DNA of 64,000 nucleotides from an uncultured Granulosicoccaceae bacterium (GCA_937951345.1 CALFCF010000048.1:1-64000); one strand, 5' to 3'. Shown: positions 1 to 64,000, numbered from the stretch's first letter. Program-made: numbers and translations. Notes: generated from the letters alone by a model not told the origin.

Positions 1-240
1 CGATGCGTTCCTGCTCGATGCGTTCCTGCTCGATGCGTTCCTGCTCGATGCGTTCCTGCTCGATGCGTTCCTGCTCGATGCGTTCCTGCTCGATGCGTTC
101 CTGCTCGATGCGTTCCTGCTCAATGCGTTCCTGCTCAATGCGTTCCTGCTCGATGCGCTCCTGCTCAATGCGTTCCTGCTCGATGCGTTCCTGCTCGATG
201 CGCTCCTGCTCAATGCGTTCCTGCTCGATGCGCTCCTGCT
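1..240 (-). repeat. Tandem 15-bp repeat inside tolA (16 copies, continues past edge)
   Basis: Sixteen consecutive copies of the 15-mer CGATGCGTTCCTGCT (plus strand) fill 1-240. The eight copies at 1-120 are identical; the other eight differ only by G/A at base 2 or T/C at base 8. On the coding (minus) strand both variable bases are third positions (Ile ATC/ATT, Glu GAA/GAG), so every copy encodes the same pentapeptide. The pattern suggests recent copy-number expansion at the left side with older copies at the right. Confidence 0.97.
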
Positions 241-1087
241 CCTCTTTCTGGCGGGCCAGTTCTGCAGCGGTTCGTTGCTGCTCTGCCTCAAGTTCTGCCA
301 ACCGTTGTTGCTCAGCAAGTAAGCGTTCGGCTTCCTGTGCTTTTCGTTGTTCGATTTCCGCCTGCAAGCGCTCGGCTTCCTCGCGCAAACGTTCTGCTTC
401 CTGCAGTCTATTCTGCTCCTCCAATCTGGCTTTTTCCTCCGCCTGCTGAATCAGCAGTTGCTCCTCAGTAAGCTGTTCGCGCTCACGTTGAATATTGAGT
501 CGCTCGAGCTCGAGTTGTTGTTGCGCCAACGACAACTGCTCTTCGACACTCAGACGTTGCAGGCGCAACCTCTCCAGTTCAGCCTGGCGATCTTCCAGTT
601 GCTGCTGAGTCAGGAAACTTTCCTGCTCGGCCAGCGCAGCACGTTTCGCCGCTTCTGCCTCTGCGCGCATTGCCTGCAATTCACGCTCACGTTCCAATTC
701 CAGTGCCTGCTGGCGCAACGCTTCCAATCGCGCCCGTTCTTGTTCTGCCTGAGAACGCTGCTCTACCGTCAGCCGTTCCGTCTCTAAAAGTTTGTTTTCA
801 GCCTCTGCATAGGATTCCTCTATCTTGCGCAAGGTAGCCTCGTGTTCTTCACGCTCGCGTTCGCGTTCGGCCAGACGCTCGTCTTCCTGGCGCTGCAAGC
901 GATCAATCTCTGCCTGAATATCCTGCTCGCTGACAATGACACCTTTAACAGTGACCGCATCAGGTTCGGATTGACCGATGGTCGTCTGATCCTGAGACTG
1001 ACTGAAAGCCAGCCAGGCAAACAGCACCACGTGCAGCAGACCTGAAACGGCCGCAGCAATCGGATACTTTTTGATCAGATCAAACAT
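1..1087 (-). CDS. tolA: TolA, inner-membrane/periplasmic spanning protein (partial, 3' end outside window)
   Basis: TolA links the TolQR motor in the inner membrane to TolB/Pal at the outer membrane and serves envelope constriction during division. The frame starts at the ATG read leftward from 1087, only 3 bases after the tolR stop, and stays open to the window edge (362 codons seen). Residues about 9-29 form one membrane segment after a short KK-containing cytoplasmic end. From about residue 55 the protein is a continuous Glu/Gln/Arg/Ala/Leu-rich helix typical of TolA domain II. From residue 283 it becomes a regular Glu-Gln-Glu-Arg-Ile pentapeptide repeat that is still running at the edge. 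The C-terminal TolB-binding domain III is not in the window. Position after tolQ-tolR and the N-terminal anchor make the identity firm despite low complexity. Confidence 0.93.
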
Positions 1088-1090
1088 CTG

Positions 1091-1561
1091 TCAGGGTTGA
1101 TCGAGAGAAGGTTCAGTTATCAGATCGATGGCTGAAGCGCCTGCTTGTTTCAGCATGACCATGCCTTCCATGATCTGGCCATAATCCGCATTCGTGTCGC
1201 CGGCAACAACCACGCGCCTGTCGGGGTTAATTCGTACAATGGCGCTGACAGTACTCTGTGCTTCGTCGCGTCCGATAGGACTATCAGGATCTTCCGCCAG
1301 ATTCAGATACCAAAGTCCGTCCCGGTTCACTGTCAAAACCACCGGCTCTTCACTCGACTGACTGGTACTGGACGAAGTTGCCTCAATATCAGCATCTGGC
1401 AGATCAATCTCTATCGCTGTGCGCAGTAACGGTGCAGTGATCATGAAAATCACCAGCAATACGAGCATCACGTCGATGTAGGGTACGACATTGATTTCAG
1501 CAACCTGGCGGCGAGAGCGGCGGGCAGCCCCACGACGCCTGCTTATATCGGTTGCAGCCAT
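1091..1561 (-). CDS. tolR: TolR, proton-channel subunit of the Tol-Pal motor
   Basis: This 156-residue ExbD/TolR-family protein forms the proton-conducting channel with TolQ. An Arg-rich cytoplasmic stretch (residues 8-18) is followed by a single membrane helix from about residue 25 to 46, which carries the essential membrane aspartate at residue 30 in the motif NVVPYIDVMLVLL. The remaining ~110 residues are the periplasmic domain. It sits 37 bases after tolQ and 3 bases before tolA on the same strand, so the three are almost certainly one transcript. Length is close to the usual 140-150 residues. Confidence 0.95.
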   Translation of the reverse strand: MAATDISRRRGAARRSRRQVAEINVVPYIDVMLVLLVIFMITAPLLRTAIEIDLPDADIEATSSSTSQSSEEPVVLTVNRDGLWYLNLAEDPDSPIGRDEAQSTVSAIVRINPDRRVVVAGDTNADYGQIMEGMVMLKQAGASAIDLITEPSLDQP

Positions 1562-1598
1562 ACTCAGTACTCCACCGTTCTTTCGGTTTGATAGCTAC

Positions 1599-2303
1599 TC
1601 AAACTGCACCACCCTGCACTTGCTGTCCTCCGTGCCTTATCGCCTGACGCTGCAATACCGTAGCAAACTCATCAGAGAAGTTGTCATATCGATTCAGCAA
1701 TCTGTCAATTTCTGTTGCGAAACGGTTATAAAAAATCACCGCAGGAATTGCTGCGAACAATCCTATAGCAGTTGCAATCAATGCTTCTGCGATACCCGGC
1801 GCCACCATTGCAAGCGTTGCCTGCTGCACGTTTCCTAGAGCAGTAAAAGAATTCATGATGCCCCAGACCGTGCCAAACAAACCGATGTAAGGACTGATCG
1901 ACCCGACGGTTGCCAGGAATGGAAGGTGTTGCTCCACCACATCGGTTTCGCGCGAAACAGCTATACGCATCGCGCGTGACGATCCATCCATAATCACTTC
2001 ATCGTTAGCTGTCTTACGCCGCAATCGTCCAAATTCGGAAAAACCAGCTTCAAACACACGCTCCATACCTGACAGTGAACCACGACGGTCAGCCAAGCGC
2101 GTGTAAGTGCCGGAAATATCAGCCGAACCCCAGAACTCTTCTTCAAATTCGTCTGCCAGACGACGGGCCTTTCTAAGCTGTTTGCCTTTACCGAAAATGA
2201 TGGCCCATGACAAAACAGACGCAACAACGAGGATAATCATGACGAGCTGAACAACCGGACTGGCTGCAAGAACCAGATGGGCGAGTGACATTTCGTTGTT
2301 CAC
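1599..2303 (-). CDS. tolQ: TolQ, MotA/ExbB-family motor subunit
   Basis: TolQ surrounds TolR and converts proton flow into movement of TolA. The 234-residue sequence has the family layout: a first membrane helix at about residues 15-37, a cytoplasmic loop of roughly 100 residues, then two helices covering the conserved segment ISPYIGLFGTVWGIMNSF and the region AEALIATAIGLFAAIPAV. It is the first gene of tolQRA here, 95 bases downstream of ybgC on the same strand, the order found in most gammaproteobacteria. Confidence 0.95.
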   Translation of the reverse strand: MNNEMSLAHLVLAASPVVQLVMIILVVASVLSWAIIFGKGKQLRKARRLADEFEEEFWGSADISGTYTRLADRRGSLSGMERVFEAGFSEFGRLRRKTANDEVIMDGSSRAMRIAVSRETDVVEQHLPFLATVGSISPYIGLFGTVWGIMNSFTALGNVQQATLAMVAPGIAEALIATAIGLFAAIPAVIFYNRFATEIDRLLNRYDNFSDEFATVLQRQAIRHGGQQVQGGAV

Positions 2304-2398
2304 GTTAATTGCTCTCCGCGATGTACTTGTTTTTCATCATTCGAGTTACAGGCGATCAAATCGTTGTGTGGCCCATGCAATCAAGCCGGCACCAGACG

Positions 2399-2881
2399 TC
2401 AATCCGGAGACCGTATGACATTCAGCAACGGCTGCGGTATTCGGCTAGCTGCCATCGTATCGGCAGCCAGTGTTGCCAGCCTGACATGTCCTTCGACCAG
2501 TAATACATCAGGGAGACAGCTACCGGATTCTTCATTGTTATGCTGCTCAGGCGGCTTATCGACTCGAATCACTTGTTGTCGGACGCAAAAGCTGGCCCGT
2601 TGGACTGACGTCAGCTCGCAAGTTACTAGCAACTGATCGTTAAATACTGCTGGCCGAATGTAGTCGACCTCCACATGTTTGACGACAATCAAACAGCGGT
2701 GTTGCTCAAGCAAGTCGGTTTGCTCGAAACCCAGTTCGCGCAGATACTCGGTTCTCGCGCGTTCCATGAATTTTAAATAGTTGGCGTAATACACGATGCC
2801 ACCACCGTCGGTGTCTTCGTGATACACACGCACCGTCCACTTGAACTCGTGCAAATCAGCAAGCCTGCGCTGTTTTAACAA
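2399..2881 (-). CDS. ybgC: YbgC-type acyl-CoA thioesterase (hotdog fold)
   Basis: This hotdog-fold thioesterase of the 4HBT family precedes tolQ in most proteobacteria and hydrolyses acyl-CoA or acyl-ACP, probably for phospholipid metabolism. The family signature HEDTDGGGIVYYANYLKF at about residues 21-38 includes the catalytic aspartate. At 160 residues it is some 25 longer than E. coli YbgC. The difference is a slightly longer N-terminus and a polar insert around residues 116-130 (PPEQHNNEESGSC). The start is the farthest upstream ATG and could be a few codons later. Confidence 0.92.
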   Translation of the reverse strand: MLKQRRLADLHEFKWTVRVYHEDTDGGGIVYYANYLKFMERARTEYLRELGFEQTDLLEQHRCLIVVKHVEVDYIRPAVFNDQLLVTCELTSVQRASFCVRQQVIRVDKPPEQHNNEESGSCLPDVLLVEGHVRLATLAADTMAASRIPQPLLNVIRSPD

Positions 2882-2975
2882 GCTTGCAGTATCTCAAAGA
2901 ATGCCGGGCAAGGCGAACAGAACAGCAACACGGTGTCAGTCAAATAGCCGGCAACCCGTGATACTTTGGGAAAAG

Positions 2976-4070
2976 CTAGTCTATTGACAACTCCGATTGT
3001 CGCGGAGCCGATGACGAGTTATCCACGTTGTCATCTGGAGGATTGTTGTCTGAATATTTATTCAAGGTATCCGGCTGTTTCATGCCAAGGTGACGGTAAG
3101 CTGCAGCTGTCGCAGCACGTCCGCGGGGAGTGCGCATCAATAAGCCTTGCTGTATCAGGTAGGGTTCGATCACTTCCTCAATGGTCCCGCTTTCTTCGCC
3201 AATGGCAGCAGCAACATTGTCCAACCCGACCGGGCCACCATCAAATTTTTCGATGATACTGCCAAGAAGACGACGATCCTGGGCATCCAGACCAAAGCGG
3301 TCTACATGCAGCAGATTAAGAGCAGCATCGGCGACTTTCACATCTATGGCGCCACCGGCTTTTACTTCCGCATAATCACGCACTCGCCTTAGCAGACGGT
3401 TTGCAATGCGCGGCGTACCACGGGCGCGGCGGGCGATTTCAGTTGCACCATCCGGTGTGATATCGGCATTCATTAAACGCGCTGAACGCTCCACAATCGC
3501 AGCAAGATCTGCCGTAGCGTAAAATTCAAGCCGTTGTACTATGCCAAAACGGTCCCGCAACGGCGACGTCAGTAAACCAGCACGTGTAGTAGCACCAACC
3601 AGTGTAAACGGTGGCAGATCCAGCTTGATCGAGCGCGCAGCCGGTCCCTCTCCAATCATGATATCGAGTTGAAAATCCTCCATAGCCGGATAAAGCGTTT
3701 CCTCGACGATGGCGCCGAGGCGATGAATCTCATCTATGAACAGCACATCATTCGGTTCGAGGTTTGTCAGCATGGCGGCAAGATCACCCGGTCGCTCCAA
3801 CACCGGGCCGGACGTGTGGCGAATGGCCACACCCAATTCGTTGGCAATAATGTTCGCCAGTGTGGTCTTACCCAGACCAGGAGGACCGAACACCAGGCAG
3901 TGATCCAGCGCTTCACCCCGCTGGCGGGCGGCAGCAATAAAAATTTCCATCTGCTCGGCAACTGCCGGCTGGCCACGATAATCATCCAGGTGCTTCGGAC
4001 GCATAGCGCGTTCCTGCGGATCATCATCGAGTGCAGTCGGCGTTATCAGGCGGTCGTTTGGATCAGTCAC
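2976..4070 (-). CDS. ruvB: RuvB, Holliday junction branch-migration ATPase
   Basis: RuvB is the hexameric AAA+ motor that drives branch migration with RuvA. Visible motifs are Walker [10 protein letters not shown] (residues about 62-70), Walker [10 protein letters not shown] (about 110-118), sensor 1 GATTRAG, the arginine-finger region PLRDRFGI, and the C-terminal winged-helix element [10 protein letters not shown]. After that core comes a polar tail of about 40 residues rich in Asp, Asn and Ser, making 364 residues versus about 336 in E. coli. The gene starts 35 bases after ruvA. Confidence 0.97.
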
Positions 4071-4105
4071 CGGAAAAGTCCTTAATGGCTAACGAATAAC
4101 ACAGG

Positions 4106-4765
4106 CTAAGCACCTGCCTTCGTGGTTACGGAGACGGTACTTCTAAGTGCTGCTTTGATGATTGTCTCGACAACGGCTTGTGATGTTACCTGTTTAACCG
4201 CAGCGTCGACCAGACGTGTTGACTCCGCCGGCTTGTAGCCCAGTGCAACCAGCGCGTCGATTGCCTGAGATCGATTGTCCTGCAGTCGGGCACCAGAACC
4301 ACCACCCGTCTCTTCGTCTGTTGCACCTTGAGTGTCAGATGAGGCAGCCGGGAGTAAGCTGCCAGGCTTAAGTTTATCCTGCAGTTCAACAATTAAGCGT
4401 TCAGCAGTTTTTTTACCGACACCCGGTATGCGTATCAGCGACGCTACATCCTTTCGCTCCATTGTCAGCATAAACTCCTGACTACTCATGCTTGAAAGTA
4501 TGGCCAGCGCGACTTTCGCACCAACACCATTAACTTTGAGCAACTGGCGGAACAACTGCCGCTCGATTTCGCTGGAAAATCCGTATAAAAGTTGTGCATC
4601 CTCACGCACAACCATGTGCACCAAAAGAACTGTTTTCTCACCCACCGCCGGCAATTCGTAAAACGTCGACATGGGTACTTCGAGCTCATAACCGACACCG
4701 GCTACATCAACCAGAATCTCGGGTGGTACTTTACTTAATACTGCACCAGCAATTCGTCCGATCAA
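4106..4765 (-). CDS. ruvA: RuvA, Holliday junction-binding subunit (TTG start)
   Basis: RuvA tetramers bind the four-way junction and load RuvB. The start is placed at the TTG at 4765, giving IGRIAGAVL right after the initiator, which matches the universal RuvA N-terminus (MIGRLRG in E. coli). An AGGAG lies 7 bases upstream of it. The alternative ATG at 4789 would add eight unrelated residues and has no such site. Domain I is the OB fold with VAGVGYELEVPMSTFYELP; domain II carries helix-hairpin-helix motifs (VNGVGAKVALAIL and IPGVGKKTAERLI). An acidic/polar linker precedes the C-terminal RuvB-binding domain. It is 219 residues long. Confidence 0.95.
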   Translation of the reverse strand: MIGRIAGAVLSKVPPEILVDVAGVGYELEVPMSTFYELPAVGEKTVLLVHMVVREDAQLLYGFSSEIERQLFRQLLKVNGVGAKVALAILSSMSSQEFMLTMERKDVASLIRIPGVGKKTAERLIVELQDKLKPGSLLPAASSDTQGATDEETGGGSGARLQDNRSQAIDALVALGYKPAESTRLVDAAVKQVTSQAVVETIIKAALRSTVSVTTKAGA

Positions 4766-4772
4766 CAGTGTG

Positions 4773-4777
4773 CTCCT
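4773..4777 (-). promoter_or_regulatory. Ribosome binding site fixing the ruvA TTG start
   Basis: AGGAG on the minus strand, 7 bases before the TTG at 4765. It lies within the eight codons that an ATG start at 4789 would translate, which argues that the ATG is not used. Confidence 0.75.
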
Positions 4778-4821
4778 GTTTGAATGCAATCCGTGGCGAT
4801 TGGATTTTGAGTCATGTTTGT

Positions 4822-5373
4822 CTACCTTACAGGGACACTACGCCAACGGCGTGATCTGCGTTTGCGCCCTGACATCGAATTCGAACCGCTCGAGCGACAC
4901 CTGGCATGGGCATGACACAAAGCAATCGCTAACGCGTCTGCCGCATCACTCTGGGGCGGCTCCTCCAGGTTAAGTAAGCGAACAACCATACCGCCTACCT
5001 GCTGTTTATCTGCATTACCACTACCGGTTACCGCCTGTTTGACCAATCGGGGAGAATATTCGTGCACCGGTAGTTGGCGATTAACCAATGCCGCCACCGC
5101 AGCACCACGCGCATGCCCAAGTTTCAGTGCGGACTGCGCATTGTGGCTGACAAAGACCTGTTCGATAGCCACCTCGTCGGGTAAGTACTGCGCAACAAGC
5201 TCGTCTAACAGTGTATACAGGTTGCCCATACGGCTATTGAAGTCTGAAGAATCACTTGCTTTCGCCAATGCCCAGTGACCGTGAGCGACATGGAAATCAC
5301 GTATACCATCGGTTTTTATTAAACCGTATCCGGTAGACACGGAACCCGGATCAATTCCAAGCACTGTCAGCAC
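4822..5373 (-). CDS. ruvC: RuvC, Holliday junction resolvase
   Basis: RuvC is the dimeric Mg-dependent endonuclease that cuts Holliday junctions. The acidic catalytic residues are visible: Asp8 in LGIDPGSVSTGYGLI, Glu in VAIEQVFVSHNAQSALKLG near residue 70, and the paired aspartates of SDAADALAIALCHAH near residue 140. The protein is 183 residues, about ten longer than E. coli RuvC, with a basic C-terminal tail (GRKRRSRRWR). It lies 56 bases upstream of the ruvA TTG in a ruvC-ruvA-ruvB block. Confidence 0.96.
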   Translation of the reverse strand: MLTVLGIDPGSVSTGYGLIKTDGIRDFHVAHGHWALAKASDSSDFNSRMGNLYTLLDELVAQYLPDEVAIEQVFVSHNAQSALKLGHARGAAVAALVNRQLPVHEYSPRLVKQAVTGSGNADKQQVGGMVVRLLNLEEPPQSDAADALAIALCHAHARCRSSGSNSMSGRKRRSRRWRSVPVR

Positions 5374-5448
5374 AGAAAATACCCGGTTATCCTCATAGGG
5401 TTAGCCGATGACCTTAATGGTCGTCGCCAAAGTGCACCGCACAGGTTG

Positions 5449-6186
5449 CTATACAAACGCTTCAGCCGGTATATCTGCGTTGGTGTAGACGTTCTGAACA
5501 TCATCAAGATCCTCCAGAGCATCGGTGAGTTTCATCAGTTTCTGTGACTGCTCAACATCAAGTGCCACTTCTGTTGAAGCTTGCATTGTCACTTCAGCAT
5601 GAACCGGTTCCAGGCCGGCATCTATCAAAGCGGTTTTCAGATCAATAAAATTCTCTTCCGATGTTGAAACTTCGATAGATCCGTCTTCCCCTGTGATCAC
5701 ATCATCTGCACCCGCTTCCAATGCAGCCTCCATGATTGAATCCTCATCTGCACCGGACGGGTAGTTGATCAATCCAACCTTTTCAAACAGGTAAGCAACC
5801 GAACCTACAGCACCGAGATTGCCACCGTGTTTGCTGAAAGCATGTTTGATTTCAGATACCGTTCGATTTTTGTTGTCGGTCATAGTGTCTACCATAATGG
5901 CTACACCATTGACGCCGTACCCCTCGTAGCGGTTTTCCTCATACTGAACATTTTCGAGCTCACCCGCACCTTTTTTGATGGCACGCTCTATCGTGTCCTT
6001 GGCCATATTTGCACCCAGTGCCTTATCGACAGCAAGGCGCAAGCGCGGATTAGATACGGGATCCGAACCGCCCATCTTCGCAGCTACGTTAATTTCACGT
6101 ATCAGCTTGGTAAAAAGTTTGCCACGTTTGGCATCCTGTGCACCTTTTCGGTGTTGTATGTTGGCCCACTTACTATGACCTGCCAT
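5449..6186 (-). CDS. yebC: YebC/PmpR-family translation or transcription factor
   Basis: The N-terminus [21 protein letters not shown] is the family signature. Family members are 240-250 residues and this one is 245. YebC proteins were long called transcriptional regulators; members are also reported to relieve ribosome stalling at proline stretches. The acidic pattern in the second half ([18 protein letters not shown]) is usual. It is the gene before ruvC, as in most gammaproteobacteria, with 75 bases between them. Confidence 0.95.
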
Positions 6187-6295
6187 GCGGTTTTCTACCT
6201 GTATTTAATCTGCCTTTGAATATAGCCGACATGATACCACCGGATAGCACCGGGCTTTTAAACCGGGTTACCGGCTGACGATCGGTTTCGGATAA

Positions 6296-6961
6296 TTAAT
6301 CACGGGTTGCTGCCAGAAACCGGGATACCCAATCGATGCAGTCTGAGTCATAGAGGAGTGCTGCATGGGTAACAGCAATCCGGTGGATTTCGCTTTCGAT
6401 ACCGCCACTATTAGGGGGTAGTGCCTCCTGCAACGTCACCAGACCGTCTCCAGCCGGCAAATTGCGGTTCAGCATAAGTGACAGAATGGATTTGCGGGTC
6501 CCGGCAACCAGTGCATGCGGCAAATCAATATGAAAAGACGGCTGGTCCCCGGTTAGGCCACGACGCAGAGATGCCCCCAGCAAGAAACGCCAGAAAGAAC
6601 CCAGTCGTGTCGACAACAGATGGTCGGCCATTACCGAGCCTGTTAACGGGCAACCGAGAAAAACCAGGGACACGAAGCGTATCCGGCGCGATGCAGCCGA
6701 CTGCTCAAGCAGATGCAACAGCACCACTCCACCAAAACTATGAGCAATCAGCTGCACTTGAGGGGCATCCAATGTGTCAATGTAGTCACCCAGATCGCGA
6801 GCTGAATGCTCAGCCGTTTGTCTGAGGTGCCCGTAGGACTTTATTGATACTTGAAAACCCTGTTTTTTAAAATGGCGTTGAAAACGCCAGAATGTCCAAG
6901 CGGGTGATAACAGGCCTGTGACCAGGATCAGGTGCGGCCGATTGGGGTGGTTTGCATCCAT
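6296..6961 (-). CDS. Alpha/beta hydrolase, lipase-like
   Basis: A 221-residue alpha/beta hydrolase. The oxyanion-loop region appears as LILVTGLLSPAWTFWRFQRHF near the N-terminus, and the nucleophile elbow as AHSFGG (nucleophile Ser) at about residues 90-95. A late GDGLVTLQEALPP segment provides a likely acid residue, and the VTHAALL histidine near residue 195 fits the catalytic triad. Conserved lipase/PGAP1-like proteins of this size are common in marine gammaproteobacteria. No signal peptide is seen, so it is probably cytoplasmic. Substrate unknown. Confidence 0.8.
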   Translation of the reverse strand: MDANHPNRPHLILVTGLLSPAWTFWRFQRHFKKQGFQVSIKSYGHLRQTAEHSARDLGDYIDTLDAPQVQLIAHSFGGVVLLHLLEQSAASRRIRFVSLVFLGCPLTGSVMADHLLSTRLGSFWRFLLGASLRRGLTGDQPSFHIDLPHALVAGTRKSILSLMLNRNLPAGDGLVTLQEALPPNSGGIESEIHRIAVTHAALLYDSDCIDWVSRFLAATRD

Positions 6962-7041
6962 CGGTGTTCCGGCTTTGCAAAATTTATGTAGCGATATCCT
7001 TCCCGTACAGGCAACAGGATTTCATCGATCAACGGCTTTGC

Positions 7042-7536
7042 CTAACTTTCAGACCGGGCAGAAGGAGCAAAACGGGGAGCAACAAAACGCTCTATCGCCT
7101 GTCGGTTGGTTGCAGACCAACACCTATCAATTGCCTCGTTCAGTGTTAACCATCGACTGTCCAGGTGCTCAGCATTGTTCAGAACGATGGTTTGACAGGT
7201 CGCAAGTCGGGCAAGAAACACATGCTCCTTGTTGCGCGTCGTACCCGGTGGATAGCGGTAACGCCACTGCTCACGAATAATGAAACTGTCACTAAACTGA
7301 CAATCGATCAGATCGATGCCCGGCTCACCGACGTCAATACCGGTCTCTTCAAACAGCTCACGGGCAGCCGTGTCTGCAGGCTCCTCCCCGGGATCTAGAC
7401 TGCCGGTAACAGACTGCCAAAAATCAGGATCGTCAGCTCGTTGCAAAACCAACACCCGCCCTTCAACCGTAAAGATGACAACCAGAACCGATTCCGGTCG
7501 CTTGTAGTGTTGAGCTGGGGTAGTTGAAGGCTCCAC
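7042..7536 (-). CDS. nudB: Dihydroneopterin triphosphate diphosphatase (Nudix)
   Basis: NudB removes pyrophosphate from dihydroneopterin triphosphate in folate synthesis. The Nudix box is complete: GSLDPGEEPADTAARELFEETGI at about residues 45-67 (G-x5-E-x7-REL-x-EE-x-G pattern). The gene sits directly downstream of aspS, 29 bases after it, which is the standard nudB position. The N-terminal YKRPESVLVVIF is also typical for NudB. Length 164 residues versus about 150 in E. coli. Confidence 0.9.
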   Translation of the reverse strand: MEPSTTPAQHYKRPESVLVVIFTVEGRVLVLQRADDPDFWQSVTGSLDPGEEPADTAARELFEETGIDVGEPGIDLIDCQFSDSFIIREQWRYRYPPGTTRNKEHVFLARLATCQTIVLNNAEHLDSRWLTLNEAIDRCWSATNRQAIERFVAPRFAPSARSES

Positions 7537-7565
7537 TGATACCGGTTTACTGCCGCATGTATTCC

Positions 7566-9353
7566 TTAAGCCGGCTCAGTAGATGTTGATGGTTTGCGTT
7601 GTCGCAGAGACAACTCACGCAACTGTTTGTCACCTACCTGTCCCGGCGCACCTGTTAACAGACAGCTGGCCGATTGGGTTTTCGGAAACGCCATAACATC
7701 GCGTATAGAATCTGCGCCACTCATCAACATCACCAGCCGATCAATACCAAATGCAATACCACCGTGTGGAGGTGCGCCGAATTTAAGTGCAGTTAACAGG
7801 AATCCGAATTTCTCATCGGCTTCTTCAGGACCTATACCCAGCACATCGAGCGCAGCCTGCTGCAAGTCACAGTCGTGTATACGAATAGAACCACCGCCAA
7901 GCTCAGTACCGTTCAGTACCATATCGTAGGCGCGTGAAAGACTTGCACCGGGATTGTTACGCAACTCTTCAGGTTCGAGTGTCGACGGTGATGTAAATGG
8001 ATGGTGTATAGCCTGCCAGCGTTTTTCACGCTTGTCATACTCAAACATCGGAAAATCAATAACCCATAGCGGTTGCCATTCATCGCGTATCAAATTCATG
8101 TCCGCTGCAACCGAAAGTCGTAACGCGCCCAGTGCATCATTGACAACATCAGTTGTATCTGCACCAAAAAATATCAAATCACCGGTTTGCGCACCAGTGG
8201 AGGTGAGGATCGTTTCTATAACATCGTCATCAAAAAATTTAATGATGGGCGATTGCAATCCTTCCCGACCCGCAGCTACATCGTTGCACTTGATGTAGGC
8301 CAGCCCCTTAGCGCCATAGCGGGAGACGTAGTCGGTATAGTCATCAATTTCCTTGCGACTTAATCGACTACCACCCGGGACACATAAAGCTGCAACACGT
8401 CCGTCATCACTGTTGGCAGGGCCGGAAAAGACTTTAAAATCAACCGGCTTCATAGCATCTGACAAATCCGTCAGTTCCATGTCGACACGCAAATCCGGTT
8501 TATCAGAGCCGTATCGCGACATGGCTTCTGCGTAAGTCATGCGCGGAAACGGATCGGGCAACTCTACACCGGCTTGCTCACGAAACAGCGAGCGCATCAT
8601 GGATTCAGTCATCTGCATGATGTCTTCTTCCGAGACAAACGCCATTTCAATATCCAGTTGCGAGAATTCAGGCTGCCGGTCTGCCCGAAGATCCTCATCA
8701 CGAAAGCAGCGTGCGATCTGATAGTAACGATCCATGCCGCTCATCATCAGTAGCTGCTTGAACAATTGCGGGGATTGCGGCAAAGCGAAAAAATTACCAC
8801 CGTGGGTTCGGCTCGGCACCAGATAATCACGCGCGCCCTCCGGTGTAGCGCGGGTAAGAATCGGTGTTTCAATATCCAGGAACCCTTCAGCATCAAGAAA
8901 CGAGCGCAATCGACTGATGATGGCAGAGCGCATGCGAATGCGTTTTTGCATTTCATCGCGACGTAAATCGACATATCGATAACGCATGCGATGCTCTTCA
9001 CTGACGTCCGTATCGTCAAGTTGAAACGGTGGTGTTTCAGAGCGGTTCAGAATTTCCAGACCCTGGCCCAGTACTTCGACCTCCCCGGTAGCCATATCCG
9101 GATTGACCGTCCCTTCCGGCCGGTGGCGTACCTTGCCGTTAACCCGCAGCACGAATTCATTGCGTAACTGTTCAGCGAGCGCGAAAATCTCAGCTCGATC
9201 CGGATCAAAAACCACCTGAACCAGCCCGGTGTGATCACGCAAATCAACGAAAATCACGCCGCCATGGTCGCGACGCCTGTGGACCCAGCCACAAAAGGTA
9301 ACCTGCTGATCAAGGTTGTCTGCGGTAACAGAACCGCAGTAATGAGTTCTCAT
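7566..9353 (-). CDS. aspS: Aspartate-tRNA ligase
   Basis: AspRS charges tRNA-Asp. The N-terminal OB-fold anticodon domain (residues 1-110; [20 protein letters not shown]) is followed by the class II catalytic core. Motif 2 is visible in [20 protein letters not shown], and motif 3 in [15 protein letters not shown] near the C-terminus. The GAD insertion domain lies between, as in bacterial enzymes. 595 residues is normal. It heads the minus-strand housekeeping run. Confidence 0.97.
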
Positions 9354-9677
9354 AGGGAATTCCGGCGTATTATCGTAAGATCGGACAAATTATCAGGACG
9401 GTGCGAAGCGATCAGACCAGGCTACAGCTGGTCTTACGGCAGTGAAAAACAGGGTAATAGCAGGGTAAAAGCATGCCTGCGAGTACGCTTGCCATGAATT
9501 GTGCTACATAAATTCAGCTATCGAACCGGCAACAGTTTGTCAAAGTACCAATTGTAGTGAGTAATCGCCAGCATCACCACAGCAAAACCCCGATAAAGCA
9601 GAGCCACTCTTGCCTGGATTCGGACAGAGTGATTTGCAAAGCCCCGGTAATAACATCAAATAAAATTTAAATTCAGC
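9354..9677. other. Intergenic: divergent promoters of aspS and the PfkB kinase
   Basis: 324 bases between divergent genes. I see no coding frame, no strong hairpin and no RNA gene. The last 20 bases before the kinase ATG are very A/T-rich with no clear Shine-Dalgarno site. Confidence 0.5.
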
Positions 9678-10661
9678 ATGAAACGCTATCAAATATACGG
9701 TGTAGGAAACGCTCTGGTCGATTTTGAATTCCAGGTCAGCGAGCAAAACCTCGAAACCATGCAAATCGACAAAGGTGTCATGACCTTGATTGATGAAGCC
9801 GGTCACAATTCGCTGATCTCAAGTCTGTCCTCGCAACAGGCTCACAGAGCCAGTGGTGGTTCAGCTGCCAATACCATCATTGCCGCTGCTCAGCTCGGAG
9901 CGAACACCTACTACTCATGCAAAGTAGCGAACGATGAAGCCGGCGACTTCTATATTGAAGATTTGAAAAACGCAGGTGTGCATAGCAATCTGCTGGATGG
10001 TGCACGTGAAAGTGGCATAACAGGCAAATGCATCGTTATGGTGACGCCAGATGCTGATCGCACCATGAATACCTTTCTGGGAATCACCAGTCAGTTTGGT
10101 GAAAAAGAACTCGATCCGTCCGCTATAGCCGACTCTGACTACCTCTACATAGAAGGGTATCTGGTCGCTGAAGAAGGTGCTCGGCAAGCAGCGATTAAAG
10201 CGCGTGAAATTGCCCGGGCCAGCGATGTCAAGGTGGCCATCACACTATCAGATCCCAACATGGTGCAGTTTTTTAAAGACGGGCTTTTAGCCATGGCGGG
10301 TGAAAAGCCGGATCTCGTGTTTGCCAATCTGTCAGAAGCGCAGCTGATGTTCGACTGCGACACTGTTGCGGACTGTGTTGCCGGTATGCAGAAGTTTGCC
10401 CATCAGTTTGCGATAACACTGGGGCCGGACGGCGCGATTGTGTACGACGGACAAAACACAATTGAAGTATCTGCTCCACCAGTAACCGCAGTGGATACCA
10501 ATGGCGCAGGTGATATGTTCGCCGGCGTCTTTCTACACGGTTTAACGCACGGCAAAGATTATAAAACCTGCGGTGAAATGGCGAGCCGGGCAGCTTCAAC
10601 CCTGGTTACGCGCAATGGACCACGACTCGATCAACAGTCGCTAGTCACTGCGGTTGGGTGA
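9678..10661 (+). CDS. PfkB-family sugar/nucleoside kinase, adenosine kinase-like
   Basis: A ribokinase-superfamily kinase of 327 residues. The N-terminal signature GVGNALVDFEFQVSE and the ASGGSAANTIIAAAQLG glycine-rich substrate loop are near residues 9-75. The C-terminal DTNGAGDMFAGVF (about residues 273-285) carries the catalytic aspartate and the anion hole. The sequence resembles the proteobacterial group annotated as adenosine kinases. If so, it would salvage adenosine released from S-adenosylhomocysteine, which would fit a methyl-metabolism neighbourhood; the substrate is inferred, not shown. It is monocistronic as far as visible. Confidence 0.8.
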   Translation: MKRYQIYGVGNALVDFEFQVSEQNLETMQIDKGVMTLIDEAGHNSLISSLSSQQAHRASGGSAANTIIAAAQLGANTYYSCKVANDEAGDFYIEDLKNAGVHSNLLDGARESGITGKCIVMVTPDADRTMNTFLGITSQFGEKELDPSAIADSDYLYIEGYLVAEEGARQAAIKAREIARASDVKVAITLSDPNMVQFFKDGLLAMAGEKPDLVFANLSEAQLMFDCDTVADCVAGMQKFAHQFAITLGPDGAIVYDGQNTIEVSAPPVTAVDTNGAGDMFAGVFLHGLTHGKDYKTCGEMASRAASTLVTRNGPRLDQQSLVTAVG

Positions 10662-10981
10662 GACTGGCTAAATGACGGCATTCAAGCGATCGGTAAGTAA
10701 TCGAACCCTTGAATAAAGAGATTCTGCAAGAAATCGCCTACTTGCGTTTTACTGCTCCGAAATCTGATGTCTTTTGTAGTCTGTGAGAAATATAGAGCCG
10801 TAAAAGGATCAAGCTATCCGCCTTGAAACATCTCAAACCTTCGCCAGTGTTGCACAATAAGTACACGTAATTGCAGGGAAGCCCATAATGTGCACTGGAA
10901 CCGCTGTTCCGGTCTATTCCCTGCAAGATTGTTGCGATCTTATCGCTCGCTTACAACCGTTGATCTTCCAGAGATTTCCTG
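10662..10981. other. Intergenic upstream of glutamate dehydrogenase
   Basis: 320 bases with no convincing coding frame (a 62-codon minus-strand frame lacks any recognisable feature), no clear terminator and no RNA gene. It presumably holds the glutamate dehydrogenase promoter. Confidence 0.45.
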
Positions 10982-13900
10982 ATGCAACACTCTGCCGAAC
11001 ACAATTCGCTGTTAATAGACAGCATCCTCGGTAGCCTGCCCGAACGCTACGCTAACGACAGTTCAGACGCTCTCGAAAAATTCATCGCACGATATTATCG
11101 GCAAACGGCGGAGAACGACTTTTCGTCTTCAACACCGGAAGATTTTGGCGGAGCTGCAATATCTCACTGGCAACTAATGCAACGCCGACGTCCCGGTGAA
11201 ACACTTGTCCGGGTGTTCAATCCGCGAGTGGAACAGCACGGTTGGCAATCTGCTCACACGGTTGTTGAGATTGTGGCGGACGACATGCCCTATCTGGTCA
11301 ACTCTGTCACTATGGCCATAACACATGCCGGTTCGAATATTCACCTGACTGTTCACCCGATTCTACAAATACAGCGCGACAGCACGGGGAGTTACGTCGC
11401 ACTCGATTGTGGCGACGAAAAAGGAAGTGGCACAAAGAAATCGAAATCAGGTAAAGACAAGGCAATTAACACATTCGCTGAATCCCTGGTTCACCTGCAG
11501 ATTGATCGTTTGGTTGATGAAGATCAGATCATCACGCTACAGGAAAAAATTAATCGCACAATTTTCCAGGTAAGCACTGTCTACGAGGATTCTCAGAAGC
11601 TCGCAAAGCAACCGCTCAACATGGCGAAACTCCTTGAGAGTCAGCTTGATCTGGACGATCAGGCAAACTCGATGCTGGAACTACTCAACTGGTTGGATGG
11701 AAGCCATTTTCATGTATTTGGAGCCGGCGAATTCAAACAGAGAAAGCAAACAGCTCAACAGATATCGGATTTTAAACTTGTAAAAGGTTCGGCACTCGGA
11801 CTGCTACGCGGCGACGATAGATTTGATGGGCTTGACCCGGCAGCAGTTCTGGGTGAACACATTGTGACAAACAACAGGGATGGCGAAGTACCTCCACTGG
11901 TATGCATAAGCAAAGCGAGCGTACGCTCGCCGCTGAATCGACCGGAAACACTGGATGTAATCAGCTGCCGCTCACCGGACGGTAAGCAAGTCGTCACGAT
12001 GGTCGGACTATTCACCCAGAGCATGAATAATCGTGAAACCGGCTTCATACCTGTGCTGCGTGAAAAAACGCAACAAGTCCTCGAGTCATCAGGTTACGAG
12101 TTAGGAACACACGACGGCAAATCACTTTCCGATACGCTGGAAAATCTGCCACGCGATTTGTTGTTTCAGGCACATCCGGATGAAATACTGACGATCGCTC
12201 GTGGCATCGTCAATCTGCAGGAACGTCAGCGTATAAAGCTATTTGGCAGCCTGGCTTCCGGCGGCCGCTACTACAACTGTCTGGTTTACATTCCCAGGGA
12301 TAACTACGGCAAGGAAATAAGAATCCGGATCCAAAGTATTCTGCAGTCAGAGCTATCTGGTGTTAGTTGTGATTTCGGCGTACGATTTTCTTCACAACGC
12401 ACGCTAGCCAGACTACATTTCGTCATACACCTTGATCACGTAGCATCTGAACAACCCGATTGGGAGCGTATCGAACAGCGCATCGTACAGGCGAGTATTT
12501 CCTGGGAGAATCGGCTACACGAGGCTCTGCTGGCAAAATACGATGAAGATGAAGCCAATCGCTTGTTTGATATATACAGCAGCGGATTTCCATCAAACTA
12601 CAAAGAAGATTATTCCGCACAGATAGCCCGTGCAGATATCTCATTCATCGAGACAAAAGCTATCGGCGACCAACCGGTTATGAGCTTCTACCGTCACCTG
12701 CTCGCTGACGTAGCAACGGTAAATTTCAAAATTTTCTCGCCCGATGAGCACATAGCACTCTCAGATGTAATTCCAATAATAGAAAATATGGGTTTACGTG
12801 TTGATGCTGAGCACCCGTTCTCGATCAAACGCAAGAATGCCGGCATTATCTGGATACATGAATTCACAGCACAACACATTGATGGCCAGTACATAGATCC
12901 TGCGAACTCCAGCGAACACATGGAGCATGCTTTCCAACGTATCTGGGCGGGCGACGTTGAAGATGACCAGTTTAACCGGCTAATGCTGGTTTGCGATCTT
13001 GACTGGCGGCAAATTATTATTTTGCGAAGTTACTGCAAGTACCTTTTACAAATAAAAAACCCGTTCTCCCAAGACTATATTGTCAGCAGCCTGGCTAACA
13101 ATGCCGGTATCACACGCTTGCTGGTTGAGTTGTTCGAATCTCGTTTCGACCCTGAGACCAAAACCAACAAAGCGTCAGCCACCACCGATACAGATTCCGT
13201 CAATGCCAAGGATCTTGAGAAACGTATCGAGAAATTACTCGGCGATGTCGAAAGTCTCGATGAAGACAGAATTCTACGTGCCTACCTGAATCTGATTACC
13301 AGTACGATGCGCACCAATCATTACTGCATCACTGACGACGGACAGCATTTGCCTTATGTGTCTTTCAAATTCGACAGTCGTACAATTGATCAACTACCGC
13401 TGCCACGGCCCCGTTTCGAAATTTTCGTTTATTCGCCACGTGTAGAAGGCATTCATTTGCGTGGAGGCAAAGTTGCTCGCGGAGGGCTTCGCTGGTCAGA
13501 CAGACGTGAAGATTTTCGTACAGAAGTGCTCGGACTTATGAAAGCACAGATGGTCAAAAATGCGGTTATTGTCCCTGTCGGCTCAAAAGGCGGTTTTTAT
13601 GTAAAACGGCCACCAGAGAACGGCAATCGCGATGATGTGCTCGCTGAGGGAATCGCGTGTTATCAAACGTTTCTGCGTGGTCTGCTGGATATTACTGACA
13701 ACCTGGACGGAGATACAGTCACGCCACCCGACAGAGTCGTTCGTTACGATGAAGACGATCCCTATCTGGTCGTGGCAGCGGATAAAGGCACGGCAACATT
13801 TTCGGACTATGCCAATGAAGTGGCTGAAGACTATGGTTTCTGGTTGGGTGATGCGTTCGCATCCGGTGGCTCTGCCGGATACGACCATAAAAAAATGGGC

Positions 13901-15922
13901 ATTACGGCACGTGGCGCATGGGAATCTGTCAAACGGCATTTTCGCGAATTAGGCAAAGATATCCAGAACGAGCCATTTACAACTGTGGGTATCGGTGACA
14001 TGGCAGGTGATGTTTTTGGTAACGGCATGCTTCTGTCACCTCACACACAACTCGTTGCAGCATTCAATCATTTGCACATCTTTATAGATCCGGTTCCGGA
14101 TTGTGAATCCAGCTACGCTGAGCGTGAACGGCTGTTCAAACTGCCACGCTCATCCTGGGAGGACTACAACACATCAATAATTTCCGAGGGTGGCGGAGTC
14201 TTTTCACGTAAAAGCAAACGCATTGAACTTTCACCTCAGGCTTGCAACGCGCTGGGAATAGAATTTACTGATAGCGTTGCCATGACGCCTACTCAGTTAA
14301 TCAATTCAATACTGAAAGCACCGGTAGATCTTCTGTGGAACGGCGGCATTGGTACATATATAAAGGCTAACGCTGAATCCCACCTTGAAGCACATGACCG
14401 TGCAAACGATGCGGTACGTGTCGATGGCAATCAATTGCGCGCCAAAGTTATCGGAGAAGGTGGAAACCTCGGTGCTACCCAACTCGGGCGAATAGAATTT
14501 GCGCGTAACGGCGGCCGTGTGAACACCGACGCTATTGACAACTCGGCCGGTGTCGATTGTTCGGACCACGAGGTTAATATAAAGGTACTGTTAAACAGTG
14601 TCGTTAGCAACGGCGATTTAACCGGCAAACATCGCAATACCCTTTTGTCAGATATGACTGACGAAGTTGCCGATCTCGTGCTGAAAGACAACTATCTGCA
14701 AACCCAGTGCATCAGTCATATATTGGCTGAAGCAGCCGATCAACTGGAAGAACATGCGCGTTTTATTAATCATCTTGAAGAGAAAGCGCTACTTGATCGT
14801 GAAATCGAGTTCTTGCCTGGCAAAGAGGAAGTCGCAGAACGTTTGGCTGCCAGAGACGGCCTAACGTCACCCGAAATATCTGTTCTTGTCTCGTACAGCA
14901 AGATGACACTATACGATGACCTTTTAAACTCGAGTTTGCCTGACGAGGAATACCTGTTCAAACAACTTAAGGATTATTTCCCGGCACAACTCGGCGAGCG
15001 ATTTCTTGAACAAATGTCAGTGCACAGACTCCGCCGTGAGATAGTAGCCACTGTAATCACAAATGAAATTGTCAATCGACTAGGTCCAACATGCCTGCAC
15101 AGATTTAACGAAGAGCTCGGCGCAAGCGCGGCAGAGTGCGCAACTGCGTTTATAGCAGTGTGTGAGCTTTTTAAAATTCAAAAACTCTGGCAACAAATCG
15201 AAGCCCTCGACAACCAAATCGACGCAAGCATACAAGCGACTATGCACCGATTGACGCGCGGTCTGGTCGAGCGAACGATGCACTGGATATTGAGATCAAG
15301 GCGCGAGTCCCGGACTATTGCTGAACTGATTTCTCACTTTCAAGCTGGCATCAGCGACTTGGTTCATAGCATGCCGGAATGTCTGGCAAGCGTTAACCGA
15401 ACCACACTTGATGAGCGCTGTGATTACTTCTCCAATGCTGGTGTACCTGCAGATACTGCGATGAATGTTGCGCGGGTTGTACCCCTGTCAAGCGCGCTCG
15501 ACATAGTCGAGATAAGCAGTTCACTTGGCGCCCCTATCGATTCAGTAGCCGCAATCTACTTTGAGTTGGGTGTGTACCTGAACCTTCAGTGGTTACGCGA
15601 TGAAATTGCAGAATTGAACGTACGCACCCACTGGCACAAGCTTGCCAAATCAGAATTGCGAAGCGATCTGCACTACCAGCAACGTTACCTAAGCGCCGAA
15701 GTTCTCGCAACAACCGAACCGAATGCGGACCCCGAAAAACGTATCGGCATCTGGGCCAACGGTAGCCAGGCGGCTGTCAGGAAGTACAACGAGCTTATCA
15801 ACGAGTTGAAAGCCAGTAGCAGTGTTGACTTTGCAATGCTGTCTCTCGCAGTGAACGAAGTGCATAAGCTATTGAGTTCCGACCGACCTATAGCATCGCC
15901 GGGTAAACAAGACGAATCGTAA
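10982..15922 (+). CDS. gdhB: NAD-specific glutamate dehydrogenase, 180-kDa class
   Basis: This 1646-residue protein is the very large NAD-dependent glutamate dehydrogenase known from Pseudomonas, Streptomyces and Caulobacter. It deaminates glutamate to 2-oxoglutarate and ammonium, mainly for amino-acid catabolism. The first ~700 residues are regulatory ACT-like domains. The catalytic core begins near residue 800 with GGKVARGGLRWSDRREDFRTE, VGSKGGFYVKRP, and the dinucleotide-domain region GIGDMAGDVFGNGMLLS near residue 1005. A long C-terminal helical domain ends at the stop. The start is the only reasonable ATG near the beginning of the open frame. The catalytic frame shows no interruption. 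Confidence 0.95.
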   Translation: MQHSAEHNSLLIDSILGSLPERYANDSSDALEKFIARYYRQTAENDFSSSTPEDFGGAAISHWQLMQRRRPGETLVRVFNPRVEQHGWQSAHTVVEIVADDMPYLVNSVTMAITHAGSNIHLTVHPILQIQRDSTGSYVALDCGDEKGSGTKKSKSGKDKAINTFAESLVHLQIDRLVDEDQIITLQEKINRTIFQVSTVYEDSQKLAKQPLNMAKLLESQLDLDDQANSMLELLNWLDGSHFHVFGAGEFKQRKQTAQQISDFKLVKGSALGLLRGDDRFDGLDPAAVLGEHIVTNNRDGEVPPLVCISKASVRSPLNRPETLDVISCRSPDGKQVVTMVGLFTQSMNNRETGFIPVLREKTQQVLESSGYELGTHDGKSLSDTLENLPRDLLFQAHPDEILTIARGIVNLQERQRIKLFGSLASGGRYYNCLVYIPRDNYGKEIRIRIQSILQSELSGVSCDFGVRFSSQRTLARLHFVIHLDHVASEQPDWERIEQRIVQASISWENRLHEALLAKYDEDEANRLFDIYSSGFPSNYKEDYSAQIARADISFIETKAIGDQPVMSFYRHLLADVATVNFKIFSPDEHIALSDVIPIIENMGLRVDAEHPFSIKRKNAGIIWIHEFTAQHIDGQYIDPANSSEHMEHAFQRIWAGDVEDDQFNRLMLVCDLDWRQIIILRSYCKYLLQIKNPFSQDYIVSSLANNAGITRLLVELFESRFDPETKTNKASATTDTDSVNAKDLEKRIEKLLGDVESLDEDRILRAYLNLITSTMRTNHYCITDDGQHLPYVSFKFDSRTIDQLPLPRPRFEIFVYSPRVEGIHLRGGKVARGGLRWSDRREDFRTEVLGLMKAQMVKNAVIVPVGSKGGFYVKRPPENGNRDDVLAEGIACYQTFLRGLLDITDNLDGDTVTPPDRVVRYDEDDPYLVVAADKGTATFSDYANEVAEDYGFWLGDAFASGGSAGYDHKKMGITARGAWESVKRHFRELGKDIQNEPFTTVGIGDMAGDVFGNGMLLSPHTQLVAAFNHLHIFIDPVPDCESSYAERERLFKLPRSSWEDYNTSIISEGGGVFSRKSKRIELSPQACNALGIEFTDSVAMTPTQLINSILKAPVDLLWNGGIGTYIKANAESHLEAHDRANDAVRVDGNQLRAKVIGEGGNLGATQLGRIEFARNGGRVNTDAIDNSAGVDCSDHEVNIKVLLNSVVSNGDLTGKHRNTLLSDMTDEVADLVLKDNYLQTQCISHILAEAADQLEEHARFINHLEEKALLDREIEFLPGKEEVAERLAARDGLTSPEISVLVSYSKMTLYDDLLNSSLPDEEYLFKQLKDYFPAQLGERFLEQMSVHRLRREIVATVITNEIVNRLGPTCLHRFNEELGASAAECATAFIAVCELFKIQKLWQQIEALDNQIDASIQATMHRLTRGLVERTMHWILRSRRESRTIAELISHFQAGISDLVHSMPECLASVNRTTLDERCDYFSNAGVPADTAMNVARVVPLSSALDIVEISSSLGAPIDSVAAIYFELGVYLNLQWLRDEIAELNVRTHWHKLAKSELRSDLHYQQRYLSAEVLATTEPNADPEKRIGIWANGSQAAVRKYNELINELKASSSVDFAMLSLAVNEVHKLLSSDRPIASPGKQDES

Positions 15923-15934
15923 TACGGCTTTAAA

Positions 15935-16233
15935 GCGGCAGTACTTCGATAGGTTTTATCGTCGGATACGACATTGTATGACTGTGCAAGTGCTGCGTTA
16001 GCCCCAGCTGTGGCTAACATATCCAGTTGATTGATTATGGCTCGCCCCTCTATTACAACAAAAAACGAGCATGCACCCGCTTTCTGAGTGGGTCCATAGT
16101 TTTCCGAAAAGTACAGTCGTACTTCATAAGGTTCCGGGATAACGGGAATGTTCCACTGCACTGGTGGTTTGGCAAGAGAGTATGGTTGTCGAAATTTTTT
16201 TAGCCATAAACAAATTGCCATGCGTGCTACCAC
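15935..16233 (-). pseudogene. Malectin-domain remnant
   Basis: On the minus strand a short open frame encodes a stretch resembling the centre of the malectin carbohydrate-binding fold. It contains IPVIPEPYEVRLYFSENYG, then FFVVIEGRAIINQLDM and ATAGANAALAQSYNVV. The expected pattern (IPV-x-YEVRLYFAE, F-V-IEG, N-D-x-A-AG, V-V-DG) is recognisable. Similarity begins about residue 26 and ends before the glutamate dehydrogenase stop. There is no ribosome site, only a GTG, and the upstream part appears to lie in another frame across a run of seven T at about 16195-16201. I read it as a broken fragment of a longer secreted protein. It could instead be a short real gene, but length and missing ends speak against that. 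Confidence 0.5.
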
Positions 16234-16373
16234 CTGGCTTTATAACTTCGACGGCCAAATGTGACGGTCTTTAAACGGTTGCGACAGACATAGACAACCA
16301 CCTTAAATTGTCCAGGTGTAGACTTTTTCCTCTACAATCGAAGACACGCCACCATGCAAGCGGATGTTGAATA

Positions 16374-17153
16374 ATGAAAAACTACGAATCCATTCATTTT
16401 GATCTGGCAGAAAACGGTATTGCTCGTTTGACACTGAACCGCCCGGACAAACTAAACAGTTTGACCGAAGACATGTTCGTGGAAATCAGGGATGCTCTGA
16501 TGCAAGTTCAAACAACCGCAGGCACTCGTTGTCTGGTAATAACCGGGGCGGGTCGAGGCTTTTGTGCAGGACAGGATCTGGGCGATCTCGACTTCTCCAA
16601 CCTCTCTGATACGGTCGAGAAAAACTACAATCCTCTGGTACGTACACTGACATCGCTTGATATGCCGGTAATCGCTGCAGTTAACGGTGTAGCCGCAGGA
16701 GCTGGTGCCAACATCGCACTTTGTTGCGACATCGTGGTTGCAGCACGCTCTGCGAGTTTTGTGCAATCGTTTTCGCAAATAGGTCTTGTACCGGACGCAG
16801 GAGGCACTTGGTCACTGCCGCGTTTGATTGGTGGCCCGCGCGCTATGGGTCTGGCAATGTTGGGCAATAAACTCAGTGCAGAACAGGCATTTGACTGGGG
16901 TATGATCTGGCAGTGCGTCGATGATGAAATGCTGACTGAAAAGGTGGATCAACTGGCATTGCATTTCGCGAGTGCTCCGACTGTTGGCATTGCTTTCACG
17001 AAAAAGCTGATCCGTAATAGCTGGGATAAATCACTCGATCAACAACTAGATCTCGAACGCGATTTTCAAAGTGCTGCCAGTCAAACAACGGATTTCAAGG
17101 AGGGTGTCGACGCGTTTCTGGAAAAACGTCATCCCCGGTTTAAAGGCGAGTAA
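16374..17153 (+). CDS. Enoyl-CoA hydratase/isomerase, PaaG-like
   Basis: A crotonase-fold enzyme of 259 residues. The CoA-binding and oxyanion segments are visible: ITGAGRGFCAGQDLGDL near residues 57-73, and NGVAAGAGANIALCCDIVVA near 103-122. The conserved LVPDAGGTWSLPRLIG follows at about 139-154. The FCAGQDL and VPDAGGTW pattern resembles PaaG, the 1,2-epoxyphenylacetyl-CoA isomerase, rather than FadB-type hydratases. No other paa genes are nearby, so a general acyl-CoA isomerase/hydratase is as likely. It is alone between a gene remnant and the corrinoid module. Confidence 0.8.
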   Translation: MKNYESIHFDLAENGIARLTLNRPDKLNSLTEDMFVEIRDALMQVQTTAGTRCLVITGAGRGFCAGQDLGDLDFSNLSDTVEKNYNPLVRTLTSLDMPVIAAVNGVAAGAGANIALCCDIVVAARSASFVQSFSQIGLVPDAGGTWSLPRLIGGPRAMGLAMLGNKLSAEQAFDWGMIWQCVDDEMLTEKVDQLALHFASAPTVGIAFTKKLIRNSWDKSLDQQLDLERDFQSAASQTTDFKEGVDAFLEKRHPRFKGE

Positions 17154-17504
17154 CAGTACAGGCCGCAACCCTCACCAATGCCAAAGGCACTTCGCGACAG
17201 GCAGGATTCTCCAATTCACCGCCCACAGGGTATTTTGTGCACTGTTCCCAGGACTGGTGCAGGGGTTGCATTGTTCTTACAAAGATTGTCGTAGGCGGGC
17301 CGTGGCGTGTCGTCAGTGGAGAACTTGATCACTGACAAGGGTTAACCGCTGCTGTCTAATAAGATTGCCATTGACCCGGCCGGATTGCTGTACCAGACTA
17401 ATTTGGCCACCAGGCTGGCATACAAGCAGGTTTGCTCTGTAACCGTGAGACACAAGTCTAACTGTTATCCAGAGCGCAATCAGTTTTAACAAAGGGCGGA
17501 TACC
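17154..17504. other. Intergenic upstream of the corrinoid module
   Basis: 351 bases with no convincing coding frame. I looked for a cobalamin-riboswitch B12 box and did not find one. An AAGGGCGG about 8-13 bases before the ATG at 17505 serves as ribosome binding site. A short GCCACCAGGCTGGC hairpin is the only local structure noted. Confidence 0.45.
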
Positions 17505-18218
17505 ATGTCTGAAGAACAATACGACGACGAAGAGGACATCATTCTCTCCGAGCTCAATGATGACGAGCTGGTTGAACAGATGCACGATGACCTCTACAAC
17601 GGACTGAAAGACGAAATTGTAGAAGGAACTAACATCCTGCTGGAACAACGTGGTTGGGGTGCAGACAAAGTCCTGAACGACGCACTTGTCGAAGGCATGC
17701 GCATCGTAGGTATTGATTTCCGCGACGGCATCCTGTTCGTACCCGAAGTACTGATGGCAGCTAATGCCATGAAGGGCGGCATGGCCATTCTGCGCCCGTT
17801 GCTGGCAGACACTGGTGCCCCGCCAATTGGTAAAGTGGTCATCGGCACAGTCAAAGGTGACATCCATGATATTGGCAAAAATCTGGTTGGGATGATGCTT
17901 GAAGGTGCTGGTTTTGAAGTTATCGACCTCGGCATTAACAATCCGGTTGAAGACTACCTTGCAGCTCTTGAAGAACATAAGCCTGATATTCTTGGAATGT
18001 CCGCATTGCTGACGACCACGATGCCTTACATGAAGGTCGTTATTGATACGCTTAAGGAGCAAGGCATACGCGATGACTTTATCGTGCTTGTCGGTGGTGC
18101 GCCGCTCAACGAAGAGTTCGGTGAAGCTGTCGGGGCCGATGCGTATTGTCGAGATGCGGCAGTTGCAGTCGAAACTGCTAAATCACTGGTGGACGCGCGC
18201 CGCGCTGCCGCCAGCTAA
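17505..18218 (+). CDS. Corrinoid (B12-binding) methyl-carrier protein, MtbC/MttC/MtgC-like
   Basis: This small corrinoid protein shuttles a methyl group between a substrate-specific methyltransferase and a second acceptor enzyme. After an acidic N-terminus (residues 1-25) comes the helical cap domain (about 28-105). The Rossmann B12 domain has the cobalt-ligand motif D119-x-H121-x-x-G124 (GDIHDIGKNLVG), the later GMSALLTTTMPYMK and the GGAPLNEEFGEAVGAD loop. Length (237) is normal for the MtmC/MtbC/MttC group. It opens a plus-strand run with DUF1638, a small protein, a pterin methyltransferase and a reductive activator, so its partner is likely an MttB-superfamily enzyme. One such enzyme lies 19 kb away at 37257-38846. 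Confidence 0.92.
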   Translation: MSEEQYDDEEDIILSELNDDELVEQMHDDLYNGLKDEIVEGTNILLEQRGWGADKVLNDALVEGMRIVGIDFRDGILFVPEVLMAANAMKGGMAILRPLLADTGAPPIGKVVIGTVKGDIHDIGKNLVGMMLEGAGFEVIDLGINNPVEDYLAALEEHKPDILGMSALLTTTMPYMKVVIDTLKEQGIRDDFIVLVGGAPLNEEFGEAVGADAYCRDAAVAVETAKSLVDARRAAAS

Positions 18219-18353
18219 CGAGCACTGCACACCGAATGCCGGACTGGAAACCGACCGGCGTTGCCAAACCAGCACTATCGGGACTGAGCAACTGCGTAAT
18301 CGAAACAACTGTGCAGTTAATTCGCTTGGGTGGTGCTACACCCAACGAGATCT

Positions 18354-18358
18354 GGAGG
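18354..18358 (+). promoter_or_regulatory. Ribosome binding site fixing the DUF1638 GTG start
   Basis: GGAGG 5 bases before GTG at 18364. It selects this GTG over an in-frame upstream start at 18043 that would overlap the corrinoid-protein gene by 176 bases. Confidence 0.8.
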
Positions 18359-18363
18359 GTCAA

Positions 18364-18978
18364 GTGAAACGTGCTCTCGTACTGGGTTGCGGTGCCATTG
18401 CCCACGAGTTGGTTGCCGTTTTACGTGCTAACCAGTGGGAGCACATAGATATCCAGTGCCTACCCGCCATCTGGCACAACACACCCGACAAAATTGTTCC
18501 CGGACTGCGTGAAAAGGTTGAGCAGCACGCCGCCGACTACGAACGCATATTCATAGCGTACGGTGACTGCGGTACCGGCGGAAAGCTTGACGCGTTTATT
18601 GATGAGCAGCGTGAGAAAGGTATAGCTCAGCTGGAGCGCCTGCCGGGTGACCACTGCTATGCGTTTTTCAGTGGTGTTGAAGAATTTAATCGCGTCGCAG
18701 GCGATGAAATCGGCACCTTCTACCTGACCGACTACCTGGCAGCTCATTTTGAGCGCTTAATACTGGATGATCTGGGTATCACAAAACACCCCGAGCTACT
18801 GCCCATGTACTTCGGTAACTACACACGCCTTGTGTATCTGTCCCAACAGCCCACTGACGAACTGATCGAAAAGGCCAAATCGGCGGCAACGCAACTGGAA
18901 TTGACGTTTGAGCATATACATACCGGCCTCAAACCGTTCGATAATGCGCTCCAAGGCATCCGTATCGTCGCGAGCTGA
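18364..18978 (+). CDS. DUF1638 protein of unknown function
   Basis: A 204-residue protein of the DUF1638 family, members of which recur beside corrinoid proteins in methylotrophic archaea and some proteobacteria. It starts with a Rossmann-like VLGCGAIAHELVAVL. Cysteines and histidines sit in blocks that look conserved: GCGAIAHE, CLPAIWHN, AYGDCGTGGKLD and GDHCYAFFSG. They suggest a metal, cofactor or thiol function. There is no signal peptide or membrane segment. The open frame extends upstream, but the GTG with a strong ribosome site is the sensible start. Location inside the methyl-transfer module implies a role in it (substrate release, corrinoid handling or methyl acceptor); this is inference. 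Confidence 0.85.
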   Translation: MKRALVLGCGAIAHELVAVLRANQWEHIDIQCLPAIWHNTPDKIVPGLREKVEQHAADYERIFIAYGDCGTGGKLDAFIDEQREKGIAQLERLPGDHCYAFFSGVEEFNRVAGDEIGTFYLTDYLAAHFERLILDDLGITKHPELLPMYFGNYTRLVYLSQQPTDELIEKAKSAATQLELTFEHIHTGLKPFDNALQGIRIVAS

Positions 18979-19100
18979 GTACGAATAGAATTCGTACAAT
19001 CAGCAATTCGCCCCGAACGGTTATCTGTATGCTTGACTGAGCTTTCGCTGATCAGCAATTTGACAGGTATAAGTCGGGAAACAAATAAGGAAAAATTCCT

Positions 19101-19412
19101 ATGGCCAAACTGGTTGTTATTTACTGGCGCGATATACCCTCACAGGTGATCGTTAAGGCTGGTCGAAAAAGTGCCAAAGTCATGCTCAGCGAACGCTTTC
19201 AGGTCGCGATCGACCGCGCAGCAATGCGTGCCGGTGCCGGCACCTCGGACGCCTACATGGCTGACTGGGAGCGTAAGGAAGAAGCCGTTGAGGGCGATAT
19301 CAATGAAATTGCCAATCAGAAAGCGCAGGCGCTCGAAAGTCAGTTCAACGAGGAGAGCCTCGAAAAACTGACGAAGGCCAAAGGACTCCTGTCCGACTGC
19401 AACCCGACCTGA
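19101..19412 (+). CDS. Small 'virulence factor' family protein of unknown role
   Basis: A 103-residue cytoplasmic protein of the family databases call 'virulence factor' (PF13769-like). The name says nothing about its role here. The recognisable core is YWRDIPSQVIVKAGRKSAK followed by LSERFQVAIDRAAMRAGAG, SDAYMADW and a helical acidic tail. Such proteins occur next to DUF1638 and pterin methyltransferase genes, as here (122 bases after DUF1638, 117 before the methyltransferase). The C-terminal ~45 residues look like a single charged helix, so a binding or adaptor function is possible. Confidence 0.8.
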   Translation: MAKLVVIYWRDIPSQVIVKAGRKSAKVMLSERFQVAIDRAAMRAGAGTSDAYMADWERKEEAVEGDINEIANQKAQALESQFNEESLEKLTKAKGLLSDCNPT

Positions 19413-19529
19413 ACTGCAGGTTACGTCAATATTAATGCAGTTCTCCTGACCAGCACCGCCCGCCCTAAGTCACACGGTTAGATCGAACCCAACACCAGGG
19501 ACAATCTTAGTAACATTTGCGAAACTAAT

Positions 19530-20429
19530 ATGACAGACACAATTGTAAGCTCGGCTACCCGCGAACACATCATCGGCGACAACCACCCGTTCACGATCAT
19601 TGGTGAGCGAATTAATCCAACCGGACGAAAAATACTTGCCGAGGAAATGAAAAACGGTGACTTCAGTCGGGTGGAAGCCGATGCGCTGGCACAAGTGCAG
19701 GCTGGTGCACAGATGCTGGATGTCAATGCGGGTATCCCGCTGGCTGACGAACCGGCCCTTCTTGCTCAGGCCATAGAGCTGGTGCAGTCCATTACTGATG
19801 TACCGATATCGATTGACTCCTCCATCATCGACGCACTGGAACGCGGCCTGTCTGTTTACAAAGGTAAGGCGCTGGTCAATTCGGTTACCGGTGAAGACGA
19901 AAGCCTCGACCGTGTACTGCCGCTGGTGGCTAAACACGGTGCTGCGGTGGTTGCGATCTCCAATGACGAGACCGGAATCTCTGAAGATCCTGAAGTACGA
20001 TTCGCAGTAGCCAAAAAGATCGTCGAGCGCGCTGCCGACTATGGCATATCTACCAGCGATGTTGTCATCGACCCGCTGGTCATGCCGATCGGAGCAATGG
20101 CAACAGCCGGCCGACAAGTATTCGATATATTGCATCGCATACGCACAGAGCTAAAGTGCAACACCACCTGTGGTGCATCCAATATCAGTTTCGGGTTGCC
20201 GCAGCGTAACGGCATCAATGGTGCGTTCCTGAGTATGGCGATGGCAGCTGGTATGACTTCGTCCATAACCAATCCGATTCACGAAGAAGTTATGCGCTCG
20301 ATCATGGCGGCCGACGTGTTGATGGGCAATGATAAGGATTGCCTCAACTGGATTCGAAAATACCGCGAACCAGCAGCCGAAGGCGAAGGTGCGCGCGGTC
20401 GACGCCCTTCACGTCGCAGACGCAGCTAG
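19530..20429 (+). CDS. Methylcorrinoid:tetrahydrofolate methyltransferase (pterin-binding, MtgA/MtvA-like)
   Basis: A TIM-barrel pterin-binding enzyme of 299 residues, related to the methyl-H4folate domain of MetH, AcsE and the MtvA/MtgA enzymes of anaerobes. It is expected to move the methyl group between the corrinoid protein and tetrahydrofolate. Visible pterin-binding elements are IIGERINPTGRKILAEEM near residues 27-44, LDVNAGIPLADEPALL, VPISIDSSIIDALERGL, NSVTGEDES and a SNISFGLPQRNGINGAFL segment near residue 215-232. The last 14 residues form a tail with seven arginines (about 286-299), which the catalytic fold does not need. It is 66 bases upstream of the activator gene. Confidence 0.88.
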   Translation: MTDTIVSSATREHIIGDNHPFTIIGERINPTGRKILAEEMKNGDFSRVEADALAQVQAGAQMLDVNAGIPLADEPALLAQAIELVQSITDVPISIDSSIIDALERGLSVYKGKALVNSVTGEDESLDRVLPLVAKHGAAVVAISNDETGISEDPEVRFAVAKKIVERAADYGISTSDVVIDPLVMPIGAMATAGRQVFDILHRIRTELKCNTTCGASNISFGLPQRNGINGAFLSMAMAAGMTSSITNPIHEEVMRSIMAADVLMGNDKDCLNWIRKYREPAAEGEGARGRRPSRRRRS

Positions 20430-20495
20430 TCAGCATCTGCAACGGTTCAACGACTGGACGCAGTAGCCACAGGGCAAACAAGCAGAGTTAAATGC

Positions 20496-22640
20496 ATGAA
20501 TCAGCGAGATAACCCAAAGCCAACTGATTCCCCACAATCTGGCAGTGATCAGGCCCATGTGGTCTTTACGCCAAGTGGCAAACGAGGTGACTTTCCGTTC
20601 GGAACACCCGTACTTGATGCGGCACGCAAGCTTGGTGTTGATCTTGACTCAGTCTGTGGTGGACGGGGTATCTGTGGTCGTTGTCAGATATTGTGCAGTG
20701 AAGGAGAATTTTCCAAGCACGGTATCACCAGCACGCAGGCGCATCTGACTGCCTACGCAGAAGTTGAGGAACGCTACGAGCGCATCAAGGGTGCCATGAA
20801 AACCGGGCGTCGCCTCGGTTGTCAGGCCAAATTGCAGGGTGACGTTGTTATCGATGTTCCGGAAGACAGTCAGGTTCATCGCCAGGTCATTCGTAAAGCT
20901 GCCGATCATGTAGACGTCAAACTCGATCCAACCGTGCGACTTTACTACGTTGAAGTCGAACAACCCGATATGCATGATCCGTCCGGCGACCTTCGTCGTC
21001 TGAAAAAGGCGTTGGCAACGGAATGGGGACTGGACAATCTGGATTGCGAATCCAATCTATTCGGCAACCTGCAAAAAATACTGCGCGAAGGTGAATGGAA
21101 AGCCACAGTAGCTGTATATGACCCGGCGGCACGTACTGCCGATCAGACAGAAACCAGCGACAACCTGACGGCTTATGATAAACCCCGCATCATCAGCGTG
21201 TGGCCAGGATTCCACGACAGAATTTACGGTGTCGCCATCGACGTCGGCTCGACAACCATTGCAGCGCATCTTTGCAGTCTGACAGATGGCGAGGTACTCG
21301 CCAGCAGCGGCGCAATGAACCCGCAAATCCGCTTCGGTGAAGATCTAATGAGCCGCGTTTCGTACGTGATGATGAATCCTGGTGGTGACACTGAGATGAC
21401 GAACGCGGTACGTGAAGCGATCAACGAATTGTTAGTCGTTGTTTGCACTGAAGTAGCCAGTACTGTTGAAGGCCATGAACAGGCATCAATCAACGACATT
21501 CTGGATCTGACATTTGTCGCCAATCCGGTGATGCATCACCTGCTTTTGGGAATCGACCCTGTCGAACTTGGTGGCGCACCGTTCGCACTTGCATTCGATG
21601 AGTCTGCGTCGTTAAGGGCTGCTGAAATGGGCATCGCGGCCAACCTGAACGCCAGAGCCTACGTCCTGCCTTGCATTGCCGGGCATGTGGGCGCTGATAC
21701 CGCCGGTGTCATGCTGGCCGAGCAACCCCATTTGCTTGACGATATCAGCCTGCTTGTTGATGTCGGTACCAATGCCGAGATTGTGCTTGGAAACCGGGAA
21801 CGGATGGTGGCTTGTTCCAGCCCGACCGGCCCGGCCTTTGAAGGTGCACAAATCAGCGGTGGACAGCGCGCCGCACCCGGCGCTATAGAGCGAATTCGTA
21901 TCGATCCTGAAACACTGGAGCCGAAATTCAGCGTTATTGGATCCGAACTCTGGTCGAATGATGAAGGTTTTGAAGAATCCGTCAACAATATCGGTGTGAC
22001 CGGGATTTGCGGTTCCGGCATCATCGAAGCGATCGCCGAGATGTTCCTTGCCGGCATTATCGACACTGACGGTGTTATAGATGGTGCAATGGCTGCAAAA
22101 AGCGAACGCATTTTGGCGGATGGCCGGACGTTCTCCTATCTGCTGCATGATGGTGATGTCAGAATAATAATCTCGCAGAACGATGTGCGTCAGATCCAAC
22201 TCGCCAAAGCCGCGCTCTATGCAGGCGTAAAACTTCTGATGGATCGTCTCGGTATAGAAAAAGTACAACGCATCAGACTTGCCGGTGCGTTTGGCAGCCA
22301 CATAGACGTCAAATACGCGATGGTGCTAGGACTCATACCCGATTGCGTGCTTGAGCAGGTGACCTCAGCGGGTAATGCTGCCGGAAACGGTGCACGGATT
22401 GCGTTGATGAATGCAAACTCGCGCCGGGAAGTGGAATCACTGGTACATAATGTAGAGAAAATCGAAACCGCGGTTGAACCGAAATTTCAGGAACACTTTG
22501 TTCTGGCAATGGCCTTCCCGCATAAGTCAGATGAATTCACTGAATTAGGCAAGGTGGTCAATTTGCCGGAGCGGAAATCCACTAGTGACGCCGGACGTGA
22601 GCGAAGCAGGAAGTCACGCCGCAGAAAACGCGCAGGCTAG
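20496..22640 (+). CDS. [2Fe-2S]-ASKHA corrinoid reductive activator (RACo/RamA-type, DUF4445)
   Basis: Proteins of this group use ATP to reduce inactive Co(II) corrinoids back to Co(I). The 714-residue sequence begins with a plant-type [2Fe-2S] domain: Cys54, Cys60, Cys63 in CGGRGICGRC and Cys109 in RRLGCQ. A linker follows, then the ASKHA ATPase core with GVAIDVGSTTIAAHLC (about residues 247-262), LLVDVGTNAEIVLG (about 420-433) and IRLAGAFGSHIDVKYAM (about 591-607). This layout is that of RACo, with a single N-terminal [2Fe-2S] cluster, rather than RamA with C-terminal 4Fe-4S ferredoxins. The last ~15 residues form an Arg/Lys-rich tail. It ends the module. Confidence 0.9.
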   Translation: MNQRDNPKPTDSPQSGSDQAHVVFTPSGKRGDFPFGTPVLDAARKLGVDLDSVCGGRGICGRCQILCSEGEFSKHGITSTQAHLTAYAEVEERYERIKGAMKTGRRLGCQAKLQGDVVIDVPEDSQVHRQVIRKAADHVDVKLDPTVRLYYVEVEQPDMHDPSGDLRRLKKALATEWGLDNLDCESNLFGNLQKILREGEWKATVAVYDPAARTADQTETSDNLTAYDKPRIISVWPGFHDRIYGVAIDVGSTTIAAHLCSLTDGEVLASSGAMNPQIRFGEDLMSRVSYVMMNPGGDTEMTNAVREAINELLVVVCTEVASTVEGHEQASINDILDLTFVANPVMHHLLLGIDPVELGGAPFALAFDESASLRAAEMGIAANLNARAYVLPCIAGHVGADTAGVMLAEQPHLLDDISLLVDVGTNAEIVLGNRERMVACSSPTGPAFEGAQISGGQRAAPGAIERIRIDPETLEPKFSVIGSELWSNDEGFEESVNNIGVTGICGSGIIEAIAEMFLAGIIDTDGVIDGAMAAKSERILADGRTFSYLLHDGDVRIIISQNDVRQIQLAKAALYAGVKLLMDRLGIEKVQRIRLAGAFGSHIDVKYAMVLGLIPDCVLEQVTSAGNAAGNGARIALMNANSRREVESLVHNVEKIETAVEPKFQEHFVLAMAFPHKSDEFTELGKVVNLPERKSTSDAGRERSRKSRRRKRAG

Positions 22641-22734
22641 TAACCCGCAAGCAATCCAAAGCATAAAAATAGAAAATAAATTTTAAACCACGTTTTGCAA
22701 TTTCCCGTTACCTAATAGTTGCAGCTTGCGGGTT

Positions 22735-22905
22735 ACTAAAAGCCATCTCAAAATCGATCGGGGACGCCGAGTCCTGCACGCTGATCCTGCGTTGTGTACC
22801 GTTCTGCGCTGCTCATTTGCTGCGTGTAAACTGCGCTGCTCGAACGCCACACGCCTTGGCTGAGCACGCAATCTCAATTTTGAGATGCCTTCTACTTTTT
22901 GATGC
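22735..22905 (-). repeat. Dispersed intergenic repeat, copy B (convergent gene ends)
   Basis: Between two convergent stop codons. On the minus strand, 22815 down to 22772 starts with GAGCAGCGCAGAACGG and matches the copy at 44836 in about 40 of 44 positions. It then continues, after a 14-base insertion, into a block containing TCGATTTTGAGATGGCT. A local palindrome ATCTCAATTTTGAGAT lies at about 22871-22886. It resembles a REP-like element or bidirectional terminator. Confidence 0.7.
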
Positions 22906-22916
22906 TTTGGTAATTT

Positions 22917-23495
22917 CTATTGTGCAGCAAGTAAAGCCTCAAATTTCTTATCAGCGGTTTTTATGTACCCGGCAATGTTTTTAGACCAGGCTTTCTGTAT
23001 GCGCGCATCGTAATTCAGATAAAGTTTGTCATCTACGATCTGCCATTGATCGGGTTCAATTTTAACAACATAGTCATTGGCAATACCGTAAGCACAATAG
23101 CCACCATACTGCGGTGCATATTTCTCAGGCGCTGCAACAAACAATTCTTTATGCTCTTCGCTTGAGAACTGCCAGGTAGCACCCTGCCACTGTGTTGTAA
23201 TGTTTGCGCTACCTTCAACAGCCTTACCTTCAGTAAAGTATGCGACAGTGTCGTAGCCACGAATAGCAATTCCATTGTGTTTGAATTTTCCAAACACACC
23301 TTCTTTATCCAGTGTGTTAATTTCAGGCGCACCGGCATAGGCTATTCCACTGAATACAGATAACACCAGAAGCAGTGTCACTACAACTGAGGCTACAGCT
23401 GAGGCTGAGGCTGCAACTGAAGCTGGAACTGAAACTCGACGCAATGATGTGGAATCAGAAACTATTTTTTTTGTATAAGTTGTTGCTGAAAACAT
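22917..23495 (-). CDS. Secreted YHS-domain protein (copy 1)
   Basis: A YHS-domain protein; the domain often binds metal and occurs in copper and arsenic related proteins. Start chosen at the ATG at 23495, 5 bases after a GGGAGA-type ribosome site; the more upstream ATG at 23519 overlaps that site. A long N-terminal signal sequence with the hydrophobic segment VVTLLLVLSVFSGIAYA ends near residue 60. The YHS core follows: IRGYDTVAYFTEGKAVEG, WQGATWQFSSEEHKELF and KYAPQYGGYCAYGIAND (single Cys-Gly-Tyr-Cys-like loop). Its paralogue is at 55983-56492. Likely periplasmic; function unknown. Confidence 0.85.
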   Translation of the reverse strand: MFSATTYTKKIVSDSTSLRRVSVPASVAASASAVASVVVTLLLVLSVFSGIAYAGAPEINTLDKEGVFGKFKHNGIAIRGYDTVAYFTEGKAVEGSANITTQWQGATWQFSSEEHKELFVAAPEKYAPQYGGYCAYGIANDYVVKIEPDQWQIVDDKLYLNYDARIQKAWSKNIAGYIKTADKKFEALLAAQ

Positions 23496-23764
23496 GAAAA
23501 TTCTCCCTGGCAGGATCACAAATCTGCAACCCGTTAATTTCTTTCAATATTTGCAAATAGGACTGATCCTGCAGCCCTTTGTTCCAGACTAAACGCGACG
23601 TAACTGCAGCTTTGATGAGAATTTCTGTGAAAAAATTCACTTTGATCGATCGATTGTTTTTGCTGAGTGCTGCTACACTGCCGTTGGCTGTAACCAATTG
23701 TGCGAACGTGGTGCCCAGGGATTAGAATATTACTATCAGTAACCGACGAGGCCAGAGAACAATC

Positions 23765-24127
23765 ATGTCAAATGCCATACAGAGATTCTTCGACGCCTGG
23801 GAGCTCGGGGCTGCCGACGCACGGGCAGAGAAGATCACCAGTGCAGTGACCAACACCGTGCGTTACGACGACCCGCGCACACCTGATACTGTTGTGGGTG
23901 TCGATGCTTTGTGTGAGTACGTCGGCATGTTCAGTGCCAACGCACCCGGGTGGTCTGCAAAGGTTGTAGGGACAGACACAACAGCAGGCTTGACCCGTGC
24001 AACGGTGGCGTTCGGTGGTTTAGGGCCGGACGGCAAGGAAATGATTCAACACGGACAGTATTTTATAGAAATGGATGACGAGTTGATTACGCGTATGGTG
24101 GGTTTTGTCGGCACTGGTAGCGCATAG
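23765..24127 (+). CDS. NTF2/SnoaL-like small protein
   Basis: A 120-residue protein of the SnoaL/NTF2-like fold family. It shows the typical pattern of an N-terminal helix (IQRFFDAWELGAADARAE), YDDPRTPDTVVGVDAL, and the strands ending HGQYFIEMDDELITRMVGFVG. Members are isomerases, dehydratases or stress proteins; no catalytic residue set lets me choose. It is alone, divergent from the YHS gene and convergent with sucD. Confidence 0.7.
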   Translation: MSNAIQRFFDAWELGAADARAEKITSAVTNTVRYDDPRTPDTVVGVDALCEYVGMFSANAPGWSAKVVGTDTTAGLTRATVAFGGLGPDGKEMIQHGQYFIEMDDELITRMVGFVGTGSA

Positions 24128-24174
24128 GTATCAATGACTCCGTAAAGCAGCCAACCACGCAGTAAAAACTAACA

Positions 24175-24210
24175 GCGATTAACGCTGCGATTAATGCTGC
24201 GATTAATACT
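24175..24210. repeat. Three 12-bp direct repeats
   Basis: Three tandem units GCGATTAACGCT, GCGATTAATGCT and GCGATTAATACT at 24175, 24187 and 24199, followed by two copies of ATACTGGCTT. They lie between convergent gene ends just before the hairpin at 24256. Confidence 0.85.
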
Positions 24211-24255
24211 GGCTTCGGATACTGGCTTAGGAAATCACAATATCAGCACCACAAG

Positions 24256-24282
24256 AAACCGGTCGTAAACAACGACCGGTTT
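24256..24282. terminator. Hairpin between convergent genes (NTF2-like and sucD)
   Basis: Perfect 11-base inverted repeat AAACCGGTCGT / ACGACCGGTTT with a 5-base loop, 28 bases beyond the sucD stop. There is only a short T run on either strand. Position suggests a bidirectional terminator. Confidence 0.65.
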
Positions 24283-24310
24283 ACCTACCGATCAGGCTTA
24301 ACTGCCAGAC

Positions 24311-25183
24311 TTACCAACCAGTGGCTTGTTTAACCGCTTGCCCGAGTTGAGCCGGAGAACGAGTGATTGTCGCACCTGCAGCTTCAAGCGCTGCAAATTT
24401 GTCATCCGCAGTACCCTTGCCACCGGCGATGATCGCACCGGCATGCCCCATACGTTTACCCGGCGGTGCAGTGACACCGGCAATATAGGCAGCAACAGGC
24501 TTTGACACGTCACTTTTGATGAACTCAGCCGCCTCTTCTTCAGCAGTACCACCGATCTCGCCCACCATCAGTATGGCTTCGGTCGCCGGATCATCCTGGA
24601 ACAATCCCAGAGCATCAATAAAGCTGGTGCCGGGGATAGGGTCACCGCCAATTCCGATACAGGTAGTTTGACCGTATCCAAGATCCGATGTCTGTTTAAC
24701 ACATTCATAAGTCAGTGTGCCCGAACGGGAAACGATCCCTACTTTACCTGCTGTGTGAATCATGCCCGGCATAATACCGATCTTGCATTCACCGGGGGTA
24801 ATAACGCCCGGGCAGTTCGGACCAACCAGACGTACACCGTTTTGCTGGACTGCGATCTTCGCTTCCAACATGTCAAGCGTAGGTATGCCTTCGGTGATAC
24901 ACACAATTAAAGGTACACCAGCTTCAGCAGCTTCGATAATCGAATCTTTACAAAAAGCAGCAGGTACATAAATAACGCTGGCATTTGCACCAGTGTCATC
25001 GACAGCGTTTTTTACCGTATTGAAAACCGGCAACCCCAGATGTGTCGTACCACCTTTTCCCGGCGTGACACCACCGACCATCTTGGTGCCGTATTCGATC
25101 GCCTGTTCAGTGTGGAAGGTGCCCTGATCACCTGTCATACCCTGACAAATTACACGGGAGTTGTTATCAACAAGCACGCTCAT
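24311..25183 (-). CDS. sucD: Succinyl-CoA ligase, alpha subunit
   Basis: The alpha subunit binds CoA and carries the phosphohistidine. The 290-residue sequence has the CoA-binding N-terminus ([19 protein letters not shown]), [19 protein letters not shown] and the active-site loop [16 protein letters not shown] (catalytic His about residue 247). It overlaps sucC by 4 bases (ATGA type), so translation is coupled. Malate-CoA ligases are close relatives; nothing from the serine cycle is nearby, so the TCA enzyme is the better call. Confidence 0.95.
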
Positions 25184-26349
25184 GATGCATCTCCTACCGC
25201 AGCTACCGCCTTGTTGGCTGCATCTCCCAGATCACTGGCTGAAATCAAATTAAGTCCACTTTTGTCGAGCAGCTCTATTCCTTCTTTGGCCTTAGTGCCT
25301 TCAAGTCGCACCACAACCGGAACTTCAATACCGACATCCGCAACCGCACCGATAATACCGTCGGCAATCAGGTCGCAACGCACGATACCACCGAAAATAT
25401 TGACCAGTATGGCTTTGACATCCGGGTCTGACAGAATAATTTTCAGTGCCTCTTCGACACGTTCTTTGGTAGCACCGCCACCGACATCAAGAAAGTTCGC
25501 CGGTTGTCCACCACTTAATTTGATGATATCCATAGTCGCCATCGCAAGACCGGCGCCATTGACCATGCAACCGATGTTTCCTTCAAGAGCAACATAATTT
25601 AGATCCCATTCAGACGCGCGTAACTCGCGTTCATCTTCCTGACTCTTATCTCGCAGTTCAGTAAGATCCGAGTGTCGATACAATGCATTACCGTCAATGT
25701 TGATCTTGCCATCGAGACACAACAGATCGCCCCCGCCAGTGATCACTAGCGGATTGATTTCTACAAGTGCCAGATCTTTCTCAACAAACAATTTGCACAG
25801 TCCGCCCAACAACTTACCGAACTGCTTCATCTGTTCTTTGTTGAAACCCAGACCAAATGCCAGCTCACGCGCCTGATAGGGCATCAGGCCAACCATCGGA
25901 TTGAGTGTTGCTTTGAGAATCTTCTCCGGCGTTTCATGCGCCACTTTCTCGATATCAACACCTCCTTCGGTCGATGCCATAATGACAACGCGTTGAGAAG
26001 CACGATCGATGACGGCACCCAAATACAGCTCTTCAGCAATATCACAGGTTTCCTCAACCAGCATAAAATTGATCGGCTGCCCGTTAGCGTCTGTCTGATA
26101 GGTCACCAGGTTGGTGCCCAGCATGCCCGCAGCATAATCGCGTGCCTCATCAGCGTTATCCACTAGTTTGACACCGCCCGCCTTACCGCGACCACCGGCA
26201 TGCACCTGTGCCTTTACCACAACGGTAGAAGTCGACAATTTACCCATAGCATCGACCACATCATCAGCCGTGGTGGCGACAATACTCTCAGGCACCGGCA
26301 TGCCATAGCTCTTGAATAGCGCTTTGGCCTGGTACTCATGCAGATTCAT
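25180..26349 (-). CDS. sucC: Succinyl-CoA ligase, beta subunit
   Basis: The nucleotide-binding beta subunit of the TCA-cycle enzyme, 389 residues. ATP-grasp N-terminus [20 protein letters not shown], the [13 protein letters not shown] loop (about residues 52-64), the metal site VEINPLVI, and the C-terminal [13 protein letters not shown] are visible. It precedes sucD. The usual sucAB neighbours are absent; instead fdhA ends 181 bases upstream on the same strand. Confidence 0.95.
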
Positions 26350-26471
26350 TCAGTTCTCCATTTAGAAAATTCGAAAGCACAGAGCGCAGGCGCGCTCCAC
26401 CCAAAAAAAGATTAAGCGTTAATGGTACAACAGTGGAACGATCGACGGGGTAACATCTGCGCAAGGAAACT

Positions 26472-26497
26472 CCGGCAGCCACTGATGTGGCCGCCGG
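26472..26497 (-). terminator. Hairpin downstream of fdhA
   Basis: CCGGCAGCCAC / GTGGCCGCCGG with a 4-base loop (one G-T pair) begins 33 bases after the fdhA stop on the minus strand. It is G/C-rich with only a three-T tail. It probably separates the fdh transcript from sucCD. A second short hairpin (GAGCGC/GCGCTC) next to a seven-A run lies at about 26380-26407. Confidence 0.55.
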
Positions 26498-26529
26498 ACT
26501 GACTTTCAGAACGAACAGTTGAGCGAGGG

Positions 26530-29289
26530 TCAGGCAGGTACCGCGGCTTCAGCAGGTTCAATCGCGACCGCGCAATACTTGAATTCGGGAATCTTGCCGT
26601 AGGGGTCCAGCGAATCGTTAGTTAGCAGGTTAGCCGCTGCCTCGTGGTAGCAAAACGGGATAAATATCTCACCGCTCGACAGGCCGTTATCGATACGTGC
26701 CGTGGCGGTAATTTTTCCGCGACGTGATTTCACCGTGACTCGCTCACCAGCAGCTATTGATAGTCGCGTCATGTCATCCTGATTCATCGTAATGACAGCA
26801 CCGGGTTCTACTGCATCAAGTACTCGAGAGCGTCGAGTCATTGATCCGGTGTGCCAGTGCTCTAGCTGGCGGCCGGTCATCAGTACGAACGGATAATCAC
26901 TATCGATCGTTTCATCCGCACGGATTAACAAGGATGGCACCAGTTTGGCGCGACCACTAGGCGTCGGGAATGTTTCCTGGAATACCACAGGCTGACCGGG
27001 ATCATCAGCATCTGCACAAGGATAGGTAACCGAGTGGTTTTCCTGCAAGCGGTCCCAGCTGATACCGGTAATGCTCGGCATGGCCTGACGCATTTCTTCG
27101 TAGACCTCTGAAATATCCTTGTAGTCCCAGTTCAGACCCAGACCATTGGCGATAGCTTCGATGATACGGAAGTCCTGTCGACATTCACCGGGCATATCCA
27201 CTGCGCGACGCCCCATTTGCACACGGCGATCGGTGTTGGTCACTGTGCCGTCTTTCTCAGCCCAGGCAGAGGCCGGCAAAATCACATCAGCATAAGCTGC
27301 CGTCTCGGTCAGAAACAGATCCTGAACCACCAGGTGAGACAAGGTTGCCAGCGCTTCACGCGCGTGATTAAGGTTCGGGTCAGACATGGCCGGGTTTTCA
27401 CCCATGATGTACATGCCGTGGATCTGTCCTTCCAGGACTGCATCCATAATTTCAACGACTGTGAGGCCGGGTTTATCATCGAGCGTAGTCTTCCAGAATG
27501 ATTCGAAGTGCGCCTTGGCGTCCGGGTTATCAACGCGACGATAGTCCGGATACATCATCGGGATCAGACCGGCATCAGAGGCGCCTTGCACGTTGTTCTG
27601 TCCACGCAGTGGATGCAATCCTGTGCCCGGGCGACCGATCTGGCCGGAAATCATGCACAGGGATATCAGACATCGGGCGTTGTCAGTGCCGTGCACGTGT
27701 TGCGATACACCCATACCCCAGAAAATCATCGAGCCGCTGGAACGAGCGAACAAACGTGCGACGTCACGTAACACCTCAGCCTTGATACCGCACACAGCTT
27801 CCATCTTTTCAGGGCTGAATTCTTTCAGGTGTTCAGCCAGTTCCTCATAACCTTCAGTGCGTGCCTGCACAAATTGCCGGTCAACCAGGTCTTCATCGAT
27901 GATCGTGTGCATGATCGCATTGAGCATGGCGACATCGGTGTCCGGACGGAATTGCAGCATGTAGTCAGCATGACGTGACAACTCTGTCTGACGCGGATCC
28001 ATCACGATCAGCTTTTTCCCAGCCTTTGCTGCATTTTTGAAAAATGTTGCGGCGACCGGGTGGTTGCCGGTCGGGTTAGCGCCGATTACAACAATTACCT
28101 CAGCGTTGCTGACATCAGCGACCTGATTCGATACTGCACCGGACCCGACACCTTCAAGCAATGCGGCAACACTTGAGGCGTGACACAGGCGCGTACAGTG
28201 ATCAACGTTGTTGCTGCCAAAACCCGTGCGCACCAGCTTTTGGAATAGGTACGCTTCCTCGTTACTGCCTTTTGCTGAGCCGAAGCCAGCGAGCCCGGTC
28301 GGGCCGTGATTCGATTTGATGTCTTTCAAACCGCTGATGGCAAGTTCCAGTGCTTCATCCCAGGACGCTTCACGAAACATTTTCGATGGATCAGCCCGAT
28401 CGAAAAACTCATTCATGCCTTTGGCGACACCTTCCTTGCGGATCAGTGGCTTTGTCAAACGCTCCGGGTGGTTCAGGTAGTCAAAACCGTAGCGACCTTT
28501 CACACACAGGCGATTTTGATTCGCCGGCCCGTCACGTCCTTCAACAAAGGCGATTTTGTTGTCACGTACATGGTAGGTAAGTAAACAACCGACACCACAG
28601 TACGGGCAGACCGAATCCACTTTCTTTTCAATTTTCTGTACACCGGCCTCTTCAGCCGGCATCAGCGCACCAGTTGGACAAGCTTGCACACATTCACCAC
28701 AGGCAACGCAGGAACTCGCGCCCATGTCATCACCTAGATCGAAAACGATCTGCGCATGACTGCCACGCATCGCCATACCGATTACGTCGTTAACCTGTTC
28801 TTCACGACAAGCGCGAACACAGCGCGTACATTGAATACAAGCATCCAGATTAACGGCAATGGCCGGGTGTGATAAATCTGACACCGGTTGATGGCGTGGT
28901 GCAAAGCGGGGCTTACCGACATCAAGTTTTTCAGACCAGAAATCAAGCTCCGAGCGCTTCGTGTATTCATTTTCAACAACGTCAGACTGCAGCAGTTCCA
29001 ACACCATGCGCTGCGACTTTAGCGAACGTTCGTTTGCCGTGTGAACCTTCATACCGTCAACAGGCTTGCGCACACACGATGGTTGCAGCGTGCGTTCACC
29101 TTCAATTTCCACAACACAGGCGCGGCAATTGCCATCCGCTCGCATGCCTTCTTTAAAGCACAGGTGCGGAATTTTGACCTTGTTGCGTTTTGCGGCCTGT
29201 AGGATGGTTTCATCTGCGTGAGCCTCAACGGACTGACCGTTAAGCTCGAATGTCACCATCGGCGCTATATCATCTGCACGCCTTGCCAT
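26530..29289 (-). CDS. fdhA: NAD-dependent formate dehydrogenase, catalytic alpha subunit
   Basis: Oxidises formate to CO2 at a Mo- or W-bis-pterin site and passes electrons through Fe-S clusters to the NADH-binding subunit. Domains in order over 919 residues: an N-terminal [2Fe-2S] ferredoxin domain (FELNGQSVEAHADETIL...CFKEGMRADGNCRACVV), 4Fe-4S segments including CIQCTRCVRACREEQV and SCVACGECVQACPTGAL, the CPYCGVGCLL cluster site of the molybdopterin domain, and the catalytic segment HCTRLCHASS. The metal ligand is Cys369, not selenocysteine. The C-terminal MopB domain ends near the stop. It overlaps fdhB by one base (TAATG). The FdhD maturation factor is not in the window. Confidence 0.93.
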   Translation of the reverse strand: MARRADDIAPMVTFELNGQSVEAHADETILQAAKRNKVKIPHLCFKEGMRADGNCRACVVEIEGERTLQPSCVRKPVDGMKVHTANERSLKSQRMVLELLQSDVVENEYTKRSELDFWSEKLDVGKPRFAPRHQPVSDLSHPAIAVNLDACIQCTRCVRACREEQVNDVIGMAMRGSHAQIVFDLGDDMGASSCVACGECVQACPTGALMPAEEAGVQKIEKKVDSVCPYCGVGCLLTYHVRDNKIAFVEGRDGPANQNRLCVKGRYGFDYLNHPERLTKPLIRKEGVAKGMNEFFDRADPSKMFREASWDEALELAISGLKDIKSNHGPTGLAGFGSAKGSNEEAYLFQKLVRTGFGSNNVDHCTRLCHASSVAALLEGVGSGAVSNQVADVSNAEVIVVIGANPTGNHPVAATFFKNAAKAGKKLIVMDPRQTELSRHADYMLQFRPDTDVAMLNAIMHTIIDEDLVDRQFVQARTEGYEELAEHLKEFSPEKMEAVCGIKAEVLRDVARLFARSSGSMIFWGMGVSQHVHGTDNARCLISLCMISGQIGRPGTGLHPLRGQNNVQGASDAGLIPMMYPDYRRVDNPDAKAHFESFWKTTLDDKPGLTVVEIMDAVLEGQIHGMYIMGENPAMSDPNLNHAREALATLSHLVVQDLFLTETAAYADVILPASAWAEKDGTVTNTDRRVQMGRRAVDMPGECRQDFRIIEAIANGLGLNWDYKDISEVYEEMRQAMPSITGISWDRLQENHSVTYPCADADDPGQPVVFQETFPTPSGRAKLVPSLLIRADETIDSDYPFVLMTGRQLEHWHTGSMTRRSRVLDAVEPGAVITMNQDDMTRLSIAAGERVTVKSRRGKITATARIDNGLSSGEIFIPFCYHEAAANLLTNDSLDPYGKIPEFKYCAVAIEPAEAAVPA

Positions 29290-31070
29290 TAACCTTCTCC
29301 TTCCGCGTTATCGCTACTGATGCAGAAGCTGCTTATGCTTATCGGCGATTCAACATCGGCATCAGTGTCAGCTTTCTCCGATATTCCGAGCTCCTGTGGA
29401 AAATACTTAATCACACAACGTAAAGGATTCGGTGCCGCCTGACCCAGACCACAAATGGACGCATCCTCCATCACTGTGGCCAGATCCTCGAGTTTTTCAA
29501 TGTCCCAATCGGCTTCTGCCATCAGCGCAACCGCTTTCTCAGTGCCGACGCGGCAGGGTGTGCATTGACCGCAGGACTCGTGAGCAAAGAACTTCATTGA
29601 GGTTAATGCAGCCTGTTTTGCAGAATCTTTGTCAGATAAAACCACAATCGCAGCAGAGCCAATAAAACAGCCGTATTCCTGCAGTGTGTCGAAATCAAGC
29701 GGCACATCACCGAGCGATGCCGGCAAGATGCCACCAGATGCACCTCCGGGGAAGTACCCGTAGAAATCATGGCCATCAAGCATACCGCCACAATATTCGT
29801 CTATCAGTTCACGCATTGAAATACCTGCCGGTGCAAAGTGCACCCCGGGATTCTTTACTCGCCCGGATACCGAAAAACTGCGCATGCCGGTTCTGCCATT
29901 ACGCCCTTCACCAGTGAACCACTCGTGGCCCTTTTCGATGAGATCCCGGATCCAATAGAGCGTTTCAAAATTGTGTTCAAGTGTCGGACGACCGAACAGA
30001 CCAACCTGCGCAACAAACGGGGGACGCAAACGCGGCAAACCGCGCTTACCCTCGATTGATTCAATCATCGCTGACTCCTCGCCACAGATGTAGGCACCTG
30101 CACCGCGACGCAACTCGATCGATGGCAGAGCAAACGGTGGGTTAGCTGTCAGTTTTGCCAGTTCCTGTTCAAGGATTTCCCGCCCCAGTGCATATTCGTC
30201 GCGTGTATACACCCAAATCTTATCAATACCGACGACTGCAGCCGCGATCAGCATGCCCTCAAAAAACCGGTGTGGATCGCGTTCAATGTAGTGGCGGTCT
30301 TTGAATGTACCGGGCTCGCCTTCATCAATGTTGACAGCCATAAATCGCGGCGCATCCATGCCGGAAACTATTTCCCATTTCATGCCTGCCGGAAATCCTG
30401 CACCACCCAGGCCGCGCAGACCACTGTCTTTGAGCAGGGAAATAATTTCTTCACGCTTACGCTCGCCACTTTGACAAGCTTTGGCAAGCGCATAACCGCC
30501 ATCTGACAGATAAGCATCCAGACCGATATGGCGCATCGGGTTATCCGGAATGATTTTTTTGTTTTGGACTTGTGATGTAACCGACTTGACGGTTGCTTTA
30601 TCGACAGTATTAAAACCTACGACCGCGGCAGGCGCTTCTGCACAACGACCGATGCACGGTACTGGTTGAATACGCACACTGTCACCAAGCGCCTTGGTTA
30701 AACCGGCAATCAGCTCGGAGCTGCCCGCAAGTTCACAACTGACGGAATCACATACTCTGACTGTCAGTTCAGGTGGCGCCTCATCACGTTCAGTCACAAC
30801 ATCAAAGTGATGATAAAAAGTCGCTACTTCGTACACTTCAGCTGGAGCGAGTTTCATCTCGTGCGCGAGCGCCACCAGGTGGACAGCGGACAGATGTCCG
30901 TACGCATCCTGAATACGATGCAGATGTTCTATCAAAAGATCACGTTGACGCGATGCATCGCCGAGCAGATCCCGCACCTGCATCAACGCATTGATATCTA
31001 CCAGACGCCCTTTGCCCTGCCCTTTTTTACGGCGGTGCTTTTTACGAATATCTGCAGGCGCTGTTGCCAT
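29289..31070 (-). CDS. fdhB: Formate dehydrogenase, NADH-binding subunit (NuoE-NuoF fusion)
   Basis: The 593-residue diaphorase subunit transfers electrons to NAD+. Residues about 20-170 are a thioredoxin-like [2Fe-2S] domain (CDSVSCEL... PCIGRCAEAPAAVV), equal to NuoE. The rest is NuoF-like: FMN/NADH loops GLRGLGGAGFPAGMKWEI and NIDEGEPGTFKDRHYIERD, RRGAGAYICGEESAMIESIEG, and the C-terminal 4Fe-4S motif SCGQCTPCRVGTEKA with a distant Cys. In Fds-type enzymes these are separate FdsG and FdsB; here they are fused. Translationally coupled to fdhA. Confidence 0.93.
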   Translation of the reverse strand: MATAPADIRKKHRRKKGQGKGRLVDINALMQVRDLLGDASRQRDLLIEHLHRIQDAYGHLSAVHLVALAHEMKLAPAEVYEVATFYHHFDVVTERDEAPPELTVRVCDSVSCELAGSSELIAGLTKALGDSVRIQPVPCIGRCAEAPAAVVGFNTVDKATVKSVTSQVQNKKIIPDNPMRHIGLDAYLSDGGYALAKACQSGERKREEIISLLKDSGLRGLGGAGFPAGMKWEIVSGMDAPRFMAVNIDEGEPGTFKDRHYIERDPHRFFEGMLIAAAVVGIDKIWVYTRDEYALGREILEQELAKLTANPPFALPSIELRRGAGAYICGEESAMIESIEGKRGLPRLRPPFVAQVGLFGRPTLEHNFETLYWIRDLIEKGHEWFTGEGRNGRTGMRSFSVSGRVKNPGVHFAPAGISMRELIDEYCGGMLDGHDFYGYFPGGASGGILPASLGDVPLDFDTLQEYGCFIGSAAIVVLSDKDSAKQAALTSMKFFAHESCGQCTPCRVGTEKAVALMAEADWDIEKLEDLATVMEDASICGLGQAAPNPLRCVIKYFPQELGISEKADTDADVESPISISSFCISSDNAEGEG

Positions 31071-31118
31071 TAGTAGTGATCTCCAGGAGAACTTGGTAAT
31101 TCCATGAATTACGGTGAA

Positions 31119-32786
31119 TCAGAACAAACCTTCAATGACACCGTCTGAATTCATTTTTATGCGGTTAGCTGCAGGTTCACGTGGCAGTCCGGGCATGGTC
31201 ATGATGTCGCCGCAGACAACAACTACAAATCCGGCACCGGCAGACAATCGCACTTCCCGCACAGGCAACACATGATCTGTCGGTGCGCCTTTCGCATTAG
31301 GATCATCTGAAAAGCTGTATTGAGTTTTAGCGATACAGACAGGCAGGTTTCCGAATCCGGCTGCTTCAAGGTCTGCAACCTGAGTACGCGTTTTCTGGTC
31401 AACCGCGATATCGCTGGCACGATAGATTTTCGTCGCGATACTGCGTACCTTGTCCAACAATGGCATGTCATCAGGGTATGAGACCTTGAAGTCGGCCTTG
31501 CCGCTATCTGCAAGCGCAACAACTTCACGCGCCAGATCTTCTGTTCCTGCGCCCCCTTCAGCCCAGTGGTTGGCATCAATTGCTTTAACACCCAGTCCTT
31601 CACACACGTCACGAACAGTTTTCATTTCAGCATCGGTATCAGCTGAAAAGCGATTGATGGCGACTACAACCGGCACACCATATGACTGCACATTCTCTAT
31701 GTGGCGTGCCAGATTACTGCAGCCATCTTTAACCGCTTGAACGTTTTCATTGGCCAGATCGTCTTTGCCCACACCACCGTGCATTTTCAACGCGCGAATG
31801 GTTGCCACAAGCGTCACTGCATCGGGACGTAAACCCGACTGGCGGCATTTGATATCAAAAAACTTCTGCGCACCCAAATCAGCGCCAAAACCGGCTTCAG
31901 TCACAACATAGTCTGCAAGCTTCAGCGCTGATGTTGTGGCGATAACCGAGTTACAGCCATGCGCGATATTAGCGAACGGACCACCGTGAATAAATGCAGG
32001 ATTGTGCTCCAGTGTTTGCACAAGGTTCGGACTAATAGCGTCTTTTAAGAGCACAGCCATCGGCCCCGGTGCCAGTATTTCAGATGCACGAATGGGTTTG
32101 CGATCCCGGGTGTAGGCGATAACAATGTTACCCAGACGTTCTGTCAGATCATCGATATCACGCGCCAGACAAAAGATCGCCATGACTTCCGACGCCACCG
32201 TAATGTCAAAGCCGTCAGTACGGGGATAACCGTTACCCGGTCCACCGAGTGAGCTCGTTATCTGGCGTAAGGAGCGATCATTCATATCAACAACACGGCG
32301 CCAGGCGACACGGCGTGAATCTATACCGGCTTCGTTACCCCAGTAGATATGGTTGTCAAGCAAAGCAGACAGCAGCGCATGCGCTGCTGTGATGGCGTGA
32401 AAGTCACCCGTGAAATGCAGGTTTATATCTTCCATTGGAATGACTTGCGCGTAGCCGCCACCTGCTGCGCCACCTTTCATACCGAAACAAGGGCCCAGGC
32501 TCGGTTCACGCAAACAAACCATCGCGTTCTTACCAATTCTATTCAATCCGTCTGTCAGCCCAACTGATGTTGTGGTCTTGCCCTCACCAGCCGGTGTCGG
32601 TGTGATCGCTGTAACCAGTATCAACTTGCCGTCCGGCTTGTCCTTCAAGGACTTGATGTAGTTCATGTCGACCTTGGCTTTTGTCTGCCCGTAAGGCATC
32701 AAGGCTTCGTTGGGGATGCCGAGCTTGTCCGCTATGTCGCCAATCGGTTTGATTTCGGCGGCTTGCGCAATATCGATATCGCTCAT
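31119..32786 (-). CDS. fhs: Formate-tetrahydrofolate ligase
   Basis: Interconverts 10-formyl-H4folate with formate, H4folate and ATP. In the methyl-oxidation direction it yields ATP and feeds formate to the dehydrogenase next door (48 bases downstream). The 555-residue sequence has the family P-loop [16 protein letters not shown] (about residues 62-77), [38 protein letters not shown] and [20 protein letters not shown]. Length is normal. An 18-bp perfect palindrome lies 35-52 bases before its start. Confidence 0.96.
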
Positions 32787-33140
32787 TGCTGAAGTGACTC
32801 CTTCGAAGTGTGTTTGACAGCCCGGAGCATGCTCCGGGATTGCCCATGTTGGTTTACTGGTACCGGGTGGGTATCAGACGAATGCTTGAATACAGCCGAG
32901 CCGCGTCAACGAATAACGCATTGAACTCTGGTATACCAAATTTTAACGTGTATTCCGGACTGACGACAGAGGTATAGCCACCCAAGGGTTACATTGGCTC
33001 ATATTTGGTAGCGCCCCGTTAGCACTTTCTGCCAGGCACCGCAAATCAGCCCGCAATCATCGCATTTATGACCGTGCATGTTGAGTCTACAACTTACCCG
33101 ATCACGGCAGGAAACGCCTTAAAACGCGTTTGCAGATCAA
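32787..33140. other. Intergenic: fhs-fdh promoter region and end of quinone oxidoreductase
   Basis: 354 bases without a credible gene. It holds the palindrome at 32821-32838. Nothing else was recognised; the side toward 33140 should contain the transcription end of the oxidoreductase, where I see no classical hairpin. Confidence 0.5.
32821..32838. promoter_or_regulatory. Perfect 18-bp palindrome upstream of fhs
   Basis: CCCGGAGCATGCTCCGGG equals its own reverse complement. It lies 35 to 52 bases upstream of the fhs ATG on the minus strand, so within the leader or core promoter. Likely an operator for a dimeric regulator or a leader hairpin. Confidence 0.6.
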
Positions 33141-34133
33141 TTAAGCCACTTGCAATACGATTTTGCCGAAGTGTTGGCTGGATTCCATCAGCCGATGTGC
33201 ATCAGCCGCCTGCTCGAGTGGCAAAATTTCCGAAATAATCGGCTCGATTGCGCCACGTGCTACGTGCGGCATGACGTTACGGGTAAAACGCTCGATAATG
33301 GCTGACTTCTCAGCCACCGGTCGGGAGCGCAAAACCGAACCGAGAATTTGTTGGCGCTTGACCATCATCAACGCCAGATTGATATCCGACTTCGGGCCAC
33401 CCATGATGCCTATGATCACCAGCCGGCCAGCAACGGCCAGCGATTTAAGATTTTTCTCAAGGTACGGGCCGCCGATATGATCAAGAATGACATCGACACC
33501 GCGCTTACCCGTGTGGTTTTTAACTTCTTCAGCGAAATCCTGTTGCCGGTAATCGATAACTTTATGAGCACCCAAATCCCCCACGCGTTCGACTTTACCG
33601 GTCGAGGCCGTGACAATTATCTCCGCTTCTGGACGAAGCGCAGAAATTATCTGAATCGCTGACGTATTTACACCGCCACCTCCGCCATGCAAAAGCACGC
33701 GTTCCCCGTCACTCAGGTTACCCAATTCAATAACGTTCAGATAAGCCGTAATGTAGGTTTCGCAAAGGCAAGCCCCTTGCTGGAACGAGACAGAATCAGT
33801 CAAATGGAAGCAGTGTCCAGCGTGCGCAACCACGTATTCTGCATAACCACCACCTCCGACCAGCGCTGCGACACGATCACCCACAGAAGGCGCCTGCCCA
33901 TCTTGCACCGACTCACCCACCTCGACAATGGTACCGGCAACTTCCAGCCCCAGGATCTCGGAGTCCCCGGGTGGGGGCGGGTAATTTCCCTGGCGCTGTA
34001 TGATATCCGGACGGTTTACTGAAGTCGCCTCGACCTTGATCAATACCTGGCCTGGTCCGGCGACTGGTGTCTCTACATCTTCCAGACGCATTTCTTCGGC
34101 GCCGCCGAATGCGGCAAGTGTGATAGCTTTCAT
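33141..34133 (-). CDS. NAD(P)H:quinone oxidoreductase, zinc-type alcohol dehydrogenase superfamily
   Basis: A 330-residue medium-chain reductase of the QOR/zeta-crystallin group, PIG3-like. It shows SVNRPDIIQRQGNYPPPPG (about residues 37-55), LGLEVAGTIVEVGESV, the nucleotide loop LLHGGGGGVNTSAIQI (about 146-161), and GKRGVDVILDHIGGPYLEKNLK. The catalytic zinc ligands of alcohol dehydrogenases are absent, as expected for the quinone reductases. Probably an NADPH-dependent one-electron quinone reductase in the cytoplasm. It runs the same way as fhs but 354 bases away. Confidence 0.9.
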   Translation of the reverse strand: MKAITLAAFGGAEEMRLEDVETPVAGPGQVLIKVEATSVNRPDIIQRQGNYPPPPGDSEILGLEVAGTIVEVGESVQDGQAPSVGDRVAALVGGGGYAEYVVAHAGHCFHLTDSVSFQQGACLCETYITAYLNVIELGNLSDGERVLLHGGGGGVNTSAIQIISALRPEAEIIVTASTGKVERVGDLGAHKVIDYRQQDFAEEVKNHTGKRGVDVILDHIGGPYLEKNLKSLAVAGRLVIIGIMGGPKSDINLALMMVKRQQILGSVLRSRPVAEKSAIIERFTRNVMPHVARGAIEPIISEILPLEQAADAHRLMESSQHFGKIVLQVA

Positions 34134-34416
34134 AATTTAGACTGAGTAAAAGTGTGCACTGTGGACACCACGGAAGCCGCGAAATTACCGTGCACTGTTT
34201 AACAGCTTCGCCAGCTTAACGCGGAAATTCGTTTATGGCGTGTTTGCGTTGTGATCGGGTTGCAATCGTTGAGCAACTCCGCTCGATCAGCGGCTGCACC
34301 GGTAACTGAAGTCCCCGTCCAATAAGACGAACCTGTTTCCGTGACCTGGTTCGAAAATACATCTGTTTACCAAATGAATTTGCTATTTTTCCACATCGAA
34401 CAACAACCTGCCAGCC

Positions 34417-35205
34417 ATGCCACCGTACCATTGTCGGATGAGATTTGAAGCACTCGAAGTACAATTTCGCCAAATGACCGCATGGACACGCGGGCTGCTG
34501 GAGTGGACGACAAAGCCTCTGCGTTACGGTGACAGCTTGAAACTACAAAAGGCTGCGAAAGCACAACTAACATGTACTGTACAAAGTGTCACAGCCAGTG
34601 ATCTGCGCCGTCAGTCCAGGCCATTACGCGCCCGGCAAAGTTTAGCTGTAGTGCCAACCGCAAAACAGGTATCTGTGCAACAGGCGACTGCCAGCATCAC
34701 CAACGCTGCTCCGGCTTTAAAAACGCTTGATAAATTTGTAGGCACTAAAAAAACCTACAATGGGCCCGAGCGTCGATCAAAGACCAATCGACGAACATTC
34801 ACACCACACACATTCTGGAATTGCCTGCTTAAACCCAGGCGATTTAGCGGACGCAGACGCAGCGACAAGCGTTACCCGTTGATGGATGCGTTCGATACTT
34901 CAGCTATGTTTTTAGCTGTTACCCTGGTATTGCTATCACTGACAGACGCTTTTTTAACACTTAATATCCTTGCCGGTGGCGGACGCGAAGTAAACCCCGT
35001 CATGAACTACATGCTCGGATTCGGAACACTGGTTTTTGTAAGTAGCAAGATGTTGATGACAGCTGTACCAATCGCCGCATTGACAGCCGCAGGTAACTTA
35101 ATCATTTTCAATTGCGTGCGGGTCAGAACGGTGACGGCCATTCTGGTTGGCATGTATGCAGGTCTGATTGTTTACGAGCTGCTGATTCTCTCAATGATAC
35201 GCTAG
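34417..35205 (+). CDS. DUF5658 membrane protein with basic N-terminal region
   Basis: The last ~110 residues form four hydrophobic segments with the DUF5658 pattern LLSLTDAFLTLNILAGGGREVNPVM. The preceding part is soluble and basic. It includes TYNGPERRSKTNRRTF and the FSGRRRSDKRYPLMD segment, a Gly-Pro-Glu-Arg-Arg motif that often precedes such membrane domains. Several ATGs are possible between 34417 and 34480, so the true start is uncertain; total length is 240-262 residues. Function unknown. It is divergent from the oxidoreductase and convergent with the GlxA-type regulator. Confidence 0.7.
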   Translation: MPPYHCRMRFEALEVQFRQMTAWTRGLLEWTTKPLRYGDSLKLQKAAKAQLTCTVQSVTASDLRRQSRPLRARQSLAVVPTAKQVSVQQATASITNAAPALKTLDKFVGTKKTYNGPERRSKTNRRTFTPHTFWNCLLKPRRFSGRRRSDKRYPLMDAFDTSAMFLAVTLVLLSLTDAFLTLNILAGGGREVNPVMNYMLGFGTLVFVSSKMLMTAVPIAALTAAGNLIIFNCVRVRTVTAILVGMYAGLIVYELLILSMIR

Positions 35206-35357
35206 CGCGAACGATGCCCTTGGCATCATCGCAGAATCCATCATCGCCCTGTCCTGTAGTCGGAGAATCTAAGGTCGATTCGAATGTATTGGATACACAG
35301 CAATCACGTCGCTTAATCTACAAAAAAGTCTACAAAAAAGGACTACGCAAACGAACA

Positions 35358-35384
35358 AGGGTCAAACGTAAACAGTCTGACCCT
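35358..35384 (+). terminator. Hairpin downstream of the DUF5658 gene
   Basis: AGGGTCA (35358-35364) pairs with TGACCCT (35378-35384) around a 13-base loop, between convergent stops. A/T-rich sequence follows on the plus strand. Confidence 0.45.
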
Positions 35385-35413
35385 GTTATAGAGAAAATTG
35401 TTGAGAAAATTTT

Positions 35414-36613
35414 CTAACGCTGATGAATATCTGTCGCAGGTGTTTTCGCTTTTTGCATATTTGCCTGCACATTCGAGCGGTTGATTGAAGGATGCGTTGT
35501 TCTGCGCAGTGGACTAACTCGTCCAGATGTATCGGCCACACGCCCCTTTTTACCGGCTGCCGCTTCAGTCGTAGATTTCCCGGTTGCAGATTTAGTGCCG
35601 CTGCGCCTGGCCGGGGTAGTGGTGTCATCCAGCAAACCGGCAGCCCGTCGACGCTCATCTCGTGGTGGAACAGAAAACGTATCACGATAGCACTTGCTGA
35701 AATGTGGAGCAGAAACAAAACCACAAGCGAGCGCAACATCTACGATAGGTTTGGATGTTTGCAACAACAATTGCCGTGCACGTTCGAGACGCAACTCCAG
35801 GTAATATCGAGTCGGCACACAGTTAAGGTAACGTTGGAACAAGCGCTCAAGCTGGCGTCGAGACAGACCAACATGATGCGACAACTCATCCAGAGTCATC
35901 GGTTCTTCGATGTTGGCTTCCATCAGTGACACCGCTTCTGCAAGTTTCGGTTGGCTCGTTCCGATGCGTTGTGTCAACGGTACACGTTGGCGGTCATGTT
36001 GATCTCGAATGCGTTCGCACATGAACTGCTCTGATATGGCCGTTGCCAATTCTGCACCGTTCTGACGGCGTATCTCGTGCAACATCATGTCAATTGGCGC
36101 TGTTCCTCCAGCGCATGTGTAACGGTCACGATCTATTTCAAACAGTTCCGGTGAAATGACCAAATGCGGGAATTCTTCACGTGCACTGGCTATGTTCTCC
36201 CAATGAATAGTGAAGCGGTAACCATCCAGCAATCCCGCGCGGGCAAGTACGTAACTGCCAGTACACACCGCACCCAGTACTATCTGAGTCTTGGCCAGGC
36301 TACGTAACCAGTTGATGGGAATTTCGGTGTCGAGCTTATGAATGTGAATACCACCGCAAACAATTACTGCATCGAATGCATCAACGTTTTCAACAGCTGC
36401 AATCGAATAGTCTGGAGATATTTCAAGACCATTACTGCAAGTAATCGGCGCACCGGATTCTCCGATAGTCGCCCAGCTATATAAGGGTTCACCGCTTAGC
36501 TGATTAGCCATGCGAAACGGTTCGATCGCCGATGTAAACGCAAGCAGCGAAAAATTATCCAGTAACAGGAAACCGATTCGAACGGCTTGATTCTCAGATT
36601 TCTTGGATATCAA
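35414..36613 (-). CDS. GlxA-family transcriptional regulator (DJ-1-like plus AraC HTH)
   Basis: A 399-residue regulator. Residues about 10-190 form the class-I glutamine amidotransferase-like ligand domain (FLLDNFSLLAFTSAIEPFRMAN, VLGAVCTGSYVLARAGLLDG, CAGGTAPIDMMLHEI). Residues about 225-325 are the AraC HTH (EPMTLDELSHHVGLSRRQLERLF, VDVALACGFVSAPHFSKCYRDTF). This architecture is shared with GbdR, CdhR and related regulators of betaine and carnitine catabolism in Pseudomonas. It is therefore a plausible activator for the MttB-like gene just upstream on the same strand. An unusual low-complexity basic/Thr/Ser tail of ~65 residues follows the HTH. Confidence 0.9.
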   Translation of the reverse strand: MISKKSENQAVRIGFLLLDNFSLLAFTSAIEPFRMANQLSGEPLYSWATIGESGAPITCSNGLEISPDYSIAAVENVDAFDAVIVCGGIHIHKLDTEIPINWLRSLAKTQIVLGAVCTGSYVLARAGLLDGYRFTIHWENIASAREEFPHLVISPELFEIDRDRYTCAGGTAPIDMMLHEIRRQNGAELATAISEQFMCERIRDQHDRQRVPLTQRIGTSQPKLAEAVSLMEANIEEPMTLDELSHHVGLSRRQLERLFQRYLNCVPTRYYLELRLERARQLLLQTSKPIVDVALACGFVSAPHFSKCYRDTFSVPPRDERRRAAGLLDDTTTPARRSGTKSATGKSTTEAAAGKKGRVADTSGRVSPLRRTTHPSINRSNVQANMQKAKTPATDIHQR

Positions 36614-37256
36614 GTTAATACCACCAGGGAGGGTATGAGTTCGGGTTACTAAACTACGACATGCACCCGCCCACTGACAAGCGGTTTATTTTGCGTTTGT
36701 GTGCGGGTTTTACTTTATTCTGGCATCAAATGACGGTATTAACGGTGATTTGCTAAGAAAATGATTGATTAATCAAGTAATTGAGGCGGGTCTGAACTAC
36801 AAAACACCAAATTGCAGTACGATTTGTTCAACAGCGATTCAACAGCCATGACACACAATATTACTTACAGACCACCAATGACGCCGACTATTTGACGCCT
36901 GATTTTCGCTTGATTTACGCGCTAAATTAAGCATTGTGCAGATGATATCTGCCTTTGTTTATCATTGATGTTGCTGTTTATGTTGTTGTTTAAGTTTGAG
37001 CCACATTGCGTGAACCCCGATGTTGCAAGAAACCTGAAGGTTAAAGCACGAACCATTTATCACTTCTGATCAACCTGGATAGTTTCTCCGGAGTATTTGT
37101 TTTCGAAGATATCTGTTGTTGATCTAGCCTACTCTATTCACGAAGGCCCTTCATGAATAGAGCAGGCTAGACGTTTGAGTCAGAGGATTGTTTTTAAACG
37201 ATTGCTTGGCAACACTGTTCGATCCTTCGTTCAACAGTATGCGTCAGTAGCGGAAA
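36614..37256. other. Intergenic between MttB-like gene and GlxA regulator
   Basis: 643 A/T-rich bases with no credible gene. It contains the long hairpin at 37123-37171 and a perfect 12-base palindrome TTGATTAATCAA at 36765-36776, about 150 bases upstream of the regulator start. The rest shows many short A/T runs typical of a promoter region. Confidence 0.5.
37123..37171. terminator. Long inverted repeat downstream of the MttB-like gene
   Basis: TCTAGCCTACTCTATTCA (37123-37140) pairs with TGAATAGAGCAGGCTAGA (37154-37171) in 17 of 18 positions, the other being G-T. The 13-base loop itself contains GAAGG/CCTTC. It lies 86 bases beyond the MttB-like stop. There is no T run, so terminator or mRNA-stabilising hairpin is inferred from position. 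Confidence 0.6.
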
Positions 37257-38846
37257 TCAATAGTTAGCATCCGGCGTTTCGCTTTTTTTCCTTGCCACAA
37301 ATTCAGTTAACGCGTCATCAACTGCAGCATCGAGAGGCGGTGCTTGATATTCATCCAGGGATTTCTTCCACAGAGTATGCGCGCGCTTCATCGCATCCTT
37401 TGATCCTTCAGATTCCCATTGCTCAAAACTATTATTATCAGCAATCGACGATCGATAAAAGGCTGTTTCAAAGTTACGCTGTGTATGATCGCATCCGAGA
37501 AAATGCTGTCCCGGCCCTACATCCTGCAATGCATCCATAGCCTGCCCATTTTCAGAAAGATCTACACCGTTGAGCAACACACCGATCATTCCGGCCTGAT
37601 CGCTGTCCATCATGAACTTCTCGTAGCCCATAACCAAACCACCTTCCAGCCAACCCGCTGTGTGTAACATGAAGTTCACTCCGGCCAGGGCTGCGGACTG
37701 CAACGTATTGGCGCTTTCGTAGGCAGCCTGAGCATCAGGGACTTTTGAAGAACACAAACCACCACCACTACGATAAGGGACACCCAGACGTCTTGCCAAT
37801 GCGGCTGTGATGTACATGACCATCGATGGCTCAGGTGTACCAAATGTTGGCGCACCACTTTGCATGGATACGGCACTGGAGAAAGTTCCGAAAACAACTG
37901 GAGCACCCGGCTTGATCAGTTGCACAAGCGCCATTCCAGCCATGGCCTCTGCCAATATCTGTGTGCAGGTACCCGCCACCGTAACCGGTGACATGGCGCC
38001 AGAGAGAATAAACGGTGAAACAACGCACGCCTGGTTGTTAGCTGCATACACTTTTGCCGCACCCAACATCGTATCGTCGAAGGTCATTGGCGAGTTGGCG
38101 TTAATGAGACTCGTCATGACAGTTTTTGGTTCGTTGGTTACAGGGTCAACAAAGTCGTCGCCAAAAGCTAACTTTGCCATGTCGATACTATCCTGCGCAC
38201 GTTCAGGCGCAGTTACCGATCCCATAAACGGTTTATCCGAGTACCGAAGATGGGCATCGATCATATCGAGATGGCGCTTGTTAACCGGCAGATCAACCGG
38301 CTCACAAAGCGTTCCACCGGAATGATGCAAATGCGGCGATTGGTAAGCGAGTTTTACAAAATTACGAAAGTCTTCAATCGTGGCGTAGCGACGCCCACCG
38401 TCAAGATCACGAACAAAAGGCGGACCATAGGCAGGCACCAAAACAACATTCGGCCCACCGATTTGAACTGACTTTTCAGGATTGCGTGCATGTTGCGTAT
38501 AGATAGCCGGAGCATTGTCTGTGATTAATTTTCGACACAGACCTTTCGGGAAACGCACACGTTCACCATTAACATCAGCCCCGGCATCACGCCACATTTG
38601 CAACACTTCAGCATCATCACGGAATTCAATACCGATTTCTTCAAGGACACGATCTGCATTGCTCTCGATAAGAGTCAACTGCTCTTCATCGAGAATACTG
38701 AATACCGGTATCTTTCTTTTAATGTAAGGCTGGGCCTTGACTGCAGAGCTGCGCGCCGCTCGTTTTGCTTCCCTTGCACTGCCACGACGCCGACTGCGTC
38801 GTTTCGCATTCAAATCAGTTACATTATTGGTTCCGTCTGTGGACAT
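37257..38846 (-). CDS. MttB-superfamily methyltransferase lacking pyrrolysine (betaine-type candidate)
   Basis: The MttB superfamily transfers a methyl group from trimethylamine (pyrrolysine enzymes) or from quaternary amines such as glycine betaine, proline betaine or carnitine (non-pyrrolysine enzymes) to a corrinoid protein. The 529-codon frame is open throughout with no in-frame amber codon, so it belongs to the second kind. Family signatures are FSILDEEQLTLIESNADRVL (about 49-68), HHSGGTLCEPVDLP, SVTAPERAQDS, LINANSPMTFDDTMLGAA, SPFILSGAMSPVTVAGT, and FGTFSSAVSMQSGAP followed by FGTPEPSM. Residues 15-34 are strongly basic (KRRSRRRGSAREAKRAAR). It lies next to a GlxA-type regulator, 15 kb from the corrinoid module. 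Substrate unproven. Confidence 0.9.
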   Translation of the reverse strand: MSTDGTNNVTDLNAKRRSRRRGSAREAKRAARSSAVKAQPYIKRKIPVFSILDEEQLTLIESNADRVLEEIGIEFRDDAEVLQMWRDAGADVNGERVRFPKGLCRKLITDNAPAIYTQHARNPEKSVQIGGPNVVLVPAYGPPFVRDLDGGRRYATIEDFRNFVKLAYQSPHLHHSGGTLCEPVDLPVNKRHLDMIDAHLRYSDKPFMGSVTAPERAQDSIDMAKLAFGDDFVDPVTNEPKTVMTSLINANSPMTFDDTMLGAAKVYAANNQACVVSPFILSGAMSPVTVAGTCTQILAEAMAGMALVQLIKPGAPVVFGTFSSAVSMQSGAPTFGTPEPSMVMYITAALARRLGVPYRSGGGLCSSKVPDAQAAYESANTLQSAALAGVNFMLHTAGWLEGGLVMGYEKFMMDSDQAGMIGVLLNGVDLSENGQAMDALQDVGPGQHFLGCDHTQRNFETAFYRSSIADNNSFEQWESEGSKDAMKRAHTLWKKSLDEYQAPPLDAAVDDALTEFVARKKSETPDANY

Positions 38847-39209
38847 AATGGAGTCAGTCGTTTCCTAATGTCGTTGCTTATAAGTGTCAGCAACGACTTG
38901 TGATAGTCGTCTCAGGTTGATCACACCCGGTGCAGGCGTTTAGCAGTCGAAATCAACGAAATATCTAAAGTCGACCAGCCATGCTGCACTCAGATCCGGA
39001 CTACAAGCGTTTACCGGTCATTTAGAGGTTTACCAGAGTGCGGTTACACGCTAGCAAAAAGAGACAGTGCGCAGTTGGACCTACTCGACTTGTTTTTAAC
39101 TCTGGCAGCCGCCACCCGGGGGAAGATAAGCGGCTGTGCTCAGCGGGAATAGAGGAGAACAGTAGTTAACAGGTACAAACGGCCGTGATACCGCCGCTAT
39201 CGAGATTAG
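38847..39209. other. Intergenic: leader/promoter of the MttB-like gene
   Basis: 363 bases with no gene seen. The inverted repeat at 38870-38897 lies just before the MttB-like start. The end near 39100-39200 should contain the transcription end of the phosphatase gene; only short G/C-rich patches (CCACCCGGGGG) are visible. Confidence 0.5.
38870..38897 (-). promoter_or_regulatory. Inverted repeat in the leader of the MttB-like gene
   Basis: Perfect 9-base arms GTCGTTGCT (38870-38878) and AGCAACGAC (38889-38897) around 10 bases, 24 to 51 bases upstream of the ATG at 38846. It could be an operator or a leader hairpin. Confidence 0.5.
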
Positions 39210-39761
39210 CTATTCATACAAACAAACGCAGGTTCGCACCAGTTCTTCCTGCATATCAGTCTGAATGCGCCGGTAATTATTCTGCCTTACAGCAGCAATA
39301 GCTTGCTCCGGTTGCATACCCATCTCAACGAGAATACGAGCAGCCATCATGCCCGTGCGACCGAGACCCGCGTAGCAATGAAAAACAATACGTTCACCAA
39401 TACGCAGTGCATGGCGGATAAGTTCACCCTCTTCAGCCCACGCATCTTCAAATGCCTGATCCGGAATACTCATGTCAACAATAGGAAGCTGGCGCCATCT
39501 GATACCTTGTGCACGCACGAGATCAGGTAGTTCCTGCAGTCGAGCTGCTTCAAGTTCATGCGGCTCAAGAAAACACACGACGCCATTCGCACTCCAGTCG
39601 ACCAGTTCCTGAACATCAATCGCAAGATTTTTTTTGTTTGGAGGCTGCGTCGATCCGATTCGAATACCGGGGCAGGCAACCAGTCCCATGCTACCCACGT
39701 ATCCGGGCACACTTACCGTGTCAATCGGGTTCGGATTATTTTTACCCAGACCAAGAATCAT
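39210..39761 (-). CDS. Dual-specificity/CDKN3-like protein phosphatase
   Basis: A cysteine-based phosphatase. The P-loop HCYAGLGRTG gives H128-C129 to R135 with the CX5R signature, and LPIVDMSIPDQAFEDAWAEE supplies a likely general-acid Asp. The long N-terminal extension of the open frame overlaps the upstream amidinotransferase, so I start at the ATG at 39761 (MILGLGKNNPNPID), giving 183 residues. The LEPHELEAARLQELPDL segment resembles the CDKN3/KAP group. Substrate unknown: phosphoprotein or small phosphorylated compound. It is 85 bases downstream of the amidinotransferase on the same strand and may be co-transcribed. Confidence 0.82.
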   Translation of the reverse strand: MILGLGKNNPNPIDTVSVPGYVGSMGLVACPGIRIGSTQPPNKKNLAIDVQELVDWSANGVVCFLEPHELEAARLQELPDLVRAQGIRWRQLPIVDMSIPDQAFEDAWAEEGELIRHALRIGERIVFHCYAGLGRTGMMAARILVEMGMQPEQAIAAVRQNNYRRIQTDMQEELVRTCVCLYE

Positions 39762-39846
39762 GCATCTATCCGTTGAGTATTGCTGTGATTTTTCGGATGT
39801 AAAAGTAGTTGTCAGCCAATTTTTACCGAGGGACTGATAGTTTCTA

Positions 39847-41004
39847 TCAGTGTTTAATCTGCGTATATCGGGTTTGTTTTGGAAAATAGTCTTCACAACC
39901 GCCTTCACGACAAACATCCGCAGTCGCACAATGCAGTCCGCCACCAAAGGGATAAGCATCGCGAAAGTCAATCGGAATAACATTCATACCCAGTTTATCC
40001 ATTTGATCCATCTGGCGCGTTTCGCTTGCCTCAACAATCACAGTTTTATGGTCCACGACCAGGCAATTCATCGAAAGCCAGACACTCGAATAACACAAAG
40101 GCGGTGGAGAATTGTGCACGGGGCGAGCCGCATCAACAATCTCCCAGTCGTTGTCGTTAAATATAGCGCGTTGTTTATCCGGCAATGGTCTGTCCGGATT
40201 ATTGATAATCAAGCCGGGGCGTAACGGAACAAACGTCGCGTCGATATGAATAGGATAAGGGTCGCCGGGAAAGTTAACGGCATGTATTCGCAGATCCGGA
40301 AAATGTCGCTGCAACCACTCCATCGCACGACGGTTGGTGGTCAGGCCGTGCTGACAAAATAGATCCTTCCCCATACGACAGATGTCCGCAGCATCAAACA
40401 GTATCTCGCGTTCATTTGTGACGAAATTCAATTCTGCCGTTCGTTTCAATCGTTCCGCTTCGGTTATCTCATCAAAATAGCCCGCTTTGTAAGATGCATC
40501 CGACAATCGGGGGCGTGGAGCCTGCTCCCAACGAAAATCAGGATCTTCATCAAAATAACGCGACAACAAGGGTTCATACGCCAGATACTCGAAGTAGCGG
40601 CAGCGAAATGACATGGCGGCCAGCAAAATTTCATTGCCGACGGTCAAAAGTACATCACGCGGCGGCATACATCCGAACATGGAGCCTGTTTGAAAGTCAG
40701 GAGTGATAACAGCCTGATTCCATTGCAGGGGTGTTGGGCGATCTACCTTTACTCCAAGCTCGCTCAATATTGCCGCCAGCTTGTCGAGCTGCTCGTTAGC
40801 TTTTTCAACGGTTTCCAGTGGCCGTGGCCCCCACATCCCGCGCATATCGCTGTCTTCGGGTACCTTGGCTTCAGAGCAGGGTTCATTTGGGGGAATACAG
40901 GTATGATCAGCCCGCCCCACGATGACATGCTTTAACGGGTCAAAATCGTTCCACGAGGATACTTTTGTGGTGCTGCCTTCCTGAGCGTTTACAGACGTAT
41001 TCAC
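39847..41004 (-). CDS. Glycine amidinotransferase-like enzyme (AGAT family)
   Basis: Amidinotransferases of this family move the guanidino group of arginine to an amine (glycine to guanidinoacetate in AGAT, inosamine phosphate in aminoglycoside producers). The 385-residue sequence matches AGAT closely. It begins WNDFDPLKHVIVGRADHTCIPP, has the catalytic Asp/His segment YPIHIDATFVPLRPGLIINN, WLSMNCLVVDHKTVIVEA, and the catalytic Cys359 in GGGLHCATADVCREGG. The reaction type is secure; the acceptor is inferred. Guanidinoacetate or a related guanidino compound could act as an osmolyte precursor. No guanidinoacetate methyltransferase is seen nearby. Confidence 0.88.
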   Translation of the reverse strand: MNTSVNAQEGSTTKVSSWNDFDPLKHVIVGRADHTCIPPNEPCSEAKVPEDSDMRGMWGPRPLETVEKANEQLDKLAAILSELGVKVDRPTPLQWNQAVITPDFQTGSMFGCMPPRDVLLTVGNEILLAAMSFRCRYFEYLAYEPLLSRYFDEDPDFRWEQAPRPRLSDASYKAGYFDEITEAERLKRTAELNFVTNEREILFDAADICRMGKDLFCQHGLTTNRRAMEWLQRHFPDLRIHAVNFPGDPYPIHIDATFVPLRPGLIINNPDRPLPDKQRAIFNDNDWEIVDAARPVHNSPPPLCYSSVWLSMNCLVVDHKTVIVEASETRQMDQMDKLGMNVIPIDFRDAYPFGGGLHCATADVCREGGCEDYFPKQTRYTQIKH

Positions 41005-41154
41005 AGTTTAAGACTCCGGCTAGTGCAAACGCGCTGCATCGGAATATTCTACAGCGCATATCTGGAAGCCGGCATGTTGCCCCAGTGTTCAATAAGCTGC
41101 AACCGGTAACGTCGCATATACTCCAGGTTGAGTCAGTTACCGGCTCCGTAAGCA

Positions 41155-43719
41155 CTATCGCTGAAGTGCACGTTGCCACGCAGCGTAGGAAGGCTTGGCG
41201 ATATAACGATCAGTAAACATCAGCGGCCGATTTGCAGCGCGCCAGGAATACCGGTCCGTAAAACCCCAGCTTTGTATGGCCTTGCAGGCGGGTTGCTCAA
41301 GGCAAAGCAGCATCACCCGTTCATATATTTCAGCTTGTTGTTCAAGCTGATCAGGGGCAGTCATCGCAACATCGAATTCAGTTATGTAAATGTCCAGCCC
41401 AAGATCGGCAAAACGCTGGAAATTTATCCTTACCTCATCATATTGATCAAAGTCTGTCCACAGGTGCATTTGAAACCCGACACCGTCAATGGGTGTGCCA
41501 TTCGCCAGTTCGCGCCTCAGCAGGTTGTACATACCATCAGCTTTAGCACCAAACCACGACACATCAAACTCGTTGTAAATCAACTCGGCATCCGGGTCAC
41601 GTTGACGCGCACGGATGAACGCTCTACTGATATACGAATCACCCATCGCCTGGTACCAGACAGACTCTCTGAACGAACCGTCTTCCTCCAGTGCTTCGTT
41701 AACAACATCCCAGATACGTACCTTACCGCGGTAGCGTGACACCACAGCGTCAATGTGTTCATTCATGATGACTTCTGCTTCATCAAGATTCATGAACTGC
41801 ACCCATCCAGGCAACTGGGCATGCCAGACAAGAGTATGCCCATGCAACACCATACCGTGCTCAATAGCATAGTCAGCAAGCGCATCGGCATCTTCAAATC
41901 TGAATCGCCCGCGCTCAGGTTGTATCCAGCCCCACTTTTGCGAGTTTTCAGGAGTAAGCATATTGAATTCCTGACCGGCCATTTCCAGATAAAGGTCGGC
42001 ATCAGCAAGCTGAAAGGATTGCAACATTGCCGCAAAACCAACCAGCACTCCACGCTCTTCAGCCAGCGTACGCAATCGTTCGCCCGAACGCAGTACGGAT
42101 GATGGCTCAACAACGGAAATCTGCAGTCGATGATCATCTCTCAACGAAGGATCACGGATATCCACCGCCAGAAAATCAACAAAATGTGGATTGTCAGTAT
42201 CGCCAATTTCAGTTATATCATCTCGATCAGTTCGCCAGAACAACGTTCGCGTGCCGTCACCATTATCGTCAAAGGTGGCACCCGGAGGCGGATTAAGCAC
42301 AGATAATCTGGGCACATCACCATCCGGGTCGACAGGCTGTACTCGCTGTCGCAAGAGATCGCCAGCTCGAATCACCGGATTATGTATACCGTTTATCACC
42401 GGCGGGAAATTAAAGCCTCCACGGTTTTCAACAGTTATACGTACAGACTGTTGTGCTCGAAGACTATCGTCTCTGGCATCTATTGCCGTAAACGTTATCC
42501 AGTGAATTCCTTCATCTGCTGGAAACGGGCTCCACCTAAAAGTACGTGTACCATCGAAATTATCAGTGAATGTTGATCGAAAAGGCAGACGATCCGGAAA
42601 CATACCCGGGACATCACCATCCGGATCACGCGGCGCTACAACAAAATCCAACGATTGGCCGATCGCTACTGTTTGATGCTCCAGCGGTTCAAAATAGGGT
42701 GCACGATTGCCAGTATTTACCTGGACCGACTCGTTTGCCGATGGTTGTTGCGTAAACTGTGCAGGCGGCGAATCCTGCTGAACACTTTGTGCACCATCAG
42801 GGTTACGAACAGATATAAGCAATTCAATCTGTGAACGTAGTGAATTACGCTGCGCATCTATAGCAACAATCACCACGCGAAAATCCCCCAACTGCCACGG
42901 AAGTGGTGTCCAGTCAAAACTGTAACTACCATTTCCCTGATGTTGAAAAGAAGCACCGGAAGGAAGGGCATGGGCAACTAACGACGGAGGTTGTCCGTCA
43001 CGATCCGATCCGATGACTGGTACATTCAACGATTGTCCGCCTGTTCCGGTAACGCTGGTCGAAGCAATACGGATTTCTGGTGAAAAATTACCTGCCACCT
43101 GAAACGCATTACCAGTTGCTACCGGCAAATTTGGAGTTTGACCCACTTGATTGTTCGACGACGGAACAACGGTTACAAATACGTTCTGGCTATAACGAAG
43201 ACTGGCATCCAACGCGTCTATGGCAACAAACAACAAACGAGTTTCACCAAGTTGGTCACCACGGGGAAACCAACGGAAGGTACGACTGCCATCGCGATTA
43301 TCGACAAACTCGGCCCCTTGAGGAACAGGGTCAGCAAACATGCCAGGTACCTGCCCGTCAGGATCTACTGGCCTAATGACAATTTCGAGTGTTTCACCGA
43401 TCCGCACTGTTGGATTGGAAATTACATCAAAACGGGGAGGTGAGTTCGCATACGCATTCTGTGTTAAAACGAACAACGCCAAACCAAAATACAAGCACAC
43501 AGAAACACATGCCGACTTTCGGCGGAACACAATGCTATCTACTGCGAAACACCGGAAATATTTTGAAAAACACAAAGTCACAATCGTTCTTCGTTTTTTC
43601 ACCCGTTTTATCGTCACCCGTTTCACCACTAAACTTATTTGCCTACACATGATGTTCATTTGTATCCTACCGGGACAACGCCACACGTAATTTCTGATCA
43701 TTGACATAATTCCGGTCAC
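41155..43719 (-). CDS. Secreted GH10 endo-beta-1,4-xylanase with four Ig-like repeats
   Basis: A modular secreted enzyme. After a basic N-terminus and a signal segment (VSVCLYFGLALFVLTQNAYA, about residues 71-90), four Ig/cadherin-like repeats of ~100 residues follow. They share the pattern PPRF-x-I-N-P-x-R-x-GE and VDPDG-x-P, then DNxDGTRTFRW and AIDAxDxSLR. The GH10 barrel covers roughly residues 545-854, with substrate motif LHGHTLVWHAQLPGWVQF, acid/base Glu675 in WDVVNEAL and nucleophile Glu781 in IYITEFDVAM. The farthest ATG gives 854 residues; a later start (for example a GTG near residue 60) would give a normal-length signal peptide. No neighbouring xylan genes are seen. Confidence 0.9.
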   Translation of the reverse strand: MTGIMSMIRNYVWRCPGRIQMNIMCRQISLVVKRVTIKRVKKRRTIVTLCFSKYFRCFAVDSIVFRRKSACVSVCLYFGLALFVLTQNAYANSPPRFDVISNPTVRIGETLEIVIRPVDPDGQVPGMFADPVPQGAEFVDNRDGSRTFRWFPRGDQLGETRLLFVAIDALDASLRYSQNVFVTVVPSSNNQVGQTPNLPVATGNAFQVAGNFSPEIRIASTSVTGTGGQSLNVPVIGSDRDGQPPSLVAHALPSGASFQHQGNGSYSFDWTPLPWQLGDFRVVIVAIDAQRNSLRSQIELLISVRNPDGAQSVQQDSPPAQFTQQPSANESVQVNTGNRAPYFEPLEHQTVAIGQSLDFVVAPRDPDGDVPGMFPDRLPFRSTFTDNFDGTRTFRWSPFPADEGIHWITFTAIDARDDSLRAQQSVRITVENRGGFNFPPVINGIHNPVIRAGDLLRQRVQPVDPDGDVPRLSVLNPPPGATFDDNGDGTRTLFWRTDRDDITEIGDTDNPHFVDFLAVDIRDPSLRDDHRLQISVVEPSSVLRSGERLRTLAEERGVLVGFAAMLQSFQLADADLYLEMAGQEFNMLTPENSQKWGWIQPERGRFRFEDADALADYAIEHGMVLHGHTLVWHAQLPGWVQFMNLDEAEVIMNEHIDAVVSRYRGKVRIWDVVNEALEEDGSFRESVWYQAMGDSYISRAFIRARQRDPDAELIYNEFDVSWFGAKADGMYNLLRRELANGTPIDGVGFQMHLWTDFDQYDEVRINFQRFADLGLDIYITEFDVAMTAPDQLEQQAEIYERVMLLCLEQPACKAIQSWGFTDRYSWRAANRPLMFTDRYIAKPSYAAWQRALQR

Positions 43720-44031
43720 TAAGCGAATACCAAAACTAATTGATTTAAAATCGATTTCTATCTTAGGTGCGTATTTTTACAGTAAGGCGGACAGCATTAC
43801 AGGGGCAGGACGGGAATTTTTACACCGAAAAGAACATTACTACAGACATTGATTTGACACCGATGCGCGTTTTTCAAACGAGACAAGAAGAGATCAATCT
43901 CGTACGACACATCTGCGCTGCGACATACACGTCAGCATTAAACAGATTGCATCGAATCTCTTGAAACGTACCTGCAAACAGTGTCAATTCTGTGGCTGTA
44001 TACTTGTAATATCTAAACAGTTGGAATTTGG
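43720..44031. other. Intergenic between xylanase and DUF445 gene
   Basis: 312 bases between divergent genes with no credible coding frame, hairpin or RNA. It presumably holds both promoters. If the xylanase starts later than 43719 the gap is longer. Confidence 0.45.
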
Positions 44032-44757
44032 ATGTTAAACAAGAACATTACGCCGAACCTGATCGCCATAGGGATCATCGCATTGAGCTTTGCATTACCT
44101 TCACCGGCATCGGAAATTGTAAGAACAACGGGTTTGTTCGCGCTGTCCGGTGCGCTAACCAACTGGTTAGCCATCCACATGCTGTTCGAAAAAGTGCCGG
44201 GGCTTTATGGGTCCGGTGTTGTACCACTGCATTTTGAAGAATTCAAAAAAGGCATTCTCGTACTGGTCACCAAACATCTGTTCAGTGACAAAGTCGTGGA
44301 ATCAACTCTGGCATCGGGCGAAACGCTGTCAGACAACAACACGAATTTCGATGCCGAGCCCTTTATACAGGGGCTGGATCTCGACAGCGCCTACGACCAA
44401 CTCAAAATGACCATTATGGAATCGTCTTTTGGTGCCATGCTCGGAATGGTCGGTGGCGCCGAGGCTTTGGAACCCATGCGTGGCCCCTTCAAGAATCGTA
44501 TGGAGAAATTTCTGATTGAGACCACCCGATCAGATGCTTTTCAAAAAGCCATCAAGGCACAGGTACATAGCATGGCCGGCAGCGACAGCTTTAAAGAAAA
44601 GGTCGCTAAAGTTGTCGAGAATCGCCTGGAAGAACTAACACCGGAGATGGTGAAAGATATCGTTCAGGAAATGATAAGACAACATCTCGGCTGGTTGGTG
44701 GTCTGGGGCGCTGTTTTTGGCGGGTTGATAGGTTTACTTACTGCGGTTATTTTTTAG
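44032..44757 (+). CDS. DUF445-family membrane protein
   Basis: A 241-residue protein of the DUF445 (YheB/YjiN-like) family. It has two N-terminal membrane segments around residues 8-50, with the conserved ALSGALTNWLAIHMLFEKVPGLYGSGVVP. A soluble helical middle follows (EFKKGILVLVTKHLFSDKVVE), then a C-terminal membrane helix WLVVWGAVFGGLIGLLTAVIF. Function of the family is not known. It is monocistronic and convergent with the DUF6134-like gene. Confidence 0.85.
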   Translation: MLNKNITPNLIAIGIIALSFALPSPASEIVRTTGLFALSGALTNWLAIHMLFEKVPGLYGSGVVPLHFEEFKKGILVLVTKHLFSDKVVESTLASGETLSDNNTNFDAEPFIQGLDLDSAYDQLKMTIMESSFGAMLGMVGGAEALEPMRGPFKNRMEKFLIETTRSDAFQKAIKAQVHSMAGSDSFKEKVAKVVENRLEELTPEMVKDIVQEMIRQHLGWLVVWGAVFGGLIGLLTAVIF

Positions 44758-44760
44758 GGA

Positions 44761-44897
44761 ACCTCTGATTTATCGCCACCGTTGCCAGCGCTGCGTTGAA
44801 ATTCGACTCAAGATACTCATGTATTACGCATTAAGTGAGCAGCGCAGAACGGCACACAACAAAGAATCAGCGTGCAGGATCGAATTTGAGAGGGGCT
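44761..44897 (+). repeat. Dispersed intergenic repeat, copy A (convergent gene ends)
   Basis: Fills the gap between two convergent stops. The core 44836-44897 (starting GAGCAGCGCAGAACGG and ending in ATCGAATTTGAGAGG) matches copy B (22741-22815, minus strand) in about 40 of its first 44 positions and its end matches copy C (55950-55980). The left part CCAGCGCTGCGTTGAAATTC resembles the palindromic halves of intergenic repeats known from several gammaproteobacteria. Confidence 0.7.
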
Positions 44898-45689
44898 CTA
44901 GTTTCTGTTTGTCACCGCCAGAGATTCAGGTCGACAACGTTCACACCTGTAGATTATTTCGCTGCCGTCATCAGCCTTGAACGCGAGCTTAAGCCAACGC
45001 CAATCTTCGTCGTACCACACACTGGCCTTAAATCCTTTTGTATATTGGAAACGATAAGCATTGACAACGACCCCGCCTTCCAATTCCACTTTTTCAACAC
45101 CTGTATTTTCCGGCTTACCCCGATACACACGGCCATGTAATGGATGATAGACAAGCCGGGCTTGTAACACGCCCGGATGCCAGTGATTTACAACATGGTC
45201 CGGCAATGCATAAGTCTTTGGATTCGATTGATCTTTTTTAACGGTCCAGCGATTGTTATCCTCATTCGCGCGGATAACCTTCTCTGCCTTACGATTGTCT
45301 TTAATTCGCGTCTCAACCGATAACAACTTACCGTCTCGCCAGATTTCGCTGGCTGTATACTGATAACGATACATCGTTATCCCAAGTGCACTAACAGCCA
45401 AACTTGATTCTACATGTACGACTTGTTCAGTGTCATTCCAGTCAAAACTCAGTTGATGCTGACCGATTGGTTTGCCATTTCTGTAAACCCGGTATGTTGC
45501 ATCTTCGCCATATATACTTTGTGGCTCATGACTAAATACGGCAGGCAGGTTATTGGTTACCGCTGCAAATGTAGAATCGGCTGCATAGCTGTTTGTACAA
45601 ACAAGCAGGTTCGCTGCCAGCAGAGCTCTAACTTGCAAGCAACGCAATACGCCACTTATCCCATTCATCCAGGCACCACCCTTAAACAC
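44898..45689 (-). CDS. Exported DUF6134-like protein
   Basis: A 263-residue protein with a signal peptide (VRALLAANLLVCTNSYAA, about residues 17-35). A single beta-rich domain follows: YRVYRNGKPIGQHQLSFDWN, ALGITMYRYQYTASEIWRDG and KLLSVETRIKDNRKAEKV. It ends with GFKASVWYDEDWRWLKLAFK. The 'fixed-format' phrases 'vYRnGkpIGqH' and 'seiWrdGkLlsve' are those of DUF6134/DUF3108-like periplasmic proteins. Function unknown. The start could be the ATG 8 codons later (MNGISGV). Confidence 0.72.
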   Translation of the reverse strand: MFKGGAWMNGISGVLRCLQVRALLAANLLVCTNSYAADSTFAAVTNNLPAVFSHEPQSIYGEDATYRVYRNGKPIGQHQLSFDWNDTEQVVHVESSLAVSALGITMYRYQYTASEIWRDGKLLSVETRIKDNRKAEKVIRANEDNNRWTVKKDQSNPKTYALPDHVVNHWHPGVLQARLVYHPLHGRVYRGKPENTGVEKVELEGGVVVNAYRFQYTKGFKASVWYDEDWRWLKLAFKADDGSEIIYRCERCRPESLAVTNRN

Positions 45690-45742
45690 CAGGACTTGTA
45701 GTAAAAAATATAAAGCGTCAAATCAATCCAACACACCCCACC

Positions 45743-46114
45743 CTATCTTGCCCGCAGAGGTGTCTCTTCGAACTCAATACCCTTCCAGCCTGTTTTTATA
45801 AATTGGCGGATATTCTGGTGATTATTCGCATCAGGATTTTTAAGGACATCCGCACGATAATATGCACCAAAGCAGGCAAGTGTTTGCTGTTGGTCAAGAT
45901 CATGTAATCGCGCAAAAGCAAATATTTTACAGCTACCAGTATTTTGTCCTGCAGGGTTAAATAAGGCGTCGTTTCGAAAACCGGTTGGGGTAAAATCATA
46001 CAACGTGTTAATCAATGCAATTGTATCTGTAAACTCAATAAGCTCCGGAGACGTGGCTAGTCGCTCCATAAACAATTCAAGATCCACGGTCTTACCTGCA
46101 ACTTTGTCATTCAT
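45743..46114 (-). CDS. HopJ-family protein
   Basis: 123 residues matching the HopJ family (PF08888-like): FTDTIALINTLYDFTPTGF, NPAGQNTGSCKIFAFARLH, LACFGAYYRADVLKNPDANN and HQNIRQFIKTGWKGIEF. HopJ was named as a type III effector in Pseudomonas syringae, but the family is widespread in marine bacteria without such secretion systems. It is therefore best seen as a conserved cytoplasmic protein of unknown role. There is no type III secretion gene in the window. Confidence 0.85.
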   Translation of the reverse strand: MNDKVAGKTVDLELFMERLATSPELIEFTDTIALINTLYDFTPTGFRNDALFNPAGQNTGSCKIFAFARLHDLDQQQTLACFGAYYRADVLKNPDANNHQNIRQFIKTGWKGIEFEETPLRAR

Positions 46115-46245
46115 TTATATATTTACCACTATATTAAAAATATCGTGTATGAAATTCCTGTAGGGAAATTCTGATAAGCAGCTTCTAAAGCAATTCCGTC
46201 GTCTTTCGCGGCTAATGTACCTACTACACCATTTCAGTCAAAAGC

Positions 46246-46990
46246 ATGGAAAAACAATCCGCATCGACGATAGACATTCATGCACACATAGTACCGTACT
46301 GCGAACGGCTGACGAGTAATAGCGAGTTAATTAATGTTGTAAGTAATGCGGCATTTGTGCTCGCAGTAGTGATCTGTTTACCAATCATCAGCCGCATGGT
46401 TTCGGCTTTGCGAGCGGGTAAATTACCACCAGGACTGAGCTTGATGTTACCGGCTATCATTTGTCTGCCGCTTATGATTGCCGCTGGCAGCGCGCTCTTT
46501 CACGCAAGTCCTTCCCATCTGACTCACATGTTGGATATCATCCCCGTTGCTTTTTTTGCCCTATGCACTGTTTTGCTGTTTATACATTTGGCTGGAACGA
46601 ACAGAGCCAGAATTGCTACAACGATGCTTGGCTGGATCATTGCCACTGCACTGGCTGCACAGTGGCCTGAGCTGCTGGCTCACTCTTTGTTCTATGTGCC
46701 AACAGCAATTCTGTTGATACTGTTGGCTTTGCCGGGTAATGCTGTCGTGGATAAGGCATACCTGACAACAGGTGATCACGCTTTGTTATCTGGTGTAGCC
46801 GTAACATTTACGATGGCATTGGTGTTCCGCGCGCTTGATCTGACGCTTTGCCGTCTTGATATTTCCGATGGAATAATCGCTGAACAGTACGGCACACATT
46901 GGTTGTGGCATCTACTGACTGCTGCAAGCTGCGCACTAAGCATGCAGTTAATCATCCGTATGGCGCTTAGAAAATCTGAACACTCTTACG

Positions 46991-46998
<8 letters not shown>
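46246..46998 (+). CDS. CREST-superfamily (alkaline ceramidase-like) membrane protein
   Basis: A seven-helix membrane protein of 250 residues. It has the motifs of the CREST membrane-hydrolase superfamily: Ser-x3-His in GSALFHASPSHLTHMLDIIP (Ser, His and Asp around residues 82-100) and HWLWHLLTAAS near the C-terminus. Its relatives include alkaline ceramidases and PAQR/Per1 proteins, which use a zinc-bound His/Asp set. The gene converges with maeB and their ends overlap by 8 bases. Substrate unknown; an amide of a membrane lipid is possible. Confidence 0.7.
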
Positions 46999-51490
<4,492 letters not shown>

Positions 51491-51733
51491 TCACTCTGTA
51501 TTCTGGTCCCGCAACATCGGGCGAAATGTTGATTCGAGACCATTCAGCTTGATTTCGTATACCAGAGCCATCTGGCGCCCGAGCCGGCCGGCCGGAAAAC
51601 CCTGACCTTTGAACCAGACAATATAAGGTTCGGGCAGATCAAGTAGCGCCGTACCGGCAAACTTGCCGAACGGCATTTTCTGATTGATTGCGTCAATCAG
51701 CTCGCGGTGATCTTTATCGGAGAAATCAGCCAT
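51491..51733 (-). CDS. DUF3820-family small protein
   Basis: An 80-residue protein with the DUF3820 pattern KMPFGKFAGTALLDLPEPYIVWFKGQGFPAGRLGRQMALVYEIK. Some databases call the family quorum-sensing-regulated virulence factor, with weak support. The family occurs broadly in gammaproteobacteria, and a PFGK-F--L-dLP segment resembles nuclease-associated mini-domains. Start ATG at 51733. It runs divergently from the next small gene. Confidence 0.8.
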   Translation of the reverse strand: MADFSDKDHRELIDAINQKMPFGKFAGTALLDLPEPYIVWFKGQGFPAGRLGRQMALVYEIKLNGLESTFRPMLRDQNTE

Positions 51734-51820
51734 TGCAGGAATTCTGGGTCCCGGCGAGGGTATTGCCGGTTACGAATCATCATTGTACAGTCATACCTTC
51801 TTACAGTTTGGGGTGTGTCT

Positions 51821-52090
51821 ATGCGTCTGGTCGGTCCCTACCTTTTTATATTCGTGGGTGTAATCGTAGGATTACTCACCACACGATTGTTCTCCAAGAA
51901 TCCGCTACGCTACCTGCCAAACGTAGTTGCAGGTGTGGTTGGGTCATTCGCAGGGTTGTTAATCCGTGATGTGATGGATATTACATTCGGCGGTAAACTC
52001 AGCGGCGCGCTACTGGCCGCATTTCTCGGCGCGCTGGTGTTGACCGTTGCGGTTAATCTGATTTATGAAATTCTGTTTGCACGGAAGTAA
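51821..52090 (+). CDS. Small GlsB/YeaQ/YmgE-like membrane protein
   Basis: 89 residues, three hydrophobic segments: YLFIFVGVIVGLLTTRLF, LPNVVAGVVGSFAGLLIRDVM and ALLAAFLGALVLTVAVNLIY. The Gly-rich pattern is that of the transglycosylase-associated small membrane family. Start placed at the ATG at 51821 (MRLVGPYLFIF) because the longer frame to 51707 adds unrelated residues and overlaps the DUF3820 gene. Function unknown. Confidence 0.75.
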   Translation: MRLVGPYLFIFVGVIVGLLTTRLFSKNPLRYLPNVVAGVVGSFAGLLIRDVMDITFGGKLSGALLAAFLGALVLTVAVNLIYEILFARK

Positions 52091-52179
52091 TCAGACTGCT
52101 CGATCAGATGTATTTTTCGATGCGTTCGAAACAGTTGCAGTGTTTGAAACAGCTGTAGTTTAACTGCTGAACTAAATAG

Positions 52180-52593
52180 TTAGCCAGGGACAATCGATCC
52201 CTCGAACTGTCCGAAGTAGTCGTTTATTCGGGAAACAAGCCAGCGCAGGCTCATAGGCTTCTCGACAAACTCAGTTTGCTGAGCGCTCTTCAGTATCTCA
52301 GGGAGGTCACTGTGCGAGTCTTCGCCTAGCAGAAAAACCACTGGTGATTCAGTACCGAAATCGCGGTGGATATATTGCGCCAGTTCACAGCCACTCATCA
52401 CCGGCATATCAACATCAGCAATGACGATATCAAAGTTGCTGCTAACGCCTGCGTCATCAGTATAGTTTTTCAACAAGCTGAGCGCAATTTCACCACTCAA
52501 TGCGGTTTCAACAGCAAACCCGTTGCGTTCAAGGTTAAGTTTGATAACACGCAGTACATGCGCTTCGTCATCTACTAGCAGTATGCGTTTCAC
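52180..52593 (-). CDS. Single-domain response regulator (CheY-like)
   Basis: A receiver domain only, 137 residues. The acidic pocket is Asp8-Asp9 (LLVDDEAHVL) and the phospho-acceptor Asp60 (IVIADVDMPVMSG). The switch region and conserved lysine are in EFVEKPMSLRW near residue 110. No output domain. I choose the GTG at 52593 (V-K-R-I-L after the start) because upstream codons are made by a tandem 15-bp repeat; the long frame to 52674 would translate that repeat. The cognate sensor kinase is not in the window. Confidence 0.82.
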   Translation of the reverse strand: MKRILLVDDEAHVLRVIKLNLERNGFAVETALSGEIALSLLKNYTDDAGVSSNFDIVIADVDMPVMSGCELAQYIHRDFGTESPVVFLLGEDSHSDLPEILKSAQQTEFVEKPMSLRWLVSRINDYFGQFEGSIVPG

Positions 52594-52614
52594 TGGAACA
52601 CCGCCCTCTTTTGT

Positions 52615-52659
52615 GATCGAGACGTTTGTTATCGAGACGTTTGTGATCGAGACGTAAGT
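52615..52659. repeat. Three 15-bp tandem repeats upstream of the response regulator
   Basis: Units GATCGAGACGTTTGT, TATCGAGACGTTTGT and GATCGAGACGTAAGT at 52615, 52630 and 52645. They lie 22-66 bases upstream of the GTG start at 52593, in the likely leader. Confidence 0.85.
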
Positions 52660-52830
52660 CCGAACATAAGTCACAAGTCCCGCTACTGAAGTAACGGCAT
52701 CAGAAATGTCTAAATATAATTCACAGAGAGAACTTTACGGAGCAGTCAACAAAACACGTACAAATCGCTAGATAGAGTGTGCGCCGGCAGTAGTTTTATC
52801 GTCGAAACCCGACGATTTGTAACGTGCTTA

Positions 52831-54240
52831 TCAGATAGTCACTGTTTTCATCGGGTTCAGGATGTTTTCCGGATCCATGGCCTGTTTAATTGCCTGCATC
52901 ATCGCTACCGCCTCGTCACCATGCTCCAGGCGAAGGTACTTGAGCTTACCGGTACCGACGCCATGTTCACCCGTACAAGTACCACCCATCTCGATCGCTT
53001 TCTCCACCATCAGCGCGTTGATTCGGTACACCTCATCGGTTTGAGTTTTATCGTCGGGGTCTATGCAGAAAATCATATGGAAGTTGCCATCACCGGCATG
53101 GCCGATAATGTGTGATTCGAGAAAGCTGCTTTCGAGTTTTTCGCGAACATAGTGAATAATCTCCGCCAGCTTCGAAATCGGTACACAAACGTCACTGGTG
53201 AAACCTTCTTTGCCCGGGTATTTTGCCAGTATGGCCCAATACGCATCATGCCGTGCCTGCCACAAATGATTGCGATCCTCTTCGCGCCGGGCACGCTCCA
53301 AATCGCTGCCGCCAAATTCAGCAGCAATCTCTGAGAACAAGTCAGTCTGCTCCTCAACGTAATTTTCCGTACCGTGAAATTCCAGAAAAAGGGTATCTCT
53401 CACCGGATAATCGGTTTTCGAATAGTCGTTGATAGCATCAATGTAGGTTGAATCCACAAGCTCGATACGCGCAACCGGAATACCCATCTGGATTGTGCCG
53501 ATAACAGTTTGAATAGCGCTGTCCAGATCCGGGAATGTCGCCCTGGCCGCCATCATCGCTTCCGGTAACCCATGGAGCTTTAACGCCACATCGGTGATCA
53601 CACCAAGCGTTCCTTCGGAACCAACGAGTAAGCGGGTCAAGTCATAACCGGCAGATGATTTTCGTGCGCGCCCACCGGTGCGCACCACCTCACCCGCTGC
53701 ATTCACAAATGTCAGGCCGATGACATTATCTTTCATCGTGCCGTAACGCACAGCATTGGTGCCGGACGCGCGGGTCGCCGTCATACCGCCAATAGTGGCG
53801 TCCGCGCCCGGGTCTATCGGAAAAAACAAACCGGTATCGCGGATGAATGTATTAAGTGCTTTGCGGGTTACACCGGCCTGCACACGACAATCCATATCTT
53901 CAGCATTGACCTCAAGTACCGCATTCATGCGTGTCAGATCGATGCTGACACCGCCGAGCGGCGCCAGAGTATGTCCCTCAAGGCTGGTACCGACGCCAAA
54001 CGGGATGACCGGCACCTTGTGTTCATGGCACAAAGTCATAATGCGTGATACTTCCCCCGTGTCATCCGGATAGCACACACAGTCAGGCAATTCCGGGGGG
54101 TGCCAGGACTCGCCCTTGCCGTGCGCATGCAAAACCGCCTCAGATGTGCTGCAGCGCTGGCCCAGCATGTCCTTTAAAGCATCGACTACCGCACTGATAC
54201 TGTTACTGGTCGGTCTCACATTCATGTTGTTCACTGGCAA
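52831..54240 (-). CDS. FAD-linked D-lactate/glycolate-type dehydrogenase (GlcD/DLD family)
   Basis: A VAO-family flavoprotein of 469 residues. The FAD domain is visible in VPVIPFGVGTSLEGHTLAPLGG (about residues 75-96), DPGADATIGGMTATRASGTNAVRYG and LVGSEGTLGVITDVALKLHG. The C-terminal cap has the metal-binding HAGDGNFHMIFCIDPDD and GTCTGEHGVGTGK. It resembles D-lactate dehydrogenase (cytochrome, LDHD/DLD) more than GlcD. Likely oxidises a D-2-hydroxyacid with a quinone or cytochrome acceptor. It is divergent from the aminotransferase. Confidence 0.88.
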   Translation of the reverse strand: MPVNNMNVRPTSNSISAVVDALKDMLGQRCSTSEAVLHAHGKGESWHPPELPDCVCYPDDTGEVSRIMTLCHEHKVPVIPFGVGTSLEGHTLAPLGGVSIDLTRMNAVLEVNAEDMDCRVQAGVTRKALNTFIRDTGLFFPIDPGADATIGGMTATRASGTNAVRYGTMKDNVIGLTFVNAAGEVVRTGGRARKSSAGYDLTRLLVGSEGTLGVITDVALKLHGLPEAMMAARATFPDLDSAIQTVIGTIQMGIPVARIELVDSTYIDAINDYSKTDYPVRDTLFLEFHGTENYVEEQTDLFSEIAAEFGGSDLERARREEDRNHLWQARHDAYWAILAKYPGKEGFTSDVCVPISKLAEIIHYVREKLESSFLESHIIGHAGDGNFHMIFCIDPDDKTQTDEVYRINALMVEKAIEMGGTCTGEHGVGTGKLKYLRLEHGDEAVAMMQAIKQAMDPENILNPMKTVTI

Positions 54241-54395
54241 TCCTATCTCGTTTCAAACCTCCGGCAGGCTTGAGTTTACCACCTTCAATTGAGGTAATAA
54301 CGGCCTGCCATGCGTACTGGTCACAATTCTGATTGCACTCCTACCAGCTGAGGCATAATCTTCCAGTCTGGCGCTCGAAAAGCAGGAGATTGATC

Positions 54396-55775
54396 ATGGC
54401 AACGCCCGCTTCACAGATGGACTCTTTGGCTGACAAAGACAAACGCTATTCGCTTCACCCTTACACCAATCTGAATGCTCATCAAAACAACGGGCCCATC
54501 ATCATCGAAGAGGGCGACGGTGTGTATGTCCGCGATGAAGCCGGCAACCGGATGATAGAAGGCATGTCGGGGTTGTGGTGCGCTGGACTCGGGTTTAGCC
54601 AGCAACGTTTGGTTGACGCGGCGTGCCGGCAGATGCAAAAGATGCCTTACACGCATTTGTTTACTCACCGCGCAAACGTACCGTCGATTGAGCTGGCTGA
54701 ACGACTTATAAACATTGCACCTGAGAGCATTTCACGCGCCTATTTTGTCAACTCCGGATCCGAGGCTGTCGACAGCGCGATAAAAATGGTCTGGTATTAC
54801 AACAATGCCATTGGTAAGCCAGAGAAAAAGAAGTTCATCGCACGCAAGCGCGCCTACCATGGCATCACTGTCGCGTCCGGCAGCCTCACCGGTTTGCCCT
54901 ACGTGCAGGATGGATTCGATCTACCACGCATCGATGTCATCCATACCGAAACCCCGCACTATTACCGCGGCGCCAACCCCGGTGAGTCGGAGGAAGACTT
55001 TGCCACACGGCTGGCTGACACACTGGAGCAGGACATCATTGCGGCTGGCCCTGAAACTGTCGCTGCATATATCGCAGAACCGGTTATGGGTGCCGGTGGT
55101 GTACTCGTCCCGCCAGCAACCTATTTCGAAAAAGTCCAGGCGGTACTGAAAAAATACGACATTCTGTTTATCGCTGATGAAGTGATTTGCGGTTTTGGTC
55201 GCACTGGCAACATGTGGGGAAGCGAAACTTACAATATCAAGCCCGATATGATGACGATCGCCAAGCAACTGTCAGCAGCCTATTTACCCATTGGAGCCGT
55301 GTTACTAAGTGAGGAGATTTATCAGGGACTCGCCAAACTATCGGATGAACTGGGTATGTTCGGAACGGGTAACACTTATGGCGGACACCCGGTCGCTGCA
55401 GCAGTCGCTGTTGAAACACTGAAAATTTATGAAGAAATGGATCTCGTTAAAGTTGTCAGAGAACGCTCGACTCGATTTGCAGAACGAATTGAAGCGTTAC
55501 AGAATCACGCGCTGGTTGGTGAGTGCAGGCAGGTCGGATTGATTGGCGCAATCGAACTGGTACGCGACAAAGCATCCAAGGAGCAATTCCCGGTCGGCGA
55601 TAAAGTTGCATTTCAGGTCGCCAATGCAGCCCGTCAACATGGCGTAATTTTGCGCGCAACGCCTGGCGACGGCGTCGCTTTCTGCCCACCCATGATTATC
55701 ACTGACGACCAAATCGACGAAATGTTTGACGGTGTACAGGCAGCGCTGGACGATATCCGCAATCACGTGAGCTGA
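54396..55775 (+). CDS. Class III omega-aminotransferase
   Basis: A PLP-dependent aminotransferase of the ornithine/4-aminobutyrate/beta-alanine group, 459 residues. Start at 54396, 7 bases after AGGAG (54384-54388); the upstream frame to 54333 lacks this. PLP site: FVNSGSEAVDSAIKMVWYY, FIADEVICGFGRTGNMWG and the Schiff-base Lys290 in TIAKQLSAAYLPIG. GTGNTYGGHPVAAA follows. It resembles beta-alanine/taurine-pyruvate and putrescine-type enzymes; I cannot fix the amine. Divergent from the FAD oxidase, it might share a pathway with it. Confidence 0.88.
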   Translation: MATPASQMDSLADKDKRYSLHPYTNLNAHQNNGPIIIEEGDGVYVRDEAGNRMIEGMSGLWCAGLGFSQQRLVDAACRQMQKMPYTHLFTHRANVPSIELAERLINIAPESISRAYFVNSGSEAVDSAIKMVWYYNNAIGKPEKKKFIARKRAYHGITVASGSLTGLPYVQDGFDLPRIDVIHTETPHYYRGANPGESEEDFATRLADTLEQDIIAAGPETVAAYIAEPVMGAGGVLVPPATYFEKVQAVLKKYDILFIADEVICGFGRTGNMWGSETYNIKPDMMTIAKQLSAAYLPIGAVLLSEEIYQGLAKLSDELGMFGTGNTYGGHPVAAAVAVETLKIYEEMDLVKVVRERSTRFAERIEALQNHALVGECRQVGLIGAIELVRDKASKEQFPVGDKVAFQVANAARQHGVILRATPGDGVAFCPPMIITDDQIDEMFDGVQAALDDIRNHVS

Positions 55776-55949
55776 TAAACCGAGGAACTAAATGCTGATT
55801 TCAATCTGACAGCTGTTGTGTACGCAAAGAAACAACCCTGGGTCGCCTATCCGGTAGCCGGCGTGTCAAGGCGGATGCTCGATAGAGCCAATGGTCAGGT
55901 CAGCAAATGATAGTGCCCGTGTCTGGGTAAAGGCCGATCACCTTAAACA

Positions 55950-55980
55950 GATCAGCGAGCAGAATCGATTTTGAGAGGAC
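55950..55980 (+). repeat. Dispersed intergenic repeat, copy C (partial)
   Basis: Thirty-one bases containing GATCAGCGAGCAGAATCGAT and ending TTTTGAGAGGAC. They align with the end of copies A and B (about 27 of 33 positions against A) and again lie between convergent stops. Only the last part of the element is recognisable. Confidence 0.6.
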
Positions 55981-55982
55981 TT

Positions 55983-56492
55983 CTACTGATTGATGATATT
56001 TGCCCACGCCGCATCGGCAGCCGCTATATATTCGTTCACATCATCAGCCTTGAGCCAGCGCGTCCGTCCTTTCTTGGCATAAAAAAGATACAACTGATCA
56101 CCAACAATTTCCCAGACCTTTCCGTTCGTTTTTAACAGGCCCTTACCCAGACTCAACGCATTTGCACAGTGTCCGTTATAGGCAGGCTTGTATTTTTCAG
56201 GATCAGCTGCAAAAAGATCAGCACTCTCTTTGGATCCGAATCGCCATTTGGCACCGAGATGTTCAACAACAAAGGTTTTGTCACCTTTGGCTGCTTTATC
56301 CTGCGGTGCACGTTCGAGACTATGATAGGCAACCGCGTCGTGCCCACCGATCGCAAGGCCTTTTTTGGCAGCGACAGGTTCTGCCGCATGAGTCAGACCG
56401 CATACAGTCACCAGGGCCAGTACCGACACCATAGTAAGTACACGGCCAAAAAACAGGCTTAGCACCTGAAAAGGAGTACGGTAGACAGTCAT
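55983..56492 (-). CDS. Secreted YHS-domain protein (copy 2)
   Basis: Paralogue of the protein at 22917. Start at the ATG at 56492 (MTVYRTPFQVLSLFFGRV), preceded by AGGA; the longer frame to 56537 lacks it. Signal peptide hydrophobic segment VLTMVSVLALVTVCGLTHA ends near residue 40. The YHS core is IGGHDAVAYHSLERAPQ, LGAKWRFGSKESADLF and KYKPAYNGHCANALSLG; the second Cys of the copy-1 loop is not kept in place. Predicted periplasmic, function unknown. Confidence 0.83.
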   Translation of the reverse strand: MTVYRTPFQVLSLFFGRVLTMVSVLALVTVCGLTHAAEPVAAKKGLAIGGHDAVAYHSLERAPQDKAAKGDKTFVVEHLGAKWRFGSKESADLFAADPEKYKPAYNGHCANALSLGKGLLKTNGKVWEIVGDQLYLFYAKKGRTRWLKADDVNEYIAAADAAWANIINQ

Positions 56493-56817
56493 GATATTAA
56501 TCCTCGTATTATCGATGGGTCGCTGAACACTGAGCAATTTACCAATTACTTACATACATAGACCGTATGACATGTACATTGGTTCTCGAGACAGCCGCGA
56601 AAAACCTTATTCACAGTAGAATATCAAATCTCAGGGCGCCTGACCGGTGACAAAATCACCAAATTAACGAACTGAAACATCTGTATATTGTGAATTGCAG
56701 TTTGCAGAAATAGCCTCGGCATCCCACCTTGTTCAGGGGCGATTCAGTTATTCAGCAAAATAACGCAAATACCTATTCTTCCCGACATCAGGAAATTGCC
56801 ATGGATAATCCCGATAA
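56493..56817. other. Intergenic between YHS copy 2 and the EamA transporter
   Basis: 325 bases between divergent genes. A/T-rich and without a credible gene or strong hairpin. An ATG at 56801 is followed by a stop six codons later, leaving the GTG at 56818 as transporter start. Confidence 0.45.
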
Positions 56818-57714
56818 GTGAAAAGAGTTGCCAGAGCAGCACTCGACGATTTTGTCGATAACAACAAGATCGTCAGCGCGCTTGTCTTTATGCTGATCTC
56901 CACCGTACTGTTGTCCAGCATGCACACAATGGTCAGATACCTGACTGCAGAAATGCACCCCTTTGTCGTTGTGTTTTTTCGCAACCTGTTCGGCTTGATT
57001 GCGGTTGTACCACTTCTTCTGCGCAGCGGCCCCGGCATATTGGTAACGCAGCAACCGAAAATTTACGTCGCTCGCGTGGCCGTAGGTATTGTCGCAATGA
57101 TGTCGTGGTTCTACGCACTGTCAAAAGTCCCGATACCCAATGCCACAGCGTTGAGTTTCAGTTCAACCATATTCGCGACGCTGGCCGCATGGTTTTTCCT
57201 GAAGGAAACCATGCGGATCAGACGCTGGCTCGCCATTATAGTCGGGCTACTCGGAGTGCTTGTTGTGTTACAGCCGGGGCTTGAGGGATTCAACCGTTAT
57301 GCACTTCTGGCAACTCTGGCAGCGATGGCCTGGGGAATCGGCATTGCATTCGTTAAAAAGTTAGCCACAACCGATAGCACCCTTAGTATCGTCGCATTAA
57401 TGTCCTGTGGCATGACACTGATTTCTATCTGGCCTGCACTTTTTGTCTGGCAGTGGCCGTCGCTTAATCAATTGGGATGGTTATTTCTGGTTGGATGTTT
57501 TGCTTCAGGCGGGCACTATTTCATGACGTCTGCACTCAGGCTTGCCGACACGGCAATAGTTATGTCAGTGGATTTCTCACGCCTCATATGGACAGCTATT
57601 ATGGGTTATCTTTTCTTTGGTGATGTCTTGAGCAACCATACAGCACTTGGTGCACTGATAATTTTTGCCAGCGCCTGGTACATCATTTTTCGGGAAGCTC
57701 GATTAAGCAAATAA
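56818..57714 (+). CDS. EamA-family (DMT) transporter
   Basis: A ten-helix drug/metabolite transporter of 298 residues built of two EamA repeats. The first covers residues ~18-145 (VRYLTAEMHPFVVVFFRN, FYALSKVPIPNATALSFSS), the second ~150-290 (DTAIVMSVDFSRLIWTAIMGYLFFGD). Family members often export amino acids or small metabolites. Start is a GTG (V-K-R-V-A), there being no in-frame ATG close by. Substrate unknown. Confidence 0.85.
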   Translation: MKRVARAALDDFVDNNKIVSALVFMLISTVLLSSMHTMVRYLTAEMHPFVVVFFRNLFGLIAVVPLLLRSGPGILVTQQPKIYVARVAVGIVAMMSWFYALSKVPIPNATALSFSSTIFATLAAWFFLKETMRIRRWLAIIVGLLGVLVVLQPGLEGFNRYALLATLAAMAWGIGIAFVKKLATTDSTLSIVALMSCGMTLISIWPALFVWQWPSLNQLGWLFLVGCFASGGHYFMTSALRLADTAIVMSVDFSRLIWTAIMGYLFFGDVLSNHTALGALIIFASAWYIIFREARLSK

Positions 57715-57916
57715 GAGAACCGGCAACCATAGAGTAAAGAACTAAAAACACACGTTACAATTTAACGATCAGTAATATTTTTTTAACCTGAATAGCAACT
57801 AACTTCTGCCAAGATAGCCGTTTTAGCACTAATCTTGATGAAGTGCGGTTGTTAGCCAGCTCGAATAGAGAAATGACTACCTACTGCTCTTTTTACCGAC
57901 TTCTATTCATCGATTT

Positions 57917-58672
57917 CTATTCATCGACTTTATCAATGTTCTGATGACGGTATTTTTCAAACATTTGTAGCTCCCAGGGCCTGATCGCCAGCAAAAGAGT
58001 TGTACCACGGCGTTTATGAGGTGGCGTATTTTTATCGTATCTCTTGTGCGACTCAAACTCGCGAGCAAACCGACGCATGTTTTCATGAAACGCCTCGATA
58101 TTCTCGAGCGACATCCAGGCATTGATAACAAGTCTTAACTCACCGCTACCGGTAAAATTTGATTGCAAAAAACCACCTTGTAGCTTCTCTTCGTAGAATG
58201 ACTGTATCGGGCCATTGCGTATCCATTCAAAATCCGGTGACAGCAGTAGCCGGGCTTCATTGCCGGGTTGCAGCTCTATGATTTTCATTCGGTCCAAGGC
58301 GCTTAGATGGCGCTGGGCCAAATGTTTGTCGAGCTCATAGGTTTCCATCACTCGCTTGAAAGTCCAGCCGTAAATGATATGAGCCGCGATAAGAAATAGT
58401 TTCTCATCGCTGACAAGCGTTTCTTCCTGCTCCCAGCTCAAGGCCCGCATTTGCTTGCGATCACGGAAACAACGCTCTGTCAGCGCAGCGATATCAAGCT
58501 CTACCAGTCCGCAGATACGCTCAAGACGGGATAGACTCATGTCTTGATCACGAAACAGACGTTTGACACTGGATTCCGATACTTCCAGAGCCTCACTGAC
58601 ATCCTTGTAGGTTACGCCATTGGACTTGAGCTCGTGCTTTAGTTGATCCAGAAGCTCAGCTGCCAGCGCCAT
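57917..58672 (-). CDS. XRE-family transcriptional regulator with C-terminal domain
   Basis: 251 residues from the ATG at 58672, 6 bases after AAGGAG; the frame upstream to 58690 runs through that site. An N-terminal HTH (VTYKDVSEALEVSESSVKRLF, about residues 19-39) is followed by a helical segment and a C-terminal domain (RLVINAWMSLENIEAFHENM). The C-terminal part resembles uncharacterised regulators of the marine gammaproteobacterial type. The stop region carries a 14-base direct repeat (57900-57927). Target unknown. Confidence 0.8.
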   Translation of the reverse strand: MALAAELLDQLKHELKSNGVTYKDVSEALEVSESSVKRLFRDQDMSLSRLERICGLVELDIAALTERCFRDRKQMRALSWEQEETLVSDEKLFLIAAHIIYGWTFKRVMETYELDKHLAQRHLSALDRMKIIELQPGNEARLLLSPDFEWIRNGPIQSFYEEKLQGGFLQSNFTGSGELRLVINAWMSLENIEAFHENMRRFAREFESHKRYDKNTPPHKRRGTTLLLAIRPWELQMFEKYRHQNIDKVDE

Positions 58673-58924
58673 GGTTTTCTCCTTCGTCAAAGAAATGTTG
58701 CCAAATACAATTCAGCGAGCTAAAAGTTTAGACTTACATTCGAATAAGGGAAATAGCAGCTGTTTGATCCGAAAATTGGTCGGTCAGCAATATTTATGAC
58801 TGAGATTGCCCTTTTTCGTAATCCTTGTTTGTGCATTATGGGTGCAGGCGTTAGCTGCAGCACCCCGTAATCAGCCTGTTTTATCAAAATACCATCGGTA
58901 CACCGCATCAGACAGCCCACTCTC

Positions 58925-59749
58925 ATGGTCCGTACCCCAAAAATCATTGCACATCGTGGTAGTGCCATTCTTGCACCTGAAAACACACGCAATGCTTTCG
59001 ATCTGGCCATCTCCCTGCAAGCAGACCGACTGGAAGCCGATGTCCGTACCAGTAGTGATGGTGTTCCGGTAATTTTCCATGATGCACGTCTTAATCGAAT
59101 CACCAATGGCAGCGGTTATGTCAGTGATCACACTGTCTCTAAACTAAAAACTCTGGATGCTGCCTGGCACTTTCGCGACTTCAACAATCAATCACTGCGT
59201 AACAAAAAAATAGAAATTCTGACACTGACCGAACTTTTATCTGAATACGCAGACATTCCGATTCACTTGGAAATTAAGCATCCGAACCCAGAGTTCGCAC
59301 AAACAATCGCTGCCGAAATCAACAAATACCGACAGAAAGACAACATAGTCGTGGCCAGTTTTCATGATGAAGTTATTCATAGCCTTCGTAAGATCGCACC
59401 TGACATTCCGACCGCAGCTACTCGCGATGAAACTCAGGACCTGTACGCCTCTCGTCGCCGGCTATCCCGCTGGACAAATTACCTGCACGAATATTTTTTC
59501 GACCGTCATTCACTGTCTAACAACAAAACAATTGCCTACCAGACATTGCAAATTCCTACAGAGGTGAATTTCGGTCCTTTCTCTATTGATCTTGCCGAGC
59601 AAAAATTTATCCAACACATTCACAGACACAATCTGACTGTCGGTTACTGGACAATCAACGATGCTCATAGCATGCGTCAACTAGCGGATAAAGGCGCAGA
59701 TGCTCTGGTGACAGACCGGGTCGATATAGCACGGGAACTATTCAAGTAA
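58925..59749 (+). CDS. Glycerophosphodiester phosphodiesterase
   Basis: A cytoplasmic GDPD of 274 residues hydrolysing glycerophosphodiesters from phospholipid turnover. The family catalytic pattern is kept: IAHRGSAILAPENTRNAF (His and Glu), EADVRTSSDGVPVIFHD (Glu, Asp, His), and a later LEIKHP with a metal-binding Glu-Lys. The C-terminus NLTVGYWTINDAHSMRQLADKGADALVTDRVD is typical. No signal peptide in this frame; the hydrophobic stretch upstream (58806) is in another frame. Confidence 0.9.
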   Translation: MVRTPKIIAHRGSAILAPENTRNAFDLAISLQADRLEADVRTSSDGVPVIFHDARLNRITNGSGYVSDHTVSKLKTLDAAWHFRDFNNQSLRNKKIEILTLTELLSEYADIPIHLEIKHPNPEFAQTIAAEINKYRQKDNIVVASFHDEVIHSLRKIAPDIPTAATRDETQDLYASRRRLSRWTNYLHEYFFDRHSLSNNKTIAYQTLQIPTEVNFGPFSIDLAEQKFIQHIHRHNLTVGYWTINDAHSMRQLADKGADALVTDRVDIARELFK

Positions 59750-59860
59750 ATCCGGCTAAATCTGACAATGTCACAAAGGTAAAATGGCCTCGAATGTGCA
59801 ACCTTGAGCGGCAGATAAATAGACGTAACCGTTATCAACACAGGTACCAGCGGAGTCAAG

Positions 59861-60175
59861 ATGACCAAAAGTTCCCGTACACGTCGCGGAAAAGCCCGTG
59901 CCCGCAAAGTTGCCGCAAAATCCGGTAATACTGCGAGCAATACTACCAACGCTTTGGCAACAGATCCGGGCGATGCAACCGAAAGCAGGCTAACACTCAC
60001 CAACATTGACAAACGCTACCTGATCGGATTCGCCGTACTGTCGTTTCTGATTACAGCACTCTACTGGTGGTTGGGTGGTAGAAATCTATTTGTTTTTCCA
60101 GCTATTTTCTGTTTGTCAGTCGGTGCACGTAAATACTGGAGCGGCCCCGTAAGACGTTTTGCAGACAAAAGCTAA
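59861..60175 (+). CDS. Small membrane protein, unknown
   Basis: 104 residues. The first ~25 are very basic (SSRTRRGKARARKVAAK), followed by a polar Thr/Ala stretch and two hydrophobic segments (YLIGFAVLSFLITALYWWLG and FVFPAIFCLSVGARKYW). I do not recognise the family. An ATG start with a terminator-like hairpin behind it supports it being a real gene. Confidence 0.6.
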   Translation: MTKSSRTRRGKARARKVAAKSGNTASNTTNALATDPGDATESRLTLTNIDKRYLIGFAVLSFLITALYWWLGGRNLFVFPAIFCLSVGARKYWSGPVRRFADKS

Positions 60176-60222
60176 AGCGGAATTCAATAGTGAATAGCCG
60201 CTGAAGAGGTACTGCCTAACCG

Positions 60223-60248
60223 GCGACAACCGTTAGTCGCAGTTTTTT
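60223..60248 (+). terminator. Rho-independent terminator
   Basis: GCGAC (60223-60227) pairs with GTCGC (60236-60240), followed by six T (60243-60248), 48 bases after the small membrane protein stop. Confidence 0.6.
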
Positions 60249-60338
60249 GCGGTAGATGCAGGCGATCGCTGTTGTCCAGAAAACGGTTATCAAGAACGCA
60301 TCTGGAGCGGAAATATCTAAAGCGTATTTTTAATGTAT

Positions 60339-62501
60339 TTAAATACGTTTTATCCAGACAGCCGTATCATGAAACACTGCACCGCCATTGGGCTTACCCG
60401 GCTCAGGCGATATCAGTGTGTTAATGCCCAGCTCAATCTCATCGTTTGATTGATTGGCATTGCGGTCAAATTCACTGATTGGCCAGAGACTTTCACAAAT
60501 CACCGTACCCCGTTGCAAGCCTTCGAATACTTCAGCCCGAATGCGTACCGTACCCTGATCATTCCCTACTTTCAGCAAATCACCTTCCTCGATACCATAC
60601 TCCGATGCATCCAGTGGATGAATTTTCAAGCGTGGTGACTTTTCCATCCGCCTGGATGACGCAGTTTCAGTAAATGATGTATTCAGAAACTGCCGTGCGG
60701 GTGCAGCAACAAGACGGAAAGGCTTATCCCGGGTGGGCATGTCAATGGATTCCCAGTGGTCCGGTAAATCCGGCATACCCTGCCAGTCAGAACCTTCACG
60801 CGACCAGTCCGGTTGGAAATGAAAGCGGCCATCAGGTGTAGCGAATCCATTCAGAAAATTGGCTTCCTCAAAAGGCAAAGCAACATCATGCCAACGCTCT
60901 CGATCGAGTGTTTCGCTGTCAGGGTATCCCGACTTTGCCAACATGCCATCCATGAGTTCACGATCGGACATATGATCAGCTTCACTGTCACATCCCATAC
61001 GCGTTAGTAAATCAGAAACAACTGAGTGGTTGGTACGGCAGTCACCGGCAACATTTATTAAAGGTCGAGTAACCTGAAAATAAGTGTGTGCACCCGCCTG
61101 ATACATGTCATCGTGCTCAAGAAAAGTTGTGGCAGGTAAAACAATATCTGCCAGCTGAGCCGTTTCTGTCATGAATTGCTCATGCACTACAGTGAACAGA
61201 TCTTCTCGCAAAAAACCACGATAGACCGCTCGACTTTCCGGCGCTACAACCACCGGATTGGTATTTTGTATGAAAAGCGCTTTAACCGGTGGACCACCTT
61301 GCAGATCACGCGGATTGCCATTGAGTATTTGCCCAATACGCGACTGATCAAACACACGTGTTCCTGCAGGTCGATCTGTGGCCTGATTCAGCGTGGTATC
61401 AAGCCCGTATAGTTGTCCTTGGCTGTACAAAGCACCACCGCCTTTCTCCTGCCATGCACCGGTTATTGCCGGTAAACACGTTGCAGCATGCATATTGGTC
61501 GCGCCGTTTCGCGATCGCGAGAAACCATAACCGAGACGCATAAAGGCGCGCTTGCTACTACCGTAGGTTCGTGCAAACTGAACAATTTCATCTTCCGTCA
61601 GGCCGGTGATCGGCGCCGCCCAGGCTGGTGTTTTGTTGCGAAAATGCTGTTCGACACGTTCATCAAAATCGGTGTGACGTGCCATGTAGTCACGATCAGC
61701 CAATCCCTCTGCCAGCAGCACATGTGCAACAGCACAAGCTAACGCGCCATCAGTTCCGGGCTTCAACATTAAATGTTGATCGGCTTTCTCAGCAGTTCCT
61801 GTTCGATAGGGGTCAATCACAATCAGTTTGGCGTTGTTGTGTCGACGCGCCTGAGACACGTGATGCATAACATTGACCTGTGTGCTGACCGGATTACAAC
61901 CCCAAACAACAATCACATCACTGTGACGCATCAATCGCGAATCACTACCCCGTTTAGCGCCAATCCCTACTCTGTATCCAGCATCTGCCAGGGTGATGCA
62001 AAAAGTGGCGTGTTGTTGCGAGGTGCCGAGAAGATTGCGCATCCGTTGAATACTGTCGCGCTGCACCAACCCCATGGTGCCCGCATAGTGATAAGGCCAA
62101 AGCGCTTGCGCACCATGTTCACTAATGATGTCGCCAAAGCGTTGTGTAATTTCATCCAGCGCTTCGTCCCAACCAACCGGTTCAAACGCCGACCGATCTG
62201 CAAGCACGTCAGCATAAGAACCATAACCAGGTGATAGTTTTTTAGGAACACCAGCCTTTCGACGCAGCGGCTGTAACAAACGATCCGGGTGATGAACACG
62301 CTCGGCATAGCGAGACACCTTGGCACAGATAACACCTTCGGTGTAATCATTGTCTTTGGCGCCGTAAACTCGACCGATGGTGTTTTCATCCTTGATTTCG
62401 ACATCCAGCGCACACGTACTGGGACAATCATGCGGACAGGTCGAACGCTTACGTGGCAGTCGAGGTGCTCGTGAGCCTTCTGGACTCGTAGCTGCCGTCA
62501 T
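60339..62501 (-). CDS. Molybdopterin oxidoreductase (DMSO reductase superfamily)
   Basis: A 720-residue Mo-bis-pterin enzyme with an N-terminal 4Fe-4S motif STCPHDCPSTCALDVE (about residues 21-36; a fourth Cys is in GVICAKVSRYAERVHHPDRL). No twin-Arg signal is seen, so it is probably cytoplasmic. The C-terminal MopB domain is visible in LKIHPLDASEYGIEEGDLLK. The ICAKVSRYAERVHHPDRLL string occurs in a group of BisC/formate-dehydrogenase-like proteins of unknown substrate. No partner subunits are encoded nearby. Confidence 0.85.
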   Translation of the reverse strand: MTAATSPEGSRAPRLPRKRSTCPHDCPSTCALDVEIKDENTIGRVYGAKDNDYTEGVICAKVSRYAERVHHPDRLLQPLRRKAGVPKKLSPGYGSYADVLADRSAFEPVGWDEALDEITQRFGDIISEHGAQALWPYHYAGTMGLVQRDSIQRMRNLLGTSQQHATFCITLADAGYRVGIGAKRGSDSRLMRHSDVIVVWGCNPVSTQVNVMHHVSQARRHNNAKLIVIDPYRTGTAEKADQHLMLKPGTDGALACAVAHVLLAEGLADRDYMARHTDFDERVEQHFRNKTPAWAAPITGLTEDEIVQFARTYGSSKRAFMRLGYGFSRSRNGATNMHAATCLPAITGAWQEKGGGALYSQGQLYGLDTTLNQATDRPAGTRVFDQSRIGQILNGNPRDLQGGPPVKALFIQNTNPVVVAPESRAVYRGFLREDLFTVVHEQFMTETAQLADIVLPATTFLEHDDMYQAGAHTYFQVTRPLINVAGDCRTNHSVVSDLLTRMGCDSEADHMSDRELMDGMLAKSGYPDSETLDRERWHDVALPFEEANFLNGFATPDGRFHFQPDWSREGSDWQGMPDLPDHWESIDMPTRDKPFRLVAAPARQFLNTSFTETASSRRMEKSPRLKIHPLDASEYGIEEGDLLKVGNDQGTVRIRAEVFEGLQRGTVICESLWPISEFDRNANQSNDEIELGINTLISPEPGKPNGGAVFHDTAVWIKRI

Positions 62502-62583
62502 GCTACCAACACGCGTTGAAGAAATTTATACTTAGCAAGCATCGTCGAACCCCTGTTTGCCTTTTTGCTAAAAAATTTTGGTA

Positions 62584-63378
62584 CTAACCAGCCGTCCAAC
62601 CACCGTCTATCATTAACGACGAGCCGGTAATTAGACCCGACGCATCCGAAGCCAGAAAAACAACCGGGCCCATGATGTCTTCAAGTTCACCCAGGCGGTC
62701 GAGCTTTATCTTGGACATGATCCATTCTACGCGCTCAGGATTGGTTAAGGTTGACTCGGTTAACGGTGTACGAATAAACGTTGGACAAATTGTATTGACT
62801 CGAATGCCGTGCTTGCCCACCTCAATCGCCAGTGCACGAGTCCAGCCCTCGACTGCAAACTTCGATGCACAGTAAACCGAACGGTCCACACCACCAATAT
62901 GCCCCATCTGCGACGAGGTTGTTATGATCGAGCCACCACGTCCCTGCTCTATCATCTTACGGGTCACTAACTGCGCCATGCGGTACGCGCCACGTAAATT
63001 GACATCCATGACCGCGTCGAAATCTTCAAGCTCTGTTTCCAACATCGGTCCGTGGCGTGCGATACCTGCATTGTTAACCAAAATATCTATCTCAGGTACA
63101 TCGTTAACCACAGCATCGATCGATTCCGGTTTTGACATATCAAGCGCTACGGATGACGCGACCGGCAAGTGTTTTCCAGATGTATCAGTTTCCGACAGAC
63201 GCAGGTTGATAGCGTCGACAGCTGCTGCCAGATCATCGGTGCTACGAGCTGCCAGAATGACACGCGCACCAGCTTCTGCCAGTGCGACTGCGGCAGCCAG
63301 ACCGATACCCCGGCTCGCACCGGTTATCAATGCGGTACGACCATCAAGGCGAAAGGAAGGCGTTTGTGGCAATTTCAT
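62584..63378 (-). CDS. Short-chain dehydrogenase/reductase
   Basis: A classical SDR of 264 residues: the cofactor loop TGASRGIGLAAA (about 19-30), NNAGIARHG, and the catalytic Ser/Tyr/Lys in ITTSSQMGHIGGVDRSVYCASKF. The C-terminus ASGLITGSSLMIDGGWTAG is standard. It lies 91 bases downstream of a HisD/HpsN-like gene on the same strand, suggesting a shared pathway for a polyol or sulfonate alcohol. Confidence 0.9.
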   Translation of the reverse strand: MKLPQTPSFRLDGRTALITGASRGIGLAAAVALAEAGARVILAARSTDDLAAAVDAINLRLSETDTSGKHLPVASSVALDMSKPESIDAVVNDVPEIDILVNNAGIARHGPMLETELEDFDAVMDVNLRGAYRMAQLVTRKMIEQGRGGSIITTSSQMGHIGGVDRSVYCASKFAVEGWTRALAIEVGKHGIRVNTICPTFIRTPLTESTLTNPERVEWIMSKIKLDRLGELEDIMGPVVFLASDASGLITGSSLMIDGGWTAG

Positions 63379-63469
63379 GTAGGAAGCTACTTATCTTAAA
63401 TGAATAGTTATTTTTAACACGGTATGCACCTGCAGTGCTTCGAGCATACAACAGTTACGTGCTCTCAAA

Positions 63470-64000
63470 TCAACCTTTATCTTTTACAGGCTCAGCGGCG
63501 GTTGCATAAGGGATGTTGCGCCCACCGTATCGTCTAACCCGTACATTCGCCTGCTCGGCATGTCCGGCAAAGCCTTCAAGCATACACAAGCGCGAGCAGT
63601 ACTCACCCAGCATCGCCGCAGCCTCATCGCTATTGACCCTCTGATACGTGTGCGTCTTGATAAACTTGCCCACCCATAGACCCCCGGTGTAGCGACCAGC
63701 CCGCCGGGTTGGTAGCGTGTGATTGGTTCCGATGACCTTGTCGCCGTAAGCAACATTGGTTCGTGGCCCCAAAAACAATGCACCGTAGTTGGTCATGTTC
63801 TCTAAAAAATAGTCCGGATCAGCAGTCATTACCTGCACATGCTCGAACGCCAGCTCATCGGCAACAGCAACCATCTCATCCGTGCTTTCGCAGACGATGA
63901 CTTCGCCGTAATCACGCCACGCAACCCGAGCGATATCAGCAGTAGGTAAGATGTCCAGCAAACGATCGACTTCCTGCAGCGTTTCGTTTGCAAGACTGGC
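63470..64000 (-). CDS. Histidinol dehydrogenase-family enzyme, HpsN-like (partial; 5' end outside window)
   Basis: The C-terminal 176 residues of a HisD-family dehydrogenase; the frame is open to the right edge. Recognisable strings are [38 protein letters not shown] and [21 protein letters not shown]. The [15 protein letters not shown] region is shared with HisD paralogues such as sulfopropanediol 3-dehydrogenase (HpsN), which oxidise small hydroxy compounds and lie outside his operons. No his gene is nearby, and the SDR follows directly. Histidine synthesis is therefore unlikely. Confidence 0.8.

What the first reader, a model, noticed from the sequence alone, without database searches (positions are those of the whole stretch)
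17505..22640. Aerobic-type corrinoid methyl-transfer module with two unassigned proteins inside
Five plus-strand genes encode a B12 methyl carrier, a DUF1638 protein, a 103-residue protein, a pterin-binding methyltransferase and a [2Fe-2S]-ASKHA reductive activator. The first, fourth and fifth roles follow from known families in anaerobes (MtgB/MtbC/MtvA/RACo systems). The surroundings here (180-kDa glutamate dehydrogenase, TCA and quinone enzymes) point to an aerobe, where oxygen would oxidise Co(I), and two proteins in the middle have no assigned role. This looks like a modified, little-described version of the anaerobic methyltransferase system.
Basis: partly seen in the sequence, partly recalled or inferred. 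Interest (0 to 1): 0.8.

Follow-up and report, generated by a model that had tools for sequence, protein, structure and literature searches.

The report
Aerobic B12 methyl-transfer operon with helpers
These five genes are a member of a recently described vitamin-B12 enzyme system that lets aerobic bacteria strip methyl groups from glycine betaine and make methionine; the only really unstudied part is a small, always-present protein misleadingly named "virulence factor".

Summary
In detail: 17505-22640 holds, in order, a B12 methyl carrier (MtgC type), DUF1638, a 103-aa PF13769 protein, a methyl-H4F:corrinoid methyltransferase (MtgD type) and a RACo-type [2Fe-2S]/ASKHA activator. It is an aerobic methyl-transfer module, but not an undescribed one: the same parts are the split methionine synthase plus reactivation proteins of Phaeobacter (Price 2018) and the dual methionine synthase/glycine-betaine demethylase of Ruegeria (Mausz 2025), where DUF1638 already has a mutant phenotype. 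The missing pieces are here: MtgE and nine MttB genes in the genome; one MttB next to a GbdR-type betaine regulator, formate-H4F ligase and formate dehydrogenase inside the window; sarcosine oxidase on the same contig. MetE and the MetH reactivation domain are absent, so the module probably also makes methionine.

New: the 103-aa protein is mentioned in neither paper, yet occurs with DUF1638 and RACo in 17/17 sampled genomes, lies beside other module genes in 80/80 loci found by anchoring on it, and matches no solved fold. DUF1638 carries an invariant Cys3-His set shared by two distant subfamilies. The window's operon has lost metV-metF2, kept there by every relative examined. New member of a known kind, with an untested subunit.

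The parts
17505..18218 (+). MtgC-type corrinoid (B12) methyl-carrier protein, 237 aa
   Evidence: PF02607 + PF02310; DIHDIG motif; only stand-alone methyl-corrinoid carrier found in the genome; 88-91% identical to MtgC of Granulosicoccaceae MAGs
18364..18978 (+). DUF1638 protein, 204 aa, start GTG; invariant C9, H38, C69, C98
   Evidence: PF07796; start and ribosome-binding site read; conservation; AF2 model pLDDT 92.6
19101..19412 (+). PF13769 ('Virulence factor') small protein, 103 aa; invariant W9 R10 D11 P13 Q15 R22 L29 R32 F33 D38 A41 M42 Y52 W56 G95
   Evidence: PF13769; alignment of 43; AF2 model pLDDT 91.5 with no PDB fold match at E<=0.001
19530..20429 (+). MtgD-type methyl-H4F:corrinoid methyltransferase, 299 aa
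   Evidence: PF00809; NF005719 366 bits against cut-off 259; closest solved relatives are pterin-binding methyltransferases and MetH fragments
20496..22640 (+). RACo-type reductive activator, 714 aa: N-terminal [2Fe-2S] ferredoxin domain (C54, C60, C63 in CGGRGICGRC), linker, ASKHA domains
   Evidence: PF00111, PF17650, PF17651, PF14574; 3zyy E 3e-83
37257..38846 (-). non-pyrrolysine MttB-family methyltransferase, the probable MtgB that feeds the module, 529 aa
   Evidence: best of nine PF06253 matches in the genome, no in-frame stop; >=60% identical relatives in 24 of 80 module loci
35414..36613 (-). GbdR-type (DJ-1/PfpI + AraC) choline/betaine regulator next to the MttB gene
   Evidence: NF052371 484 bits against cut-off 480; 69-72% relatives lie in the module loci of three family members
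31119..32786 (-). formate-tetrahydrofolate ligase (C1 oxidation branch)
   Evidence: NF010030 921 bits against cut-off 652
26530..31070 (-). formate dehydrogenase: alpha subunit 26530-29289 and NuoF-like subunit 29289-31070
   Evidence: TIGR01591 775 bits against cut-off 666 for alpha; second subunit matches NuoF models below their cut-offs

Best explanation
The five genes are the core of the aerobic, B12-dependent MtgBCDE system. An MttB-family enzyme (MtgB, probably 37257-38846) moves a methyl group from glycine betaine to Co(I) on MtgC. MtgD moves it on to tetrahydrofolate for oxidation (MetF-type enzyme, formate-H4F ligase, formate dehydrogenase), or runs backwards so that MtgC can hand a methyl group to MtgE and homocysteine, making methionine. 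When oxygen or a side reaction leaves Co(II), the RACo-type protein re-reduces it at the cost of ATP. DUF1638 probably works with RACo through a conserved Cys3-His site (metal or Fe-S cluster); this is inferred. The 103-aa PF13769 protein is probably a structural or docking subunit at the MtgD end of the complex; this is also inferred. Shown here: gene content, order, conservation, co-occurrence, and absence of canonical MetE and of the MetH reactivation domain. Shown by others in orthologues: MtgC and MtgD need for both pathways, and RamA-like and DUF1638 need for methionine synthesis. Inferred: substrate in this organism, direction of flow, role of PF13769.
For: Domain content. Gene order MtgC-DUF1638-PF13769-...-MtgD-RACo in about 50 of 80 loci, many of the remainder being cut by contig ends, plus Rhodobacteraceae loci holding PF13769-MetF-MtgD with or without RACo. 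In eight family or genus relatives the fuller order is MtgC-DUF1638-PF13769-MetV-MetF2-MtgD-RACo, one of them (L175) ending at its contig edge inside metF2. Published genetics: MtgC/MtgD of R. pomeroyi needed for methionine synthesis and betaine growth (PMC12478193); PGA1_c15200 RamA-like and DUF1638 needed for methionine synthesis (PMC5764234). Own genome lacks PF02965 and PF01717 MetE but has an MtgE-type enzyme (NF005718 458 bits against 338) and nine MttB. GbdR + MttB, formate-H4F ligase and formate dehydrogenase in the window and SoxAB on the same contig. GbdR-MttB directly beside the module in family relatives L177, L181, L182.
Against: No NCBIfam equivalog for MtgC reaches its cut-off (206 against 370 and 171 against 310 bits), so membership rests on neighbourhood and similarity, not on a curated model. 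In the window MtgB is 15 kb away and on the other strand. Betaine is not proven: nine MttB paralogues suggest several substrates. A rival claim says Bmt (the MtgE protein) makes methionine directly from betaine or DMSP without B12 (PMC12366255).
Confidence: 0.87

Rival explanations
1. The module serves only methionine synthesis (a split MetH); the MttB genes use other carriers or do something else.
For: Canonical MetE and the MetH reactivation domain are absent and an MtgE-type gene is present; in Phaeobacter the five genes were first found as methionine-synthesis genes.
Against: MtgC is the only stand-alone methyl-corrinoid carrier found in the genome, so nine MttB enzymes would have no partner. 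GbdR-MttB sits beside the module in relatives. The R. pomeroyi mtgC mutant cannot use betaine even with methionine added.
Confidence: 0.07
2. It is an anaerobic-type methylotrophy module (as in Desulfitobacterium or acetogens) picked up by transfer and used only in anoxic niches.
For: RACo, MtgC and DUF1638 all have relatives in anaerobes; Methanosarcina acetivorans rings for DUF1638 and RACo.
Against: The genome has a strong haem-copper oxidase gene. The same genes are used by aerobically grown Ruegeria and Phaeobacter. MtgC falls far below the anaerobic MtgC model cut-offs. PF13769 is absent from M. acetivorans.
Confidence: 0.03
3. The PF13769 protein is a passenger with no part in methyl transfer.
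For: No published phenotype; not among the five methionine-synthesis genes of Phaeobacter, though a 300-bp gene may simply have had too few insertions; PF13769 also occurs in Bacillus subtilis (control), which showed no RACo or DUF1638.
Against: 17 of 17 sampled genomes with it also have RACo (Fisher p 3e-17) and DUF1638; 80 of 80 loci carry at least one other module gene; it keeps its place beside MtgD across three arrangements of the MetF genes.
Confidence: 0.15

Closest known systems
MtgBCDE system of Ruegeria pomeroyi DSS-3 (Mausz et al. 2025, PMC12478193)
   Same: MtgC, MtgD, RamA-like, DUF1638, MtgE and several MttB-family proteins; aerobic; no MetH in most carriers; betaine genes co-located in marine bacteria
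   Different: In Ruegeria the genes are scattered; here five lie in one operon-like run. The PF13769 gene is not mentioned in that paper's main text. metF2 is not in this operon.
Split methionine synthase and B12 reactivation proteins of Phaeobacter inhibens (Price et al. 2018, PMC5764234)
   Same: B12-binding, pterin-binding and homocysteine parts, RamA-like activator and DUF1638 as separate genes; no PF02965 domain
   Different: Scattered genes; betaine use and PF13769 not discussed
RACo / AcsV activators (3zyy of Carboxydothermus)
   Same: Same four-domain build; E 3e-83 over residues 21-677
   Different: Partner is a single-chain MtgC carrier rather than the CoFeSP of the acetyl-CoA pathway; NF040756 382 bits, below its cut-off of 800
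RamA of Methanosarcina
   Same: ATP-driven corrinoid activator sharing the ASKHA part (TIGR04270, 92 bits against cut-off 500)
   Different: Here a [2Fe-2S] domain at the N terminus; RamA has [4Fe-4S] clusters at the C terminus (the RamA side from general knowledge)
Anaerobic glycine-betaine system MtgB/MtgC of Desulfitobacterium hafniense
   Same: Non-pyrrolysine MttB passes methyl to a corrinoid protein and then to H4F
   Different: MtgC well below both NCBIfam MtgC cut-offs; different lineage according to PMC12478193

Membership tests
Aerobic MtgBCDE methyltransferase / split methionine synthase | separate MtgC and MtgD genes | tested here: met
Aerobic MtgBCDE methyltransferase / split methionine synthase | MtgE homocysteine methyltransferase in the genome | tested here: met
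   NF005718 458 bits against cut-off 338, contig C61
Aerobic MtgBCDE methyltransferase / split methionine synthase | MtgB (non-pyrrolysine MttB family) | tested here: met
   nine PF06253 genes, one in the window beside GbdR; which one uses betaine is not shown
Aerobic MtgBCDE methyltransferase / split methionine synthase | RamA/RACo-like activator and DUF1638 | tested here: met
Aerobic MtgBCDE methyltransferase / split methionine synthase | classical MetH and MetE usually missing | tested here: met
   no PF02965, no PF01717; the assembly is 95.5% complete
Aerobic MtgBCDE methyltransferase / split methionine synthase | needed both for methionine synthesis and for betaine growth | not testable with these tools
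   needs mutants; shown only in orthologues (PMC12478193)
RACo-type reductive activator | N-terminal [2Fe-2S] domain, linker, middle and ASKHA C-terminal domains | tested here: met
   four Pfam domains over cut-off in order; 3zyy E 3e-83
RACo-type reductive activator | ATP-driven Co(II) to Co(I) reduction | not testable with these tools
   biochemistry needed
Anaerobic MtgC (NCBIfam NF047996 / NF047995) | score over the curated cut-off | tested here: not met
   206 against 370 and 171 against 310 bits
Canonical MetH | one chain with the PF02965 reactivation domain | tested here: not met
   no PF02965 in the genome
Pfam PF13769 Virulence_fact | score over the gathering cut-off | tested here: met
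   84 bits against 25
Pfam PF13769 Virulence_fact | a role in virulence | not tested
   the name comes, from memory, from a staphylococcal protein; nothing here suggests virulence

The most novel reading that the evidence does not exclude
The PF13769 protein is an unrecognised, required subunit of the aerobic MtgBCDE machine, with a fold not represented among solved structures, that docks MtgD to MtgC or shields the reactive cobalt, while DUF1638 is a Cys3-His metalloprotein that passes electrons between the RACo [2Fe-2S] cluster and cobalamin.
Probability: 0.35. Interest if true: 0.55.

Novelty: new member of a known kind. Interest (0 to 1): 0.33.

Why it matters
The system is a main route of glycine betaine breakdown in the ocean and a methionine synthase in many bacteria without MetH. 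A small protein fixed in it but unmentioned in the papers found is a direct, cheap target for genetics. The DUF1638 Cys3-His set gives a testable idea for a protein that has a mutant phenotype but no mechanism. It also shows that a PF13769 'virulence factor' annotation in these bacteria is misleading.

Tried and rejected
(1) 'The PF13769 protein is an aerobe-only add-on': all 29 RACo-bearing genomes, with or without it, have PF00115 matches, a family that to my knowledge also takes in cbb3 oxidases and nitric-oxide reductases, so a plain aerobe/anaerobe split is not supported. It follows the RACo subtype instead (17 of 18 high-scoring against 0 of 11 low-scoring, E >= 1e-73), and it is absent from M. 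acetivorans. (2) 'This genome has no MetF': PF02219 finds only a broken copy with three in-frame stops (C70) and a weak ORF, but that ORF (C72) is a 27-34% relative of the MetF2-type protein that sits between PF13769 and MtgD in Rhodobacteraceae, so the step is probably covered. (3) PF13769 fold search: no hit at E<=0.001 in PDB or viral models. (4) DUF1638 fold search: only weak two-lobed alpha/beta hits, best E 1e-3 with TM 0.26; no solved relative by sequence. (5) No Rfam match, cobalamin riboswitch included, in 15500-24500; promoter and terminator scans no better than shuffles.

Full report
What is there. The five reading frames are real and in the stated order. The first carries both B12-binding domains and the DxHxxG, SxL and GG motifs. 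The second is DUF1638; its start is best placed at GTG 18364, just behind GGAGGG, not at 18043. The third is PF13769, a Pfam family called 'Virulence factor'. The fourth passes the cut-off of NF005719, methyltetrahydrofolate:corrinoid methyltransferase. The fifth has the four RACo domains in order and matches the solved RACo 3zyy at E 3e-83. Gaps between genes are 66-145 bases and no terminator better than chance separates them, so one transcript is plausible but not shown.

It is a known system. Price et al. 2018 (PMC5764234) showed that Phaeobacter inhibens makes methionine with a synthase split over three genes plus a RamA-like protein and a DUF1638 protein; mutants in all five are rescued by methionine. 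Mausz et al. 2025 (PMC12478193) showed in Ruegeria pomeroyi that the B12-binding part (MtgC) and the pterin-binding part (MtgD) are each needed both for methionine synthesis and for growth on glycine betaine, and reported the genes in Alpha-, Gamma- and Deltaproteobacteria. So 'little-described' and 'oxygen is a problem' do not stand as written. Neither paper's text gives a role to a PF13769 protein: the word 'virulence' does not occur in Mausz et al., and no paper held contains 'PF13769'. One further paper reports that Bmt, the MtgE protein, can make methionine straight from betaine or DMSP without B12 (PMC12366255), so the division of labour is still argued.

The rest of the pathway is in this genome. 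The genome has no PF02965 reactivation domain and no PF01717 MetE. It has two stand-alone homocysteine methyltransferases, one of them NF005718 at 458 bits against a cut-off of 338, the MtgE type. MtgC is the only stand-alone methyl-corrinoid carrier among five B12-binding matches. There are nine MttB-family genes. One lies in the window at 37257-38846, next to 35414-36613, which passes the NCBIfam cut-off for GbdR, the betaine regulator. Formate-H4F ligase (31119-32786) and formate dehydrogenase (26530-31070) are also in the window, and sarcosine oxidase alpha and beta genes lie at about 68-74 kb of the same contig. In three family relatives GbdR and MttB stand directly beside the module. This makes glycine betaine the leading substrate, an inference from neighbourhood.

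Conservation as a unit. All 80 carry at least one other module gene; MtgD is in 74, RACo in 65, DUF1638 in 58 and MtgC in 56, and many loci are cut by contig ends. Taxa named include Granulosicoccaceae, Woeseiaceae, Thioglobus, Porticoccaceae, Azoarcus, Thauera, Halomonas, Pseudomonas aestuarii, Ruegeria and Phaeobacter. The 80 are those most like the window's protein, so the sample leans to near relatives. In an independent draw of 200 genomes of the phylum, PF13769 occurs in 17, and all 17 have RACo and DUF1638 (Fisher p 3e-17 and 6e-16; related genomes are not independent, so these values overstate the case). Among 29 RACo genomes, PF13769 is in 17 of the 18 with the high-scoring RACo and in none of the 11 with the divergent type.

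The small protein. Fifteen positions are invariant in 43 sequences (W9, R10, D11, P13, Q15, R22, L29, R32, F33, D38, A41, M42, Y52, W56, G95). The model is confident (pLDDT 91.5; strands 2-9, 12-20, 23-28, helices, a further strand 56-63, two helices) and has no PDB match at E<=0.001. It sits before MetV-MetF-MtgD in 35 loci, before a Rhodobacteraceae-type MetF2 and MtgD in 23, and directly before MtgD in 15. So it keeps station with MtgD whichever MetF is used, which is why I place it at the MtgD end. It has no cysteine or histidine among its invariant residues, so a docking or structural role is likelier than a redox one. This is inference.

DUF1638. C9, H38, C69 and C98 are invariant in 47 module proteins and in all ten members of a distant subfamily that goes with the divergent RACo; C32 is confined to the aerobic-module type. 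C9, C69 and C98 lie just at or after ends of predicted strands. A metal or cluster site working with RACo is the natural reading; zinc structure or corrinoid contact remain open.

What is odd about this copy. All eight family or genus relatives examined have metV and metF2 between PF13769 and MtgD (L175 ends at its contig edge inside metF2), and PF02219 matches lie at that spot in 15 of 15 relatives carrying PF13769. Here the gap is 117 bases. A second metF is broken at C70. A distant MetF2-like gene at C72 may do the job.

Verdict. A member of the known aerobic MtgBCDE system, in compact operon form, with one conserved subunit that the papers found here do not mention.

Noticed in passing
window 19413-19529; L174, L175, L177, L178, L180-L183: metV-metF2, present between PF13769 and MtgD in every family or genus relative examined, are missing from the window's operon.
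   Followed up: yes
L147:4747-5233 (contig C70 of the same genome): A broken MetF remnant with several in-frame stops, about half length; may be a pseudogene.
   Followed up: partly
L146:4615-5589 (contig C72): A 324-aa weak MTHFR-family protein, 27-34% identical to the MetF2-type proteins that sit between PF13769 and MtgD in Rhodobacteraceae and relatives.
   Followed up: yes
genome contigs C48, C4, C7, C33, C81, C68, C1 (two), C42: Nine MttB-family genes; those on C33 and C81 lie beside FAD oxidoreductase/GcvT-like genes of the dimethylglycine or sarcosine dehydrogenase kind, that on C68 near the metK and SAH hydrolase genes (recognised by eye).
   Followed up: partly
window 26530-32786: Formate dehydrogenase and formate-H4F ligase, the C1 oxidation branch, unremarked in the finding.
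   Followed up: yes
contig C48, about 68-74 kb (L157:11267-16537): Sarcosine oxidase genes soxG-like, soxA, soxD-like and soxB on the same contig as the module.
   Followed up: partly
window 10982-15922; L174, L175, L178, L180, L181: The 180-kDa glutamate dehydrogenase gene also lies near the module in several family relatives (45-75% identity).
   Followed up: partly
window 41155-43719: A large family-10 glycosyl hydrolase with a bacterial Ig domain, between a PTP-like protein and a DUF445 gene.
   Followed up: no
L148:5488-6462: An ArsR-type HTH fused to a SAM methyltransferase domain, directly beside the MtgE gene; possibly a methionine-cycle regulator.
   Followed up: no
L185:9502-11769: An open frame holding a run of unknown bases, an assembly gap in contig C48.
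   Followed up: no
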